DNA from: Gimesia benthica
GTDB taxonomy: Bacteria > Planctomycetota > Planctomycetia > Planctomycetales > Planctomycetaceae
Direction: 5' to 3'
Assembly (NCBI RefSeq): GCF_009720525.1
Contig: NZ_CP043930.1
Span: 5,116,501-5,180,500, forward strand
DNA: 64,000 bases
The notes beneath the pieces were generated by a model, which was not told the origin of the DNA, did not search any database, and was given only the letters and a program-made list of their open reading frames with translations. The position numbers and the translations under genes are program-made. Positions 1 to 64,000 of the stretch are shown here, piece by piece. The first letter of the stretch is position 1; every line of letters begins with the position of its first letter.

Positions 1-2942
1 GCGAACGTACTGACTGCCACTGCATCGAGCTTTAACTCCAACGCGTACTCACATAGAATCTGTCTCCAGGTCTGATTCTCTTCCGCAATCAGAGCCCGTT
101 TACCCTCCAGACTGGAAGTCTGGGGTGATGTCTCTGTCCTATCTGAAACGACCTGGAAGGGAATCTCAAACCAGAATGTCGAGCCGGTGCCAGGTTCGCT
201 TTCGATACCGATGGTTCCACCCATCAGCTCCACAATTTCTTTCGAGATCGCCAGCCCCAGACCGGTGCCCCCATAGTTTCGCGTCGTCGAGGTATCTGCC
301 TGCGAAAACGACTGAAACAGGCGGCCGATTTTCTCTTCTGAAATACCGATTCCGGTATCAGAAATCGAGAATCGCGCCTTGAGCTGATCCTGAGTCATAC
401 TGACCGATTCGACACGTACCACAACTTCACCCGCTTCGGTAAACTTGACCGCATTTCCAATAAGGTTTACTAGAACCTGACGCAGGCGGTTGCTGTCGCC
501 GTTTAGCATGCGCCGTGTAGCGGGCTCGACATAATAGGGTAATTCGAGTCCTTTTTCCGCGGCCCGCCAGGCCATGGTCGATACGGTATCAATCATCAGC
601 TTTTCGAGGTCAAAGGCCTGCTGGTCCAGTTCCAGCTTCCCGGCTTCAATCTTGGAAAAGTCGAGGATATCGTTGATCAGATACAGCAGTGATTCCCCAC
701 TGGTGCGACAGGCGTCCACAAACTGGTGTTGTCTTTGATCGAGTTTCGTCAGGCCCAGCAGCTCTGTCATGCCAATGATGCCATTCAAAGGCGTGCGGAG
801 TTCATGGCTCATGTTCGCCAGAAATTCACTCTTCGCCCGACTCGCCTCCTCGGCAGTCTGCTTGGCAATTTTCAAACTTTCTTCGGTCGCCTTTTGCGAA
901 GTGACATCCAGCACGAAACAGAGACAGAGGTCGTCCGCTTCGTCCAGCATGGTCACGCCAATCACCACCGGAATTCGTGTTCCGTCCTTGCGGAGATACT
1001 CTTTCTCGAACGGTTTGGCGTGTCCCGTCTGGCTCAGTTCTTCAATCGCGGCCAGGTCCATTGGTGCCCACTCGGGCGGCGTTAACTCTTGCCAGTTGAG
1101 TTGGTTGTCGATGGCATCTTCATAGCTGTAGCCCAGAATGCGCAGCAGTTCATCGTTGATCTGCTCGATTCGGCCATCCAGCCGGCAGGTCATGATTCCC
1201 AGAATGTCAGCAGTCAGTAACCGTTCGAACTGACCGGTGGCCTTGCGTAAGGCCAGCTCCGACTGCTTACGCGCGGTGATATCAACCTGTGTCGCGATGA
1301 AGTTGATTAAAGTTCCCGCGTCATCGAATACGGGATCGATTTTGAGTTCCACCCAGTATTCCCGCTGCCGACGATCGTAATTAATGATCTCAACTGCGAT
1401 ACTTTTCTGCTGTTGCAGGTGGTTACGAATCACAGCCGCCGTCGCCGGGTCTGTATGCGGTCCCTGTAAGATCTCGCCCGGCTTTTTGCCTTCGATTTCA
1501 GCCAGTTCATAACCAGTCAACTCGCTGAATGCGCTGTTCACCCATTCAATTCGACCCTGCGCATCGGAAATAATCACCGAGTGCTGTGTCTTGCTGGCAA
1601 CCAGTGACAGTTTTTCGACCTGATCGTGATACTTTTTCAGTTCCTCGGCTGCGTCTTTGCGTTCCTGAATATTTTCGACAACAGAGATGAAGTGCTTGGG
1701 TTCTCCCGTGTGATGTCGAACCAGGCAGACCGTCAGGTTAACCCAGACCTCGGAGCCGTCTTTGCGGAGATACCGCTTTTCCATTGAGTAGGAGTCGATT
1801 TTGCCTGCTAACAGTTGTTCAACGTTATACAGGTCGGCTGTCAGATCGTCCGGGTGCGTAATATCCTGGAACGTCAGCTTCAACAGTTCATCACTGTCGT
1901 AACCGACAATCTCACACAGCCCGTTATTGACTCGCAACCAGCTGCCATCAGGGGCGACCAGCGCAATGCCGATGGCAATCTGCTCGAACGTACTGCGGAA
2001 ATTCTGTTCGCTTTCCAGGAGAGCATTCTCCTGAATTTTACTCTCCGTGAAATCGTGGCAGACTCCGATGAATTGCTCGGGTGCGCCGTCTTCTCCATAA
2101 GTTACTCTGCCTTCCGCGTGTATGTAGTGCATGCTGCCGTCAGCATGGATGATCCGAAACTTCGAATTGAACGGGCACCCGGAGGTAATGCAGTCTTCGA
2201 TCTGATCATCAATTCCCTTGCGATCATCGGGATGCAGCAGGTTCAGGAAATCTTGAAACCGGAACTCCTGCTCTGTCCCGTAGACCTCGAATATATCTTG
2301 TGTTCGTTGATCACCATAAATTGTATTGTGTTTGAGGTCCCATTCCCAGATGCCGATCTGCCCCGAATCCAGGGCGAATTCGAGACGATCTTTATTTTTC
2401 TGCAGTTCTTTCGCCAGCAGCGCAGCTGAAGGCAGGTTCAATGCTGCTGGAATCAGACTGATCAACGCCACTACAGTAATCCAGGAGACTACCGCCGTAC
2501 ACGCTTTGATCAGACCGGAAAAGCGATACACGGGCCACCAGAAGATACCGGCTTCAATCAGGTGTCCCAGGCCACAAAACAGAATAAACGCGGCAAACAA
2601 CCAGATTACTTTGGGAAAAGGCAGGTCCTTCCGCTGTAACATGTAGTACAGCAGGATGACAGGAATCGCGAAATAGGCCCCGAAAATGCCGATATCCGAG
2701 ATAATGTGTAACCAGCCGTTATCCGATGACCAGGTTCCGCAATACCAGCGCTGTGGGAAATCACTGGTGTCGAACAGCTTCGAGAAAAAGACGAAGGGCC
2801 CCTCAGCCTGGAATGCGTTCTCATCCAGGGAAGTTGCACAATGTCCGGGAGCGCAGGATGGGCAGGCTTCTTCGGCCGCAAGCGGCGCGCACATCACAAG
2901 TGTGATCAAAATAGCTATGTAGAAATTTCTGGCGGACATCAT
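1..2942 (-). CDS. Hybrid multi-PAS histidine kinase with ethylene-receptor-like membrane domain (C-terminus cut by window edge)
   Basis: About 980 residues are visible and no stop is reached at the left edge. It opens ATG-ATG (2942 or 2939). Order: exported N-terminus to about residue 24, a Cys-rich loop, three membrane helices (about 78-101, 112-132, 142-168), four PAS/PAC blocks (about 180-690), a HisKA box with [11 protein letters not shown] (His713), then an HATPase with DTGIGI and GGTGLGLAI, and the first strand of a receiver domain (ALIAEEN). In the membrane part Asp83, Tyr90, Cys123 and His127 stand in [13 protein letters not shown] and FCGLGH. Their spacing (7, 33, 4) equals Asp25-Tyr32-Cys65-His69 of plant ETR1, where Cys65 and His69 bind copper for ethylene sensing. 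Kinase function is certain by motif. A small hydrophobic ligand or Cu(I) signal is inferred. The domain also occurs in cyanobacterial sensors. Confidence 0.9.
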
Positions 2943-3399
2943 TTGATAAACGGATCGCAGGCTGCGTTGATTCAAGGCAAACTTGAGAACGCCCCTCCCT
3001 GATTCTTCATGTGTTTGGTATCACGCTCAGCACATTAGTGGGCTGATGGATGGTTTCAGACAGTCTCTGCGAGCGGCAGCGAGACTGGTTGAATGTTCTG
3101 AGCGAACAATGAAGACGGGATCACCAGAAGTGAAACAATACGCATTCGTTAAAACCGGACGATTCATCACCGCCGGAATAACGAGCGTCAGCAGGCTTCT
3201 TCCTCGCTCGCTTAACAATAGAACGCAGTCAAATGGAAGCGGAAGAAAATGTTGTTTTTAAGCAACACCAGGATTTGTCGAAGTACGGTTAAGCAGATTC
3301 GTTCAAGTGATCCAGCTATAACGAATTGTTCCCCTGAACTTGTGCACTGGAAGCGTGTCACGCTTCTGAGTTTAACCACTTGGGTAAGAAATAGACCGC
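2943..3399. other. Intergenic region upstream of the histidine kinase
   Basis: This 457-base gap lies between the start of the kinase gene and the end of the EF-hand gene, so it should hold the kinase promoter and the EF-hand gene's transcription end. Short open frames here lack coding character. A small hairpin is visible at 3061-3087 (CAGTCTC arm paired with GAGACTG around a GC-rich loop). I see no convincing -35/-10 pair and no RNA gene. Confidence 0.4.
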
Positions 3400-6030
3400 T
3401 TACGATTCAGCACGATTTTTCAGTTTCACTCGTACGAAATAGATGACCACGAAGATGAAGAGCAGTACATTGATTGTGAGCACCATTCCCGGTACGTACT
3501 TTTTTTGGGGTGTGGGAACGTGTCGTTTGAAGTGGTCGATCATCCGCGGGCTGTAACTGTATGGCGGCAGCATGACCACTGCCGTCTTTTCCTGAAATTC
3601 AGCCAGGTTCAATGACTCGTCGTGATCCAGGTCCAGTGCTTTAAATTCTTTTTCGAATTTGGTCCGCACCCGCTGGTAGTGAATGTTATTTTTGAAACGT
3701 ACAATTTCCTGAGTCGCAGCGAAGACCTCATCAATCGAGAGCCGGCCATCGTCATTTTGATCCAGGCTTTGAAACACAAGATCCCGCGGTGCACGGGAAA
3801 GGTCGAATTTCACAATAAATTCCCGCTGATCAAGATGCTGGTCCTGATTGAGGTCCAGCTTGTCAAAGTAATCCTTGATCAGGCTCATCCCCAATTGTCC
3901 GGTACTCCAGTTAAACTCGAGGCGCGACAGTTTTCCATCGTTGTTTCTGTCCTTTCGTTCCACGTGCCATTTCACCACGGGATTGGTAATAGGAGTATTC
4001 ATGTATTCATACAGCGATAGCACCCCGTCCTTGTCTTCGTCAAATGCTGGAATCAGGTAGGGAGCCAGATCACGATGAAAACCGCTGTCACCGGCCAGCT
4101 CCGCAGGATCGAGACGCGCATCGAAATTTTTATCGATTCGCTTGAAGTAATAAACCGGATCGATCCAGCATTCACTCGTCGTCTTCCATTCCTCCAGATC
4201 TAATTCCTGATCCTGGTTGGCATCCGCCTGTCTGATCAGTTCCTCGACCTTGTTTTCTGCTTGCAACTGGGGCAAAAGTTCCCCGGCACTCAGTCGACCG
4301 TTGCGATCCGTGTCCAGATGTCGGAACAGCCTCAGGTTCACCACCCGCCCCGAAGGCTCACGCAACAGCACGCCTTGCGGCGTACGCACCGCATAAGCAA
4401 TTTCCAGGAACAGTTTACTCTTCTCTTGTGAAAAATTGCGATTCCCATTCCATTCAAAAACAGACCCGGGAGGGCGCTGCGTCACTCGATTCAAACGCTT
4501 TTTCGTCTCGGATGAACCGTCTTTCTCTGGTGTTTCGGGGGCTTCTGAAGCGGACTGCTTCTCGATATCGTCCTTCTGTGCACGAAACCGTTTTTCCTGC
4601 ATAGCCAGCAGTTGTTGGACTCGGTCTATAACTGGATCCGGTATCCGCCGCTGCCCCAGAGGGACCGCAGGTGTGCTGAAGTATTCGTGAAATGACATCT
4701 TCTGATCCTGATCAAAATCGCCGAGCAGGAATTCCAGACGACCAACTTTCTGGTGCTCGGGCTTGAGCCGCGCCAGGTACTCTGCCTGGTCCAGCACCTT
4801 GTCGCCATTCGTATCTGCTTTGTCAAACGTTTTGCGGGGCGTCTGGGCATTCGTAGTGAATAAGAACTCGCCCTCATCCAATTGTCGATTCTGATCCAGG
4901 TCGAGCAAGTGAAATGATTCACGCACCAGCGAACGGGCAGACAGGCCCAGGTTCCAGTCAAATTCCGTCTCCGAGAGCATGCCGTTATTGTTCGTGTCTT
5001 TCCGCCCCACATGCCATTTCACCACCGGATTGGTGATCGGCGTGTTGCGGTACTCATAAAGCGAGAGCATCCCGTCGGCATTGGAGTCAAAAGCAGGAAT
5101 CAGGTAAGGGGCCAGATCGCGGTGAAAACCACTGTCACCGGCCAGTTCCTCGGGATTGAGTCGCGCGTCGAAATTTTTATCGATCCGCTTGAAATAGTAA
5201 TATGGATCGATCCAGCAATCGCGTGTGGACTTCCATTCTTTCAGGCTCAGCTGCTGATCCTGGTTCTGATCTGCCTGCTTGAGCAGGTCCTGAACTTTGT
5301 TATCGGTTTTCAACTGGGGCTTGAGCTCCGCCGCGTTCAGCTGGCCGTTATGATCCGCATCCAGATGGCGAAACAGCATCCAGTTGACCACCCGCCCCGT
5401 CGGTTCGCGCAGCAATTCCCCCTCGGGCGTACGCACGGCATAAGCGATTTCCAGCAAACGGGTGATTTCGTCCCGGGTGATCTGCTCATCTTTGTCCAGG
5501 TCCCATTCCGGAAAGAATGTCCGTTCCATTCCGGGAACACTTTCTTTCAACCGCGAGGCCCGGAATTCCTCTTTGCTGAGCCCCCCATCGCCGTCGATGT
5601 CCCATTTCGCAAATTGCGAATTCAGAGAACTCACCAGTACTTTGACCCGGTCTCGAACAGGATCAGGAATCCGCCGCAAATCCGCCGGGACAGCCGGCGT
5701 TCTGAAGAATTCCTCGAAGGTCATCTGCTGGTCATCATCTTGATCGCTGATCAGGAACTCCAGTCGGCCCACCTTCTGATGCTCGGGTTTGAGCCGCGCC
5801 AGATACTCCGCCTGGTCCAGCACTTTGTCTCCATTCGTATCTGCTTTGTCAAACTGACTGCGGATTTTGAGTTCGGTTGACTGGGGGATGCCTTCCAGAA
5901 AGGAAGCTTCTTGCTGTTCGTCCTCGGCCGCCGATAGCGGAGTGAGGAGTCCGCCTGCCAGCAACAGCAGTAAACCGCTCAAGATAGCTGCTGCAGTTGA
6001 CATGAACCGGCTGAAATAGGACATGGGCAT
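3400..6030 (-). CDS. Large exported EF-hand protein with C-terminal membrane anchor
   Basis: An 876-residue protein. An ATG at 6030 (or 6024) puts the signal peptide (SYFSRFMSTAAAILSG then a Leu-rich core, cut near LSAAEDE) close to the start; the longer frame from 6051 would need TTG. About twenty EF-hand loops of the DxDxDG type follow, for example DTNGDKVLDQAE, DIDGDGGLSKEE, DEDKDGVLSLYE and DQNDDGRLSIDE. A single helix near the C-terminus (VLTINVLLFIFVVIYF) with a basic tail anchors it with the EF-hands outside. The body is two tandem copies of one long unit. It is the last gene of a three-gene leftward operon, 63 bases after the pilin-like gene. Calcium binding is strongly implied; its cellular role is unknown. 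Multi-EF-hand exported proteins are common in planctomycetes. Confidence 0.88.
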   Translation of the reverse strand: MPMSYFSRFMSTAAAILSGLLLLLAGGLLTPLSAAEDEQQEASFLEGIPQSTELKIRSQFDKADTNGDKVLDQAEYLARLKPEHQKVGRLEFLISDQDDDQQMTFEEFFRTPAVPADLRRIPDPVRDRVKVLVSSLNSQFAKWDIDGDGGLSKEEFRASRLKESVPGMERTFFPEWDLDKDEQITRDEITRLLEIAYAVRTPEGELLREPTGRVVNWMLFRHLDADHNGQLNAAELKPQLKTDNKVQDLLKQADQNQDQQLSLKEWKSTRDCWIDPYYYFKRIDKNFDARLNPEELAGDSGFHRDLAPYLIPAFDSNADGMLSLYEYRNTPITNPVVKWHVGRKDTNNNGMLSETEFDWNLGLSARSLVRESFHLLDLDQNRQLDEGEFLFTTNAQTPRKTFDKADTNGDKVLDQAEYLARLKPEHQKVGRLEFLLGDFDQDQKMSFHEYFSTPAVPLGQRRIPDPVIDRVQQLLAMQEKRFRAQKDDIEKQSASEAPETPEKDGSSETKKRLNRVTQRPPGSVFEWNGNRNFSQEKSKLFLEIAYAVRTPQGVLLREPSGRVVNLRLFRHLDTDRNGRLSAGELLPQLQAENKVEELIRQADANQDQELDLEEWKTTSECWIDPVYYFKRIDKNFDARLDPAELAGDSGFHRDLAPYLIPAFDEDKDGVLSLYEYMNTPITNPVVKWHVERKDRNNDGKLSRLEFNWSTGQLGMSLIKDYFDKLDLNQDQHLDQREFIVKFDLSRAPRDLVFQSLDQNDDGRLSIDEVFAATQEIVRFKNNIHYQRVRTKFEKEFKALDLDHDESLNLAEFQEKTAVVMLPPYSYSPRMIDHFKRHVPTPQKKYVPGMVLTINVLLFIFVVIYFVRVKLKNRAES
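3780..5890 (-). repeat. Internal tandem duplication of an EF-hand unit (period 1026 bases)
   Basis: The coding text for KADTNGDKVLDQAEYLAR occurs twice, near 5848 and near 4822, exactly 1026 bases (342 codons) apart and in frame. Further matched pairs follow in the same order, including RIDKNFDARL, GDSGFHRDLAPYLIPAFD and NTPITNPVVKWHV. In the downstream copy the two EF-hands corresponding to DIDGDGGLSKEE and DLDKDEQITRDE are replaced by a low-complexity, Lys/Glu/Ser-rich stretch, so the second copy has partly decayed. Confidence 0.85.
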
Positions 6031-6093
6031 GATTTCTGTTTCTATCAACAAGTCGTCTGTATGTTTCGTCTGACGCGAATCTTGATGCGGTGG

Positions 6094-7188
6094 CTATTGG
6101 GCCAGCAGTGTGTTCTCGAGTGCCTGCCCCTGGGGGCTGGCCATGGCAGCGTAAATTTTCCCGTCAATCTTCTCGGAGAGAAACTGGATATGTCCATCAC
6201 AAAAACCAGCATGCACGCCTCCTTGATGCAGTGAGCTGGGAAAGGGAGATTGCCCTTCCGACTTCTGAATCCCCGCGTTGATCGCACTCTCTCCGGAGTT
6301 TGCCAGATTGTAATCGACGTTGCCTGCAGCGCAGTGTCCCCCCTTGCAGGGAGTTCCAATATAAAAGCTGGTCAGGTAAGGGTTCGGAGAAGCCCAGTTG
6401 GACAAGGGGTCTTGCGGATTGTAACCGGTGCGAATATTTTCTGAGATCAACAGCGTGTTGGATGTCCCATCGGTGATGCTGGCCATCGTGTGATGCCGCT
6501 CCGCGCGAATTGTACCCTTCCACGTTTCATTGAAAAACAGTCCCATCTGAAAGAACAGTTCTCGGTCGGAGGGCGTGCCGTCCCCTTTCGTTGAGGAATT
6601 ACAGGTGATCCCGTTCCCGTTCAGATCCAGCTTTCCGCTCAGCGGGCCAATCGGACAATCATGCACACCGCCGATCAGGGCTGAAAATCCCACGCCGCTG
6701 TTCACGACATACGTCAGGTTCCCCTGTCCGGGAACTTCACTGATGTCATCCGGGCAGATCAGTACCGGAATATACGTATCTCCCAGAGGACCATTGGTGG
6801 TCTTCAGGTAATGTTCATCAAAGTCCCACTCGTTATACAGGCTTGCCTGATCGATGTAAGGCAGAATATCCACTACCCAGCTGCGGAAAGAACCCACGGT
6901 GCCCGGAGTCCCGTCCCCATAGTAGCCACAGGCGGGAAACCGGTTGGCACTGTCTGTCGCCTGTAACAGGCCCAGGCTCACATTCCGCATGTTGTTTAAA
7001 CACTGGACCCGCCGCGCCGAACTCCGGGCCGACTGCAGGGCAGGAAATAACAGGGCAATCAGCATACTGATTACTGCGGTGACTGTCAGGAGTTCAATGA
7101 TGGTATAGCCTCTCCGGGCGCGAAATGACTTCACCTGCCGGGGTGTGACAACAGTTCGAGTACTTCGATAATTACACTTCATCTGCAT
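6094..7188 (-). CDS. DUF1559 protein with type IV pilin-like N-terminus
   Basis: A 364-residue protein. The N-terminus carries a prepilin peptidase motif (RRGYTIIELLTV) followed by a hydrophobic helix (VISMLIALLFPALQSA), then the conserved ARRVQCLNNMRNVSLGL segment typical of planctomycete DUF1559 proteins. The C-terminus has the usual FCDGHIQFLS motif near residue 320. The start at 7188 (or 7182) overlaps the upstream GYF-like gene by 17 bases, which suggests coupled translation. These proteins are abundant in planctomycetes and are thought to be processed and surface-exposed, but their function is not established. The EF-hand gene follows 63 bases downstream, so the three probably form one envelope operon. 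Confidence 0.9.
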   Translation of the reverse strand: MQMKCNYRSTRTVVTPRQVKSFRARRGYTIIELLTVTAVISMLIALLFPALQSARSSARRVQCLNNMRNVSLGLLQATDSANRFPACGYYGDGTPGTVGSFRSWVVDILPYIDQASLYNEWDFDEHYLKTTNGPLGDTYIPVLICPDDISEVPGQGNLTYVVNSGVGFSALIGGVHDCPIGPLSGKLDLNGNGITCNSSTKGDGTPSDRELFFQMGLFFNETWKGTIRAERHHTMASITDGTSNTLLISENIRTGYNPQDPLSNWASPNPYLTSFYIGTPCKGGHCAAGNVDYNLANSGESAINAGIQKSEGQSPFPSSLHQGGVHAGFCDGHIQFLSEKIDGKIYAAMASPQGQALENTLLAQ

Positions 7189-8023
7189 GAGACTCCAGCC
7201 AGCGGGCGGTAAAGAATGTCAGCACCGCCACAAAAATCAAAACGTCCGTGAAGTACATCCAATAGGAAAAAGTCGAACACTCTCCCATCAACGGGAAGAA
7301 GAGTTTTGCTTCCGCCTGATTTCGCGCGGGAAAAGACAGGTTCTGCCGTTCGGACCAGTGCAGCAGATACAGCGCAGTCAGACCAGCCGTGACCAGGGGC
7401 GCTCCCAGTTTGTATCCCGCACGCAGATATGTGGTCGACACATAGGACAGCAGCGGGACGATCATCACCACGACCAGAAATGCACAGGTCGCATAAACCA
7501 GAAACAGTAGCGGAGAAGTCTCACCGACCAGCGGGAAATAGACCTGCTCTTCTCCCATCCATTGAATAAAGCCATACACCCCGGCACACGCACACACCAC
7601 CAGAATGCAGGCCAGAATCACCATACGCACTGCAGGACGCTGCAGAAGGGAGAGGCTGATCTCGGGAACGATCTGCAGGGGCTCCGCTTCCTCCTGCTCT
7701 TCCTCTGTCGGTTTCGGGTTACGTGAATCAATCTTATCCACGGCCGCTTTCACCGTCGTCGACCAGGTCTCGTCCGAATAGGCGCCAGTCTCGGCTTCGT
7801 CGTCAACATCCGGATCAGCTTCCGATGACATCTCCCCGGTGGGGGCCTCTTCTGCTTGATCAAATAATCCGCTGACGGAGTCGGCACGTTGCCAGTCCGC
7901 CTCGGTACTGTTGCGGACCAGGGTTTCAGGGCCCAGCTTTGCTTCGCGCATCAGTTCCACCAGTTCCTGAAACGGATAGGGTCCCAGAATTTGTTCGTCC
8001 TGTTGGAAGTACCAGTCACTCAT
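7172..8023 (-). CDS. GYF-like domain membrane protein
   Basis: A 283-residue protein starting at MSDWYF. This ATG puts the first domain at the very N-terminus, as in relatives; a longer frame from 8152 adds 43 residues without domain character. Residues 1-55 match the planctomycete GYF_2-type fold (DWYFQQDEQILGPYPFQEL, ending in a TLVRN...DWQRADSV stretch), a presumed proline-rich peptide binder. An acidic, disordered linker (about 55-115) leads to four hydrophobic helices. It overlaps the pilin-like gene by 17 bases. The likely role is a membrane scaffold for assembling or sorting the products of the same operon; that is inference from position only. Confidence 0.8.
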   Translation of the reverse strand: MSDWYFQQDEQILGPYPFQELVELMREAKLGPETLVRNSTEADWQRADSVSGLFDQAEEAPTGEMSSEADPDVDDEAETGAYSDETWSTTVKAAVDKIDSRNPKPTEEEQEEAEPLQIVPEISLSLLQRPAVRMVILACILVVCACAGVYGFIQWMGEEQVYFPLVGETSPLLFLVYATCAFLVVVMIVPLLSYVSTTYLRAGYKLGAPLVTAGLTALYLLHWSERQNLSFPARNQAEAKLFFPLMGECSTFSYWMYFTDVLIFVAVLTFFTARWLESHADEV

Positions 8024-8203
8024 AATCGGGAGGGGATTCCGTCTGTTAAAATATTTCGTCTCATTGGAAGCGGTTACTGCTGTATGCAGGTACATAGGAT
8101 TACTGTTCCATAGTACATAGTGCGCGGGCGAGTTCCAGAGCGAAACACCCAAAAAACAGGATTAGCATCGCGAGACCAGTGTCTGTCTAAAGCCTGAAAT
8201 ATA

Positions 8204-8243
8204 ACAGGGGCCGGACTCTCGGCTTTGAGAGTCCGGCCCCTGT
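8204..8243. terminator. Perfect 17-bp hairpin, terminator-like
   Basis: The left arm 8204-8220 (ACAGGGGCCGGACTCTC) is the exact reverse complement of 8227-8243, with a six-base loop GGCTTT. No T-run follows on the plus strand and only a weak T-rich stretch follows on the minus strand. It sits between a leftward gene start and a decayed regulator fragment, so it is probably a leftover or bidirectional terminator rather than the end of a live unit. Confidence 0.6.
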
Positions 8244-8310
8244 AACGAATCACGATGAGATTGGAATATCAGTCGGGTGGTCAGCACAACAGTCACCCGT
8301 CCCGAAGAGA

Positions 8311-8430
8311 GCAGCCGAGGCCGCATTCCGCGTCGGCTACGAAAGCCCTTCCCAGTTCAGCAGAGAATACCGCCGCCTCTTCGGCGCACCCCCGCGACAG
8401 GACATCGCTGCCCTGAGTGCTGAATCTTAA
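8311..8430 (+). pseudogene. Remnant of an AraC-family regulator (C-terminal HTH end)
   Basis: A frame ending in TAA at 8428-8430 encodes [20 protein letters not shown] and then [11 protein letters not shown]. This is the well-conserved end of an AraC/XylS DNA-binding domain (the second helix-turn-helix plus the YxSxSQFSREYxRxFGxPP signature). Upstream bases continue open for a short way, but no start and no first helix-turn-helix or sensor domain is found. A fragment of about 40 residues cannot be a working regulator. It looks like the tail of a deleted gene; the hairpin at 8204-8243 lies just in front of it. Confidence 0.8.
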
Positions 8431-8470
8431 CCTGATCACATTTGCGGGTTCCGCATCGTGAGAGTCGATC

Positions 8471-8498
8471 TGGACTTTAACTGGCCGGATGTTAGAAT
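8471..8498 (+). promoter_or_regulatory. Candidate sigma-70-like promoter for the metal efflux operon
   Basis: TGGACT (4 of 6 to the -35 consensus) at 8471-8476 and TAGAAT (5 of 6 to the -10 consensus) at 8493-8498 are separated by 16 bases. Transcription would start about 25 bases before the His-rich gene at 8529. The prediction rests on consensus match and position only. Confidence 0.35.
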
Positions 8499-8528
8499 AC
8501 GGTCAACACTTACAGACCTTCTATTGAA

Positions 8529-9014
8529 ATGATGGGTATGTTTCGAAAAACCGTGTCCCTGATTCTGATTCCGTTTGTGATGCTGACACAGTCTGTCGCA
8601 TTCGGACACGCGCATGCAGATAACCAGCCTGCAGGACACGACTTGCGCGTCCACATTCATCTGAACTCTTCCGAGGCTGACGCGGAACATGGGCACGTGC
8701 ATTCCCACGGGAATCACTGCCATGCACATGGGGACCACGCGCATTCCGAACAGGAGCAAGAACCTTCCAGTCAACTGGATTCTCCGTTCGACCACGATTC
8801 CTCCGCCATCTATCTGAACAGTACCGACCTCACTTCCGGGGCACGATCCAACATCAACCTCGATGTGAACGACCTGCTCCTCCGGTCCCTGACTAGGGCG
8901 GATTCCGTCAGCGAAGTGGTATCAGCTTACGGGCCGGCCCTCCGTGAGCCTGACTGCGCGCCCCCCGATACCGCTGCGCCGCTGTTCCTGCGCCATCACG
9001 CGATCCTGATCTAA
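8529..9014 (+). CDS. Exported histidine-rich protein at head of CusBA-like operon
   Basis: A 161-residue protein with a signal peptide (FRKTVSLILIPFVMLTQSVAFG) directly followed by a His-rich segment with many HxH pairs, such as HGHVHSHGNHCHAHGDHAHS (residues about 56-75). The rest is acidic and has no recognised domain. Such stretches bind Zn, Cu, Ni or Co. It is the first gene before a metal-type RND adaptor and pump, so a periplasmic metal buffer, chaperone or sensor is the likely role; the metal is unknown. Three nearby ATG codons (8529, 8532, 8538) could serve as start. No strong ribosome-binding site decides between them. Confidence 0.7.
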   Translation: MMGMFRKTVSLILIPFVMLTQSVAFGHAHADNQPAGHDLRVHIHLNSSEADAEHGHVHSHGNHCHAHGDHAHSEQEQEPSSQLDSPFDHDSSAIYLNSTDLTSGARSNINLDVNDLLLRSLTRADSVSEVVSAYGPALREPDCAPPDTAAPLFLRHHAILI

Positions 9015-9252
9015 GCACGCCACCCCGGCAGTACCAGATCGGATTCTGAATCTGGCCGCTGCTGCCTCTCGCTTCAGGCGTTGAAATTGCTCTCCTTGCC
9101 CACGGTCATTTTCCCGTTTCACACTTGGCAGTTCGCGATCTTCAAGGTCTGATTCTCCAGGGAAAATATTCCGCTTCGATTCACTGTGGTTCTCATTTGA
9201 AAGAGATCACATCCATTGGCTGCATTGATCTGCGACCTGATAAGGGACAGAC

Positions 9253-10689
9253 ATGAACGTACTGCTTAAATCACTGAAACCCCTCCTGGCTATCACAGTG
9301 TTTGTGGTCATTGCCGGAGCGTTCGTTTTACGAGACCGCTGGTTGCCGCTGCTGGAGCAGAATCCGTCTGACGCGGATCGTCAGGCTGCTGCCTCGAAAA
9401 AATCGGGGAGTAAAAAAGATTCCGAACAGCAGAAGATCATTCTCTCAGATCAGGCGATTGCCAACCTGGGATTGCGGGTCAAATCCATCCTGCCGGAAAC
9501 GTACTGGAAAACGCTGCAGGTCCCGGGCATGATCGTCGATCGCCCCGGACGCAGCGACCAGGGCGTGATCTCTCCCGTGGAGGGCGTCGTGGAGAAGATG
9601 AACTTTTACCCGGGCGATACCGTGCAACCGGGAGACGTGCTCTATACGATTGGCATCCTCAGTGAATCACTACAGCAGACGCAGACGAATCTGTTCAAAG
9701 ACACCCACAACATCGCACTGGCCGAGAAAAAACAGAAACGCCTGGAGACTTCGCGGGGCGCAATACCCGAGGCACGCATCATCGAGGTCGTCAATGAAAT
9801 CAAGCGGTTGAAAGTCGCCATCAAAGGCTATCAGCACGAACTGCGCAATCGAGGCTTCACTCCCCAGCAGTTGCAGGAAATCGCCCAGGGAAATTTTGTG
9901 CGGGACCTGGATATTCTCGTTCCCGATCGCCTGCCCCCTTCCCAGCTGCAGGAGACCTCCGTCGTGATGAAAACTTCGGGAGACACATCCCGTCAGCAGA
10001 CGCCGCTCACATTCGAAATTCAGGAGAGTGACATCGACCTCGGACAACAGGTGAAAACGGGCCAGATGTTATGCCTGCTGGCAAACCATCGTCTGCTCGC
10101 CATCGAAGGGCGTGCCTTTCGGAATGAAACCCAACTGCTGGAACGAAGTGTCAGAGAAGGCTGGCCGGTCGAAGTCGATTTCCAGGAACACAGCTCCAGC
10201 GACTGGCCCCCCGTTGATCAGGTATTTCATATCCAGAAACTGATGAATGTCATCGACCCGGTGAACCGTACCTTTGCCTTTCGACTGCCACTGGACAATC
10301 AGTCGCGTGTGGTACAACAGGATGGGCAGTCCCAGGTGCTCTGGCGGTTTCGTCCCGGACAGAAAGTCCGGTTGATGATTCGGGTGGAAAAACTGGACAA
10401 CGTATTCGTGCTCCCCGCTGACGCCGTCGCCCGCGAAGGCGCGGAGGCGTTCGTCTTCACTCAGAACGTGAATACCTTCCACCGCAAACCGGTGCGAATA
10501 CTGGAACGGGATCGCCGCCATACCGTGATCGCCAACGATGGTTCACTCACCCCCGGTTCCTTTGTGGTTCAGGGCGCGGCAGAACAGTTAAATCGCATGC
10601 TGAAGTCCTCCTCCGATAATGATTTGCCCGACGGCTACCATATCCACGCGGACGGCAGTCTCCACAAAAACGAAGACGAAGGGAAATAG
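9253..10689 (+). CDS. RND efflux periplasmic adaptor (CusB-like membrane fusion protein)
   Basis: A 478-residue HlyD/CusB-type adaptor. An uncleaved N-terminal helix (residues about 8-27) anchors it. The lipoyl-like half near PVEGVVEKMNFYPGDTVQPG, a helical hairpin (about 135-205), the beta-barrel region and the membrane-proximal part follow in the usual order. It links an inner-membrane RND pump to an outer-membrane channel. It lacks the Cys-containing metal-binding N-terminal domain that the adaptor at 63506 has. The pump starts 9 bases downstream and the His-rich gene lies 238 bases upstream, so export of a heavy-metal cation is the likely job. No outer-membrane factor gene is adjacent. 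Confidence 0.88.
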   Translation: MNVLLKSLKPLLAITVFVVIAGAFVLRDRWLPLLEQNPSDADRQAAASKKSGSKKDSEQQKIILSDQAIANLGLRVKSILPETYWKTLQVPGMIVDRPGRSDQGVISPVEGVVEKMNFYPGDTVQPGDVLYTIGILSESLQQTQTNLFKDTHNIALAEKKQKRLETSRGAIPEARIIEVVNEIKRLKVAIKGYQHELRNRGFTPQQLQEIAQGNFVRDLDILVPDRLPPSQLQETSVVMKTSGDTSRQQTPLTFEIQESDIDLGQQVKTGQMLCLLANHRLLAIEGRAFRNETQLLERSVREGWPVEVDFQEHSSSDWPPVDQVFHIQKLMNVIDPVNRTFAFRLPLDNQSRVVQQDGQSQVLWRFRPGQKVRLMIRVEKLDNVFVLPADAVAREGAEAFVFTQNVNTFHRKPVRILERDRRHTVIANDGSLTPGSFVVQGAAEQLNRMLKSSSDNDLPDGYHIHADGSLHKNEDEGK

Positions 10690-10698
10690 GAGAACGCC

Positions 10699-13600
10699 GT
10701 GCTCAATTCCATTATCCGAATTTCGTTAACTCATCGCACACTGGTCCTGGCGGCCTGTGTGGTCATCCTGGCGTATGGCGGTTACCTGACCACTACGCTG
10801 CCGATCGACGTCTTTCCTGACCTCGACCGTCCCCGCGTGGTCATCCTCACACAGTGTCCCGGCATGTCATCGGAAGAGGTGGAAACCCTCGTCACTTATC
10901 CCATCGAAACGGCCATTCTGGGGGCCAACGGCGTCGAGGATGTCCGCAGCCAGTCCAGCCAGGGGATGAATGTCATCTACGTCGAGTTCAGCTGGCAGAC
11001 CGAACCGCGTTACGCCCGGCAGATCGTTTCGGAACGACTGGCCAATGTTCCCATGCCGCCGGGCATCCGACCGATCATGACTCCCCAGGCCTCGATCATG
11101 GGACAGATTCTGCACGTCGGAATCCATCGTCGAAAGGGACCACAAGGGGGGCTGCTTGCGCCGCTGGAGCGGGCCGACCTCCTCGCAGAGCGGACTGAGC
11201 GGGAGGGACGCCCCGTGCTCACTGTCTGGGATCCCGTCGTACGCAACGATCCCGACCAGTGGCAAAAAGTCGAAGTGCAGGCCCCCCACTGGAACCCGGC
11301 CCTCCCGGGACGAGAGGTTTCATTTACCTGGAATAAACGTTCCTACGACGTTGTCTTTCCCACGCCTTTAGAAGAAAAGATGGACCTGCGGACCACGGCA
11401 GACTGGTTGATCAGACCCCGCTTGCTCAAATTAAATGGCATCGCTGAAGTCATCGTCATGGGCGGCGATCAGAAACAGTACCAGGTCCTCGTCGATCCGA
11501 TCAAGTTGCAGGAATATAATGTCTCCCTGCAGGATGTCGAAGAAGCCGTTAAGTCGAACAATCTGAATGCCAGCGGCGGATTTATCCTCAGCGGACAGAC
11601 CGAACGACCCGTACGGGTCATCGGCCGACTCGGTGCGCTGACCAATAATGTCCTCGAAGAACTACGCCAGGCGCCCGTGAAGATGAATGGGGACCGGGCG
11701 GTTTTGCTGGAGAACGTGGCCGAGATCGTCGAAGGTCCCGCACCCAAACGCGGAGACGCGAGTATCGACGGACACCCGGGTGTGGTGATTACCATCGTCA
11801 AACAACCCCACGCCGATACCCGTAAGCTGACCGACGACGTCATGGCGGCACTCCGTGATGCGGAAACGTCCCTGCCCGCCGACATCGTCATCAATACCAA
11901 ACTGTTTAAGCTGAAGAGTTTCATCGACCGCGGAATTTACTATGTCGAAGAGGCGCTGGTCATTGGGGCGGTACTGGTGGTGATTGTACTGTTCCTGTTT
12001 CTCTTGAACCTGCGGACAACCTTCATCACCCTCACAGCCATTCCCCTCTCGCTGGTCATCACGACACTCGTGTTCCGCGTGGTAGGAGTGATTACGGGGA
12101 CCGAACTGTCGATCAACGTGATGACCCTGGGAGGCATTGCCGTCGCTATCGGAGAGCTTGTCGACGATGCGATTGTGGACGTGGAAAATATTTTCCGTCG
12201 GCTGGGAGAAAACAACATCAGCCCCGATCCCAAACCGGCGATAGTTGTCGTGTTTGAAGCCAGTCGGGAAATCCGTTCGGCGATTGTCTTTGGAACCGCC
12301 GTCGTGGTGCTGGCCTTCATGCCTCTGTTTGCCCTCTCGGGAGTCGAAGGACGTCTGTTTGTTCCCCTCGGTGTCGCCTACATTGTTTCTATCCTGGCTT
12401 CCCTGCTCGTTTCGCTGACGGTGACCCCGGTCCTCTCGTATTACCTTCTTCCCCAGGCCAAAGCCACCCACACGCATCAGGATGGGCGGCTGCTGCGATT
12501 TCTGAAATGGGGCGCCGGATATCTGATCCGGTTCAGTATGCGGCATGCCGCTCTGCTGCTGTTACTGACCTGGGGCCTGGTCGGTGTCAGCGTCTGGGAA
12601 CTCTCCAGACTGGGAGCTGACTTTCTACCGAAATTCGACGAAGGCAGCGTACAGATCAACGTCACCCTGCCGGGGGGATCTTCCCTCAAAGCGTCTAACG
12701 AAGCTTCCTCGCTGATCGATGCCCAACTGGTCAAAATGCAGAAGTCAAAGGACAATCCCCGCGGCCCGATCCTGCACTTTTTCCGCCGGACCGGACGTGC
12801 TGAGCGGGATGAACATGCTCAACCCGTCAACGTGGGCGAATACATTCTGACCATGAATCCGGAAGCGGATTACGACCGCGATGAGTTCCTGGAAACTTTG
12901 CTTTCCGACCTGAAAACCAACGTCCCGGGAGTCGGCATCGAAGCAGAGCAGCCACTCTCTCACCTGATCAGCCACATGCTGTCCGGCGTCAAAGCCCAGG
13001 TCGGCATCAAACTCTATGGCGACGATCTCGATAAGCTCCGTGAACTGGCAGGCGACGTTCGCACTGCCATCACAGACATTCCCGGTGTAACACCGCCGAT
13101 CATCGATCCGCAGGAACGCGTCGATGAACTGCACGTGGTGCTCAAGCCCGACGAACTGGCTTACTTCGGATTAAGCCGGGAGTACGTCGCCCGCTTTGTC
13201 GAGACTGCCCTCAAAGGGGAAGCTGTCTCTCAGGTTCTCGAAGGACAGCGGCGCTTCGATCTGGTCATCAAGCTCGATGAACCGTATCGTTCCGATCCTT
13301 ATAACCTCGGCACACTCAGGCTCGAACTCCCCGATGGACGAGGACAGATTCGCTTACGGGAGCTGGCTGACTTTCCCGCTTCCGCCAGTGGTCCGAACCT
13401 GGTCAACCGGGAAAATGTGCGCCGCCGGCAGACCATTCGCTGTAACGTTTCGGGACGCGACCTGGCCAGTACCGTAGCTGAGATTGAAAAGCAGGTTCGA
13501 GCAGAAGTCGAACTGCCAACCGGATATTTTGTGGAATTCGGCGGGCAGTTTGAAGCGCAACGTTCGGCCACACTCCTGATTACCATTCTGGCTGCCGTCT

Positions 13601-14139
13601 CGGTCGCCGGGATCTTTATTGTACTGATGATGCTCTATCCTTCCGCCCGCATCACCTTCCAGATCCTGAATGCCATCCCGACGGCGTTCATCGGAGGTGT
13701 CTTCGCGCTGGTCTTAACGAACCAGACCCTCACGGTCGCCAGCATGGTGGGCTTCGTGTCTCTGGGGGGAATTGCCGTTCGGAATGGCATTCTGCTCGTG
13801 ACGCATTACTTCCATTTAATGGAAGAGGAAGGGGAAAGCTTCTCTCCCGAGATGGTACTTCGCGGCAGCCTGGAACGCCTGGCTCCCGTGCTGATGACCG
13901 CCCTCACAGCCGGAATCGCCCTGATTCCCCTGGTTGTGGGTGGAAATAAACCGGGACTGGAAATTCTCTATCCCGTCGCGACTGTAATTCTGGGAGGCCT
14001 GGTTACATCCACCTTCTGTGAATTCTTTATCCACCCGGGACTCTTCTGGAAATTCTCTGGCAAGGATGCCGATCGACTGGTTCGCAGCGAGACATCGGAT
14101 GCAGAACTCCTGCGGACTGCAACACAACAACACTCTTGA
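10699..14139 (+). CDS. Heavy-metal RND efflux pump (CusA-like) with an extra periplasmic insertion
   Basis: A 1146-residue inner-membrane proton antiporter starting with GTG; AGGAGAA lies just upstream. Family marks: an N-terminal helix, TTTLPIDVFPDLDRPRVV, twelve membrane helices in two blocks, and the proton-relay motif GELVDDAIVDVENIFRRL in the fourth helix, typical of HME-type (CusA/CzcA) pumps. CusA proteins are usually about 1040 residues. The excess comes mostly from a segment of roughly 85 residues (about 143-226) inserted after SIMGQILHVGI and before TADWLIRPRLLKLNGI, in the first pore (porter) domain. It pairs with the adaptor just upstream. The metal is not predicted, since monovalent versus divalent specificity cannot be read safely here. 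Confidence 0.92.
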   Translation: MLNSIIRISLTHRTLVLAACVVILAYGGYLTTTLPIDVFPDLDRPRVVILTQCPGMSSEEVETLVTYPIETAILGANGVEDVRSQSSQGMNVIYVEFSWQTEPRYARQIVSERLANVPMPPGIRPIMTPQASIMGQILHVGIHRRKGPQGGLLAPLERADLLAERTEREGRPVLTVWDPVVRNDPDQWQKVEVQAPHWNPALPGREVSFTWNKRSYDVVFPTPLEEKMDLRTTADWLIRPRLLKLNGIAEVIVMGGDQKQYQVLVDPIKLQEYNVSLQDVEEAVKSNNLNASGGFILSGQTERPVRVIGRLGALTNNVLEELRQAPVKMNGDRAVLLENVAEIVEGPAPKRGDASIDGHPGVVITIVKQPHADTRKLTDDVMAALRDAETSLPADIVINTKLFKLKSFIDRGIYYVEEALVIGAVLVVIVLFLFLLNLRTTFITLTAIPLSLVITTLVFRVVGVITGTELSINVMTLGGIAVAIGELVDDAIVDVENIFRRLGENNISPDPKPAIVVVFEASREIRSAIVFGTAVVVLAFMPLFALSGVEGRLFVPLGVAYIVSILASLLVSLTVTPVLSYYLLPQAKATHTHQDGRLLRFLKWGAGYLIRFSMRHAALLLLLTWGLVGVSVWELSRLGADFLPKFDEGSVQINVTLPGGSSLKASNEASSLIDAQLVKMQKSKDNPRGPILHFFRRTGRAERDEHAQPVNVGEYILTMNPEADYDRDEFLETLLSDLKTNVPGVGIEAEQPLSHLISHMLSGVKAQVGIKLYGDDLDKLRELAGDVRTAITDIPGVTPPIIDPQERVDELHVVLKPDELAYFGLSREYVARFVETALKGEAVSQVLEGQRRFDLVIKLDEPYRSDPYNLGTLRLELPDGRGQIRLRELADFPASASGPNLVNRENVRRRQTIRCNVSGRDLASTVAEIEKQVRAEVELPTGYFVEFGGQFEAQRSATLLITILAAVSVAGIFIVLMMLYPSARITFQILNAIPTAFIGGVFALVLTNQTLTVASMVGFVSLGGIAVRNGILLVTHYFHLMEEEGESFSPEMVLRGSLERLAPVLMTALTAGIALIPLVVGGNKPGLEILYPVATVILGGLVTSTFCEFFIHPGLFWKFSGKDADRLVRSETSDAELLRTATQQHS

Positions 14140-14168
14140 TTATTTTCTCTCAAGCAAAGGAAAACGAA

Positions 14169-14666
14169 ATGAAAAATCTGAACATCTCCGGCTTACTTTT
14201 CGCCGCTCTGCTCGTAACAGGTTGTGCGGATAAAGGCGCCCCTGAATCGGCACCTCCCGAAGCGGCCGCTGAGCCCGCAGCACATTCAGAAGAAAATCAT
14301 GCGGAAGCACATTCTCACGGAACCGGTCCCAACGGCGGGGTCGTTTTTGATCTGGGTAAGTACCATGCGGAATTCACCGTCGATCATCCCAGTCATGAAT
14401 GCACGATTCTCTTCCTGGGTGCCGATGAAAAATCACCTGCTCAGGTTGCAGCCACAGAGCTGACGCTCACAACCAAAGAAACGAAAACGGCAGAGGGTAA
14501 GGTGGTCCCACCCATGACAGTCAAGCTGCTTCCACAGGACGCCGCGGATGGGAAAGCTTCCAAATTCGTCGGCACTGATCCCGGAATCGGAAACGTCGCA
14601 GACTTCTCCGGCACGGTACTGGGAGAAATCGACGGTAAACCATCCCAGGGAGAATTCGAAGAATAA
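14169..14666 (+). CDS. His-containing lipoprotein in the metal efflux operon
   Basis: A 165-residue lipoprotein. The ATG at 14169 is preceded by AAGGAAAA and puts a lipobox (LLVTGC) at residues about 13-18; a longer frame from 14136 has no such logic. After the lipidated Cys comes an Ala/Pro/Glu-rich linker, then HSEENHAEAHSHGTGPNGG, a short His-rich motif common in exported proteins near metal pumps, and a beta-rich domain without an assigned family. It follows the pump by 29 bases and is likely cotranscribed. A periplasmic metal carrier handing ions to the pump is a reasonable inference. Confidence 0.75.
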   Translation: MKNLNISGLLFAALLVTGCADKGAPESAPPEAAAEPAAHSEENHAEAHSHGTGPNGGVVFDLGKYHAEFTVDHPSHECTILFLGADEKSPAQVAATELTLTTKETKTAEGKVVPPMTVKLLPQDAADGKASKFVGTDPGIGNVADFSGTVLGEIDGKPSQGEFEE

Positions 14667-14791
14667 TTGAACCGCCTGTATTACCGGTCTCGCAGCTGGT
14701 CATCGCCTGGATGAGTGATTCGGGCGGTGCCCGGCCGGGGCACTGTTACGTATGCACGGGGACACTTCAACGCCAGCGAGGATACAGACAC

Positions 14792-15142
14792 ATGTGGTAT
14801 TATCTCCTGAAAGTCGCAGTGACGGCAGTTCTGGTGGTTGCCGTTTCAGAAATTTCCAAACGCTGCTCACTCTTAGGTGGTGTGCTGGCTTCGTTACCTC
14901 TGGTGTCTTACCTCGGTATGATCTGGCTCTATATTGATACGGGAAGCACTGCCAAAGTATCGGAACTGTCAAGCAGTATCTTCTGGCTGGTCCTGCCTTC
15001 ACTCTCCTTCTTCCTGCTTTTGCCCTGGTTGCTGAAAAAAGGAATGGGCTTTGGTGCCAGCTTCGGAATCTCAACGGTCGCAATGATCGGCTTCTACCTG
15101 GCGATGGTCGTCTGTCTGAAGAAACTGGGCATTCAAGCCTAG
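14792..15142 (+). CDS. DUF3147 family small membrane protein
   Basis: A 116-residue protein with four hydrophobic helices. The sequence MWYYLLKVAVTAVLVVAVSE, then KRCSLLGGVLASLPLVSYLG, and SSIFWLVLPSLSFFLLLPWL matches the conserved plan of DUF3147. The ATG at 14792 is the family start; an upstream ATG at 14711 would add 27 non-conserved residues. A small GC hairpin lies between it and the lipoprotein gene (14727-14743). Members are found in many bacteria, often near envelope or transport genes, but no reaction is known. Confidence 0.8.
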   Translation: MWYYLLKVAVTAVLVVAVSEISKRCSLLGGVLASLPLVSYLGMIWLYIDTGSTAKVSELSSSIFWLVLPSLSFFLLLPWLLKKGMGFGASFGISTVAMIGFYLAMVVCLKKLGIQA

Positions 15143-15166
15143 ATCTGTTTCTCACCAGATGCCGCT

Positions 15167-16402
15167 TCAGCGAGGTCCGGTCAGCCAGAGTCTCATCCGC
15201 TGCAGTTTCAACGCCAGCCGACCGGCAATCGAGCCGCGAAATTCCGCGTATTCGTGTGCGGACTGTTCATGTTCTGTCTGCCGTTCCTGCAACTGGGACT
15301 GCAACTGTTGAAGCTGCTGTTCCAGCAGTTGAGCGCGTTGCTCAAACCCGGCGGCCCGCTGTTCGACTTCTGCCTGTCGTTTCACCAGCGGAGCCAGTTC
15401 CTGCAGGTAATTCGCCGCTGCTCTGAATTTGCTGGCAGGAGAAACAGTCTCATCCTGACTCCGCTGCACAGCACCGTGATAAAGCAACTCCAGCTCATCC
15501 AGGTACTGCTCCAGGTCAGCCTCCTGGCGAATCCATTGTGAAACTTTTGATGCATCTGCCGCGTTATATCCGGAAAGGGCATCCACAAGACTGGCTTCCA
15601 TTAAGGGGGCCGCCTGCATCGTCCGCACCCCAAAATTCAATCGGCGGAGCTGCTGCATGTTTTGTGAGGTCACCAGCCCTCCCACCCCGTAATGTTCGGT
15701 GACGACCACCGCACAACCCACGGCCATCGCTTCCAGCGCACAACGGGCTTTCGCAAACACAACGTCATATTGAGGCAGCAACTCTTCGGGCCGAGGCTGC
15801 ACATTCCCGGAGCTCTGTCCGATGAGATCCACCCGTTCGATGCCCCTCGCACGACAGGCTGCACGAATCAGCCCTGCATAGTTCTGATCCGACGCCTGGT
15901 TGCTGAAGATGAGCGCAGACTGCGGTTGTTCCGGCAGTGGCGCTCGCGGCTGATAACGTTTCAGATCGACGAAGTTATACAAAGTTCTGACCTGCTCAGA
16001 CGCAATGCCCGGCGTCGTCAACAGCCGCTCGCGACACAAATCATCGACGGCGACATATGTGAAAATATTCGGAAACACGACCGGACGTTCCTGCCAGGGA
16101 AGCCAGCCATGACAGTAATACACGACAGGCGTCTCAGGAAAATGCAGCATCGCCGACATCGCTTCCAGATGATGCTGCGCGTGAATCACATCAGGCGGTT
16201 CCTGCAGTGCGTTCAGATCGTTGATCACGGGGATCGTCTTCGATTGTAACTCTTCTCCCAGGTCTCCCAGTGTTGTGGAATACGCCACCGGCAGATGTCC
16301 GCGACGCAACAGTCCCTGCGCCACGTCGGACAGGAACAGTTCCGAACCGGCTCGCAACGCGAGCGTATTATTCGTCAACAGGATCCGCAGGGGGGACGTC
16401 AT
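15167..16402 (-). CDS. GT4-like glycosyltransferase with C-terminal coiled coil
   Basis: A 411-residue GT-B type protein. An N-terminal Rossmann half ([18 protein letters not shown], then a DVIHAQHH segment) and a C-terminal half with the [16 protein letters not shown] motif (nucleotide-sugar binding region of family 4) are visible. From about residue 345 it ends in a Gln/Glu-rich heptad segment ([16 protein letters not shown]), probably a coiled coil. Its start codon overlaps the stop of the PIG-L-like gene upstream (ATGA, 16399-16402), so translation is coupled. A joint role in glycan or glycolipid synthesis (transfer, then deacetylation) is inferred. Confidence 0.82.
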
Positions 16403-17193
16403 GCGCGGTCGTCCCTCCCCAGGGCGGAAATCAGGGGAAGCATATGCTGACGAAACTCGATCGCGCGATCATAGTATCCCGCTGAGACCTGACGGGCCCC
16501 GTGCCGCTCATAGAACGGAGGTGTCTCCTCAAAATGATTCAGTTCATGACCCGAGATGGATGGCGAAAACCATTCCTCCCCCAGGATTTCGTCTCCAAAT
16601 TGCGCGAGCATCTCTTCGACCTCTTCGAGCAGGGTGTCTCCCACTTTCCGGGCGTAATCTCGAATCTGGGCTAGCTTCCATGCCTGTTCGGTCTGACTGA
16701 GTGCGTGGCACCAGGCTCTATCCCGATCTGACCAGGCACTGGGAGAATCCACGAGCGGGAATTCATAGTTGTGCACTGTTCGACCGGATGTCTGCTGCAG
16801 ATCATGTACGGCACTGTCAATCAGGCTGCGGCACAGATCATGTGAAGGGTTATAACCCTCGATCGAGTCGCCCACCACCAGAGCGATCTGCTGTTCCTGA
16901 AGTGTCTCGCAGATCTGAGTTCGCAGTTGCGTAAAGAAATCCAGATCCTGATCGAGTATCGCCTGGTAAAACTGCTGATCGGTAAAATTCCCGCACAACG
17001 ATCCCAGACGACCGCCGGCCCCTTCGATCAATTGACAGGAAAGTTCAATCCGAGGCTGAGTGGTATGACCGGAACCATCAGTCAGAATCAATACCAGCGG
17101 TCGAGCTGTTTTCAGCCAGCCGAGTACGCGCAGTTCATGACCGGGATGGCTCAGAATCAGAGCGGTAGAGGGAGAATTAGAAGTCGGGCGCAT
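16399..17193 (-). CDS. PIG-L/LmbE-like deacetylase with altered metal motif
   Basis: A 264-residue protein. The ATG at 17193 is preferred over a GTG two codons upstream. It resembles PIG-L/LmbE N-acetylglucosaminyl deacetylases. The N-terminal motif is SHPGHELR where the family usually has HPDDE, followed by a strand and TDGSGH. A second conserved block is [20 protein letters not shown]. The Asp that binds zinc in the family (as in MshB) is His here, so the site may be His-His-His or changed in activity. The downstream partner is the glycosyltransferase, overlapping by four bases. It may be only a structural homologue. Confidence 0.65.
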
Positions 17194-17565
17194 TGTCACA
17201 GTAGTATAGAAGATCGCAGTAGTAGATCACTCAATTCCGAGGGGAATGATCGGCATGTTGTCTGGAACGTTACAAAAGTGCTCCTGGCCCTGTGGGGTTA
17301 TAATTATAGCACTCCCATTCTTGAAGCGTCTAGTGAACTTAAAACCCTTGTTCCCGCCGGTACATTTGCACTTAAATGTTCCCGATCTCTGTCTGATTCC
17401 GCATAAGAATGAGACTGCGAAAGAGTGCCCTTGGAATTAAGGTCCTCAGCCGTTAAGGTGAAAAGAGAGAATAAAGAAACGAAGAAAATTTGTGAGTCGG
17501 TCCCTTTCAGCAATCCAACACCATTCTGATCGTATCATTCGTTGTCATCACGCAGCGTGGCCGGC
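17194..17565. other. Divergent intergenic region between the PIG-L-like and ATP-grasp genes
   Basis: About 370 bases without a credible gene. Short open frames on both strands show no coding pattern. It must hold promoters for both flanking units. One minus-strand promoter candidate and a dyad at the ATP-grasp start are listed separately. Confidence 0.5.
17303..17332 (-). promoter_or_regulatory. Candidate promoter for the PIG-L/glycosyltransferase pair
   Basis: On the minus strand, TAGACG (4 of 6 to -35) at 17332-17327 and a perfect TATAAT at 17308-17303 are 18 bases apart. This would give a leader of about 100 bases before the start at 17193. Prediction by consensus only. Confidence 0.35.
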
Positions 17566-17602
17566 AATAAACTTACAATGAGAACCTCAACGAAAGTTTA
17601 TT
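17566..17602 (+). promoter_or_regulatory. Symmetric dyad ending at the ATP-grasp start codon
   Basis: AATAAACTT (17566-17574) is repeated as its exact reverse complement AAGTTTATT (17594-17602), ending on the base before the ATG at 17603. Centred between them is a small inner dyad, GAG-AAC-CTC, with five bases on each side. No clear Shine-Dalgarno sequence lies in between. It could be a repressor operator or an mRNA hairpin that controls access to the start codon. Confidence 0.5.
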
Positions 17603-18829
17603 ATGGCTGAAAAAAATCCTGATAAAGGTTACATCGCATTACTAGGCTGGTCTTTAGGCGCTATTGAAGCCGCAGAGAATTTTGACCGGCGTTACATCGT
17701 GATTGCCCCCGAGTGGGCCGAAGACTACGCCCGCGAGCATGGAATCCCCTATCTTCCCTGGAACTTTGAACGTCTCAATGAACGTTCGCTGGAAATCGCT
17801 GAACAGTTGCAGGAGAAAGGGGTCGACATCGCCATACCCCTGTTCGAAGAGACCGTAGAATGGGCAGGCGCCATTAACTCCGTACTGCGTCAGAACCCAC
17901 GCCTCCACGGCCAGGCGGTTTTGTTTCGCGATAAAGCACTTATGAAACGCCGGGCCCAGCTTGGCGGGATTCGCGTCGGGATCTTTGAAGAAGCCCACGA
18001 TCGCGACGACGTGATTCGCTTCATCCGCCGGGTCAACCAGACACTGCTCAAACTCGACGGCGATCCGGATGACCCGATCCATGTGAAGGCCTTTGATAAA
18101 GCAGGCTGCCTGGGCCATCGTATGATCAGCACGCCGGAGGAAGTCTATCGGATTCCCGACGAGGAATTTCCTCTGCTGATGGAAAGCCATCTCGACGGGC
18201 ACGAGTTTGCCGTCGAAGCCTGGATCCACGATGGGAAAATCCGCTTTCTTAACATCTCGGAATATGTCCGGCTGGGCTACTCCGTCTTCGTGCCCCCGTC
18301 TCCCGAACTGGAAAAATGGCGGCCCCGTATCATCGAAGAAGTCGAAAAACTGATTCACACGTTCGATATTCAGTTCGGCCAGATTCACCCGGAATACTTC
18401 CTCACCAGCGACGGGACCATGTATTTCGGCGAAGTCGCCTATCGACCGCCGGGGTTCAAAGCCTTTGAGCTCATCGAACGGGCGTACGGCTTTAATCCCT
18501 ATCAGGCCTCCATGCTGGTCTTCGATCCCAAAACCACGGAAGAGGAAATCGAAGAATTCTTTTCCGAGGACGTAAAGAAAGCCAAAGGACATGCCGGCTG
18601 TTTCGCCGTCTATCCGCGCCGCTGGGTCGTCAATCGGCTGGAAATTCCAGACGAAATTCTGGATCACGACTATTTTGAATTTCATGAACTCCCCGAACCG
18701 CTCGAATCCAAGGTCTCCAAACGATCCGCATTCGGCACACACTGGGGGCTCTTATTCTTTTTCGGAGAAGATCCTGTTCAATTGAAGGAACTTCTGGAAC
18801 ATCAGGAAGAGCTGGACTTTTACGTATAA
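17603..18829 (+). CDS. ATP-grasp family ligase
   Basis: A 408-residue protein with ATP-grasp layout: an N-terminal sugar-phosphate/nucleotide half (ALLGWSLGAIEAAENF, AIPLFEETVEWAGAI), a central domain (KALMKRRAQLGGIRVGIFEE, then HVKAFDKAGCLGHRMI), and a C-terminal half with VEAWIHDGKIRFLNISEY and MYFGEVAYRPPGF, in which acidic residues would hold magnesium. Members join a carboxylate to an amine or thiol through an acyl phosphate. The substrate is unknown. A dyad sits at its start codon, and the next gene follows after 60 bases, probably in one operon. Confidence 0.75.
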   Translation: MAEKNPDKGYIALLGWSLGAIEAAENFDRRYIVIAPEWAEDYAREHGIPYLPWNFERLNERSLEIAEQLQEKGVDIAIPLFEETVEWAGAINSVLRQNPRLHGQAVLFRDKALMKRRAQLGGIRVGIFEEAHDRDDVIRFIRRVNQTLLKLDGDPDDPIHVKAFDKAGCLGHRMISTPEEVYRIPDEEFPLLMESHLDGHEFAVEAWIHDGKIRFLNISEYVRLGYSVFVPPSPELEKWRPRIIEEVEKLIHTFDIQFGQIHPEYFLTSDGTMYFGEVAYRPPGFKAFELIERAYGFNPYQASMLVFDPKTTEEEIEEFFSEDVKKAKGHAGCFAVYPRRWVVNRLEIPDEILDHDYFEFHELPEPLESKVSKRSAFGTHWGLLFFFGEDPVQLKELLEHQEELDFYV

Positions 18830-18889
18830 CTTCGCCTCTCACCAGGTATTTTCACGATGCGGAAACCATACCCTGGCGAAAACTGACCT

Positions 18890-20920
18890 ATGACGAATAT
18901 CAATACCGACGAACTGACGCCGGCTCTGGAGCGGTTTTCAGCCGCCCTGGAGCGACTCGAACAGGCACCGCTGTTTGCCAAAAAGAATCATCGCAGCAGA
19001 CTGCTGGACACGGCTGAGCGCCTCCTGCGGAAACCAGGAGGCGTCGAAGCGGTCTACCAGTCTGCGGAGCGTTTTGATGCCGCCGGTCTGTTTGAGGGCA
19101 GCGACTGGGCATTCCCCTCGCGCCTGCAGCCGGGCCTCGTACCGCGCACGCTGGCAGAAGCGGATCGCTGGACAGTAACCCTCGAATGTCTCAGTCAGTT
19201 GCGAATCCTGGCGCTCTCCGAACGAAAGGTCTCCCGTCCCGGGTTCTCTGCCGAGCAGGCCAGTCACTTTCTCAAGGAACTGCTCGCCCTGACCCTGGAG
19301 TATGTCTTCGATCATCATCAGACCGAAGCGGCTCGCGTCAACGCGGCTGCCTTTCAACTGCCTCGGAACGTTCTGCGGTATGTGGCTGAGAACATCGGTT
19401 ACGATAATCTGCTCGAGCAGCTCGTCGAAGAAATCTGGCGATTGTTGCGGCAGCGCCCGATTCGCATCGAGCCTGTTAAACTGATGATCACGAAGCTGGC
19501 CGTCTACTGTTACGACCCGCAACACGAAAATATCATGATTCCGGCCGGGGCCGAGCGACTCATCAGCTCCCTGTTCAGTCCGAGTCCCAATTCGCTGGGA
19601 GATCCGGGAACGTCGGTCTATGCGGAGCGGCTCACCACGCTCGACAGTCAGGCCCTGGGAGAAGAAGCCGGCGCCTGTGCCCGTTCCATGTACGACACCG
19701 GGCTCGTATCCCCCTATCACGCGGTATTGGTTCGTTTCCTGGTCAAAGAAAATCCCGAGTTGCTGGTCACGGCCCTCGGACTGAGCAGCACCGGCGTTGA
19801 TGGCCTGTTGACCTACCGCGAACTGGTTCACGCCATCATCGACAAAGCCGTTCATCCGGAAACCAGTCAATCGATTCTCGGTCTCTCAGGTATGCTGGAA
19901 CGTGCCGTCCTGCATTTTCCCGGCGTGGCTTCGTCCCTCTGGCGACAGATCAATCTTCCACTGACGCTCGCGACGCAGAATCGACTGATCGCTTCCTGCG
20001 GCAGCGAACAGCCGCCGGACGTCTATCTGCTCGCGGGACTGCTCAGCATGCTCGGCCAACCACTGGGTGTAGGCCAGGGAGACAACCCAACCTGTCAATC
20101 AGCGCGTGCTCTCTCCTGGTGGGCCTATTCCGATCCGGACTACCTGCTGCAACTCCTCGCCTGGGCTGGACGCGATGATGGCGTGCTCATGACCTTTCGC
20201 GGGCAACGCATCTCATCGGCGTTTCTCCCCGCAGGTGGAGCCGGCGTTGTTGGCAGCGATCTCGATCCCGTATCAATGGTCCTGGTACCCCACCTCGATC
20301 GCGTCTATGCAGAGATGTGTCGACTGGTACACAAGGCGGGCGAGGATCCACATCTGCACGTCAATCCGGAGTTTCATGGCTGGCAGGTGGGCGGCGGGTT
20401 TGCCATCGCCGTCGATGTTGCACACGGGAAACTGCACGAGTATGAAACCTTCATTCGTCTGTTCTACGCCTGTTATCACCCCGTCTATAATGGCGGCAAT
20501 CCGGTCATTCATCCGCAACCCGTCGGGCTGGCGGTGACCGATTCACTGGCACGCTTTGTCGGCTGGCATGCGATCACGATATTACGGGTCGCCATCGATC
20601 AGACCGGCGTAACCCGTGTTTACTTTTTCAATCCCAACAACGACAGCGGTCAGGATCTGGGGAACGGTGTCGTCGTCTCGACCAATGGAGCCGGCGAAGT
20701 CTACGGCGAATCTTCCTTGCCGATCGCAGAATTCGCATCACGTCTCTACCTGTTTCATTATGACCCGCTGGAAGTCGGCGATCAGACACGGATTCCCGCA
20801 GAACAGGTGCAAACCGTGATGCAGCTTGGCAAAGAAAGCTGGGCTGCACAGAAAATTCCCGCTCTGGATGACCTGATCGCCCCACCTCCCGCACAGCTCC
20901 CTTCCACCTATCCGAAATAG
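18890..20920 (+). CDS. Unknown protein with a possible Cys-His-Asn catalytic triad
   Basis: A 676-residue soluble protein without signal peptide or membrane helix. Residues 1-330 are mainly helical. The C-terminal third shows GQGDNPTCQSARALSWWA (Cys402), HEYETFIRLFYACYHPVYNG, GWHAITILRV (His560) and VYFFNPNNDSG (Asn581). The order Cys, His, Asn/Asp, with the Cys at a helix start and the His on a strand, is that of papain-like and transglutaminase-like enzymes. I do not recognise the family; the enzyme idea is inference from pattern. It lies 60 bases after the ATP-grasp gene, which suggests making and cutting, or cross-linking, of an amide bond. Confidence 0.6.
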   Translation: MTNINTDELTPALERFSAALERLEQAPLFAKKNHRSRLLDTAERLLRKPGGVEAVYQSAERFDAAGLFEGSDWAFPSRLQPGLVPRTLAEADRWTVTLECLSQLRILALSERKVSRPGFSAEQASHFLKELLALTLEYVFDHHQTEAARVNAAAFQLPRNVLRYVAENIGYDNLLEQLVEEIWRLLRQRPIRIEPVKLMITKLAVYCYDPQHENIMIPAGAERLISSLFSPSPNSLGDPGTSVYAERLTTLDSQALGEEAGACARSMYDTGLVSPYHAVLVRFLVKENPELLVTALGLSSTGVDGLLTYRELVHAIIDKAVHPETSQSILGLSGMLERAVLHFPGVASSLWRQINLPLTLATQNRLIASCGSEQPPDVYLLAGLLSMLGQPLGVGQGDNPTCQSARALSWWAYSDPDYLLQLLAWAGRDDGVLMTFRGQRISSAFLPAGGAGVVGSDLDPVSMVLVPHLDRVYAEMCRLVHKAGEDPHLHVNPEFHGWQVGGGFAIAVDVAHGKLHEYETFIRLFYACYHPVYNGGNPVIHPQPVGLAVTDSLARFVGWHAITILRVAIDQTGVTRVYFFNPNNDSGQDLGNGVVVSTNGAGEVYGESSLPIAEFASRLYLFHYDPLEVGDQTRIPAEQVQTVMQLGKESWAAQKIPALDDLIAPPPAQLPSTYPK

Positions 20921-20956
20921 GCGAATTGCTGGTGGGGGAATGGTACCCGTGCGACT

Positions 20957-23911
20957 TTAATTCACCGCATTCGCAGCATTGGCCTGCAGGCTCATCAGGT
21001 ACGCCAGCAGGTCAGCCATCGTACGCTGGTCGATCTGTTTCTCCAGACCTTCGGGCATGAAGGAGAGTCCTGAACTGCGGATCTCTTCAATATTGATCCG
21101 CAGCACCGTCGTACTCGTACCGTCCGGTTTGCGGACCGTGATACTGTTCACGCTTTCGTCGGCAATCATTCCCGACAGCACCTGGCCGCTCTCCAGCACC
21201 AGCGTATAACTCATGTACTGCGGCTTCACTTCGCGGTTCGGATCCAGGATATGCAACAGCACTCCCGCCTTCCCACGATCGCGAATCGCCTTCAGATCCG
21301 CGCCCACCGCAGTCCCGACACCTTCCAGACGATGGCAGGCTGAACACACCTTCTTAAACACCGCCTTGCCCGAGGCGACATCACCGTTCGTTTTCAGAGC
21401 GGACTGGTATTGCTGAACCACCTCGTCCCGGCGTGCCAGCGAACGGTCTGCATACAGTTGCTTGACCCGACTGGCCAGTCGTTTGTCCGGATGCTGTTTC
21501 AGCAGATCTACCCGTGCCGGGCTCAGGTCCCCGCGACCGATGCTTCCGGCTTCGATCGCATCGATCAGTGCACCGCTCCAGGCAGCACGGGACAGCAGCG
21601 TCTCAGCGGCTTTGGTTCTCAACTCCGGTGTCATCTTCGGCCAGCCGCTGATGAGCAATGCAGCGATCTCCTGGTCCGGAAACTGTCCCAGTTGAACAAT
21701 CGCAGCTACCTGCACCGGGTTCACCTGCTGAGGTTCGAGTAACTCGCTGAACACGTCCCACACTTCCGCGTAGGGAGCGAACCCCAGCCGCTTAATGGCC
21801 GTCAGTCGCTGATTGACTGGCAGCCGCGTGTTGAGTGCCGCTGCCCGGGCCTCCTCCAGCACCCGTCCCATAATCGGCTTCAGTGATGCCTGGTGACGAT
21901 TCAGAAACTCGCGACGCGTCTTTTCCGGCTGTGCTGCCAGTAACGTCAGCAGTACCGCTGCCTGTTGCTCTTGAGCAGCGCTCCACTGCAGCAGACTGTT
22001 AAGCACAACCTCTGTTTCCTGGGGACGACCTGCAGCCCCCGTCTGTCGGGCCAAGGCTGTCAGAAAACGAATGCCTGTCTGAGAGCGAGGATATGCGTCC
22101 TCGTGGGCCAGCCGCTGAAACACGGTCCCTGCCCCCTCCGCTAAGGAGCTCAAGATCGCCAGTTCCATCCACTGGTCCTGACCATCCCGCATCGCCAGCG
22201 ACGCTAACACTGCGTTCCGCTCCGTCGTTGATTTCAGTTCTCCCAGCGAAAACGCCAGCTGATAGCGAACCTTGAGTGCAGGATCTTCACCCATCGCCAG
22301 CAGTTGATCGCGCACGGCTTTTGATTCCTGTACCCGCTGCTCAACCAGCCGGAGAGCATGCACCCGCACTTCAGGTACATCATCTTTCAGTGCCCGCAGC
22401 AGACTCGCTTCGTCCAGTGACTCAAGTCCCTTGAGAGCGTACAAAGCCGTCATTCGAGCCACTGGATAATCTGACTCAACAGCCAGTTGTTTCAACAGGG
22501 GGACCGCCGACTGATCCTGTCGTTCGTAAATCAGTCGGGCCGCGGTATCGCGATGCCAGCCGTTCCGATGGGACAACAGTCGCACCAGTTCCGCCGTCGT
22601 CGCCTTGCCCAATTGCGGTAACGGCGATTGTTCAAAGTTTTCCCGCACGATCCGATAGATCCGTCCCCGCTGATCACCGCCGTTGACATTCACTTTCTTG
22701 AGTAACTCGGGCGGCAGGAACATCGCCCCTTCAATCAAATCGCGGTTCATGTCGATCACATACAGATTACCATCCGGCCCGTTAGCGAACTGCACCGGAC
22801 GAAACCGCGTATCCATAGAAGCCAGAAACTCGCGACCTGCATCCGCCCGTCGGGCCACTAGACCCACGCCGTCCGGCTCCAACTGTCCCCGAAACACGAG
22901 GTTATTCGCGGGCTCACCCACAAACACGCTTCCCCGATACTCTGCCGGCCAGGCATCGCCCCGGTAAATCGTCACCCCCGTCGCTGCGGTAAAGAAGCCG
23001 GACGATTTACCCCCCTCATTGCTCCCCCGGAATTTGCCTTCGTTTCGCAGGCGGGTCCGCTCCTGCCGCCAGTATTCCTCCGGGCTGATGCGAAACAGCT
23101 GCGTATGCTTCCCCCCTTCGGTGATTTCCACCGCGGGAGCCGGCGCCTTGAGATACGGATTCCGCGCCAGGTAGCGATCGTCGTACATCAGCATCTTGAC
23201 CGGCGAACTGTTCGAGCAGAGAAACTCCTGCCCCCAGTCGTCGATCGCTAGTCCATGCTGTCCGCCGCCACTGGAGAGAGCAAAGTGCAGCGTCCGCGGA
23301 TCAAACAGAAACCCGCGATTTCTGATCGAACGAGCCTTCTCACCTGGATGTTTCACTGCTCGAACTTCCGAACCGGAATAACTGGTGCAGGCATGAAAGC
23401 GATTGTCGAGTCCCCAGAGCAGCGTGTTCAATGAGGGATCGGTCCGGTTCTCAAGCCGACGAAAGCCGGTGAAGACCACCTCCCGCGTATCGGCTCTGCC
23501 GTCCCCGTCCGTATCCTTACAGAACAGCAGGTCGGGGGCGGCTGCCACGAATAGTCCGCCGTCATAACAGGCGACCGCAGACGGCGCCGCCAGATCCGAG
23601 ACGAATACCGTGCTCTTGTCATACTGTCCGTCCCCGTCGGTATCTTCCAGCATTCGCACGCTGCCTGTTACCGGCTGTTTGTCTTTCGCGAACTGCTGGT
23701 TGTATTCCGGATACTCCACCACGAACATCCGACCGTTTTCATCGAAAGCCAGCGCCACCGGATCACGTAGCAAGGGCTCTGATGCCACCAGTTCGACACG
23801 AAAACCAGGTTTCACTTGAAACGATGAGAGTGCGTCCGCCGCTTTCTCATCCGCCATCGCAGTCTGTAACAGCATCGCTCCCGTCAGCAATGACAGGCAT
23901 AAACTTCGCAT
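20957..23911 (-). CDS. PVC-type dehydrogenase: beta-propeller, HEAT repeats and CxxCH haem domain
   Basis: A 984-residue exported protein. The ATG at 23911 follows AAGGAAAA at good spacing and begins the signal peptide RSLCLSLLTGAMLLQTAMA. Residues about 35-430 form a beta-propeller (VELVASEPLLRDPVALAFDENG, HGLAIDDWG, NGPDGNLYVIDMNRD). About 430-820 is a helical HEAT-like region (AVPLLKQLAVESDYPVARMT). The C-terminus is a cytochrome c-like domain with CSACH (Cys856, Cys859, His860) and a family tail containing GSTTV-type strands and RSSGLSFMPEGLEKQI. This architecture is expanded in planctomycetes and thought to oxidise sugars or alcohols. It starts just after the amidohydrolase stops. Confidence 0.92.
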   Translation of the reverse strand: MRSLCLSLLTGAMLLQTAMADEKAADALSSFQVKPGFRVELVASEPLLRDPVALAFDENGRMFVVEYPEYNQQFAKDKQPVTGSVRMLEDTDGDGQYDKSTVFVSDLAAPSAVACYDGGLFVAAAPDLLFCKDTDGDGRADTREVVFTGFRRLENRTDPSLNTLLWGLDNRFHACTSYSGSEVRAVKHPGEKARSIRNRGFLFDPRTLHFALSSGGGQHGLAIDDWGQEFLCSNSSPVKMLMYDDRYLARNPYLKAPAPAVEITEGGKHTQLFRISPEEYWRQERTRLRNEGKFRGSNEGGKSSGFFTAATGVTIYRGDAWPAEYRGSVFVGEPANNLVFRGQLEPDGVGLVARRADAGREFLASMDTRFRPVQFANGPDGNLYVIDMNRDLIEGAMFLPPELLKKVNVNGGDQRGRIYRIVRENFEQSPLPQLGKATTAELVRLLSHRNGWHRDTAARLIYERQDQSAVPLLKQLAVESDYPVARMTALYALKGLESLDEASLLRALKDDVPEVRVHALRLVEQRVQESKAVRDQLLAMGEDPALKVRYQLAFSLGELKSTTERNAVLASLAMRDGQDQWMELAILSSLAEGAGTVFQRLAHEDAYPRSQTGIRFLTALARQTGAAGRPQETEVVLNSLLQWSAAQEQQAAVLLTLLAAQPEKTRREFLNRHQASLKPIMGRVLEEARAAALNTRLPVNQRLTAIKRLGFAPYAEVWDVFSELLEPQQVNPVQVAAIVQLGQFPDQEIAALLISGWPKMTPELRTKAAETLLSRAAWSGALIDAIEAGSIGRGDLSPARVDLLKQHPDKRLASRVKQLYADRSLARRDEVVQQYQSALKTNGDVASGKAVFKKVCSACHRLEGVGTAVGADLKAIRDRGKAGVLLHILDPNREVKPQYMSYTLVLESGQVLSGMIADESVNSITVRKPDGTSTTVLRINIEEIRSSGLSFMPEGLEKQIDQRTMADLLAYLMSLQANAANAVN

Positions 23912-23928
23912 CAGCTTTTCCTTCCCTC

Positions 23929-24882
23929 TCACGCATTCCCGTTCAAGGCGCGTTCGGCGTTGTTGTAGAAGATGTCCTGCAGCGTGGCTTCATCTTTCAC
24001 CATCCGCACGAGGAACTCCTGCAGACGCGTGCTGTAACAGACACCATTGAACTCGCCACCTCGACCGTCGCTACAGGGACAGTCACTGCCGAACAGCATC
24101 TGTTTCGGATGCCGTTCCAGGAAACCGGCGGTGAATTCTTCATCTCGCGACAGCGCATTAAACCCGCTGCCGGCGGACATGTCCGCATACAGGTTCGGAT
24201 AATTGCTCAGCAGATGATCCAGCAGTCCACCCGGCTTGACTGGTCCCCGCGGATAGAGTGTCTTATCCGGCGACGGAACATCGGCACTGATATGCGACCA
24301 GAAGGACTGGGCATGACCGATGATCCGCACCCGCTGGTATTTCTTTAGATACGGTTCCAGGTATTGTTCGATCCCCTGGTTGAATCCTTTTTTGTCATCC
24401 TGGAAATGAATTGTGATCGGCCAGTTGAGCTCGTCGCACTCCGCAATGACCGCCTCCACCCGTTTGTCATTCAAAGGCAGATGCTCTTTCTGTTCGCCGA
24501 TCCCCCGGCAGCCCAGCAGGTGGTAAGCGCGAATTCGCTCGATCACATCCGGCTGACGAATGTCGGTCTGGCAGAACGGAATCAGACGCTCCGGGTACTG
24601 GTGAAACGCATGCAGTACGGTTTCGGTCCTTAGCGTCACGCCCCCTTCTCCCGTCTCTAAAGGCAGGATGAACGCCTTATCCGTTCCGGTGTTATCCATA
24701 TGCTTGATCGTATCTTCAATCGTGCGCCCCTTGTGGTTGATATGCAGGTGGCAGTCCAGCTTCTTGTATTTCTTCGCCTGTTGCGCCGGATCGGCAGCTG
24801 CACTCACAGGCAACAACGCACTACAGCAGGCCGCGCCCGTTGCATACAGAAAACCACGTCGCGAAATGGTCGGATTCCACAT
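23929..24882 (-). CDS. TAT-exported amidohydrolase family protein
   Basis: A 317-residue protein. The start at 24882 follows GAGGT. The N-terminus has a twin-arginine signal (SRRGFLYATGAACCSALLP). The mature part is an amidohydrolase-2-like TIM barrel with metal ligands in LDCHLHINHKG, a later IIGHAQSFW and LFGSDCPCSDG near the C-terminus. Such enzymes hydrolyse or decarboxylate small organic acids, lactones or amides using a metal ion; the substrate is not readable. It lies 17 bases before the PVC-type dehydrogenase gene and is likely cotranscribed, so both may act on one compound in the periplasm. Confidence 0.87.
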   Translation of the reverse strand: MWNPTISRRGFLYATGAACCSALLPVSAAADPAQQAKKYKKLDCHLHINHKGRTIEDTIKHMDNTGTDKAFILPLETGEGGVTLRTETVLHAFHQYPERLIPFCQTDIRQPDVIERIRAYHLLGCRGIGEQKEHLPLNDKRVEAVIAECDELNWPITIHFQDDKKGFNQGIEQYLEPYLKKYQRVRIIGHAQSFWSHISADVPSPDKTLYPRGPVKPGGLLDHLLSNYPNLYADMSAGSGFNALSRDEEFTAGFLERHPKQMLFGSDCPCSDGRGGEFNGVCYSTRLQEFLVRMVKDEATLQDIFYNNAERALNGNA

Positions 24883-25051
24883 ATCTACCTCGTTTCATTC
24901 AAATTAATGCAGCGCTGGAATAAAATCGTTCCTTTATGAATCACTTTCAATATATCATAAACAACGTTAAGTTATCACGCATGAATCTGAATTTTCGCCG
25001 GTACATTCACGGGCGAAACACCTGTCAACCGCCTGTTGAAAAGAGTTTGAA

Positions 25052-25954
25052 ATGACCCTCGCCCGAACGTTGCTCGCCTGCTGTCTCTCCCTCCTGCTCC
25101 TCTTTGTCAGCCCGTTACCAGCCGCCGATCAGAGCCCGGACCGACTCTACGATCCCGGCGTTCCCGAAACCGGCTTCCTCACGCTCGAGACAGATAACTA
25201 CACCATCCCCATGGACGCCGCCAGTGGCTGGACCATCGAGAAGATGTTTTATAAAGGGTACGAGTTCAGCCTCAACAACGGTCACTATGGAACTGTGTTG
25301 CGTCCCAAAGGCGAACAGTGGTGGGGTACCGGCCACAAAGAAGGGGGCCGCGAGGTCGTTCACAAATTACAGCTCATTGTCGACGGCAAAGAAGTTCCCA
25401 TCACGAAGACCGGCGAGACAATCAAAGGCCAACGGATTGAGTTCATCAAGGTATCCACGATCTGGAAATTCAAAGTTCGCGCCGAAACCACGATCACCAA
25501 TTCCGAAGTCTTTGAACGCACGCAGCTGGAAGCCCTCGCAGACTGCGAACTGGACCTGCTCTATTACTTCATGCACTGCTTCCCGCCAAGCTCTACGAAA
25601 TGGATGGCACGCCTCCCCGACGGCACCATCGAAACCGGCCCGCTCTCGCACTCCAAGAAAATGGCCGTCAGTCAGGACACATCCTGGGTCGCCCAGTTCA
25701 ATCCGGCCGAACAGCTCAGCGTGCTCTGTTACACTCCCCGCGTCATCACCGGCAACAAAAGCGCCAGCATGATCTGGGACCTCGACCGCTACCACAAATA
25801 CTACCTCCGCCACAACGACGGCCAGGCTTTCAAGCAGGGAGACAAGCTCGACTTCACCGTCATCGTCAAAGTCATCCCCCAGGAAACCGGCGACTGGAAA
25901 GCCACACAAAAGGCGGCCGCAGAATTGATGAAACAGTTTCCGGCGGAGAAGTGA
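25052..25954 (+). CDS. Exported protein of unknown function
   Basis: A 300-residue protein with a clear signal peptide (LLACCLSLLLLFVSPLPAADQ). The rest is beta-rich with aromatic motifs (NNGHYGTVLRP, EQWWGTGHKEGG, DLDRYHKYYLRHNDGQ). These look like an extracellular beta-sandwich or sugar-related fold, but I assign no family. The gene is divergent from the amidohydrolase/dehydrogenase unit and shares a 170-base AT-rich gap with it; regulation may be shared. It converges on the DUF2721 gene, 6 bases away. Confidence 0.7.
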   Translation: MTLARTLLACCLSLLLLFVSPLPAADQSPDRLYDPGVPETGFLTLETDNYTIPMDAASGWTIEKMFYKGYEFSLNNGHYGTVLRPKGEQWWGTGHKEGGREVVHKLQLIVDGKEVPITKTGETIKGQRIEFIKVSTIWKFKVRAETTITNSEVFERTQLEALADCELDLLYYFMHCFPPSSTKWMARLPDGTIETGPLSHSKKMAVSQDTSWVAQFNPAEQLSVLCYTPRVITGNKSASMIWDLDRYHKYYLRHNDGQAFKQGDKLDFTVIVKVIPQETGDWKATQKAAAELMKQFPAEK

Positions 25955-25960
25955 GGTTCG

Positions 25961-26374
25961 TTACCGCTCACAATCCCGCTCGATCCGTTCAAAGTGTTCG
26001 TCGATCACATTCAGACTCAACAGCGATTCACGCACCAGTTGCACCGAGGCGAACACCACGCAGCCGATGCCGACGATGATCAGCCCGCCCACAAACCAGA
26101 GCGATTGCGGCCGCCAGAGATTCACGACGCCCCCCAGCAGACTCCCCAGCGAAAACAGTCCCACGCTGACATACAGGCTCGCCAGTGCGTCGCGGAACAG
26201 CCGCGCCCGCTGTTGCAGGTTGCGTGACAGAATCTGCGCCCCCGCATCGGGGTGATCCAGCAGATGGTGAAACTCGGTATGAATCTGACCAAAGCGGGCC
26301 GAAGTCGAACCAATCAGCAACGCCACTCCCGGCAACAGGATCAGCGGCGTTAACCAGAATTCAGTACTGCTCAT
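25961..26374 (-). CDS. DUF2721 family membrane protein
   Basis: A 137-residue protein with an N-terminal helix (LTPLILLPGVALLIGSTSAR), a charged middle that includes FGQIHTEFHHLLDHP, and two later helices (SLYVSVGLFSLGSLLGGVV and LWFVGGLIIVGIGCVVFASV). This plan fits DUF2721. Role unknown. It points toward the unknown exported gene, ending 6 bases from it, and is 80 bases from the sulfatase end. Confidence 0.75.
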   Translation of the reverse strand: MSSTEFWLTPLILLPGVALLIGSTSARFGQIHTEFHHLLDHPDAGAQILSRNLQQRARLFRDALASLYVSVGLFSLGSLLGGVVNLWRPQSLWFVGGLIIVGIGCVVFASVQLVRESLLSLNVIDEHFERIERDCER

Positions 26375-26453
26375 GTATTGTTATCTTTCAAGGATCAGGA
26401 CAGACTCGCCACAAAAACCTTTTTCGTGTCTTTCGTGGTTCATAAAAGACTGA

Positions 26454-27920
26454 TTATTTCCGCTTCGCTTTCTTTTTACTCCCGCCCAGAATTCCCGGTT
26501 TCTGATCCCACTTCTGTGGCGGATTCTTTTCGTACCGTGGAGCAGCATCTTTTTCCGGGAACTGGTCTGCGATTGCGGTCAGCCGTTTCAGAGCAGCCTG
26601 GTCTTCAGGATCATTGGAGTCGATCAGGTTCTTCTCTTCCCACGCGTCGCTGCTGACCTTATACAGCTTAAACGGTTTCCCCTTCGCATTGATCCACAGC
26701 TTATAGTCTTTGTCGCGAATCACACGGTCGTCATAATCCAGCGCGGGTTGAACGCGTCCGTCACGCAGCGCCGCCGGCCCGCCTCCCATTGAGAGAATCC
26801 ATTCCCGCGGCCCTGTCTGCGTCTCTCCCAGAATCAGCGGTGCGAACGATTTCCCATCCACCACGCGATCCGCCGGCAGCTTGGCTCCTGCCAGCTCGGC
26901 AAACGTGGGCAGGATATCGGTGAAGTCGATCAGGGCGTCCGTCTCCACACCCGCGGGCACCGTACCCAGGCAGTTGACGATGAACGGCATCGCCGTCCCG
27001 TTCTGCTCAGTCATCTTCGTCTTACCACCCCGCACCATACGACCATTGCGTTTGTTACTCTGGCCGCCGGTACCGTTGTCGGTAGTAAAGACGATAATCG
27101 TATTCTCACGCACCCCGGCAGCGTCCAGGGCAATGAGCAGTCGTCCGACCAGCTTGTTGGTGTAACGCACCATGCCGGCGAACATCCGTTGTTTTCGCTC
27201 GTTCTGACCCAGGTCGTTATCGTTTTCGAAGTCCTGTTTATTGTCGGGCGTCGTCGTCAGCGGACTGTGTGTCAGCACCATCGGATAATAGAGCAGCATC
27301 GGCTCGTCTTTGTGTTTCTGTATGAAGTTCGCGAGGTAATTGCAGAAAATATCGGGACCGAATTCACCTTGAAAGGTCTTGCTCCCTTTCCCCTTGATAT
27401 TGATATAGGGATTCCAGTACCGCTCGGCACTCGGCGGGTTATCTGCTTCATACCCCGTCCACATGCACCAGTCGTCGAAGCCCGCTTCTTCCATCGCCTT
27501 CGGTTCGACACGAAAATCGTCGATCTGCCACTTCCCCACCGCACACGTTTTGTAACCGGCGTCGCGGAGTACATTCGCAAATGTCGTATTTAAACTCGGA
27601 TCAAAATGCGCACCCGCGCCCCAGCGGGGAACATCCCAGTGATTCGTCCAGCCATGCCGGAACGGATACTGACCTGTCAACAGCGTCACCCGCGTCGGCG
27701 TGCACTGTGGCATACACCACGCGTTGTTGAACTTCATTCCGGTCGTCGCCAGCTGATCGATGGCCGGCGTCCAGACTCCTTCACCCCCGTAACTGCTGAT
27801 CCACTCCTTGCCCAGGTCATCCACCAGGATAAACAGGATGTTCGGCTGACGGCGCTCTTCCGCCTCCGTGGGTTGAATCAGTAACAGTAACACAATCAGA
27901 CACAGCAGGCTGCGGTACAT
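26454..27920 (-). CDS. Exported sulfatase (formylglycine type)
   Basis: A 488-residue sulfatase. The ATG at 27920 sits directly before the signal peptide (MYRSLLCLIVLLLLIQPTEA); an earlier start would add 13 residues. Asp34-Asp35 in LFILVDDLG bind calcium, and CTPTRVTLLTGQ (Cys73) is the CxPxR signature whose Cys becomes formylglycine. A second metal site is FTTDNGTGGQ. The C-terminus is rich in Lys. It would remove sulfate esters from polysaccharides or other sulfated compounds in the periplasm. It is divergent from the GH43-like gene at 28146, a typical pairing for algal glycan use. Confidence 0.93.
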   Translation of the reverse strand: MYRSLLCLIVLLLLIQPTEAEERRQPNILFILVDDLGKEWISSYGGEGVWTPAIDQLATTGMKFNNAWCMPQCTPTRVTLLTGQYPFRHGWTNHWDVPRWGAGAHFDPSLNTTFANVLRDAGYKTCAVGKWQIDDFRVEPKAMEEAGFDDWCMWTGYEADNPPSAERYWNPYINIKGKGSKTFQGEFGPDIFCNYLANFIQKHKDEPMLLYYPMVLTHSPLTTTPDNKQDFENDNDLGQNERKQRMFAGMVRYTNKLVGRLLIALDAAGVRENTIIVFTTDNGTGGQSNKRNGRMVRGGKTKMTEQNGTAMPFIVNCLGTVPAGVETDALIDFTDILPTFAELAGAKLPADRVVDGKSFAPLILGETQTGPREWILSMGGGPAALRDGRVQPALDYDDRVIRDKDYKLWINAKGKPFKLYKVSSDAWEEKNLIDSNDPEDQAALKRLTAIADQFPEKDAAPRYEKNPPQKWDQKPGILGGSKKKAKRK

Positions 27921-28145
27921 GATAAACCTCTTGATAAGGTGAAGGTGATTAATGATCACTCAACCTGCGATTCTAACTCTACGCAGGTACCATCTCAACA
28001 ACAAAGCACTGGCCACTGGGAACCGCACATTGCAATCTCTCAACACGCAGGCTACTGTGAAGGGAATGGGGGAGTGTGTGCATCACACTCCCGTTCACTC
28101 CCGGAGTCCTCTGAACCTCGCGCAACTTCATCGGAAACCAGAACC

Positions 28146-29636
28146 ATGCCTCAGCATCCAGCCTGCTTCATTCTCAGTTCCCTGCTCTCTCTTTCACTCA
28201 CGACGATTGCTGTCGCTGAAGACTGGGTGATCGACACACAACAGCAATGGACCGCTGCAGCCAACTATCAGACGCACCTGGAATTCAAAGACGGCACTGC
28301 GGTTCCCACTGACAGCAAAGCCACCTTCGTCAGTGAAGTCGAACGCTTTAAAAAGAAACACAAAGCGAAATCGCTGGTCGTCCAGCAGTCTCCCCTCTGG
28401 CAGAACTGGGAACCCGTCGCGAACCTCGGCCCGGTAAATCTGCAGGATGCTCCCGTCTTTCTGCCCATCGGTCCTGATAATTACTGGGTCTTCGGACGTT
28501 ACGGCGGCGTGAAGAAAAAGAAAGGTTTCCAACCCGAAGCCGCTAAACTCGACGGGTTCGACGTCAAGCTGCAGACCACGCCCTGGAAACATCAGTTTGA
28601 TGCACCGGGGGGACTCAACAAAGGACTCGGCGGCTACCACGCCTGGCAGAGTCGCGACATGGTCAACTGGGTACACCACGGACCCGTCACCGAAGCCTTC
28701 TCCCGCTGGGTGACCAGCGCCGAATATAAAGACGGCAAGGTCTACATCTATTACGACTACCCCAACGACCAGGACCCGCACGTCTACATCGACGAAGATC
28801 TCACCGACGGCAAACCCGGCAAAGACATGGGCCTGGCCGTCAAAGATCCCTCACACGGCTCCGACGCCGGCTTCATTCGCGATAAGGAGGGACGCTTCCA
28901 CGTGATCCTCGAAGACTGGAGCCCCATCAACGCCAGCAAACGCTCATGGGACTCCCCGCTGGCTGCTCACGCGGTCAGCGAAGATGGCGTCACGGACTGG
29001 AAGTTCCTCGCCCCACCCGTCGACAACCGCACGAAGGACACCGGCAAAATCGCTGAATACAAACACCCGCACTGGCTGCAGCACCCCGACTGGAACACCA
29101 ACATCGGGAAATACCACGTTCACGAGCCCGAACAGGAAGCCTACGGCGACTGGGCCCCCATCTGCGTCGGTTCACAATACTACCTCTTCGGCGATTACGA
29201 TCCCGCCGGCGGCGGACACATGAGCGTCGCCTGGTTCACGAGTCCCCGTATCGACGGACCTTTTGCCTGGTGCGACAAGATCGGCGAAGGACACCCCGAC
29301 CCCGATATCGGCTTTGCCGAAGGTCGCTTCTATCTCTTCACCCAGCAGAAAACTGATTTTACCAGCCCCGGACCCTGGGTAGAACAGGTCGAGGCCCATG
29401 TCGGCGTAGACACCGACAACGACGGCAAACTCGATACCTGGACCGACTGGCAGGAAGTCAAAGAGACCTACGATTACACGCCCGGCCTCTCCAAACACGT
29501 CAAAAAAACACCGGCTCAACTCGACCTGACCAGTTTACCCGCCGGTTATGGCTTCGGCTTTGAGCTGAAACTGAAAGACACGACCGCCAACAAGTCAAAA
29601 CCGATGATTGATAAGGTCACGCTGACCTTTGAATAA
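28146..29636 (+). CDS. Exported GH43-like beta-propeller protein
   Basis: A 496-residue protein. The ATG at 28146 gives a signal peptide (HPACFILSSLLSLSLTTIAVA); the open frame runs upstream to 27939 without domain sense and overlaps the divergent sulfatase. Repeated blade-like strands fit a five-bladed propeller as in GH43/GH117-type hydrolases: DAPVFLPIGPDNYWVFGRY, YHAWQSRDMVNW, VYIYYDYPND, HVILEDWSP, YYLFGDYDPAGGG and IGFAEGRFYLFTQQK. The C-terminus includes DTDNDGKLD, a calcium-type loop. The exact linkage cut is unknown, and activity is not proven by motif alone. Confidence 0.7.
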   Translation: MPQHPACFILSSLLSLSLTTIAVAEDWVIDTQQQWTAAANYQTHLEFKDGTAVPTDSKATFVSEVERFKKKHKAKSLVVQQSPLWQNWEPVANLGPVNLQDAPVFLPIGPDNYWVFGRYGGVKKKKGFQPEAAKLDGFDVKLQTTPWKHQFDAPGGLNKGLGGYHAWQSRDMVNWVHHGPVTEAFSRWVTSAEYKDGKVYIYYDYPNDQDPHVYIDEDLTDGKPGKDMGLAVKDPSHGSDAGFIRDKEGRFHVILEDWSPINASKRSWDSPLAAHAVSEDGVTDWKFLAPPVDNRTKDTGKIAEYKHPHWLQHPDWNTNIGKYHVHEPEQEAYGDWAPICVGSQYYLFGDYDPAGGGHMSVAWFTSPRIDGPFAWCDKIGEGHPDPDIGFAEGRFYLFTQQKTDFTSPGPWVEQVEAHVGVDTDNDGKLDTWTDWQEVKETYDYTPGLSKHVKKTPAQLDLTSLPAGYGFGFELKLKDTTANKSKPMIDKVTLTFE

Positions 29637-29650
29637 CTCGACGGGGCAGC

Positions 29651-29694
29651 AACGCCTGAAGCCAAGTCTTCAGGCGTTCTTCCTCTCTACTTTT
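29651..29694 (+). terminator. Rho-independent terminator after the GH43-like gene
   Basis: AACGCCTGAAG (29651-29661) pairs exactly with CTTCAGGCGTT (29668-29678) over a six-base loop and is followed by a pyrimidine-rich run. It lies 15 bases after the GH43-like stop. Confidence 0.85.
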
Positions 29695-29848
29695 CAAAAA
29701 AATTGGACTGGCAGATTTCTCCTGCCGACGGGTAAAATAGAGAGCATACTCGTCAACGTTTTCCAGAAACGGCCTCGCTGAGACAACAACTGAAAACGCA
29801 GTCGCGAAGGATTTCAGGTCAGGAATCACCCGTTGGAGTGCCTCTGAA

Positions 29849-31174
29849 ATGCGCGTCCCCCGTCTCATTCTGGTTGTCGTATCTGGTTTGCTCTCAACTC
29901 TCTTCATTGCCGGTGCCAGCTCCTTAACAGCAGCGTCCACGAAAACCCCCGGTAAGGCGGCAACAACCGCTGAAGCAGAAGCCGTTCTCGACCTGGCCAC
30001 GTTCCCCTTACCCGCCGGCGCCGCGACGCAAGGCCCCCGCAGAATGGCAACGTTGAGTTACACGGCTAAGCAGCCTCTCAAAGAAATCTTCGACTTTAAT
30101 GTCAAAGAACTGACCGGGCGGGGATGGAAAGAAGTCGCAGGCAGCCGTCGCAAAGGCCCCTTCGCCGGCGTTGAGTTCACACACGGTGATTTTCACCTCA
30201 ACCTCTCGGTCATGCAGCCTACTCCTACCAGTCCGGTCAACGTGAGCTTCTCACGCTACGGCAATATTCCATTAACTGCCCTGCCGGTCCCTAAGGGAGC
30301 GAAGCAGGTCTATGCTTTTCCAGCGACCATCATGTACACAACCGAAGCCCCTGTGAAAGAGACGGCGGAACAGTGTCGCGATCTGATGCTGAAAGCAGGC
30401 TGGTCCCCCTACGGCAGCGCCAGTACCACGGCCTATTATCGTCAGAACGCGGTGCTGGTGATGGTAAACGTCATGAGTGCACCAGGCCAGGGAGGCAAAA
30501 CCGCAATTACTTATACCAGTTCGCTGCTCTCGCTCGCTCTGCCGGCTTTCCCGGATGCCATCGAATTTCGTTACACCGATATGACCTCCGAGTTGTCCTT
30601 CGATACCAATGCCACTCTCGAGGCGGTAACCGATTTTTATCGCAAGGCCCTGGCGACCGAGGGCTGGAAGGCCACAACCGACGAGCCGGTTGCCATCAAA
30701 TGGAAGAAGCTCACTATCTTCCGCAAACCGGGACAGCAGATGATTACGATCACCACTCACGATTTTGAAGGCCGCACCCGCGTGCGAATCAAACATCAGA
30801 CCGCCGCTGAAGTGGCGGAAGAAGAAGTTCTTGCTTACGAAGAAGAGGGGCGCAAAGCCACGTATCGTAAAGGCGAAAAACCGGAAGTCGCTGTTTTGAC
30901 GAAAGACAGTCTTAAAGTGCAGCAGGAAAAACCGTACGCTCTGCGGATGCAGGTCAAATCGGGTTCCGCATTCGCGGTGGGCAAGGCCGTAGTCGATGCG
31001 CTGATGGCAGCCGGCTGGAGCGGCACTCTGCCGAAGCAGGCTCCCGTCTTTACCACTTGTGCTCTGAAAAAGGGGGAGGCACAAATCTGGGTGATCGCGA
31101 CGGAACCAACCAAAGCCGATCCCTGGGTCGCAGTAATCGGAGCTGGCGTCACGCTCAAACCCACAGACCAATAA
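29849..31174 (+). CDS. Exported protein with four short helix-GW repeats
   Basis: A 441-residue protein with a signal peptide (LILVVVSGLLSTLFIAGA). Four segments end in an amphipathic helix followed by Gly-Trp: VKELTGRGWKEV, DLMLKAGWSPYG, KALATEGWKATT and DALMAAGWSGT. Between them are beta strands and loops such as PLTALPVPKGAKQ and PAFPDAIEF. The copies are roughly 90-110 residues apart and diverged. No family is assigned. The preceding terminator gives it its own transcript, and the phosphodiesterase follows after 166 bases. Confidence 0.65.
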   Translation: MRVPRLILVVVSGLLSTLFIAGASSLTAASTKTPGKAATTAEAEAVLDLATFPLPAGAATQGPRRMATLSYTAKQPLKEIFDFNVKELTGRGWKEVAGSRRKGPFAGVEFTHGDFHLNLSVMQPTPTSPVNVSFSRYGNIPLTALPVPKGAKQVYAFPATIMYTTEAPVKETAEQCRDLMLKAGWSPYGSASTTAYYRQNAVLVMVNVMSAPGQGGKTAITYTSSLLSLALPAFPDAIEFRYTDMTSELSFDTNATLEAVTDFYRKALATEGWKATTDEPVAIKWKKLTIFRKPGQQMITITTHDFEGRTRVRIKHQTAAEVAEEEVLAYEEEGRKATYRKGEKPEVAVLTKDSLKVQQEKPYALRMQVKSGSAFAVGKAVVDALMAAGWSGTLPKQAPVFTTCALKKGEAQIWVIATEPTKADPWVAVIGAGVTLKPTDQ

Positions 31175-31340
31175 TGTCTGCAGCTGCTTACTGCAGGAAT
31201 CAATTCCCTTATCATTGAGGGGACGGGTTAACCATAGCTTCATCTCCTCTTAATTGAATTCCGCCGCGCACTTTCTCTATACTGAGGAATGCTCTGGCGG
31301 TACAGCAGTGCGCTGACCGTCAGTCCTTCTCTGTCTTCTG

Positions 31341-32918
31341 ATGAAAGTGAATGTGATGAACCGCTCAAAATTCTGTGCCGGTCTGCTCTGCTGCCTGCTG
31401 GCGTCTCTGTTCCTGCAGACAGTTCAGGCAAAAGAACCCGCTGATCAATCCAACAGGCATGTCCTCATCATTGGTATGGACGGCACCCGCCCCGACGCCC
31501 TGCTGAAAGCGAAGACCCCCACCTTCGACAGACTGATTAAGGAAGGCGCCTTCACCGACGATGCCAATATTCTGGGCACGCGTTATCAGAAGAACGATAC
31601 CATCAGCGGTCCCGGCTGGTCGAGCATCCTCACCGGCGTCTGGGCCGACAAGCACGGCGTGCACGACAACAGCTTCAAAGGGAAAAACTACGAACTCTTC
31701 CCCCACTTTTTCAAACGCCTTAAACGCCAGCGGCCCGACGCGAAGACTGTCTCGCTCGTCTCCTGGGATCCCATTCACGAACACATTCTCTCCGAGGCCG
31801 ATATCGCTCAGGTCTTCCCGCTCCCCCGCAGTAAACAGCAGATCGCAGACCTCCGCGTCTCTGGTGATAAACTCAACATCGACACCCGCGACGGTAAATG
31901 GCATCACCTGCTCGCTACCCGTCAGAAAGACACTCTGAAACTCTATCTGGACGGCAAAGAGATCGGTTCGCTCTCAGGCGTCGACCTCGATTATACACTC
32001 GGCGGCGACTTCTATTTTCTCGGCCGGGATTCCCGCACCGGTCCGACCTGCTTCCATGGTCAACTCGACGATATCCGACTCTGGAACCGGTCGTTAACCG
32101 ATAAACAAATTGCACAGGCCGCCAGCGGTGCGACTCCCGATCGCCAGGGCCTGGTTGCCGAATATCGCTTTGAAGACGCTGCCGACTCCGGTTCACAGGT
32201 CCTCGATCTGCCCCATAATGGCGGGAAAAACCACGGTCTGCAGGTTCCGTTAACCGAATCCCTCAAACAGTTACCCCATGCTGATTTCACCATCGAAGCC
32301 CGCTTTCGCACGACCGATAAGGGACGAAATATCCTCTTCGGCAATTACAACGGCAAAGCCGGTGCCCTGAATCTGGAACTGCATGAAAAGAACAGCGTCC
32401 GCATTTATGTTCAGCCCCCCGATCCCCGCAATACCGATGCCCTCGCTCGGGAAGGAGAGCGGGACAAAACTATTGCCGAGACTGCCGTTCGCATCCTCCG
32501 CGAAGAAGATCCCAACGCGATGTTCGTCTACTTTCATCAGACCGACGCCACCGGCCATGCGATCGGCTTCAGCCCTGAAGTGCCCGAATACATCACCGCG
32601 ATCGAGAACATCGACAGTCGCGTCAACTCCCTGCTGCAGGCTGTTCAATCACGACCGAATTTCAAGAATGAGGACTGGCTCACAATCGTCTGCACCGATC
32701 ATGGCGGTTTGAAACGCAGTCACAGCGACGGCCTGAATGTACCGGAAATCCGTCGCGTCTTTCTGATCGCCCATGGCCCCTCCGTGGCACCCGGCAAAAT
32801 CTCGCAGCAGGCCTACCTCGTAGACGTCACCGCGACCGCACTACAGCACCTGTTGGGCGAAGTCGATCCCAAATGGCAGCTCGACGGCAAACCGGTTGGT
32901 CTCAAAGCGACGAAGTAA
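31341..32918 (+). CDS. Alkaline-phosphatase-like phosphodiesterase with inserted, order-swapped LamG segment
   Basis: A 525-residue exported enzyme of the type I phosphodiesterase/nucleotide pyrophosphatase class. The signal peptide ends near FLQTVQA. Metal-binding motifs: LIIGMDGTRPD, the nucleophile region NDTISGPGWSSILTG, then YFHQTDATGHAIGF and VCTDHGGLKRSHSDG. Between the N-terminal part (to about 165) and the rest (from about 375) lies a LamG-like stretch. Its first half (about 184-262: KWHHLLATRQKDTLKLYLDG to LDDIRLWNRSLTDKQI) is the usual end of a LamG domain, and its second half (about 270-367: GLVAEYRF, ADFTIEARFRT, VRIYVQPP) is the usual beginning. The substrate is unknown; LamG suggests a glycan target. 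Confidence 0.8.
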   Translation: MKVNVMNRSKFCAGLLCCLLASLFLQTVQAKEPADQSNRHVLIIGMDGTRPDALLKAKTPTFDRLIKEGAFTDDANILGTRYQKNDTISGPGWSSILTGVWADKHGVHDNSFKGKNYELFPHFFKRLKRQRPDAKTVSLVSWDPIHEHILSEADIAQVFPLPRSKQQIADLRVSGDKLNIDTRDGKWHHLLATRQKDTLKLYLDGKEIGSLSGVDLDYTLGGDFYFLGRDSRTGPTCFHGQLDDIRLWNRSLTDKQIAQAASGATPDRQGLVAEYRFEDAADSGSQVLDLPHNGGKNHGLQVPLTESLKQLPHADFTIEARFRTTDKGRNILFGNYNGKAGALNLELHEKNSVRIYVQPPDPRNTDALAREGERDKTIAETAVRILREEDPNAMFVYFHQTDATGHAIGFSPEVPEYITAIENIDSRVNSLLQAVQSRPNFKNEDWLTIVCTDHGGLKRSHSDGLNVPEIRRVFLIAHGPSVAPGKISQQAYLVDVTATALQHLLGEVDPKWQLDGKPVGLKATK

Positions 32919-32945
32919 CTCATAGACCGTCCTTGAAGTAGACGT

Positions 32946-32981
32946 AAAAAAACGGGCCCCCTCGTCTTGTGAGGGGGCCCG
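32946..32981 (-). terminator. Terminator of the ABC transporter operon
   Basis: CGGGCCCCCTC (32953-32963) pairs exactly with GAGGGGGCCCG (32971-32981). The seven A bases just before it (32946-32952) become a U-run on the minus strand, which suits the leftward operon ending at 33010. It also lies after the phosphodiesterase stop and could work in both directions. Confidence 0.85.
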
Positions 32982-33009
32982 CATCACTTCTACCAGATCG
33001 TGATTAACT

Positions 33010-33702
33010 TCAAGCCGACTTCTTCAGATCCTCTTCAGTGCCTGATTGAATTCGACCCTCGGAAAGCTTCAGGGTCCTGCGGGCGCATCCCGCAGCGGAG
33101 AGGTCATGCGTAACCATGATGATCGTCCGACCTTCTTCGTTAAACTGCCGCAAAAACGACAGGACCTGATCCCGGGTATCGGGATCGAGGTTTCCCGTCG
33201 GTTCATCGGCCAGGATGATCGAAGGGTCGTTCGCGAGCATCCGGGCCAGCGCCACGCGCTGCTGCTGGCCGATACTCAGCTCACTCGGTTTATGCTGCAG
33301 ACGATCCTGCAGGCCGACGGTGGCCAGCAGTTCCTCGGACCGCTGCTGTCGCTCCGTTTTATACTTCTGCGACAGCATCATGGGGACCTGCACATTCTCT
33401 ATCGCCGTCAGATAGGGGATCAGGTTGAATGTCTGAAACACAAACCCGAGCTTGTTCTGACGGACTTCGGCCCGTTGTTCGACAGGGAGATCATAGATCG
33501 ATTCCCCGTCCAGCAGAATCCGTCCCTCGGAAGGGGCGGACATCGCTCCCAGCATTGACAGCAGCGTCGTTTTGCCACTGCCACTGGGGCCGATAATCGA
33601 AACAAAATCTCCCCGCGGAATGTCGACACTGGTGGAATCCAGGGCCACGACTTCGTCCTGTTTCTTGCGGTAGACTTTTTTGACGTTTTCTAACTTCAAC
33701 AT
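33010..33702 (-). CDS. MacB/LolD-type ABC transporter ATPase
   Basis: A 230-residue ATP-binding subunit. The ATG at 33702 has a perfect AGGAGG ribosome-binding site and lies 4 bases after the permease stop; a longer open frame upstream is the permease region in another frame. Motifs: Walker [13 protein letters not shown]-loop [15 protein letters not shown], signature [15 protein letters not shown], Walker [13 protein letters not shown] and H-loop MVTHD. It would drive the FtsX-like permease in front. The terminator lies immediately downstream. Confidence 0.93.
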
Positions 33703-33706
33703 GCGG

Positions 33707-34927
33707 TTAGACCTCCTTGAAACAGAGACAGGGATCGAGGCGGGACGCCTGGCGTGCCGGAAAGTAACTGGCTGCCAGTGTGACCAGTACCGCCACCGCT
33801 GCAGCGACCAGTGCCAGACCGGGAACCGGAACGACGGCAACATCCGCAAAGGCAGGACCCAGGAAGACAGCAATCACGCTGCCCAGGATATACCCGCAGA
33901 TACCACCGGCCAGACCCAGCAGCGCTGCTTTCGCCAGGAAGAGCCGTGTGACGAAACGCGGCGTCGCTCCCAGTGCCATCAGCGTACCGATTTCCCGGCG
34001 GCGTTCGATGACATTTGCGAAACTCGCGCTGGCCATACTCGCACCGCCCACGGCAATCAGAATCGCCAGGAACAGGTACGACAGGTTCGTCATCATCCGG
34101 TTGATCGAAACCTGCGTCTCGACCACGTTGGCGATGGTGACTACCTTCGTGCCCGGCAGCAGCTTTGACAGATCGCCTACCAGACCATTGGCCACATCCT
34201 CACAGCAGCCCATCACTTCGATGATGTTCACAACCGGACCCGCAGAAGACAGCCGCTGGACGGTATGCAGGTGAGCAAACACCCGGCTGTCATCCACAGT
34301 ACCAGTTGCAGGGAGTACGGTCAGGACGTTGAACGACTCTCCCAGCAGTTCCAGTGAATCACCGGCTTTGAGGTTGTTGGCAGCAGCGAAGTCCGATCCC
34401 AGTATGACTTCCGATTTATTCAGATGCTGCAGCGAACGTCGCTCGGCCAGCGCCTCGGGGGAATCCTGGTTTTCGTCGGCAACGTTGATCTTCGCTTTAC
34501 AGCCTTCGTGCTTTTTGAAGAGCATGCCGCCCCCCGACCAGGCATTCATCTTCTGAATTTCTGATTGAGGCAGAATCCCCGTCAGAATCACATCCTGGTC
34601 GTCGACCTTGGTCGGGACACACAGTTTCGGCGTAATCGCTTCTACGCCGGTAAGTCCCGCCAGTGCCAGTTCGGCCACGTGTTCTTCAGGAATCGTTTCC
34701 TGGTGCATGTCCGCAGCGTAGTAGTCCTGCAAGGTGACTCCCTGGGGGAGAATCAACACGTTGGCCCCCAGTTCGTCGAGTTTGCCGGCTACTTCCTGTT
34801 CAGAAAAGATCGTGATGTTGCGGATCGCCACCAGTGCTGTCACACTCAGGATGATCGCCAGCAGACTGGCAATCAACGCCGTGGGACGCTCCTTCAGTTC
34901 TTTCCAGATCATGGTGCTCATTGTCAT
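33707..34927 (-). CDS. FtsX/MacB-like ABC transporter permease
   Basis: A 406-residue permease. The ATG at 34927 follows AAGGAGG at good spacing. Topology is one N-terminal helix, a large periplasmic domain (about 45-270) and three C-terminal helices, as in FtsX/MacB/LolC proteins. The family motif near ERRREIGTLMALGATPRFV precedes the final helices. It works with the ATPase just downstream as a mechanical transporter, usually moving lipoproteins, peptides or metals at the membrane surface. The periplasmic Cys residues (KLCVPTKV, GCKAK, GCCEDV) are unusual for the family and fit its Cys-rich neighbours. Confidence 0.88.
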   Translation of the reverse strand: MTMSTMIWKELKERPTALIASLLAIILSVTALVAIRNITIFSEQEVAGKLDELGANVLILPQGVTLQDYYAADMHQETIPEEHVAELALAGLTGVEAITPKLCVPTKVDDQDVILTGILPQSEIQKMNAWSGGGMLFKKHEGCKAKINVADENQDSPEALAERRSLQHLNKSEVILGSDFAAANNLKAGDSLELLGESFNVLTVLPATGTVDDSRVFAHLHTVQRLSSAGPVVNIIEVMGCCEDVANGLVGDLSKLLPGTKVVTIANVVETQVSINRMMTNLSYLFLAILIAVGGASMASASFANVIERRREIGTLMALGATPRFVTRLFLAKAALLGLAGGICGYILGSVIAVFLGPAFADVAVVPVPGLALVAAAVAVLVTLAASYFPARQASRLDPCLCFKEV

Positions 34928-34956
34928 GAGAAACCTCCTTCTGTGAGTGAGACGGT

Positions 34957-35748
34957 CTATTCTTTACAGTGCTTACAGCCTTCCACACCACAGCTTTTGC
35001 CCGCTTTTTTGAGCTCGGCGATCAACTGCTGGCTGGTAACCTGACCGCTGTATTGACCAATCATCACACCCGGAGGCGCCATGAACACGATTGACGATTC
35101 CTGGGAAGCCGGCACTTCCAGCTCTTTCAGGAAGTCACCTTCACCCGGTGCACTGCGGTCGACGGTGACGACTTCCACCACGTCCTTGTAGCAGGGAACC
35201 GCTTTGAATGCCTGCACGCCCGCAGGTACGCCTGTGTTTCCGCCAGGATTGACACACAGCAGAACCATTTTGCGGCTCTGCAGGTTCAGCATGCAGCGGG
35301 CCTTGGTCGGAGACACAAAAGCCTGCTGAATGTAATCATCATTGATCTGTTTCACGAACGATCCGGTGATGGCACCATTGGGAGCAACTGCCAGCGTCAG
35401 CGGCATCGGTGCCCGGGAGACACCGTACTCTTCAATGATCTTCTGCTCTTTAGGATCGTTGGTATTCACGGCGACAAAAGAGGTGGTCTCTTTCTTGCCG
35501 TTCAGGTTCTGCGACAGCGTATTCCACATGCTTTTCGTCGCGTCATCCTGATCTTTGTAGAACATGATGAACGTGTATTTGTTCTGTTGCGAAGCTGTAG
35601 CACGCGAGCTTTCGGCTCGACTCAGGGCAGCGACGCGGGGTACCTCTTCAGCCATCGATACCGTGGTCAGAGAACTCAGCAGAGTTCCGGCGGCCAGCAG
35701 GCGGATACCGTTAACTTTGAACAGTCTGAGAATCGAAGGAGTCATCAT
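34957..35748 (-). CDS. Exported thioredoxin-like protein without a CxxC active site, Cys-rich tail
   Basis: A 263-residue protein; the ATG at 35748 has AAGGAAA about 9 bases upstream. A signal peptide (LLAAGTLLSSLTTVSMAEE) leads to a thioredoxin-like fold. The first module reads TFIMFYKDQDDATKSMW where CGPC would stand, so no redox pair is present, and it continues ...YGVSRAPMPLTLAVAPNG with the cis-proline region. A second beta-rich module follows. The C-terminus ends CGVEGCKHCKE, three Cys residues that may bind a metal. It is first in the operon with the permease and ATPase (29-base and 4-base gaps). Confidence 0.68.
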   Translation of the reverse strand: MMTPSILRLFKVNGIRLLAAGTLLSSLTTVSMAEEVPRVAALSRAESSRATASQQNKYTFIMFYKDQDDATKSMWNTLSQNLNGKKETTSFVAVNTNDPKEQKIIEEYGVSRAPMPLTLAVAPNGAITGSFVKQINDDYIQQAFVSPTKARCMLNLQSRKMVLLCVNPGGNTGVPAGVQAFKAVPCYKDVVEVVTVDRSAPGEGDFLKELEVPASQESSIVFMAPPGVMIGQYSGQVTSQQLIAELKKAGKSCGVEGCKHCKE

Positions 35749-35954
35749 AACGATCATTTTCCTTGTCAGTAATGGGAATGAATAAATCTATTTTGGTGAG
35801 AGGAGCCAGCGACGGACGTGGAACGTGCTCCGCGTGAAGATCTGTGATCTTCTGATGGATTTAGCGCAGCGCTGTTCTCCTCGGTATATCAACTGAAAGA
35901 CAACTCTGGTTCAGCATCCAGAGCGATCGCCTGCGCAGAGCAGGCCACGAGAAT

Positions 35955-36347
35955 TTATAAACGCAAGGGGAGCGTCAGCGGCGTCTGTGATGTGTCCCTG
36001 GAGAAAGAATCCAGGACGGTGAAACGCGACCAGTCCTGATCATGATTGACCACAATTCCGGGAAGTGGTGTCACACTGATGAGTGGCACTACTGGTGCAT
36101 TCGGTGCAAAAACCTGATCGGCCATGTGACAGATACAGGGACAGTCATGGTGATCATCATGCGAGTATTCACTGCGGATCTCTGCCGACTTCGAGGTATG
36201 CACGCAACAACTGCAATTCGGAGCGGGAGCGAGACAGACTTCGCCTGCGGTGGAAACAGCTTCATCGCAGCCGGCCAGACCATGTCCCCAGCAGACGGGG
36301 CACGGTTGCAGCAACAGTGCGATCATTAAAAGGCGAAGCAGTTTCAT
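35955..36347 (-). CDS. Small exported Cys/His-rich protein
   Basis: A 130-residue protein with a signal peptide (LLRLLMIALLLQPCPVCWG) and a dense Cys/His region (residues about 27-75: CLAPAPNCSCCVHTS, SHDDHHDCPCICH). The tail is Pro/Val-rich and probably extended. It stands 197 bases before the thioredoxin-like gene, in the same direction, so it is a plausible first member of that unit. Metal binding is likely by composition; which metal, and whether it is a buffer or sensor, is unknown. Compare the exported Cys-rich proteins at 62311 and 62959. Confidence 0.6.
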   Translation of the reverse strand: MKLLRLLMIALLLQPCPVCWGHGLAGCDEAVSTAGEVCLAPAPNCSCCVHTSKSAEIRSEYSHDDHHDCPCICHMADQVFAPNAPVVPLISVTPLPGIVVNHDQDWSRFTVLDSFSRDTSQTPLTLPLRL

Positions 36348-36736
36348 CTGTCTGTCAGATCCAGCGTAAAGTATCAGCTAACCGTTTCCTGAGAGATTGT
36401 ATTTCCGTCAGGAAAGAGCTTTGTGTGCGCCCCGATCAGGGGACATAACCAATGTTGATATCGTCTGCCGAACTTATTCCGCTTGATCTCATCTGATCAG
36501 TTATAACGTTTGTGCCGGTTTGTCAGGGAGCAGCCAATAAAGACGATGCCGGGTCACCAGGCTCTTTAAACTACCTATCTATTCAGTCGCGACGATCCTC
36601 CTTAACTAGGGGATCAGGAGCGGTCTCACCTGGCACTCGCACTGGATGTAGATGTCATGTTTTATGTTACATTTAAAAATAGGATATGCAGGTCAAGAAT
36701 GTAACCTGTTAAATAGATTCGTCTTGTGATGAATTT
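36348..36736. other. Intergenic region left of the katG control elements
   Basis: About 390 bases, AT-richer than the neighbouring genes, with no credible coding frame. It should contain the promoter of the leftward Cys/His-rich gene, but no strong -35/-10 pair stands out. The katG palindrome and promoter follow to the right. Confidence 0.5.
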
Positions 36737-36761
36737 ATGCCATGCGTCAAATGCATGGTAT
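36737..36761 (+). promoter_or_regulatory. Palindrome upstream of the katG promoter (candidate operator)
   Basis: ATGCCATGC (36737-36745) faces GCATGGTAT (36753-36761) across seven bases, an 8-of-9 inverted repeat. It ends 17 bases before the -35 box of the katG promoter, a spot suited to an activator or a peroxide- or metal-responsive factor. It does not match the OxyR spacing closely, and the factor is unknown. Confidence 0.45.
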
Positions 36762-36778
36762 GTATGTGAGTAATGTAT

Positions 36779-36806
36779 TAGACATATCGCGGCCTCTGTC
36801 TAGAAT
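36779..36806 (+). promoter_or_regulatory. Predicted katG promoter
   Basis: TAGACA (5 of 6 to -35) at 36779-36784 and TAGAAT (5 of 6 to -10) at 36801-36806 are 16 bases apart. Transcription would start near 36813, about 60 bases before the katG start codon. Good match for a sigma-70-type promoter. Confidence 0.55.
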
Positions 36807-36856
36807 GAAAGTGTCTCAGGAACAGTCCCGGTCGAGGACACTCCAATTCACTCTAA

Positions 36857-39286
<2,430 letters not shown>

Positions 39287-39321
39287 ATCTGACGATCAAC
39301 GCCTGAAACGTTGACGCGAAC

Positions 39322-39357
39322 GGGGGAGTGGGCCAAACGTCCTGCTCCCCTTTTTTT
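39322..39357 (+). terminator. Rho-independent terminator after katG
   Basis: GGGGAG near 39323-39328 pairs with CTCCCC at 39345-39350, with additional pairing inside the loop, followed by seven T bases (39351-39357). It stands between katG and the convergent sulfatase. Confidence 0.85.
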
Positions 39358-39373
39358 GATTAATGTCCGCGTC

Positions 39374-40807
39374 TCATTTCTGCCTGAGAAAGCTCCGCTC
39401 TGTCGCAACCGGATCCGCATCATCCCACCGCTGCAGCCAGGTATGCAGTTCCCCTTTCAGCCGCTTCAACACCGGTGCCATTTCCGGCTTGTCGACGAGA
39501 TTCGCCAGCTCTTCCGGATCAGCCTGACGGTCATACAACGCCCATTCCGGACGATGATGCAGTCGCTGCACCAGTTTGTCCTGGGTCTGACGTTTCGTTT
39601 TTTGAGCTCTGCGGACCCACGAACCCGCGGTGTCTGCGCGGCCCTGTGAGTTACCGGCCTCAAGCCACTTAAGTGCCTGGGTGAGCGTAGTATTGGATGT
39701 GATCTCCTGGTCTGCACGCGGCGACCAGATCAGAGTATAGCGCTGGTCACGGATCGAACGGATCGGAAAAATCCGTTCCCGGTTATCAATGATGTTACAG
39801 TTGGTAAAGGCACCGTAGGCGTATTCATGCACCCTCTGATTGCCGCCTGTCAGGTTGACCCACTGACTGCGTCCATCAAAATCCTGATCGTCAGGCTGGC
39901 CTCCCGCAGCGGTGAGCAGCGTGGGGGCGATGTCTGCCAGCCACATCAGTTGGGAGTTGCGCTTCCCCTCCGGGATGACTCCAGGCAGCGAGACCACAAC
40001 GCCAGTTGCCAGCCCATCATCGAAACAGGTCCACTTGGAAAAAGGAAACGCATTCCCCTGCTCGGAACAGAACAGGACCAGCGTGTTGCTCGTAAGTTGT
40101 TCTTCTTTCAGTACGGTACGCAGCTGTCCCAGCAGATCATCCAGATTGGTGATCTCTGCGTAATGTTGGACCAGTTCTCTGCGATAGGCCCGCGTATCAA
40201 TGGTGTCGGCGTTGAGTGATAATCCCTGCTGATCATATCGGCTGGGGTCACCCGTTGTATAAGGGCCGTGCGCATCATGTGAGGCAACAACCAGGCAGAA
40301 CGGCTGACCCGCTTCGCGGGCGGTCGTCATGTACTCACGCGCCAGCTTGACCGCTTGGGGGTTCGCATTTTCCTGCTTGGACAAACTGCCGACATTGTCG
40401 AAGGGATAGCACTCGTTCGGACCGATGTGACGCTTCCCCAACAGGCCCACACGATAACCCAGCGGTTTCAGATAGTGCGGCAGACTCTTTGTCCCTTTGA
40501 CCGACTTGGAATGATTGGGCATCGCCCGCGTCCGCCAGACAGTGCGACCACTGTAGAGTTCCTGCCGGAAAGGAGCACACATCGCGACGTTGCAGTACAC
40601 GTTGTCCAGTCGCATGCCGTCCCGCGCGAGTTGATCGAGGTGCGGCGTCTGTGCCTGACCACCCCACGGACCCAGGGAATCGCGGTCGATGTCATCGCCC
40701 AGCAGGATCAGAATATTCGGCGGTGCTGCTTCAACGTCAGTTTCTGCAGACCAGGCACAGAACAGTAGCAGTACCAGAATTCCACTCACAACAGGAACGC
40801 GCATCAT
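39374..40807 (-). CDS. Exported sulfatase, second copy
   Basis: A 477-residue sulfatase; the ATG-ATG at 40807 gives the signal peptide (VVSGILVLLLFCAWSAE). Asp38-Asp39 in LILLGDDIDRD and Cys77 in MCAPFRQELYSG (a CxPxR motif) form the active site once Cys is converted to formylglycine. Later, CSEQGNAFPFSKWTC replaces the usual TSDHG region: the metal-binding Asp-Asn/His pair is altered to Glu-Gln. Heparan-sulfatase-like layout (SLPHYLKPLGYRVGLLGKRH). It shares a 131-base gap with the Gfo/Idh gene on the same strand. Confidence 0.88.
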   Translation of the reverse strand: MMRVPVVSGILVLLLFCAWSAETDVEAAPPNILILLGDDIDRDSLGPWGGQAQTPHLDQLARDGMRLDNVYCNVAMCAPFRQELYSGRTVWRTRAMPNHSKSVKGTKSLPHYLKPLGYRVGLLGKRHIGPNECYPFDNVGSLSKQENANPQAVKLAREYMTTAREAGQPFCLVVASHDAHGPYTTGDPSRYDQQGLSLNADTIDTRAYRRELVQHYAEITNLDDLLGQLRTVLKEEQLTSNTLVLFCSEQGNAFPFSKWTCFDDGLATGVVVSLPGVIPEGKRNSQLMWLADIAPTLLTAAGGQPDDQDFDGRSQWVNLTGGNQRVHEYAYGAFTNCNIIDNRERIFPIRSIRDQRYTLIWSPRADQEITSNTTLTQALKWLEAGNSQGRADTAGSWVRRAQKTKRQTQDKLVQRLHHRPEWALYDRQADPEELANLVDKPEMAPVLKRLKGELHTWLQRWDDADPVATERSFLRQK

Positions 40808-40938
40808 CGACCCACCCATGGCTTGAGAACATCTGGAGAAAGATCACCGTAATCCACAAAGCATCCACGGAAAGACGCTCGACCGGATCGCGCAGTGACG
40901 CACAACCCGGTCGAGTCTGTTCCCTGTATCCAGCTGGA

Positions 40939-42309
40939 TTACATGTTGATCTCATACCCCTTGCGGTTTTCGCGGGAGAGGAATGAGTTCGCCTGATCGT
41001 CGCCGATAATCTCGCGTTTCTTCGGATCCCAGTTCAGATCGCGACCGAGACGCATGGCGATATTCGAGAGATGGCAGATTTCCAGCATCCGGTTATGCGA
41101 CCAGACATCCGAAATCGGCTGCTTGCGGGATTTCATTCCCTCAATGAAGTTAGCGGTGTGGTTTTCACTCACTTTGCCGCCATACACAGCTTCAATCGCA
41201 CCGTCTGGCAGCGGATTGTCTTTCAACGCTTCAACGGGGGCACCCACAATCTTGCCCCGGTTGACGAAGAACCGGCCTTTGGTCCCTTCGAACAGAATGC
41301 CGTTATCACCTTCGCTGGTGATAATTATTTCCACATCTTCAGGCATGTCGACCTTGATACGAAAACTCGTGGCGGCATTGTACTGATCGTTGACGACGGG
41401 GTGACCATCTTTGTATTCCACAGGCAGTTCGTAACTGACGGGGGAAATCTTGCTGGGGCCGGTATCGGTGGCCCCCAGTGCCCAGCAGGCGATGTCGACG
41501 TGATGGGCACCCCAGTCGGTCAGCTTACCGCCGGAATACTCATGCCAGTTGCGGAATGAATAGTGACAGTTGCTGTAAAGCGGTACGCCTCCGCCGTAAC
41601 CTTCACGCATTTCAGGCAGAGCACGATAAGCCACTTTTGGAGCTGGTCCCAGCCAGAATTCATAATCCAGGCCTTCAGGAACTTCCGCTTCGGGAATTTT
41701 GGGAGACCCTTCCATGCCATTGATGCCACAGGTCACTTTCTGAACCTTGCCGATCCGACCATCGCGGATCAGGGCAATCGCCTGCAGGAACCGCTGTCCC
41801 GATTCGGATCGCTGCATGGTTCCCACTTGGAACACGCGACCGGTCTGCTTGACCATCTTTTCGATCAGCTTGCCTTCGTCGATGGTCAGCGTTAATGGTT
41901 TTTCGCAGTAAACGTCTTTGCCCGCCAGCATCGCTTCGACGGCGATTTTGGTATGCCAGTGATCGGGAGTCGCAATCATGACAGCATCAATATCCTGACG
42001 ATCGAGCACCTTGCGGTAATCTTTATAAGCGTCCGGTTTTTTATCCTGCTTCTTGACCAGCTTCTCAACGTTGGCACCCAGTACGTTTTCATCCACATCG
42101 GCCAGTGCCGCAAAGTCGGCGAACTTGGTTGATTTGTTGGTGATCGCCCAGCCCTGGTTGCGCAGACCAATGGTCGCAAACACCGGACGTTCGTTGGGGG
42201 ACTCATATCCCATGGCCCGATTGAGCGAAGGGCTCAGGATACCGGCAGCACCCGCAAAGGCGACTCCCTGGATAAAATTGCGGCGCGACATTTTTTGAGA
42301 AGTTGACAT
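40939..42309 (-). CDS. TAT-exported Gfo/Idh/MocA oxidoreductase
   Basis: A 456-residue NAD(P)-dependent sugar oxidoreductase family member. The start at 42309 follows AGAGGA. A twin-arginine signal (SRRNFIQGVAFAGAAGIL) shows it is exported with cofactor bound. The Rossmann domain carries IGLRNQGWAITNKS, then DAVMIATPDHWHTKIAVEAM and the family motif DVYCEKPL. The C-terminal domain has DWGAHHVDIACWALG, including the catalytic-site His. Substrates are usually sugars, inositols or glycosides. Planctomycetes hold many exported copies. Next to a sulfatase, it may handle sugars freed from sulfated glycans. Confidence 0.92.
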   Translation of the reverse strand: MSTSQKMSRRNFIQGVAFAGAAGILSPSLNRAMGYESPNERPVFATIGLRNQGWAITNKSTKFADFAALADVDENVLGANVEKLVKKQDKKPDAYKDYRKVLDRQDIDAVMIATPDHWHTKIAVEAMLAGKDVYCEKPLTLTIDEGKLIEKMVKQTGRVFQVGTMQRSESGQRFLQAIALIRDGRIGKVQKVTCGINGMEGSPKIPEAEVPEGLDYEFWLGPAPKVAYRALPEMREGYGGGVPLYSNCHYSFRNWHEYSGGKLTDWGAHHVDIACWALGATDTGPSKISPVSYELPVEYKDGHPVVNDQYNAATSFRIKVDMPEDVEIIITSEGDNGILFEGTKGRFFVNRGKIVGAPVEALKDNPLPDGAIEAVYGGKVSENHTANFIEGMKSRKQPISDVWSHNRMLEICHLSNIAMRLGRDLNWDPKKREIIGDDQANSFLSRENRKGYEINM

Positions 42310-42677
42310 TCAGTGAAATCCTCTTGGAGAAATTAAACGGAAATAGAAGTTCTGCAGATAAATACAGGCTCAAACTGTTCGCGTACGAGACGGAACAGGG
42401 ACCCTGTGGGGATCATAAATTGTAGCTGATGCCCTAACCTGAGTACACAGTAATCATTGTCTGACAGAAGTGAAGCCAGGTCCTGAAATCAACTTTGGAA
42501 CAGTCTATTCTGGATTCGGGCCACTCCCTCAGGAATATTCGAAGTACCATCATAGCTCGACGACTTTTCTAAAAAAACTTTCCAATTTCAATGCCAAGTT
42601 TTTATCATGAAAGACAGTGTACGACTGCTTATTTCTTCGTGATCGGGATCAGACCTCTCCTGACCGTGACAGTTAAA
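42310..42677. other. Divergent promoter region between Gfo/Idh and dienelactone hydrolase genes
   Basis: This 368-base gap separates two divergent genes. I see no gene and no strong hairpin. Promoters for both directions are expected here, but I could not fix a -35/-10 pair with confidence. Confidence 0.4.
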
Positions 42678-43589
42678 ATGAAAGACCCTTCCATGGAACG
42701 TAAATCCGCATCTGAATTCGATCAGAAAGTTCTGGACCTCTACGACGACTATGCCCACGGCCGACTCAATCGACGGGATTATATTAAACAACTCGGTGCC
42801 TTCGCTGTTGGAGGCCTGACAGTGGAAGGCCTGCTGGCCAGTCTCTCTCCCAACTACAGCTGGGCCGAACAGGTCAAGCCTGATGACCCACGCATTAAGA
42901 CCGAACGCATCACCTACGACTCCCCCGACGGAGCCGGCAAAATGAAGGGCCTGCTGGCCTGGCCCGCAAAGGGAGAAAAATTCCCCGCGGTCCTCGTGAT
43001 TCATGAAAACCGGGGCCTGAATCCCTACATCGAAGACGTGGCCCGCCGCCTCGCTGCACAGGGTTTTCTGGCACTGGCTCCCGACGCTTTAACGCCCCTG
43101 GGTGGTTATCCCGGTAACGATGACGAAGGCCGCACCATGCAGCGGAAACGGGAACCTGAAAAAATGAAGGAGGATTTCGTCGCAGCCGCGAAACTGCTCG
43201 ACAAACATGACAAGTCCACGGGCAAGGTCGGCGTGGTTGGTTTCTGCTTCGGTGGGGGCATGGTCTATCAGGTGGCTCTCGAACTTCCCGACGTCGTCGA
43301 TGCCGGCGTCCCCTACTATGGTCGTCAGCCCGATGCTGCCGAGGTTCCCAAACTCAAGACGCCCCTGCAGATTCACAACGCATCACTGGATCGACGCATC
43401 ATGGCTGGTGCTCCCGAACTGGAAGCCGCTCTGAAAAAGAACGACAAACCGTTCGAGGCCTATGTCTACGAAGGCGCGAATCACGGCTTCCATAACGACA
43501 CCACTCCCCGCTACGACGAGAAGTCCGCAGAACTCGCCTGGAAACGAACGATCGACTTCTTCAAGAAACAGCTCGGGGAACAGAGCTAA
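42678..43589 (+). CDS. Dienelactone hydrolase family protein
   Basis: A 303-residue alpha/beta hydrolase. The ATG at 42678 (or 42693) precedes a helical region that ends in a membrane or TAT-like stretch ([18 protein letters not shown]). The catalytic triad is readable: Cys190 in GFCFGGG, Asp238 in ASLDRRI and His269 in ANHGFHND. The conserved HENRG loop follows the first strand ([18 protein letters not shown]). These enzymes open lactones and related esters. The reading frame extends upstream to 42591 without conserved features. Confidence 0.88.
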
Positions 43590-43623
43590 GTAAAACTCGG
43601 CGACCAATGAAGGTGCAGCGTTT

Positions 43624-44148
43624 GTGAGACGGATTACTCTGAATCGCCCCAACAGGAAACTGAGAGGGGTACGGCGTCATTTACGAAGCCTGACGAAGTG
43701 GGCAGATCTGATTCATTTTGAAAATGATCTTCGACCGGGGGAGAAGTATGTTAACTTCAAAGTCCCACTCCCCGCTGCACTGGTCGAAGGGCCGCGGTCG
43801 CGACATCGTCTACAGGCAGACGTGATTTCACAGTTACTGCGGGCAGCCGAGAAACTGGCCAGGCAACAACCACCTGAGAATAGCCAATTCTACCGGGTGG
43901 CAGTCCTGTTGACTTTGCCTAACCTGTTTGCAAGTGAAGTCACTCTGTTTTTTGATGAAGACTATTTCCACGGATTCCTCTACGAGAACAGTCTCCCCGA
44001 CTCGCAGCGCCCCAGTCAGCTCTATGCAGTTAAGATTCCGGAGATATTTGATATCGAGTGTGGCTGCCTGGTCTCATACACGGATGACGAGTATGTCTAT
44101 CGCAGCCATCATTGGACGATTACTGCTTCAACCCCACATCAGATCTGA
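43624..44148 (+). CDS. DUF3916-like protein
   Basis: A 174-residue soluble protein starting with GTG at 43624. The middle (RVAVLLTLPNLFASEVTLFF then DEDYFHGFLYEN) matches the core pattern of DUF3916, a small family with conserved strands and a YFxGF motif. The basic N-terminus (RKLRGVRRHLRSL) also fits the family opening. Function unknown. It lies 34 bases after the hydrolase gene and 67 before the next unknown gene, so it may be in one transcript with both. DUF3916 members sometimes occur near secreted-toxin islands; nothing of that kind is seen here. Confidence 0.6.
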   Translation: MRRITLNRPNRKLRGVRRHLRSLTKWADLIHFENDLRPGEKYVNFKVPLPAALVEGPRSRHRLQADVISQLLRAAEKLARQQPPENSQFYRVAVLLTLPNLFASEVTLFFDEDYFHGFLYENSLPDSQRPSQLYAVKIPEIFDIECGCLVSYTDDEYVYRSHHWTITASTPHQI

Positions 44149-44215
44149 ATTCTTTTTTGCCAGTAGTTGACCAGGCTGTTCATCCAGTCGTAGCGAAAGT
44201 ATCGAAGAGCCCGTG

Positions 44216-44698
44216 ATGCATCGATTTTATCACATCGAAGAAGTTGACGGCGTTTTCGAAACGGTGTTACCACCCTTCGATCACACAGCCTGGCCAGATA
44301 TTGTGCCGGAACAGGGATACGTCTGGATCAGTAACCCCGGCCTCGAAATCGCAGGGAAATTGGATTCCATCCTCTCCCAGGCACTTTTTCAGACAGACGC
44401 GATCGACTTAAGAAGTGCCATTCATCGGCTGGAATTCGATGTCTCAATTCCCGCCGCTGATTTTTTACACTTTGCCGAATCGAAGTTCACTCAGGGCATC
44501 GATTTCATCCTCAGTGAAAAACATCAACCTGCGGAATTTCAATGGTCCTTCCTGCCCCGGCACAGCTGGCCAGACATCTTGGCACAGAACCAGATCACCC
44601 TTGTCTTTCACAGGCCAGCCGGTGGAGAACCTTCAAAAATCATCTCGCCATTTGGGGACATATTGAAAAAGATCATCGACCGGATTTCCAGTCGATGA
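44216..44698 (+). CDS. Unknown soluble protein
   Basis: A 160-residue protein starting ATG at 44216 (a GTG one codon earlier is less likely). It has no signal peptide or membrane helix. Visible features are aromatic segments (FYHIEEVDGVF, GYVWISNPGLEIAGKL) and a C-terminal amphipathic helix (FGDILKKIIDRISS). I recognise no family. It follows the DUF3916-like gene by 67 bases and ends before the convergent RND-methyltransferase gene. Confidence 0.5.
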   Translation: MHRFYHIEEVDGVFETVLPPFDHTAWPDIVPEQGYVWISNPGLEIAGKLDSILSQALFQTDAIDLRSAIHRLEFDVSIPAADFLHFAESKFTQGIDFILSEKHQPAEFQWSFLPRHSWPDILAQNQITLVFHRPAGGEPSKIISPFGDILKKIIDRISSR

Positions 44699-44789
44699 TC
44701 GATAGGTTTGCCTCAACTCAATGTAATCGCGATGATTCCAGCTTATGTGTCGCAACCAATAGCGTGACTCAAGTGGCTTGATCGGCCAC

Positions 44790-47700
44790 TTAAACCCGCT
44801 GAGTCACAGCAAACAACGCGTGCGGTCCCCCTTCCGAGAAGTGGGTGTCCGCGTCTTCCCGCGTGACGAAACGACAGTCAACGATCAACTGCACCTGCCA
44901 GCCCTCCTGGAAGGTGTTACGCAGTTCTTCGCTGCTCACGCGTCGCGGTCCTTCGCCGGCAGGCTCCTTGTCGCTGAAGCACTGCAGATAAAGCGTCGCC
45001 CCCGGTTCCATCACCTGGGCCAGTTCACTCAGGTAACGCACACGATCTTCATTCGAGAGAATGTGGAAGAATCCACAGTCAAGTACATTGTCAAACAGCT
45101 GATTCAACTCTGAAAGCTGCAATGCGTTCTGTTGCAGGAACGTTGCCCGCAGGCCCCGTTCGGTTGCCTTACGATTGGCTTCCGCAATTGGGTCTGCCAG
45201 CAGATCAATACCGGTCACTTCGCAATCCTGAGCTGCGAAGAACAGCGCATTCTCTCCCGTACCACAGCCGACGTCCAGCACGCTGCCCCGGATCCGGTCC
45301 GCCACATTTACAAACTCCGGCTGCGGTTCACCAATGTCCCAGGGAGGTCTCTCTTCCGCGTACATCTGTTCGAAGTTCTCAGCGGGAGTGGTCTCTCGGT
45401 CAACCGGACCAGGGGAAGTGGAGTCGGAACTGTTCGCATTAGACTGGCTGCGGGAAACATGTTCGTCGGACGGTAACATCGCATTGGACTCCTGGTTCAA
45501 AACAGCAGTATCCCCACCGGCCACTGCAGGCTTACGGGAGAACCGCCGCAGCACCACGTAGAAGACCGGGGTCAGGAACAGACCAAACAGGGTAACTCCC
45601 AGCATACCACTGAAGACCGCGGTCCCCAATACCCGTCGCATTTCAAAACCGGCACCAGTGGCGATGAGCAACGGAATCACACCCAGAATGAAGGAGAACG
45701 CCGTCATCAGAATCGGCCGCAGTCGTAAGCGACAGGCCGCGACAGCGGCTTCAAACCGGTCCTTACCCGCATCTTCTTCCGCCTTGGCGAATTCCACGAT
45801 CAGAATCGCATTCTTACAGGCCAGACCCACGAGTACGATGAATCCGATCTGCGTCAGAATGTTATTGTCCATGCCACGGAACCAGATACCCATGATGCCG
45901 AACAGCAGACACAAAGGCACAATCAGAATGATGGCCAGTGGCAACAGCCAGCTTTCGTACTGGGCTGACAGCGTGAGGAATACAAACAGCACCGCCAGCG
46001 GGAACAGGAATACAATCGTATTTCCTGCCTGCCGTTCCTGGAATGCGAGTTCAGTCCACGCATAACCAAATCCAGGCGGGAGACTCTGTTCCGCCAGCTG
46101 TTCCATCGTTGTCAGCGACTGTCCCGTACTGAAACCCGGTACGGTATCACCATTCAGGTCAGCGGCAGGGAACAGGTTGTACCGCACCAGGCGGTCCGGT
46201 CCCGCGGTTCGCTTCAACTGCACCACCGAACCCAGCGGGATGCTCGTTCCCCGGGCACTGCGGGTGCGCAGGCGGAGAATGTCACTCGGTTCGTCACGGA
46301 ACTCAGGTTCCGCCTGTGCCGTTACGCGATACGTACGCCCCAGGAAGTTAAAGTCATTCACGTACACCGAGCCCAGGTAGACTTCCAGCGCATCGAAAAC
46401 GTTGTTAATCGGAATATCGAGCATCTGTGCCTTGGTCCGGTCCACCTCCGCATAAATCTGAGGCACGCTCGTCCGGAAGTTTGAATAGACCTGCACCAGC
46501 CCGGGCTGTTGATTGGCTTCCGCCACCATTCGCTCGGTGACCTGGTTGAGGGCTGCCACGCCGGCGCCACTCTGGTCCTGCACGTACATTTTATATCCGC
46601 CACCACGACCGATCCCACGGACCGGGGGCGGGGGAATGATGAAGATCTGCGCTTCATTGATTGAAGAGACCTCACGCCGCAGGTCCCCGATAATCGCATC
46701 CAGGTTCCGTCCCCGCTTGGCCCGCTCCTTGGCATCTTCCAGCGGGAGGAACGTCACCGCGGCGTTGGGACTGATCGTAAACGTCGATCCCGACAAGCCG
46801 GCAATCCCGACGGAATGTGCGACACCATCGATCTCACTCCCGATTTGCGCAACCTGTCTGGTAACCACATCGGTTCGCGACAGCGAAGCACCGTCGGGCA
46901 GCCGGATACTGACAATCAGATATCCCTGGTCCTGGGCAGGGATGAATCCTGACGGGACCATACCAAAGCTGTACCAGGTCGCCACCAACAGGCCGCCATA
47001 CAGTATCAGCGAGAGTGCCGACACACGAATGATTCGGGAAATGAAGCCCGCATAAACGTTTCCTGTGAAGTCAAAAAAGCGATTGAACCCTCGGAAAAAC
47101 CAGCCGAAGAAGAAGTCGACGAATTTCCCCATCTTATTCCGTTCAGCATTCTTCGGCTTGAGCAGCAACGCACACAGAGCCGGGCTCAAGGTCAGCGACA
47201 CGAATGTTGAAAACGCGGTCGAGATGGCAATCGTCATCGCGAACTGTCTATAAAAGCGACCACTCATGCTCGGTACGAACATGGTCGGCACGAACACGGC
47301 AATCAGCACCAGGGTTGTCGCGATCAGCGCAGAGCCGACCTCGTCCATCGCTTTATGTGTGGCTTCGCGCGGCGAATAACCATCGCCGATCAGACGTTCC
47401 ACGTTCTCCACCACCACGATGGCATCATCCACCACAATCCCGATCGCGAGCACCAGCCCGAACAGCGAGAGCGTATTCAACGAAACGCCCAGCACCTGCA
47501 TCGCGGCAAATGTTCCGATCAACGAAATGGGAATCGCGATCACGGGAATGATCGTCGGTCGCCAGCCGTGCAGGAACAGGAACACGGTCAGCACCACCAG
47601 CGCAGTTGTGATATAGAGAGTTTCAAACACCTCCGCGATGGACTCTTCTACGTAGTCGGTCGGGTTGTATGCAATCTCGTAGCCTACCCCTTCAGGGAAG

Positions 47701-48656
47701 TCCTTATTCAGATTGGCCATGGTCTGCTTCACTTCGGCTGCAGCATCCACCGCATTCGTACCGGGCCGCTGATAAATCAGAATCGCCACCGCCGGCTTTC
47801 CGTCCAGATAACTGATACGCGAATAATCCTGGGCTCCCAGTTCAATCCGGGCCACATCATTCAGACGCGTCACGCGACCATCATCGCCCCGTTTCACGAT
47901 GATATCGCCGAACTCGCTCTCTTCGCGCAGACGTCCCTGGGTGGTGACGTTCAATTGAAAGTCACCAGAGGCATCAATGGGAGGCTGACCAATCACACCA
48001 GCCGCCACCTGTGCATTCTGTTGACGGATCTCCGAAACGATGTCGCCCACGGTCAGACCCACGTGCGTCATCTTCTCAATATCGAGCCAGATGCGCATTG
48101 AGTATTCGTTACCACCGGCGACACGAATATCCCCCACACCATCCAGACGCATCAACGCGTCGCGAATGCGCAGGAAGGCGAAGTTACTGATATAAAGCTG
48201 ATCCCGGCTATTATCAGGTGAGTTCAAGTGGACCACCATCAGCATATCGGGAATCTGTTTGCGAGTGGTCACACCAATCTGGCGCACCGCTTCAGGCAGA
48301 CGCGCTTCTGCAACCGCGACCCGGTTCTGTACCAGCACCTGCGCGTCATCGAGGTTGGTTCCCAGCTGAAACGTGACGGTCAGCTGCATGGTACCGTCAC
48401 TACTCGAGGACGATTCCATATACAGCATGTTGTCCACGCCGTTCATTTCCTGTTCGATCGGCGTCGCCACCGTATCCGCGATCACCTGGGGCGTCGCACC
48501 GGGATAACTGGCGCGAACCACAATCGTCGGCGGTGCCACATCGGGATACTGGGAGACCGGCAATGAGAAGTACGCCAGACCTCCTACCAGAACCACGATG
48601 AAGGAGAGCACCGACGCAAAAATGGGGCGTTCAATAAAGAAATGGGGGAACTTCAT
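44790..48656 (-). CDS. RND multidrug pump fused to a SAM-dependent methyltransferase
   Basis: A 1288-residue protein. The ATG at 48656 overlaps the adaptor stop (ATGA) and starts the family sequence MKFPHFFIERPIFASVLSF. Residues 1 to about 1040 are a complete AcrB/HAE1-type RND pump: PVSQYPDVAPPTIVV, the proton relay GIVVDDAIVVVENVERL, twelve membrane helices and a final FGLFLTPVFYVVLRRF. A Ser/Asn/Asp-rich linker (about 1041-1092) leads to a class I methyltransferase of about 195 residues: FEQMYAEERPPWDIGEPQPE (about 1095-1114), the SAM-binding VLDVGCGTGENALFFA (from 1126) and the acidic loop VTGIDLLAD. AcrB proteins normally end near 1040. The tail is predicted to lie in the cytoplasm, next to the pump's inner face. 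Confidence 0.92.
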   Translation of the reverse strand: MKFPHFFIERPIFASVLSFIVVLVGGLAYFSLPVSQYPDVAPPTIVVRASYPGATPQVIADTVATPIEQEMNGVDNMLYMESSSSSDGTMQLTVTFQLGTNLDDAQVLVQNRVAVAEARLPEAVRQIGVTTRKQIPDMLMVVHLNSPDNSRDQLYISNFAFLRIRDALMRLDGVGDIRVAGGNEYSMRIWLDIEKMTHVGLTVGDIVSEIRQQNAQVAAGVIGQPPIDASGDFQLNVTTQGRLREESEFGDIIVKRGDDGRVTRLNDVARIELGAQDYSRISYLDGKPAVAILIYQRPGTNAVDAAAEVKQTMANLNKDFPEGVGYEIAYNPTDYVEESIAEVFETLYITTALVVLTVFLFLHGWRPTIIPVIAIPISLIGTFAAMQVLGVSLNTLSLFGLVLAIGIVVDDAIVVVENVERLIGDGYSPREATHKAMDEVGSALIATTLVLIAVFVPTMFVPSMSGRFYRQFAMTIAISTAFSTFVSLTLSPALCALLLKPKNAERNKMGKFVDFFFGWFFRGFNRFFDFTGNVYAGFISRIIRVSALSLILYGGLLVATWYSFGMVPSGFIPAQDQGYLIVSIRLPDGASLSRTDVVTRQVAQIGSEIDGVAHSVGIAGLSGSTFTISPNAAVTFLPLEDAKERAKRGRNLDAIIGDLRREVSSINEAQIFIIPPPPVRGIGRGGGYKMYVQDQSGAGVAALNQVTERMVAEANQQPGLVQVYSNFRTSVPQIYAEVDRTKAQMLDIPINNVFDALEVYLGSVYVNDFNFLGRTYRVTAQAEPEFRDEPSDILRLRTRSARGTSIPLGSVVQLKRTAGPDRLVRYNLFPAADLNGDTVPGFSTGQSLTTMEQLAEQSLPPGFGYAWTELAFQERQAGNTIVFLFPLAVLFVFLTLSAQYESWLLPLAIILIVPLCLLFGIMGIWFRGMDNNILTQIGFIVLVGLACKNAILIVEFAKAEEDAGKDRFEAAVAACRLRLRPILMTAFSFILGVIPLLIATGAGFEMRRVLGTAVFSGMLGVTLFGLFLTPVFYVVLRRFSRKPAVAGGDTAVLNQESNAMLPSDEHVSRSQSNANSSDSTSPGPVDRETTPAENFEQMYAEERPPWDIGEPQPEFVNVADRIRGSVLDVGCGTGENALFFAAQDCEVTGIDLLADPIAEANRKATERGLRATFLQQNALQLSELNQLFDNVLDCGFFHILSNEDRVRYLSELAQVMEPGATLYLQCFSDKEPAGEGPRRVSSEELRNTFQEGWQVQLIVDCRFVTREDADTHFSEGGPHALFAVTQRV

Positions 48657-50053
48657 GGATTGTTCCTCGGCTTTCCAAACAATGAACTGACCTTGGGTGC
48701 CGGCTTCGTCGGCAGGGGATCGGGTTCGGGTGAGATCCATTGCTCAGGCGGCAAGGGGCTGTAATCGTTGGGCAGGCCATCTTCGACGACTTCAATTTTC
48801 CCGGGTTTCACCTGGACCTCCATCTCCGGACGTACCAGCAGCAGACCGGCGATGATGAGCTGCTCATCCCCTTTCAGTCCCTCGCGGACCACGCGCAATC
48901 CATCCACGATTGGCCCCGGTTGAATCACGCGCTGCTCGACTTTGCCATCCACCACCACATACACAAACTGTGATGACTGATCGGTACCCACTGCAGAGTC
49001 GGGAATCAGGATCGCATTGTAAGCGGCACTTCCCGGAATCCGGATCCGGGCAAACATCCCCGGCAACAGAGTCCCGTTTTTATTCGGGAAAATAGAACGT
49101 GCCCGCATGCTGGCGGTATCCACATCAAACCGGTTGTCTACAAAGTCCATGTGTCCCTGGTGAGGAAAACCTTTCTCATCCACCAGTCCGAGGAAGACTG
49201 GGTTTTTAGCCACACGGGAACTGGCACGTTTGCCGTTCTGAGCCAGTCGGGTGTATTTCAAAACTTCCTGCTCGGTGGCATCAAAGTTACAGTAGATCGG
49301 TGCGACTGAAGTGATCGTCGTCAGCATCGTCGAAGTGGAAGTACCTCCGCTGACGAGGTTTCCCTCCGTGACATGTTTCTTACTGATGCGTCCCGTGATG
49401 GGCGCATAGATTCGGGTGTAGTCCAGATTCAGTTCGGCTGTCTCAACTTGTGCTTTCGAAGCTTCGATGACTGCCAGTGCGGTTTCAATGGACGCCTTTG
49501 CAGAACTGATGCCTGCCTGGCTCGCTTCCACATTCGCCTTCGCTTGCAGAAAAGCCGCTTCCAGCTGATCGAGTTCATCCTGCGTCGTCACGTTCTTGGA
49601 TTTAAGCGAGCGCGCCCGCTTGACCTGGGCAAAGGCCAGTTCCAGTTGCGCCTGTGTCTGCTCCTTCTGGGCATTCGCTTCTTCCAGTTGTGCGCGTGCC
49701 TGCACGAGTTGCGAATTCGACTGACTGAGCGTCGCTTTAGCAAGACTCAGCTCCGCTTCGAAAGGGCGGGGATCAATCACGAACAGCAACTCGCCTTCAT
49801 TGACCATCTGCCCTTCGTCAAAGTGGGTTGATTTCAGGTAACCGCTGACCCGCGCCCGCACTTCGACAAAGTCGATTGCTTCCAGTCGACCGGTGTAAGC
49901 GTCCCATTCCACAATCTGCTTGACGACCGGCTTGGCAGTCGTCACAGTGGGGGCCACTTTCTGGGGTGGGGCAGTCTGGGCTTCGTTGCATCCCGACAGG
50001 CTGACACACAGTCCGCCCAACAGGACCAGGGATATACTCGTGAAATACTTCAT
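48653..50053 (-). CDS. RND efflux adaptor lipoprotein (AcrA-like)
   Basis: A 466-residue membrane fusion protein with a lipobox (LCVSLSGCNEA, Cys near residue 22). Family order: barrel-sandwich half (YTGRLEAIDFVEVRARVSGY), a long helical hairpin with Glu/Ala heptads (about 95-215), the second half (LNLDYTRIYAPITGRI) and the beta-barrel/membrane-proximal region (NGTLLPGMFARIRI). It carries substrate from the RND-methyltransferase fusion protein to an outer-membrane channel. The stop overlaps the pump start by four bases. No TolC-like gene is adjacent. Confidence 0.93.
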   Translation of the reverse strand: MKYFTSISLVLLGGLCVSLSGCNEAQTAPPQKVAPTVTTAKPVVKQIVEWDAYTGRLEAIDFVEVRARVSGYLKSTHFDEGQMVNEGELLFVIDPRPFEAELSLAKATLSQSNSQLVQARAQLEEANAQKEQTQAQLELAFAQVKRARSLKSKNVTTQDELDQLEAAFLQAKANVEASQAGISSAKASIETALAVIEASKAQVETAELNLDYTRIYAPITGRISKKHVTEGNLVSGGTSTSTMLTTITSVAPIYCNFDATEQEVLKYTRLAQNGKRASSRVAKNPVFLGLVDEKGFPHQGHMDFVDNRFDVDTASMRARSIFPNKNGTLLPGMFARIRIPGSAAYNAILIPDSAVGTDQSSQFVYVVVDGKVEQRVIQPGPIVDGLRVVREGLKGDEQLIIAGLLLVRPEMEVQVKPGKIEVVEDGLPNDYSPLPPEQWISPEPDPLPTKPAPKVSSLFGKPRNNP

Positions 50054-50176
50054 TGAACCCGCCGATGTTTAATTGACTCTGAAGGAAGGCAGTTTTCGGA
50101 AAAGAGATGCTGGCTTTCGGAGCGCCCTGTTTTCCGAGGTGGTGCACACTTACGACGATAATCGGTAAGCCTGGCT

Positions 50177-50198
50177 AATAGTTTATGCGAAAACTATT
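50177..50198. promoter_or_regulatory. Inverted repeat upstream of the AcrA-like gene
   Basis: AATAGTTT (50177-50184) and its exact complement AAACTATT (50191-50198) flank six bases. It lies 124 bases upstream of the adaptor start, in a 354-base gap that otherwise shows no gene. The AAACTA half-site also occurs in the palindrome at 51067-51090, which could mean the same TetR protein binds both. Confidence 0.45.
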
Positions 50199-50407
50199 CA
50201 CATGAAGTTTATGCGGGATGTCGAAATGAGGCAATTGCAGAATTCAGATTTTTCAACAGAAAATCGGGAGGCCCGTTCTTCCTAACTGCAGGAAGCTATT
50301 CAGGATGTGACTGTCCAGAATGTTTGTCCTGGACACTTGGTTTTAGACCCTTGGCAGAGAGTTCGTCGGGGAGCTGTGACCCTGAGACCATCGTTTCTGG
50401 AGCGTTT

Positions 50408-51028
50408 TCAGCAGGAATACTGAGCCAGAAACATGCTGACCGTCGACTCGACAAGCTGTTTCTTCTGTACTTCCGTCAGTGGCGCTTCCTTGCCGATCAG
50501 CGGGGGCCAGAAGGCGAAGGATTGAATCAGTCCCAGGAACTGCTTCGCCGCCAGTTGGGCATCAGGAATCTGCAGGTTACCCTCCTGATGCGCTGTTTCC
50601 AGCCAGACGATCAACCCGGCCTCAAACTGGGTCGAATCAATCATCATCTCACGAGCCAGGTCCGGCGACTGCAAAAATCGCGAAAGCGTAACCCGGGCCA
50701 GGTCCTGAAATTCGGGGGAAGCCATCAGATCGACGGCCGTCTGACCAATGTCGCTCAACTGCGTGGCAATGGGTTCACCGGGAGTATAGTCAGAGACTTC
50801 GATCAGCTGACAGCGCGACATCAGTTCATCCACAATCGCAGCAAACAGATCTTCTTTACTGGGAAAATGATTGTAAACCGTTCTCTTGGAAACAGATGCG
50901 ACTTCCGCAATCCGGTCCATACTGGTGTTGTCGAAACCGTTCTGCTTCAACTCCGAAACGGCGGCCTCCATAATTGCGGCCCGTTTCCGGTCTGTCAGTC
51001 TTCCCTTGTTTGCCGATTTTGACGTCAT
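50408..51028 (-). CDS. TetR/AcrR-family transcriptional regulator
   Basis: A 206-residue repressor. The N-terminal helix-turn-helix reads AAIMEAAVSELKQNGFDNTS, then MDRIAEVASVSKRTVYNHFP, the classic TetR DNA-binding motif. The C-terminal helical domain (about 80-200) should bind a small hydrophobic ligand, probably a pump substrate. It sits between two RND systems: the AcrA-like gene 354 bases downstream on the same strand and a divergent adaptor gene on the other. A near-perfect palindrome lies 39 bases in front of its start, so self-control and control of the divergent operon are likely. Confidence 0.93.
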   Translation of the reverse strand: MTSKSANKGRLTDRKRAAIMEAAVSELKQNGFDNTSMDRIAEVASVSKRTVYNHFPSKEDLFAAIVDELMSRCQLIEVSDYTPGEPIATQLSDIGQTAVDLMASPEFQDLARVTLSRFLQSPDLAREMMIDSTQFEAGLIVWLETAHQEGNLQIPDAQLAAKQFLGLIQSFAFWPPLIGKEAPLTEVQKKQLVESTVSMFLAQYSC

Positions 51029-51066
51029 AAAAAAAGTACACTTTGCGGTTTACATACTTCGATAAA

Positions 51067-51090
51067 AAACTACACTACCCGGTGTAGTTT
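51067..51090. promoter_or_regulatory. Palindromic operator between tetR-like and second RND operon
   Basis: AAACTACAC (51067-51075) and GTGTAGTTT (51082-51090) are exact complements around six bases, a 24-base palindrome of the size TetR-family repressors use. It lies between the TetR start (51028) and the divergent adaptor start (51132), where it could block both promoters. Confidence 0.65.
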
Positions 51091-51131
51091 ACTTGCGCTT
51101 CTACCCAATTCCCATAGCGACCACGGAAATT

Positions 51132-52838
51132 ATGAACGTTCCCTGCTCGGTTCTGCTGATAGCAGTAGCCATCTTATCAACAGCCTGTGATTCATCCAGT
51201 CAAATCGATTCAAAACCCAAAGCCCCCCGGCCGGTCTCAATTTTTATGCTCCACGAGATGACCCCGGTTTCCCATTCACTCGTCACTGGATCGGTGGGTG
51301 CCTGGAAGACCGAGAAAATCGGGTTCGAAATTTCGGGACGCGTCGAAAGTGTGCTGGAGCCCGAAACCGAAATCGAAGGCCGCGTGCTTGACCAGGGGAG
51401 TGGCAAAGTGCTGGTGCCGGGCACCGTCCTGGCTCGATTGCACGACGAACGGTACCGCATTGCCGTCGATTCCGCCCGGGCTGCCGTCGATGTCGCCCTG
51501 CAAAGAAAAAAAGCGATGCAGGTGGAAATCGCCGAAGGTCTTCCCGCCCGACTCGCTTCAGCCCAGGCGGAACAGCAACTGGCTAAAGCCGAGTCGCAGC
51601 GCACGGTGACCCTGGTCAGCAAAAAAGTCGCCACCCGTTCCGATTACGATCGGGCGATGGCCGAACTGCAGACCACAAACGCCACGGTCAAGAATCTCGA
51701 AGCAGAACTGAAAACCAAACAGGCGGAACTCAGTTCCCAGGATGCAGAGATCGAAAAAGCCCGCTTTCAACTCGCTGAAGCCGAACGCAATTTACGCGAC
51801 ACCGTCCTCTACTCCTCCTTTCGCGGACAGGTCGCTCAGGTACACGCGGTTCCGGGCAGCTACCTCGATGCCGGTGATCCGGCTTTAACCATTCAGATCA
51901 TGGATCCCATCAAAGTCGAGCTGGAACTCTCGGCAAACATGTCGCGGCGTTTTCATCGAGGCGATATTGTGCGGGTCATCGCCGAAAACAGCCAGGGACA
52001 GCAGACCGGGCTCGAAGGCTATGTCTATATGACCGACCCCAATGCGGATGCGGAGACCAGAACCTTCACCGTTACCCTGCTTGTGCGCAATCGGAAATCG
52101 CAACTCAAAATTCCCCGCGGCTATCCGACTGAGAACATCGCCCGTACGAAAGATATCTGGCCTTTGAATTTTGCTCCGATTGTCAGCGGCGGTAACGCGC
52201 TCATGACTGAAGAAAAAGCGATCAGACGAGATGCGAATGGTGCTTTTCTCTGGAAGATTACGAACCGCAGGGCAGGCGAAATCACCTCGTCTGGCAATCG
52301 CGTCTTGAACGTCGAAAAAGTCCGTATCACGCCCGGTACGATTCGGGTTCCTTTCCTGGGAAACTGGTACTTCGTCCCAGTGGAAATTCAGCCAGGACAG
52401 AACTTTGATCCGCAACGTGATCTGGTGGCTGGGGAACTCAAGGTCAGCCAGGGGCAGCCAGACAACTGGAACGGACGCCACATACTCCTCGACGAATCAA
52501 GCTGGCTGCTCAGGCCCGGCGATGTCGTCCGTGTCGGTCTCGATCAGGGAGCGACCACACCCGGACTCTACGTGCCCATGAAAGCCATCCGCCAGCAGGC
52601 CGGCAAAACTTCAATTTTCATAGTTGACGACGCGACTGAGCAGACCATGGCCCGTGAAGTCGAAATCGTCCTTTCGGAAAGCAGCTTCCCTTCCTCGCGG
52701 GAAATGATGTTACGGCAGATCAGACCGGCCCCCGGAGTGAAGCTGCCCCCGAAAGCGAGAGTCATTCTGGAGGGCATGCCCTTCCTCAGCGATGGCGAAC
52801 CGGTGACAGTCGTCGGGAAACCGGAGGCCGTCCAATGA
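51132..52838 (+). CDS. RND efflux adaptor lipoprotein, extended type
   Basis: A 568-residue membrane fusion protein. The ATG at 51132 gives a signal peptide with a lipobox (AILSTACDS); an earlier TTG at 51093 is not needed. Family parts are the barrel-sandwich (IGFEISGRVESVLEP), a helical hairpin (about 115-225), the return strand region (LYSSFRGQVAQVHAVPGSYL) and a C-terminal beta-barrel. It is about 150 residues longer than common adaptors, because of inserted loops in the membrane-proximal half (about 345-450, near GYPTENIARTKDIWP). It pairs with the pump that overlaps its stop by four bases (ATGA). Likely controlled by the adjacent TetR protein. Confidence 0.88.
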   Translation: MNVPCSVLLIAVAILSTACDSSSQIDSKPKAPRPVSIFMLHEMTPVSHSLVTGSVGAWKTEKIGFEISGRVESVLEPETEIEGRVLDQGSGKVLVPGTVLARLHDERYRIAVDSARAAVDVALQRKKAMQVEIAEGLPARLASAQAEQQLAKAESQRTVTLVSKKVATRSDYDRAMAELQTTNATVKNLEAELKTKQAELSSQDAEIEKARFQLAEAERNLRDTVLYSSFRGQVAQVHAVPGSYLDAGDPALTIQIMDPIKVELELSANMSRRFHRGDIVRVIAENSQGQQTGLEGYVYMTDPNADAETRTFTVTLLVRNRKSQLKIPRGYPTENIARTKDIWPLNFAPIVSGGNALMTEEKAIRRDANGAFLWKITNRRAGEITSSGNRVLNVEKVRITPGTIRVPFLGNWYFVPVEIQPGQNFDPQRDLVAGELKVSQGQPDNWNGRHILLDESSWLLRPGDVVRVGLDQGATTPGLYVPMKAIRQQAGKTSIFIVDDATEQTMAREVEIVLSESSFPSSREMMLRQIRPAPGVKLPPKARVILEGMPFLSDGEPVTVVGKPEAVQ

Positions 52839-55800
52839 ACATTCTCCCTGAATTTGCCATCCGATACCGAACGATTGTTTTTACCATCGTCGGTCTGCTG
52901 GTCATCTGGGGCATAGTCTCCTTTCAGACCATGCCCCGCCGTGAAGACCCTGAATTTACCATCATGACCTGCGTCGTTACGACTCCCTGGCCGGGCGTCT
53001 CGGCGGAAAAAGTCGAAGAGTTGATTACCGATCCTCTCGAAGAGGTCCTGGATGGCATCGAAGAGGTAGACGTTCTGCGTTCGACTTCCATCAACGGCCT
53101 GTCGACGATCTTTGTCGATCTGTACGACAACGTCTCCCCTGCGCACGTCGATCAGGTTTGGGATCAGGTACGCGCCCGTGTCCGAAACGTGGAGATGCCC
53201 GAGGAAAATATCACCCCGATTGTTACCGACGACTTCGGCGACACAAGCGTAATCCTCTTTGCCATCTATCAGAAACCGTTGCCGGGCCGGACAGAGATCG
53301 ACCCGCATCGCATTTATACGGACCGCGACCTGGATCTCTATTCAGAACGCGTTCGCGATGCCCTCCGCCTGCTCGACGGCGTCGCCAAAGTCCAGCGATT
53401 CGGTGTTCGGGAAGAAGCGATTTATATCGAGACCGATGCCGGCACCTGGTCGCATCTGCAACTCACCACCGGCGACCTCAAAGATCTGATTTCCGACCGC
53501 AACATTATTGAAGCAGGGGGCCTGCTCGATACCGGCGATGGACGTTTTTATGTCAAACCGGGCGGGAAACTCGACGTCGTGAATGAAATCAACACGATCG
53601 TCGCTGATCTCTCCAGTTCGGACAAAGGTTCCAACCAGGTGTATCTGGATGACCTGGGGCTGAATGTCAGACGTGCTTACCAGGATCCCCCCTCGCTCAT
53701 CTGCCGCTACAGCGATCCAGAGACTTCGCAGTCTGCGGTGATTGTCGCGGTCACCATGAAATCGGGGTCGAATATCATCGATATCTGTAATGCCTCCAAA
53801 GCCCGCCTGGAGGAAATGCAGAATCTGACCTATGAACTTCCGCCAGATCTCGGACTCGTTCCCATCTCCGATCAGTCCGAAAGTGTGAATAACCGGATTC
53901 ATGACGTGATCATCAATGTCATTGAAGCGGTGTTCATTGTGGTCGTGGTCGTCTACCTGGTCGTCGGCTTTCGCACCGCCACCGTCATGGCTGCTAACAT
54001 TCCCTTTGTCACCCTGATTGCCGTCGGCGTCATCACGCTTTTCGGAGTCCAACTCGAGCAGATGTCGCTGGCCTCCATGATTATCTCACTCGGTCTGCTT
54101 GTGGATAACGCGGTGCAGATCTGTGATCAGTCGCGCACCAATCAGATCGAAGGCATGGGACCGATTGAAGCCAGCGTCAGCGGAGCCCGCATGTTGGCGG
54201 CTCCCATGCTGAATGGAACCCTTACCACTATCGCCTCCTTCGTGCCGATGGTCATCTTTTTTGAAGGGGGCAACCGCGAGTTTATTTACAGTCTCCCGGT
54301 CACTCTCTCCGTGATGCTGGCCGTCAGCTGGGTTCTGGCGATGACCTTCTGTGTGATTCTGGCGGCCATGTTTATTCGCCCGCCCAAATCCAAAGATCAA
54401 CCCAGTGCGCCCCTGGTCCGCTGCTTCTACTGGTTCAAAGGCCTCTTTCGCCGCAAACGGGCTGCCGACGAATTCTCCTGGAAATCGGAGAACCAGCATT
54501 ACATCAGCCGGGTCTACGGGGTACTCGTCTCACAGGCCATAAAACATAAATTCCTCACGCTGGGCGTTTCCATCGGTCTCTTTTTCCTGGCACTTAAACT
54601 GCCGGTCAGCACCGAGTTCTTCCCCCAGGGAGAACGGGACCAGTTTGTCGTCGGCGTCTGGTTGCCGGAAAACGTGAGCATCGAACAGACCAATCAGGCC
54701 GCCAGGCAGGTTGAAGAACTGCTCTGTAAACTGAGCCCGACCACCAACGAAGCCGGCAACCAGGTCGAACGCCTGCGGGCCATGCGCACCCTGGTCGGAG
54801 GCGGCGGCTCCCGCTGGTATCTTTCCTGGAATCCCGAATCCCGGAAAGCCAACTACGCCGAGATCCTGATTCGAACCTCCGATCCGAAACTCACACACGA
54901 CTTTGCCCAGCAGGTGCGTCAGGTCGCACTCACCGGCGATGCGGACTTGGGCATCGATCCGCTTCCCGGCATCCGCGTCGTCCCCATGGAGATGATGCTC
55001 GGACCACCGGCGGCCCCGGTCGCTCTGCGAATCACTGGAAATGGCTTCGCAGATCTGCATAAACTCCGCGAGGTCGCCGGCCAGGTGGAGAAGCTGATCC
55101 GCGATCAGCCCGAGACCTGGAACACGCACGATTCCTGGGGCGCCGACGGCTACCAGCTGCAGGTCAACGTGGATGCCGACCGCGCCAGTCTGGCAGGAGT
55201 CAGTAATGCCCAGATCGCCTCGACCCTGAATACCTACTATTCGGGAAAACAGCTGACCATGTTCCGCGAAGGGGACTATTCGGTCCCCGTCTATTTCCGC
55301 CTGATTCCCGAGGGACGCAAATCAGTGTCGACTATCGAATCTGCTTACATCGAAGGTCGTAACGGCAAGGTTCCCATCAAATCGGTCGCGGCTTTCGAGT
55401 ATGGTTGGGAACCCGCGGTCATCGAACGCCGCGATATGAACCGCACCATCGAAGTCTCTGCCCGAGTCGAACCCGGTGCCTCCGGGAACGATATCGTGAG
55501 CCGGATCATGTCCTCAGATGAATTCAAACAGATCGAAGCGAATCTGCCCAACGGGTTCCGTATCGAGATTGGCGGTGCACTCGAAGAATCGATGCAGGCT
55601 TCCGGCATGATGCTTAAAGCCTTCGGCATGTCTTTTGTAACCATCCTGCTCCTGCTGGTCATTCAGTTTAACAGCATCTCGAAGTCGATCATGATCATCT
55701 TCACGCTTCCCCTGGCATTGATCGGGGCCTTGCTCGGTCTGTATCTCACCAGTAATCCCCTGGGCTTCATGCCTCAGCTGGGGATTCTGTCCCTGTTCGG

Positions 55801-56203
55801 CATTGTTTTGAATACAGCTATCATCTTCATGGAGTTCGCCGACTACCAGATCGCTACTCGCTCGAAGGCCAGCAACGGCCGTGGTCCCATTGTCGGGCTC
55901 ACCCGGGACGAGTTCCGCGACTGTCTGGCCGAAGCCGGCAAGCAGCGTCTGCTCCCCATCTTCCTGACGACGGCCACCACCGTCGGCGGCCTGCTTCCTC
56001 TCGCACTGGCCGGCGGTCCCTTGTGGGTGGGCATGGCCTGGCTGATGATTGTCGGCCTGTTGATGGCCACCCTGCTGACCCTGTTCGTCATTCCGGCTTT
56101 GTACGCCATCATTGTTGAAAACTTCCGCATCAGCCCGCTCAGTGTTCCCATGGAGGATGAGCCCGTTCTCAAGGAGGTGCCTCAACCACTATCTGCCGTT
56201 TGA
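52835..56203 (+). CDS. RND efflux pump, HAE1-like
   Basis: A 1122-residue inner-membrane pump: N-terminal RYRTIVFTIVGLLVIWGIVS, porter segment (MPRREDPEFTIMTCVVTTPW), two blocks of six helices, and the fourth-helix motif SLGLLVDNAVQICDQSR, with the single conserved proton-relay Asp typical of one branch of HAE1 pumps. The C-terminal block has FGIVLNTAIIFMEFADYQ. Export of hydrophobic compounds by proton antiport is expected. It is translationally coupled to the adaptor (ATGA overlap) and followed after 90 bases by an exported methyltransferase gene. Confidence 0.93.
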   Translation: MNILPEFAIRYRTIVFTIVGLLVIWGIVSFQTMPRREDPEFTIMTCVVTTPWPGVSAEKVEELITDPLEEVLDGIEEVDVLRSTSINGLSTIFVDLYDNVSPAHVDQVWDQVRARVRNVEMPEENITPIVTDDFGDTSVILFAIYQKPLPGRTEIDPHRIYTDRDLDLYSERVRDALRLLDGVAKVQRFGVREEAIYIETDAGTWSHLQLTTGDLKDLISDRNIIEAGGLLDTGDGRFYVKPGGKLDVVNEINTIVADLSSSDKGSNQVYLDDLGLNVRRAYQDPPSLICRYSDPETSQSAVIVAVTMKSGSNIIDICNASKARLEEMQNLTYELPPDLGLVPISDQSESVNNRIHDVIINVIEAVFIVVVVVYLVVGFRTATVMAANIPFVTLIAVGVITLFGVQLEQMSLASMIISLGLLVDNAVQICDQSRTNQIEGMGPIEASVSGARMLAAPMLNGTLTTIASFVPMVIFFEGGNREFIYSLPVTLSVMLAVSWVLAMTFCVILAAMFIRPPKSKDQPSAPLVRCFYWFKGLFRRKRAADEFSWKSENQHYISRVYGVLVSQAIKHKFLTLGVSIGLFFLALKLPVSTEFFPQGERDQFVVGVWLPENVSIEQTNQAARQVEELLCKLSPTTNEAGNQVERLRAMRTLVGGGGSRWYLSWNPESRKANYAEILIRTSDPKLTHDFAQQVRQVALTGDADLGIDPLPGIRVVPMEMMLGPPAAPVALRITGNGFADLHKLREVAGQVEKLIRDQPETWNTHDSWGADGYQLQVNVDADRASLAGVSNAQIASTLNTYYSGKQLTMFREGDYSVPVYFRLIPEGRKSVSTIESAYIEGRNGKVPIKSVAAFEYGWEPAVIERRDMNRTIEVSARVEPGASGNDIVSRIMSSDEFKQIEANLPNGFRIEIGGALEESMQASGMMLKAFGMSFVTILLLLVIQFNSISKSIMIIFTLPLALIGALLGLYLTSNPLGFMPQLGILSLFGIVLNTAIIFMEFADYQIATRSKASNGRGPIVGLTRDEFRDCLAEAGKQRLLPIFLTTATTVGGLLPLALAGGPLWVGMAWLMIVGLLMATLLTLFVIPALYAIIVENFRISPLSVPMEDEPVLKEVPQPLSAV

Positions 56204-56293
56204 CGGTTCCCTCGCAGATACCTTACATGTAAAATAAAAGCACTGGCCAAATCGAATAAATTGTTTCGCGTCCCCTTTATTCAGGAACCTGCT

Positions 56294-57004
56294 ATGCGTG
56301 CTTTATGTTTTGCTCTGCTTGCCACCGTCTGCTTGCATTTCTCTCCTGTCATGGCCCAGGAGACTGCTACCGCGCCACCACAAAGTGTGAAGCCGGGCAT
56401 CAACAAGTCATTCCTCGATCCCGATCTGGATGTCGATCAGTGGATTAAACGCTTTGAAGTCGAAAGCCGGGAAGTCTTCCGTGCCCGCGACCAGATTGTG
56501 AAACAGCTGAAACTCAAGCCCGGCGATCGCATCGCCGACGTCGGCACCGGGACGGGGCTGTTCGTCGAGCCGTTCTCCCTGGCAGTTGGAGAAAAGGGCT
56601 GGGTGTTTGCCCTGGACATTGTCCCCAAGTTCGTCGAACGGGTAGGGAAAATCTCGGATATCCTGGATCTGAAGAATGTCACTCCCGTCCTCTGTGGACA
56701 GGACGACGTCCGCCTGCCCCCCGGTTCGATTGACGCTGCCTTCATCTGCGATGTCTACCACCATTTCGAATACCCGTCCCGTTCGATGGCCTCCCTGCAC
56801 AAGGCAATCGTTCCCGGCGGTCAGCTGATTCTGATCGACTTCGAACGCATCCCCGGTAAGTCCCGCGAATGGACGCTGGGCCATGTTCGCGCAGGCAAAG
56901 AGACCTTCCGCAAAGAAGTCGAAGATGCCGGTTTCGAATTTGTGGAAGAAGTCAAAATTCCCGCCTTCGAGGAAAACTACTTCCTGCGTTTCAAACGCAA
57001 GTAA
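56294..57004 (+). CDS. Exported class I SAM-dependent methyltransferase-like protein
   Basis: A 236-residue protein. The ATG at 56294 directly precedes a signal peptide (RALCFALLATVCLHFSPVMAQ); a longer frame from 56261 adds nothing. The mature part is a methyltransferase fold: DRIADVGTGTGLFVEPFSLA (motif I), VFALDIVPKFVERV (motif II), CGQDDVRLPPGSIDAAFICD and the final FRLRFK-type strand. SAM is normally cytoplasmic, so an exported copy is odd; it may bind another ligand or use leaked SAM. It lies 90 bases after the RND pump and could share its transcript. Confidence 0.82.
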   Translation: MRALCFALLATVCLHFSPVMAQETATAPPQSVKPGINKSFLDPDLDVDQWIKRFEVESREVFRARDQIVKQLKLKPGDRIADVGTGTGLFVEPFSLAVGEKGWVFALDIVPKFVERVGKISDILDLKNVTPVLCGQDDVRLPPGSIDAAFICDVYHHFEYPSRSMASLHKAIVPGGQLILIDFERIPGKSREWTLGHVRAGKETFRKEVEDAGFEFVEEVKIPAFEENYFLRFKRK

Positions 57005-57012
57005 ATCCGAGC

Positions 57013-59091
57013 TTACTTTTCCGCGATCGGCAGCAGCTGGATCGCATCCAGAATCACGAAGCCGTCAGTCTGATCGTTGCTGACGGTGATCGTGGTTTCG
57101 GTAGCGCCCTGCAACCGAACTGTTCCGATCTCGCGAAACTCTTTCCCCGCCGGCAGTGGCCTGGTCTGATCGACGGTCAGCGTCGCTTGCTCTGTGCCGC
57201 TGGTTACTTTCACGGGAACCTGTTTTGCGCGGGTCGGATGCGCTGAGTAAGCCATCAGCAGCTGATAACGGCCCGTGTGGGGGACTTTGAAGCGGAAGGT
57301 CGCCGTCGCACTTCCGTTCCCTGACTTACCGTCGTGTACATAACCCTTGCCGATATAAGGTTTGAAATTTGTAGAACGGCTCCAGCTCCCCTTAAGTTCC
57401 GCTGCTCCATCATCCAGCACCACGCCCGGCAGTGTCTTCGGATCAATGCCGCTTACGGTCTTCGGTTCCGGAGGGACTTCGGGCAACTCCAGTACCTGTC
57501 CCCGCTCCAGCAGTCTCTTCCGCAATTCCGGGTAGGGGAGCTTCTGCACGGTCGTATTCTTACTGGCAGTCAGAGCCGCCGCGATACCGGCACTCTGTCC
57601 CAGGATCATCCACGTGGGCTCCACACGAATCGAAGAGATACCCACGTGAGTGCAGGAGAGTGCCACCGGCACCAGCAGGTTGGTGCACTCATCCGGTTTT
57701 GGCAGGATCGATCGATAGGGCACGTGATACGCATAGCCCTGCTTCGGATAGGAGCGTCTCACGGGGAAAATGGTTCCCTCATTGATCACGCCGCCCCCTT
57801 TCAGGGCCACCCGCTGACAATCGTGCGAGTCAATCGGAAAGGAAGAGATCACAATCGGATCCTCTTTTTCGGGTTGTTCCAGAATGTCTTTCTGGCTCAG
57901 TACAAACATGCCCCGCATCCGGCGTCCCTCGCGCACATACAGGGCGGGTGAGAAATGTCCGTAATCGGGAAACTCATCTTTACAGAGCCCCAGTCGTGCA
58001 TACTGCTCACGGATCTTTTCCGGGACCACAGGATCCGTTGTCAGAAAATGATAAAACTCCAGCGTGTACTGCTTATGCTCTTCCCAGATCGCGGCCCGCC
58101 CTGCTGCATCGGCTTCACTCCAGCCATTACACGCCCCCACCAGGCCGAGCGAGAACTGGCCCCCGATTGAATTGTTGCCATCCAGTTTTCCGCCGGGCAG
58201 CGGATACATATCCCAGCCCACGCGGCCTCCCGATTTCACATAGCGTCGCACCACCTCAAATCGGGCGGGGTCGTAATTCTTCGGCTTGGGGAAAGGGACC
58301 CGGTTGTCGGGATCATCCGTCAGGCAGAGCCGGAAACTGTAAACCATGACACGGAAATCCCCCTCATCTTCGGGGCCTGCATCGGTCGTGGTAATCAAAG
58401 GCAACGGCTGACCCTTGTCATCGAAACCGTTGATTTTCATCTTCCCTTTCGGATAGCGTTTGCCTGCCAGGGACTCACCATATTCCGCTTTCCCTTCGCG
58501 TCCAATGGTCCAGCTGACGCCAGCCGCTGCCATCAGATCCCCTTCGTACGTGCCGTCCACGAAGACCTGCGCTGCGAAGCGTCCTCTGTTGGTGACAAGT
58601 TCTTTGATTTGAGTCCCTGCTTTCTGAACCGACTGCAGACGCTGCTCCGGCAGTACTTTGACGCCCGCCTCATTCAGCATCTGTCGTGTCACCCGCATCG
58701 CCACGTGTGGCTCGTAGGTCCACTTCGACTGGTCTTTCACACTGACCTTGTACGGCAGTGTGATTCCCCGGTCGGCATAGTCTTTTTCAATCCGAGTATG
58801 CCATTCATCGAACAACCCCATGACCGTGCTGCGGACAGTCTGGTTGGAATCACTGAAGCTCAGACCGCCAGTATTCAACCCCCCGATATGATCGGTCGGC
58901 TCCAGCAGAATCACCTCAGCTCCTTCGCGTGCCGCCGCAATTGCTGCACAGAATCCCCCCGGCGTTGCCCCGTAAACGATGACATCAGCCCGCAGTGGTT
59001 TTTGTTGCTCGGTCTGTGCTGCTTGGAGCGGACTAAGCAGCAGGAAAAGGACTGCCACGAACAGGGAGAGTAGACGAACTGGTTGAAACAT
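57013..59091 (-). CDS. Exported FAD-dependent oxidoreductase
   Basis: A 692-residue protein with a signal peptide (LLSLFVAVLFLLLSPLQAAQ). An FAD-binding Rossmann motif (DVIVYGATPGGFCAAIAAAR) and DGTYEGDLMAAAGVSW mark the FAD_oxidored family common in planctomycetes. A second conserved block (ALSCTHVGISSIRVEPTWMI then LGQSAGIAAAL) closes the flavin site. The last 140 residues form a beta-sandwich (FRFKVPHTGRYQLLMAYSAH) seen as a xanthan-lyase-like C-terminal domain, probably a sugar-binding module. It may oxidise polysaccharide-derived sugars. It converges on the methyltransferase gene. Confidence 0.9.
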   Translation of the reverse strand: MFQPVRLLSLFVAVLFLLLSPLQAAQTEQQKPLRADVIVYGATPGGFCAAIAAAREGAEVILLEPTDHIGGLNTGGLSFSDSNQTVRSTVMGLFDEWHTRIEKDYADRGITLPYKVSVKDQSKWTYEPHVAMRVTRQMLNEAGVKVLPEQRLQSVQKAGTQIKELVTNRGRFAAQVFVDGTYEGDLMAAAGVSWTIGREGKAEYGESLAGKRYPKGKMKINGFDDKGQPLPLITTTDAGPEDEGDFRVMVYSFRLCLTDDPDNRVPFPKPKNYDPARFEVVRRYVKSGGRVGWDMYPLPGGKLDGNNSIGGQFSLGLVGACNGWSEADAAGRAAIWEEHKQYTLEFYHFLTTDPVVPEKIREQYARLGLCKDEFPDYGHFSPALYVREGRRMRGMFVLSQKDILEQPEKEDPIVISSFPIDSHDCQRVALKGGGVINEGTIFPVRRSYPKQGYAYHVPYRSILPKPDECTNLLVPVALSCTHVGISSIRVEPTWMILGQSAGIAAALTASKNTTVQKLPYPELRKRLLERGQVLELPEVPPEPKTVSGIDPKTLPGVVLDDGAAELKGSWSRSTNFKPYIGKGYVHDGKSGNGSATATFRFKVPHTGRYQLLMAYSAHPTRAKQVPVKVTSGTEQATLTVDQTRPLPAGKEFREIGTVRLQGATETTITVSNDQTDGFVILDAIQLLPIAEK

Positions 59092-59356
59092 ATGTAAATC
59101 CTATGGAAGAGCGCGAAAAGGTAATTTAATTCTGGTACTGAAAATCACGCGAGGACGAGTGCTCCCAGCCTGGCTTCAATATAAAGCCTTTCTCCTGATT
59201 TTCCCAGTCGATCAGAAGGTGTTCCCGATTTGATGTCATCCTGGGAAGAACCACGCCACCTGTAACTTCTCAAAATTTAATTAGCGAATCTTCTTCGGGT
59301 TCGCATAGAATACTGCGTCAGCTTAAGGTGATTTGAGGAAAGGATTCGAAATAGAT

Positions 59357-60889
59357 ATGACCGTCGATGATGAGATAACAGACCATGCCTCCCCCGTACT
59401 GCAGAAACGCGGTGCCGGCCTGCTGCTGCATGCGACATCCTTACCCGGTCCGTATGGCATCGGCGATCTGGGAGCCGCGGCCCGTGACTGGATCGATCTG
59501 CTCGCACGGTCGGGACAGTCCTGGTGGCAGATGCTACCCCTCTCGGCGATCGGCTACGGAGATTCTCCCTACCAGCCCGTCTCCTCTTTCGCCGGCAACT
59601 GGCTGTTGATCAGCCCCGAAGATCTCCTCGCGGTGGGGCTGGTTCATGACAATGAACTGGAGGTTCCCGATTGCTCAACCGATTATGTCGACTATCCAGC
59701 AGTCCGAGCATTCAAACAGCGGTTGCTGCAGACCGTCTACGCCAACTTTGATCCCAGGGCCAGTGAAGAGCTCCGCCAGGACTTCGCACGGTTCTCGGAA
59801 CAGGAACAGCACTGGCTGGAAGAATACACCCTGTTCCAGGCGCTCTCAGATCGCTATCAGGGAGCCAGTTATCTCACCTGGCCTGCAGAACTGGTCCACC
59901 GGGAAGAGGCTGCCCTGTCTGAGGCCCGTCGACAACTGACCCCGGAAATCGAACAGATCCGCCTGGCCCAGTATCTGGTGTACCGTCAGGCGGAGCGACT
60001 CAAAGAGTATGCGCACGAGCAGGGCATTCAGCTTATCGGCGATCTCCCCTTTTTTGTCTCCCCCGATTCCTGTGATGCCTGGGCAAATCCGGAACTGTTC
60101 CTGCTGGATGAACAGTTCCGGCCGAAGTACGTCGCCGGTGTCCCTCCCGATTACTTCAGTGCCGAGGGTCAGCTCTGGGGCAACCCAGTCTTTGACTGGG
60201 AGGCACTCCGAGAGACCAGGTATCAGTGGAACCTCAATCGCATCCGCGCACTCCTGCAGCATGTGGACCTCATCCGCCTTGATCATTTCCGGGGCTTCGC
60301 TGCCGCCTGGCACGTCCCCGCTGGTGCACCAAATGCGCTCGCGGGGGAATGGGTGACCGGACCGGGCAGTGACTTCTTTAATGCAGTACAGCGGGAACTG
60401 GGCTCACTCCCCTTTATCGCTGAGGATCTGGGAGTCATCACCGACGACGTCAACGAACTCCGCGACCGTTTCCAGTTGCCGGGAACCCGGGTTCTGCAGT
60501 TTGCCTTCGACGGGGATCCCGCGAATCCTTATCTGCCTCAGAATTTTAATCAGAATTCCGTCGTCTATACGGGCACGCACGATAACAACACCACCCGTGG
60601 CTGGTTCTGCAGTCTGTCTGCAGAGGAACGTCTGCCGATCTATCAGCTTCTGCAACGTGCAGAAGTCTCCGAGACAGAAATCGCACCGCTCTTCCTGGAA
60701 CAGGCCTGGTCCTCCGTGGCAATGTTATCGATCGCCCCCCTGCAGGATCTGCTGAATCTGGGCGAGGAAGCCCGGATGAATACGCCTGGATCGTGCGAGG
60801 GAAACTGGCGCTGGCGATGTACAACGGACCTGTTATCGGAGTCAGCCTTTCAATCGCTGCAGAAATTGACGACAATGGAAAAACGATAA
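59357..60889 (+). CDS. malQ: 4-alpha-glucanotransferase (GH77)
   Basis: A 510-residue amylomaltase. The ATG at 59357 is chosen; AGGAAAGGA lies about 12 bases upstream and a TTG at 59333 is less likely. Family motifs: LLLHATSLPGPYGIGDLG, PLSAIGYGDSPYQPVSSFAG, the nucleophile region LIRLDHFRGFAAAW, the acid/base region FIAEDLGVIT and the third acid TGTHDNNTTRGWF. It moves glucan chains between alpha-1,4-linked donors and acceptors in glycogen or maltodextrin use. Transaldolase follows after 48 bases, perhaps in one transcript for central sugar metabolism. Confidence 0.96.
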   Translation: MTVDDEITDHASPVLQKRGAGLLLHATSLPGPYGIGDLGAAARDWIDLLARSGQSWWQMLPLSAIGYGDSPYQPVSSFAGNWLLISPEDLLAVGLVHDNELEVPDCSTDYVDYPAVRAFKQRLLQTVYANFDPRASEELRQDFARFSEQEQHWLEEYTLFQALSDRYQGASYLTWPAELVHREEAALSEARRQLTPEIEQIRLAQYLVYRQAERLKEYAHEQGIQLIGDLPFFVSPDSCDAWANPELFLLDEQFRPKYVAGVPPDYFSAEGQLWGNPVFDWEALRETRYQWNLNRIRALLQHVDLIRLDHFRGFAAAWHVPAGAPNALAGEWVTGPGSDFFNAVQRELGSLPFIAEDLGVITDDVNELRDRFQLPGTRVLQFAFDGDPANPYLPQNFNQNSVVYTGTHDNNTTRGWFCSLSAEERLPIYQLLQRAEVSETEIAPLFLEQAWSSVAMLSIAPLQDLLNLGEEARMNTPGSCEGNWRWRCTTDLLSESAFQSLQKLTTMEKR

Positions 60890-60937
60890 ACGGAAACTCA
60901 TAGAGAATAAATCTAAACCATAACAGGAGGTCATCGA

Positions 60938-62017
60938 ATGCCAGCCACGCAACAACTTCATGATCTGGGGCAAAGCCTCTGGATTGATAATATTACCCGG
61001 GACATGCTGAAAGAGGGCACGCTCCAGCAATACATCGAAGAGCTTTCACTCACAGGTCTGACCTCCAATCCCACGATTTTCCAGAAGGCCATCAAGAGCA
61101 GCAAACTCTACGATGATTCCATCCTCGAACTGCGAAACCAGGGACGGGAAGGCGAACAGCTCTTCTTCGAACTGGCGCTGCAGGATATCCAGGAAGCCGC
61201 CGATTTATTTCGACCGGTCTGGGAACGCACCGCGGGTGTCGACGGCTGGGTCTCACTCGAAGTCTCACCCACCCTGGCATATGATACCGCAGGCACGATC
61301 GCTTCGGCGATAGACCTGCATGAACGTGCGGGACGGTCGAATGTCCTTATCAAAATTCCGGGGACGACAGAAGGTCTGCCCGCCATTGAAGAAGCGATCT
61401 TCGCCGGCATTCCCGTGAATGTCACGCTGCTCTTCTCTCCCGAACACTACGTGGCTGCTGCAGAAGCCTACCTGCGTGGCATTGAACGCCGCATCGAAGC
61501 GGACCTCAATCCGGTCGTGGGATCGGTCGCTTCCCTGTTTATCAGTCGCTGGGACCGGGCAGTCGTTGATCAGGTTCCCGAAAACCTGCATAACCGCTTG
61601 GGAATCGCCATTGGTCAGCAGTGTTACAAAGCCTATAAAGAGCTGATGAATTCACCCCGCTGGCAGCGGATCTTCAACTGTGGTGCGCAGATGCAACGTC
61701 TGCTCTGGGCCAGTACCGGGGCGAAAGATCCCAACGCTTCTGACGTTCTTTACATCACATCTCTGGCCTCCCCCTTCACCGTCAATACGATGCCCGAAGA
61801 AACACTGCACGCGTTTGCCGATCACGGCGAGATCGGAGAACTACTGGCAGACGATGGCGGTGAAAGCGGCTCCCTGTTAAGTGAGTTTACCAGTGCAGGC
61901 GTCGACTGCGATGCCCTCGCTGCAAAACTGCAGAAAGATGGCGCCGAGTCGTTCGTCGATTCTTGGAAAGATCTACTCGAACAGCTGGCATCCAAGAGTG
62001 CTTCGCTGACCAGCTGA
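60938..62017 (+). CDS. tal: Transaldolase
   Basis: A 359-residue transaldolase of the longer bacterial type. Start ATG at 60938 after AGGAGG. Motifs: SLTGLTSNPTIFQKAI, SLEVSPTLAYDT and the Schiff-base Lys139 in NVLIKIPGTTEGLPAI. VGSVASLFISRWD near 190 is also typical. It transfers a dihydroxyacetone unit between sugar phosphates in the non-oxidative pentose phosphate pathway. A strong terminator follows 39 bases downstream. Confidence 0.96.
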   Translation: MPATQQLHDLGQSLWIDNITRDMLKEGTLQQYIEELSLTGLTSNPTIFQKAIKSSKLYDDSILELRNQGREGEQLFFELALQDIQEAADLFRPVWERTAGVDGWVSLEVSPTLAYDTAGTIASAIDLHERAGRSNVLIKIPGTTEGLPAIEEAIFAGIPVNVTLLFSPEHYVAAAEAYLRGIERRIEADLNPVVGSVASLFISRWDRAVVDQVPENLHNRLGIAIGQQCYKAYKELMNSPRWQRIFNCGAQMQRLLWASTGAKDPNASDVLYITSLASPFTVNTMPEETLHAFADHGEIGELLADDGGESGSLLSEFTSAGVDCDALAAKLQKDGAESFVDSWKDLLEQLASKSASLTS

Positions 62018-62055
62018 TTACAGCTCATAACGCTAACCTGTTATGTGATAACACT

Positions 62056-62090
62056 GAGCGCAACGACAACGTGTCGTCTGCGCTCTTTTT
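62056..62090 (+). terminator. Rho-independent terminator after transaldolase gene
   Basis: GAGCGCA (62056-62062) pairs with TGCGCTC (62079-62085), and an inner CGACA/TGTCG pair extends the stem; five T bases follow. Confidence 0.85.
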
Positions 62091-62113
62091 ACGTAGCGCA
62101 GGTTGAATTCCTC

Positions 62114-62142
62114 TTGACGGCTGCGAGGGGAATCTGGATACT
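62114..62142 (+). promoter_or_regulatory. Candidate promoter for the Cys-rich gene at 62311
   Basis: TTGACG (5 of 6 to -35) at 62114-62119 and GATACT (4 of 6 to -10) at 62137-62142 with a 17-base spacer. It would give a leader of about 160 bases. Consensus match only. Confidence 0.3.
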
Positions 62143-62310
62143 TCCGCAGCTTGCCCCGGTTTTGGTGCTTAGCAGCGCAAAACCCGAACTGTCCAGGAAA
62201 GGTGATTTCACGTCACTTCACCTGCAGTTCCATACGACAGCGGACGATCATCATTAAGGATAGTGACCGTCGCTGCAACAGGGCAGCGATCAGCAAAGGA
62301 ATGCCATTTC

Positions 62311-62796
62311 ATGTGGATGACCAGTTCACAATTGACACGCATCTTAATCTGCCTGGCGGCTTTAACGACCCCTCTTCAGGGGATGAGTGCGTCTGTGTGT
62401 CACTGCTGTTCCGGACATGGTCTTACAGCTACTGACTGCTGTACCAGTCAGGACAACGGTACTCCCTGTTGCTGCACCGACGCAAGTCATTGTCAGTGTT
62501 CTGATATCGCTTCAGACAACGAAGCTTTGTCATGTTGCGATGATAGTCAGACTGGGGAATCAATTGCCTGTGGATGTGGCTCGGACTGCCACTGCGGCGA
62601 ATCACATTCCACCCCCATACCGCTCACACCGGCTCCCGTTCAGAAATCTCCGACGGAACAGCTGACAGACTTCGGACAGTCTGTGATCTCTTCAACACTG
62701 ATCACACAGATACGACCCAAGAAGCCAGTCAGCAGTATTTTTGTGATGGAGCGCGCCTCCGATCGCTGTGCCTGCCTCTGCTGCTTCACGCTATAA
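62311..62796 (+). CDS. Exported Cys-rich protein (1 of 2 at right end)
   Basis: A 161-residue protein; the ATG at 62311 has AAAGGA 10 bases upstream. After a signal peptide (LTRILICLAALTTPLQGMSA) comes a region (about 27-95) packed with Cys pairs and triplets: CHCCSGHG, DCCTSQDNGTPCCCTDASHC, CGCGSDCHCGESH. The tail again has CACLCC. Composition points to a periplasmic metal thiolate binder. It precedes the second Cys-rich gene and a metal-type RND adaptor with a Cys-containing domain, so copper- or silver-like soft metals are the best guess. No family is recognised. Confidence 0.65.
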   Translation: MWMTSSQLTRILICLAALTTPLQGMSASVCHCCSGHGLTATDCCTSQDNGTPCCCTDASHCQCSDIASDNEALSCCDDSQTGESIACGCGSDCHCGESHSTPIPLTPAPVQKSPTEQLTDFGQSVISSTLITQIRPKKPVSSIFVMERASDRCACLCCFTL

Positions 62797-62893
62797 GGCT
62801 ATCTGAGCGGTATCTTTGCGCGAGGAACTCCCTGTCCCCGATCAACTCGATGGGGATCTGGTGAGAATCACTCATTCAGTCGTATTCTGAATT

Positions 62894-62916
62894 CAGACTT
62901 GACTGTAGTAAGTCTG
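62894..62916 (+). promoter_or_regulatory. Short dyad before the second Cys-rich gene
   Basis: CAGACTT (62894-62900) and AAGTCTG (62910-62916) are exact complements across nine bases, 42 bases upstream of the start at 62959. The 7-9-7 form fits dyads used by MerR-family metal regulators, though no such regulator is in the window. Confidence 0.4.
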
Positions 62917-62958
62917 GGCCCTGAAACGAATGAGACTTTCCTTTTGACCGGTGAAGCA

Positions 62959-63348
62959 ATGTTTCAGTCTTTAAAACAATCTCTGATTTCCTGGATGCTC
63001 GTGGCTGCAACCCTCCTTGGGGGAATGGTCGCGTCAGCACAGGCAGGTCAACTTTGTGCCTCTGAAACCTGTTGTTGTTTGCCCGCGTCGGATTCAGAAC
63101 AGAGTTGCTGCTCTGAAACTTCGATGCAGCTTCGCTGCCGTTGTTCGGTCGAAAAGGAACTGCCTGCAACCCCGGATAATCAACGCCCTTCTCAGGAACG
63201 AGTTGTATCCCGGCTGGCAGCCACTCAGGTGGTGACGTACGACGCCTGCATGCAACCAATGCATTCCGGCACAGCGTTAGACACGCCTCAATTCGCATTT
63301 CAGCCCATTCTTCGCCAGCAGGAAATTCTCTGTAGCTGGTTGATCTGA
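62959..63348 (+). CDS. Exported Cys-rich protein (2 of 2 at right end)
   Basis: A 129-residue protein starting ATG at 62959. A signal peptide (LISWMLVAATLLGGMVASAQ) is followed by CASETCCCLPASDSEQSCC and LRCRCSVEK. The rest is polar, with one later Cys (YDACMQPMHSG) and a final Cys. It lies 157 bases before the adaptor gene. Like its neighbour at 62311, it is probably a periplasmic binder or sensor of soft metal ions. Sequence similarity between the two is limited to Cys density and size, so common descent is not established. Confidence 0.6.
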   Translation: MFQSLKQSLISWMLVAATLLGGMVASAQAGQLCASETCCCLPASDSEQSCCSETSMQLRCRCSVEKELPATPDNQRPSQERVVSRLAATQVVTYDACMQPMHSGTALDTPQFAFQPILRQQEILCSWLI

Positions 63349-63505
63349 TCTCTCCCTCAGCTGTCTCAGTGCGCACGGTATACCCTCTTTGACGGATGTT
63401 TTTCGACATCCCGGGCATGGACTTTCCATTCCTGCGCATCGATCACAGTCAGATTCATTTTCCCTGAAAATAACCGTTGTCTGTCACGATTCCGTTGAGG
63501 TTGAG

Positions 63506-64000
63506 ATGAAAGAATTAAACAGCAAAGAGGCTGTCACGGCTCCCGCAGGAGCTTTTCAGATAAAACAGGAACGCCGCCGCTGGTGGATCCGCCTGCTGGT
63601 TCAACCGGCCCTGTTCCTGCTTGCCGGCGCGATCCTGATCGCGGGCCTGGGTGTCGCCCAGCGGATGGGTTTCATTACCGCTGGCGGCGGAGGGCACAGC
63701 CATGGATCGACCCTCAGTCAGCTCGTCAAATATATCTGCCCGATGATGTGTACCCCACCCCAGACCGAACCGGGACGCTGCCCGGTCTGTGCCATGGAAC
63801 TGGTGCCTGCCACCTCGGACTCATCGAAATCAGATTCCCGCGCGGTACAGATCGATCCGGCTGCCCGGCGAATTGCCAATATCCAGACTGCACAGGTGAG
63901 CTCCCGTCCGTTAACACAGACAATCAATGCCGTCGGTGAACTCCAATACGATGAAGGAAACCTCAAGACGCTCTCAGCCTATATCGATGGACGGATCGAA
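63506..64000 (+). CDS. CusB-like RND adaptor with heavy-metal binding domain (cut by right window edge)
   Basis: The first 165 residues of an adaptor are visible. Start ATG at 63506. A cytoplasmic N-terminus (residues 1-30) and one anchor helix (LLVQPALFLLAGAILIAGLG) come first, then a short His-containing Gly-rich linker. The heavy-metal binding domain follows: YICPMMCTPP then GRCPVCAMELVP. The sequence then enters the typical adaptor start (VQIDPAARRIANIQTAQVSS, NAVGELQYDEG). This domain order is that of CusB-type adaptors of Cu/Ag pumps. A CusA-like pump is expected beyond the window. The two Cys-rich genes upstream probably belong to the same system. Confidence 0.9.
   Translation, partial: MKELNSKEAVTAPAGAFQIKQERRRWWIRLLVQPALFLLAGAILIAGLGVAQRMGFITAGGGGHSHGSTLSQLVKYICPMMCTPPQTEPGRCPVCAMELVPATSDSSKSDSRAVQIDPAARRIANIQTAQVSSRPLTQTINAVGELQYDEGNLKTLSAYIDGRIE

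What the first reader, a model, noticed from the sequence alone, without database searches (positions are those of the whole stretch)
44790..48656. RND pump fused in frame to a SAM methyltransferase
A complete AcrB-like pump (to about residue 1040) continues through a flexible linker into a class I methyltransferase with PPWDIGEPQP and VLDVGCGTGE. The frame has no break. The enzyme would sit at the cytoplasmic mouth of the pump and could methylate a compound before export, for example a phenol, thiol or metalloid. I know no described RND-methyltransferase fusion.
Basis: partly seen in the sequence, partly recalled or inferred. Interest (0 to 1): 0.8.

Follow-up and report, generated by a model that had tools for sequence, protein, structure and literature searches.

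The report
Drug-type efflux pump fused to methyltransferase
In a few related planctomycete bacteria a multidrug-type efflux pump carries, as one continuous protein, an enzyme that probably methylates small toxic molecules, which suggests a single machine that both modifies and expels poisons.

Summary
The fusion is real. Window 44790-48656 (-) is one open frame of 1288 residues: a full AcrB/MexF-type RND permease (1-1040), a 53-residue linker and a class I SAM methyltransferase (1094-1288). It is no assembly artefact: the in-frame fusion occurs in 5 of 17 genomes of the genus, in a genome of another genus (apparently one gene split over two contigs) and in a separate planctomycete MAG. The enzyme is under purifying selection (dN/dS 0.04-0.12) and keeps its SAM motif and catalytic-type histidine. 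The seven fused enzymes form one group (support 100/97); the seven pumps do not. So the enzyme tail moved between pump genes, or was lost many times. The nearest characterised enzymes of solved structure are Ecm18 and the toxin-methylating Rv0560c. Seven of 44 loci of other planctomycete relatives link the family to HxlR/old-yellow-enzyme genes or a GyrI-like small-molecule-binding domain. Best reading: a xenobiotic-methylating enzyme tethered to the cytoplasmic face of a multidrug pump. Substrate and coupling are untested; a metalloid substrate is not supported. New variant of a known kind.

The parts
44790..48656 (-). fused gene: RND permease + linker + class I SAM methyltransferase, 1288 aa
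45537..48656 (-). RND (AcrB/MexF/OqxB-like, HAE-1) permease part, residues 1-1040
   Evidence: Pfam ACR_tran 5-1036; NCBIfam RND_permease_1 1343 bits, above cut-off 1250
45378..45536 (-). variable polar linker, residues 1041-1093
   Evidence: 20-89% identity to the other fused genes measured, while the domains are better kept; dN/dS 0.13-0.63 in the 6 of 10 same-genus pairs of equal length
44793..45377 (-). methyltransferase domain, residues 1094-1288
   Evidence: Methyltransf_25, TPMT and others; nearest PDB chains 6mro, 8gdu, 4nec (Ecm18), 7bgg (Rv0560c)
45252..45281 (-). SAM-binding motif I VLDVGCGTGE, residues 1126-1135
   Evidence: L1127, D1128, G1130, C1131, G1132, T1133 and G1134 kept in all 7 fused sequences
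45063..45065 (-). His1198, probable active-site histidine, in all 51 sequences aligned
   Evidence: aligns with a histidine of 4nec that is probably Ecm18 His115 (paper passage; residue match inferred)
45477..45493 (-). possible internal start: AGGAG (45489-45493), nine bases, then ATG (45479-45477), Met1060; a free 229-aa methyltransferase could also be made
   Evidence: a five-base SD word lies upstream of 2 of 277 internal in-frame ATGs in the window (this one counted) and of 9 of 28 first ATGs of long ORFs; AGGAG and ATG are kept in all 5 same-genus fusions; no such word seen by eye before the linker Met codons of L078 or G452
48653..50053 (-). periplasmic adaptor (MFP, MexE/OqxA-like), overlaps the fused gene by 4 bases
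   Evidence: TIGR01730 236.5 bits, cut-off 94.9
50408..51028 (-). TetR-family (AefR-like) regulator upstream of the adaptor, same strand
   Evidence: PF00440 and PF14246; matched beside the pump in G012, G004 and G008, not in the 17 kb of G009 nor in the 7 unfused loci compared

Best explanation
A genuine bifunctional protein. The N-terminal RND permease works with the adjacent adaptor as a proton-driven multidrug-type exporter. The C-terminal tail is a small-molecule SAM methyltransferase of the Rv0560c/Ecm18-like group, held by a flexible linker at the cytoplasmic face of the inner membrane, three copies per pump trimer (trimer and topology recalled). The likeliest job is two-layer defence against the same toxic organic compounds (quinones, hydroxylated heterocycles or thiols): what enters the cytoplasm is methylated, which masks a reactive or charged group, and the more lipophilic product partitions into the membrane, where the pump takes it up and exports it. 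Shown: the fusion, its conservation, the intact catalytic-type residues and purifying selection. Inferred: substrate class, cytoplasmic placement, and coupling between methylation and export.
For: In-frame fusion in 7 assemblies from three lineages. Methyltransferase dN/dS 0.04-0.12 over 10 pairs. 44 of 58 positions conserved in the 44 non-RND-fused relatives are kept in all 7 fused enzymes, including SAM-motif residues and His1198. Among its nearest PDB relatives the ones whose action is known to me or named act on organic small molecules: Ecm18 (4nec) and the heterocyclic-toxin methyltransferase Rv0560c (7bgg). Rv0560c methylates an inhibitor of a M. tuberculosis enzyme and lowers its effect (PMC6652808, passages). 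Of 44 loci of non-RND-fused relatives (39 genomes), 3 have an HxlR-type gene and old-yellow-enzyme-like sequence nearby, 3 are in-frame fusions to a GyrI-like domain and a fourth holds a remnant of it. The permease is above cut-off for a multidrug efflux RND family.
Against: No substrate is known. AcrB-type pumps take substrates from the periplasm or outer leaflet (recalled), so a cytoplasmic enzyme has no obvious direct hand-over. Of the 18 pump rows at 76% identity or more in the pump comparison, 12 lack the tail and end in their own stop, so the pump does not need it. 37 of the 44 loci of other relatives show none of the neighbours looked for. 14 of 58 conserved positions differ in at least one fused enzyme. 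No usable structure model.
Confidence: 0.5

Rival explanations
1. The two parts are merely tethered. The methyltransferase does its own work (detoxification, methylation of an endogenous quinone or signal) and gains only co-expression or membrane location; export and methylation do not share substrates.
For: The linker is variable and fast-evolving; close relatives of the pump lack the tail; most related enzymes found stand alone.
Against: All three lineages put the same enzyme group on the same kind of pump, which is unexpected if the partner did not matter.
Confidence: 0.33
2. Dual product: besides the fusion, a free 229-residue methyltransferase is translated from the internal AGGAG-N9-ATG at 45479, and this soluble form does the work.
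For: Only 2 of 277 internal in-frame ATGs in the window, this one counted, have a five-base SD word upstream; AGGAG and ATG are kept in all five same-genus fusions.
Against: Found after looking at this site; no SD word seen at the linker Met codons of L078 or G452; CAG GAG is also ordinary coding sequence; weaker four-base words precede 22 of 277 internal ATGs.
Confidence: 0.15
3. Assembly or sequencing artefact joining two genes.
For: None found.
Against: Separate assemblies of other species, G012 and G009 in contigs of whole-genome size, keep the frame across a diverged linker, including a 15-base length difference.
Confidence: 0.01
4. Metalloid (tellurite, arsenite) methylation and export.
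For: Weak Pfam TehB match (25.2 bits; cut-off 20.4), below five or more other methyltransferase families in the same scan.
Against: NCBIfam TehB models 28-35 bits against cut-offs of about 218-303; two arsenite-methyltransferase models 31-34 against 510-575; permease CusA/CzcA heavy-metal model 360 against 701.
Confidence: 0.03

Closest known systems
MexEF/OqxAB-type HAE-1 RND multidrug pumps
   Same: Full permease, adaptor gene just upstream; NCBIfam RND_permease_1 and TIGR00915 above cut-off.
   Different: Below the OqxB, OqxA and MexE cut-offs; carries an enzyme at the C-terminus; no outer-membrane factor among the 9 ORFs of 39374-56203 scanned with Pfam.
Rv0560c heterocyclic toxin methyltransferase (M. 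tuberculosis; 7bgg)
   Same: Same sequence group (3e-23 with one sequence, 1.5e-30 by profile), PPW-IGEPQ motif and the aligned histidine.
   Different: Stand-alone chain of 245 residues; the substrate of the window's enzyme is unknown.
Ecm18 (echinomycin thioacetal-forming methyltransferase; 4nec)
   Same: PPWDIG-PQP motif, SAM motif and the aligned histidine; 4nec = Ecm18 from the paper passage.
   Different: Biosynthetic enzyme; the match breaks into two pieces towards its C-terminus; not fused to a pump.
Free-standing and GyrI-fused planctomycete relatives of the domain
   Same: Same family, up to 57% identity among those measured.
   Different: Read as stand-alone proteins of about 200 residues, or fused to a GyrI-like domain; outside the RND-fused group in the tree.

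Membership tests
HAE-1 RND multidrug efflux permease | Full-length ACR_tran domain above curated cut-off | tested here: met
   1120 bits, residues 5-1036; NF000282 1343 >= 1250; TIGR00915 1152 >= 940
HAE-1 RND multidrug efflux permease | Adaptor (MFP) gene beside it on the same strand | tested here: met
   48653-50053 (-), TIGR01730 236.5 >= 94.9
HAE-1 RND multidrug efflux permease | Drug export measured | not testable with these tools
   needs bench work
OqxB or MexEF equivalog | Score above the exception/equivalog cut-off | tested here: not met
   OqxB 1172 < 2200; MexE 330 < 714; OqxA 299 < 835
Class I SAM-dependent methyltransferase | Methyltransferase domain above cut-off, with motif I | tested here: met
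   Methyltransf_25 69.9 >= 27; motif VLDVGCGTGE
Rv0560c/Ecm18-like small-molecule methyltransferase | Sequence relation and shared active-site histidine | tested here: met
   identity of the histidine with Ecm18 His115 rests on an assumed 20-residue tag in the 4nec chain
Rv0560c/Ecm18-like small-molecule methyltransferase | Methylation of a heterocyclic or sulfur substrate | not testable with these tools
   needs assay
TehB tellurite or ArsM arsenite methyltransferase | Score above NCBIfam cut-off | tested here: not met
   TehB 28-35 bits against 218-303; two ArsM selenoprotein models 31-34 against 510-575

The most novel reading that the evidence does not exclude
A modify-and-export machine: a multidrug RND pump with a built-in detoxifying methyltransferase whose product is the pump's preferred cargo. 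The enzyme tail is a portable module that moved laterally between RND pump genes of planctomycetes. It would be the first described RND pump with a fused drug-modifying enzyme, as far as the paper searches show.
Probability: 0.35. Interest if true: 0.8.

Novelty: new variant of a known kind. Interest (0 to 1): 0.62.

Why it matters
Bacteria resist toxic compounds by pumping them out or by modifying them, usually with separate proteins. A conserved single protein that joins both would make it directly testable whether modification and efflux act on the same molecule in series. It also bears on how an enzyme on the cytoplasmic side can feed a pump thought to load from the outer side of the inner membrane. 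It also marks an otherwise unassigned methyltransferase family, found in 67 of 397 class genomes, as a likely xenobiotic-handling family.

Tried and rejected
Artefact: rejected by the conserved frame in other species. Metalloid methylation: NCBIfam models far below cut-off. An adjacent-gene intermediate (pump and free methyltransferase side by side): in the 46 methyltransferase loci examined, RND matches fell only in the two fused ones, L078 and L096; flanks are about 3 kb, less where a contig ends. A hidden fourth fusion in G032, whose match ran to query residue 1104 near a contig end: checked, its pump ends in its own stop after a long low-complexity tail. Junction-near recombination in the pump: L078's pump is nearest the G001/G002/G034/G006 subgroup over residues 450-900; in the last 75 residues the gap closes or turns slightly (window's genus 72-75%, subgroup 69-72%), but unfused G007 scores as high as fused G009, so this is no clear switch. 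In that call the short G452 C-terminal piece was misaligned and not used. Long frame of G023 (1621 aa): open sequence upstream of the pump, no second fused domain seen in what the locus holds. Structure model: mean pLDDT 45 from a two-row alignment, not used; no fold search run. Rfam: nothing at gathering score in the window. Plasmids: 108 records with relatives, all under 60% identity; of the 20 listed, 18 are annotated as class I methyltransferases, one as a thiopurine methyltransferase and one has no feature. Phages: one weak match. H2S/methanethiol methyltransferase papers gave no link. Papers: no RND-methyltransferase fusion found (186 papers, listing of 15 seen; 0 papers; 0 papers).

Limits of the counts: of the 67 class genomes with a relative, 42 were carried into the domain comparison, with G472, G474 and G487 and L078; the other 25 were judged from the open-frame column alone, which would miss a fusion cut by a contig end. 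The 44 loci of non-RND-fused relatives come from 39 genomes. The pump tree has 30 rows taken from the loci returned, not all RND matches, and uses residues 298-941. Both trees used LG+G4 without the mixture model. In the neighbour search the old-yellow-enzyme matches of L140 and L151 are at 30% identity to a piece from L142; only L142 was checked with Pfam, and only L151 for HxlR.
Full report
Observation. Window 44790-48656 (-) is one uninterrupted frame of 1288 residues. Residues 5-1036 match ACR_tran with 1120 bits, and the C-terminus matches several class I methyltransferase families, Methyltransf_25 best (69.9 bits, cut-off 27). The permease passes the cut-offs of RND_permease_1 and TIGR00915, not that of OqxB; the upstream adaptor overlaps it by four bases and passes TIGR01730, not MexE or OqxA. 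A TetR-type gene lies upstream on the same strand. The genome is a single contig of 8.03 Mb.

Not an artefact. Of 59 genomes searched (the window's own included), 5 carry the fusion over the full length, all in the window's genus, which has 17 genomes in the set: G000, G012, G004 and G008 (99% identity) and G009 (94%). The linker differs between them (68-89% identity to the window, 5 codons longer in G009) with the frame kept. Five other genomes of the genus (G016, G007, G005, G011, G014) hold the pump at 88-90% (89-91% by tblastn) without the tail, each ending in its own stop. The other seven of the genus showed no pump match above 67% in the listed rows. Two further lineages have the fusion: Planctomycetales MAG HKST-UBA30 (L078; pump 62% over 739 aligned residues, enzyme 62%, linker 20%) and G452 of another genus. 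In G452, contig C3 ends inside the pump (residues 1-941, 83%) and contig C224 starts inside it and runs into the enzyme. That these two pieces are one gene is an inference from the matching ends.

Selection. Among the five same-genus genes dN/dS is 0.007-0.021 for the pump and 0.04-0.12 for the enzyme (10 pairs each). It is 0.13-0.63 for the linker (6 pairs of equal length). The enzyme is thus maintained, though it changes faster than the pump. Of 58 columns conserved in at least 93% of 44 non-RND-fused relatives, 44 are kept in all seven fused enzymes, among them SAM-motif residues and a histidine (1198) present in all 51 sequences; 14 differ in at least one fused sequence.

Where the enzyme comes from. 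In the order, 16 of 170 genomes have a relative at E <= 1e-30. In the class sample, 67 of 397 have one at E <= 1e-45. In the phylum sample, 6 of 392 have one at E <= 1e-30. Outside the window's genus the open frames listed are 117-496 residues, and those read out look like stand-alone proteins of about 200 residues, apart from the fusions named here. In the enzyme tree the seven RND-fused domains form one group (support 100/97; unrooted); the order of the three lineages within it is not settled (G452 next to the same-genus five is not rejected, p 0.22). In the pump tree the seven fused pumps do not group: holding them together costs 168 log-likelihood units (p-AU 2e-70), and holding the same-genus five with G452 costs 29 (p 0.0007). 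Of the 18 pump rows at 76% identity or more, 12 are without the tail. Either the enzyme tail moved between pump genes, or an old fusion was lost many times; I favour movement because fewer events are needed, but this is not proven. Within the genus, fused loci lie in a different local order from unfused ones: the GFO gene lies upstream and divergent in the five unfused loci of the genus and downstream in the five fused ones, as after an inversion (with the window's own ORFs).

What the enzyme does. The best PDB matches are 6mro from Methanosarcina acetivorans and the very similar 8gdu, which carry no function in their names, then 4nec and 7bgg. 4nec is Ecm18, thought to methylate a disulfide sulfur, with His115 placed to act as base (PMC10491745, passages). 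The window's His1198 aligns with residue 135 of the 4nec chain, which is His115 if the chain has a 20-residue tag (inference). 7bgg is Rv0560c, named in the PDB as heterocyclic toxin and 2-heptyl-1-hydroxyquinolin-4(1H)-one methyltransferase; Rv0560c methylates the inhibitor TPSA and lowers its effect (PMC6652808, passages). Among 44 loci of non-RND-fused relatives, three have an HxlR-type gene and old-yellow-enzyme-like sequence within about 3 kb. Three are in-frame fusions with a GyrI-like domain (one of them with an internal deletion in the enzyme), and a fourth keeps a remnant; 37 of 44 show neither. The Pfam match of the GyrI-like domain is marginal (26.3 bits, cut-off 26). Taken together this points to organic xenobiotics or electrophiles, not metalloids; it is suggestive, not proof.

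Mechanism. RND permeases of this kind have both ends in the cytoplasm and form trimers (recalled), so the enzyme would sit at the cytoplasmic face, where SAM is. Since such pumps load from the periplasm and outer leaflet (recalled), I think direct hand-over through a cytoplasmic mouth unlikely. Methylation would rather make cytoplasmic toxicants more lipophilic, so that they enter the membrane and are caught by the pump. This coupling is inferred. A simple tether is nearly as likely. An internal start at Met1060 could also release a free enzyme: AGGAG lies nine bases before the ATG, and a five-base word of this kind precedes 2 of 277 internal in-frame ATGs (this one counted) but 9 of 28 first ATGs in the window. 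The word is kept in all five same-genus genes but not seen in the two other lineages.

Novelty. Three paper searches found no description of an RND-methyltransferase fusion; one search returned 186 papers, of which only the listing of 15 was seen, the other two returned none, and the library holds open-licence papers only. Each half belongs to a known family; the joined architecture is, as far as I could see, undescribed.

Noticed in passing
L129, L150, L097 (G703, G472, G436): The same methyltransferase family is fused in frame behind a GyrI-like domain in other planctomycetes; in L097 the methyltransferase has an internal deletion.
   Followed up: partly
L140, L142, L151: Free-standing relatives near an HxlR-type gene and one or two old-yellow-enzyme-like sequences; Pfam-checked for L142 (old yellow enzyme) and L151 (HxlR) only.
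   Followed up: partly
L151:4840-5277: One short frame matches both HxlR (31 bits) and TspO/MBR (62 bits), a possible regulator-TspO fusion or frame artefact.
   Followed up: no
window 51093-56203 (+): A second RND pump with its own adaptor lies divergently next to the TetR gene, so two pump gene pairs flank one regulator.
   Followed up: no
window 45477-45493 (-): Strong Shine-Dalgarno-like word and ATG inside the linker, kept in five genomes of the genus.
   Followed up: partly
window 40939-51028 and L067-L075: Pump locus is rearranged between fused and unfused species of the genus, as if the pump segment were inverted relative to the GFO gene.
   Followed up: partly
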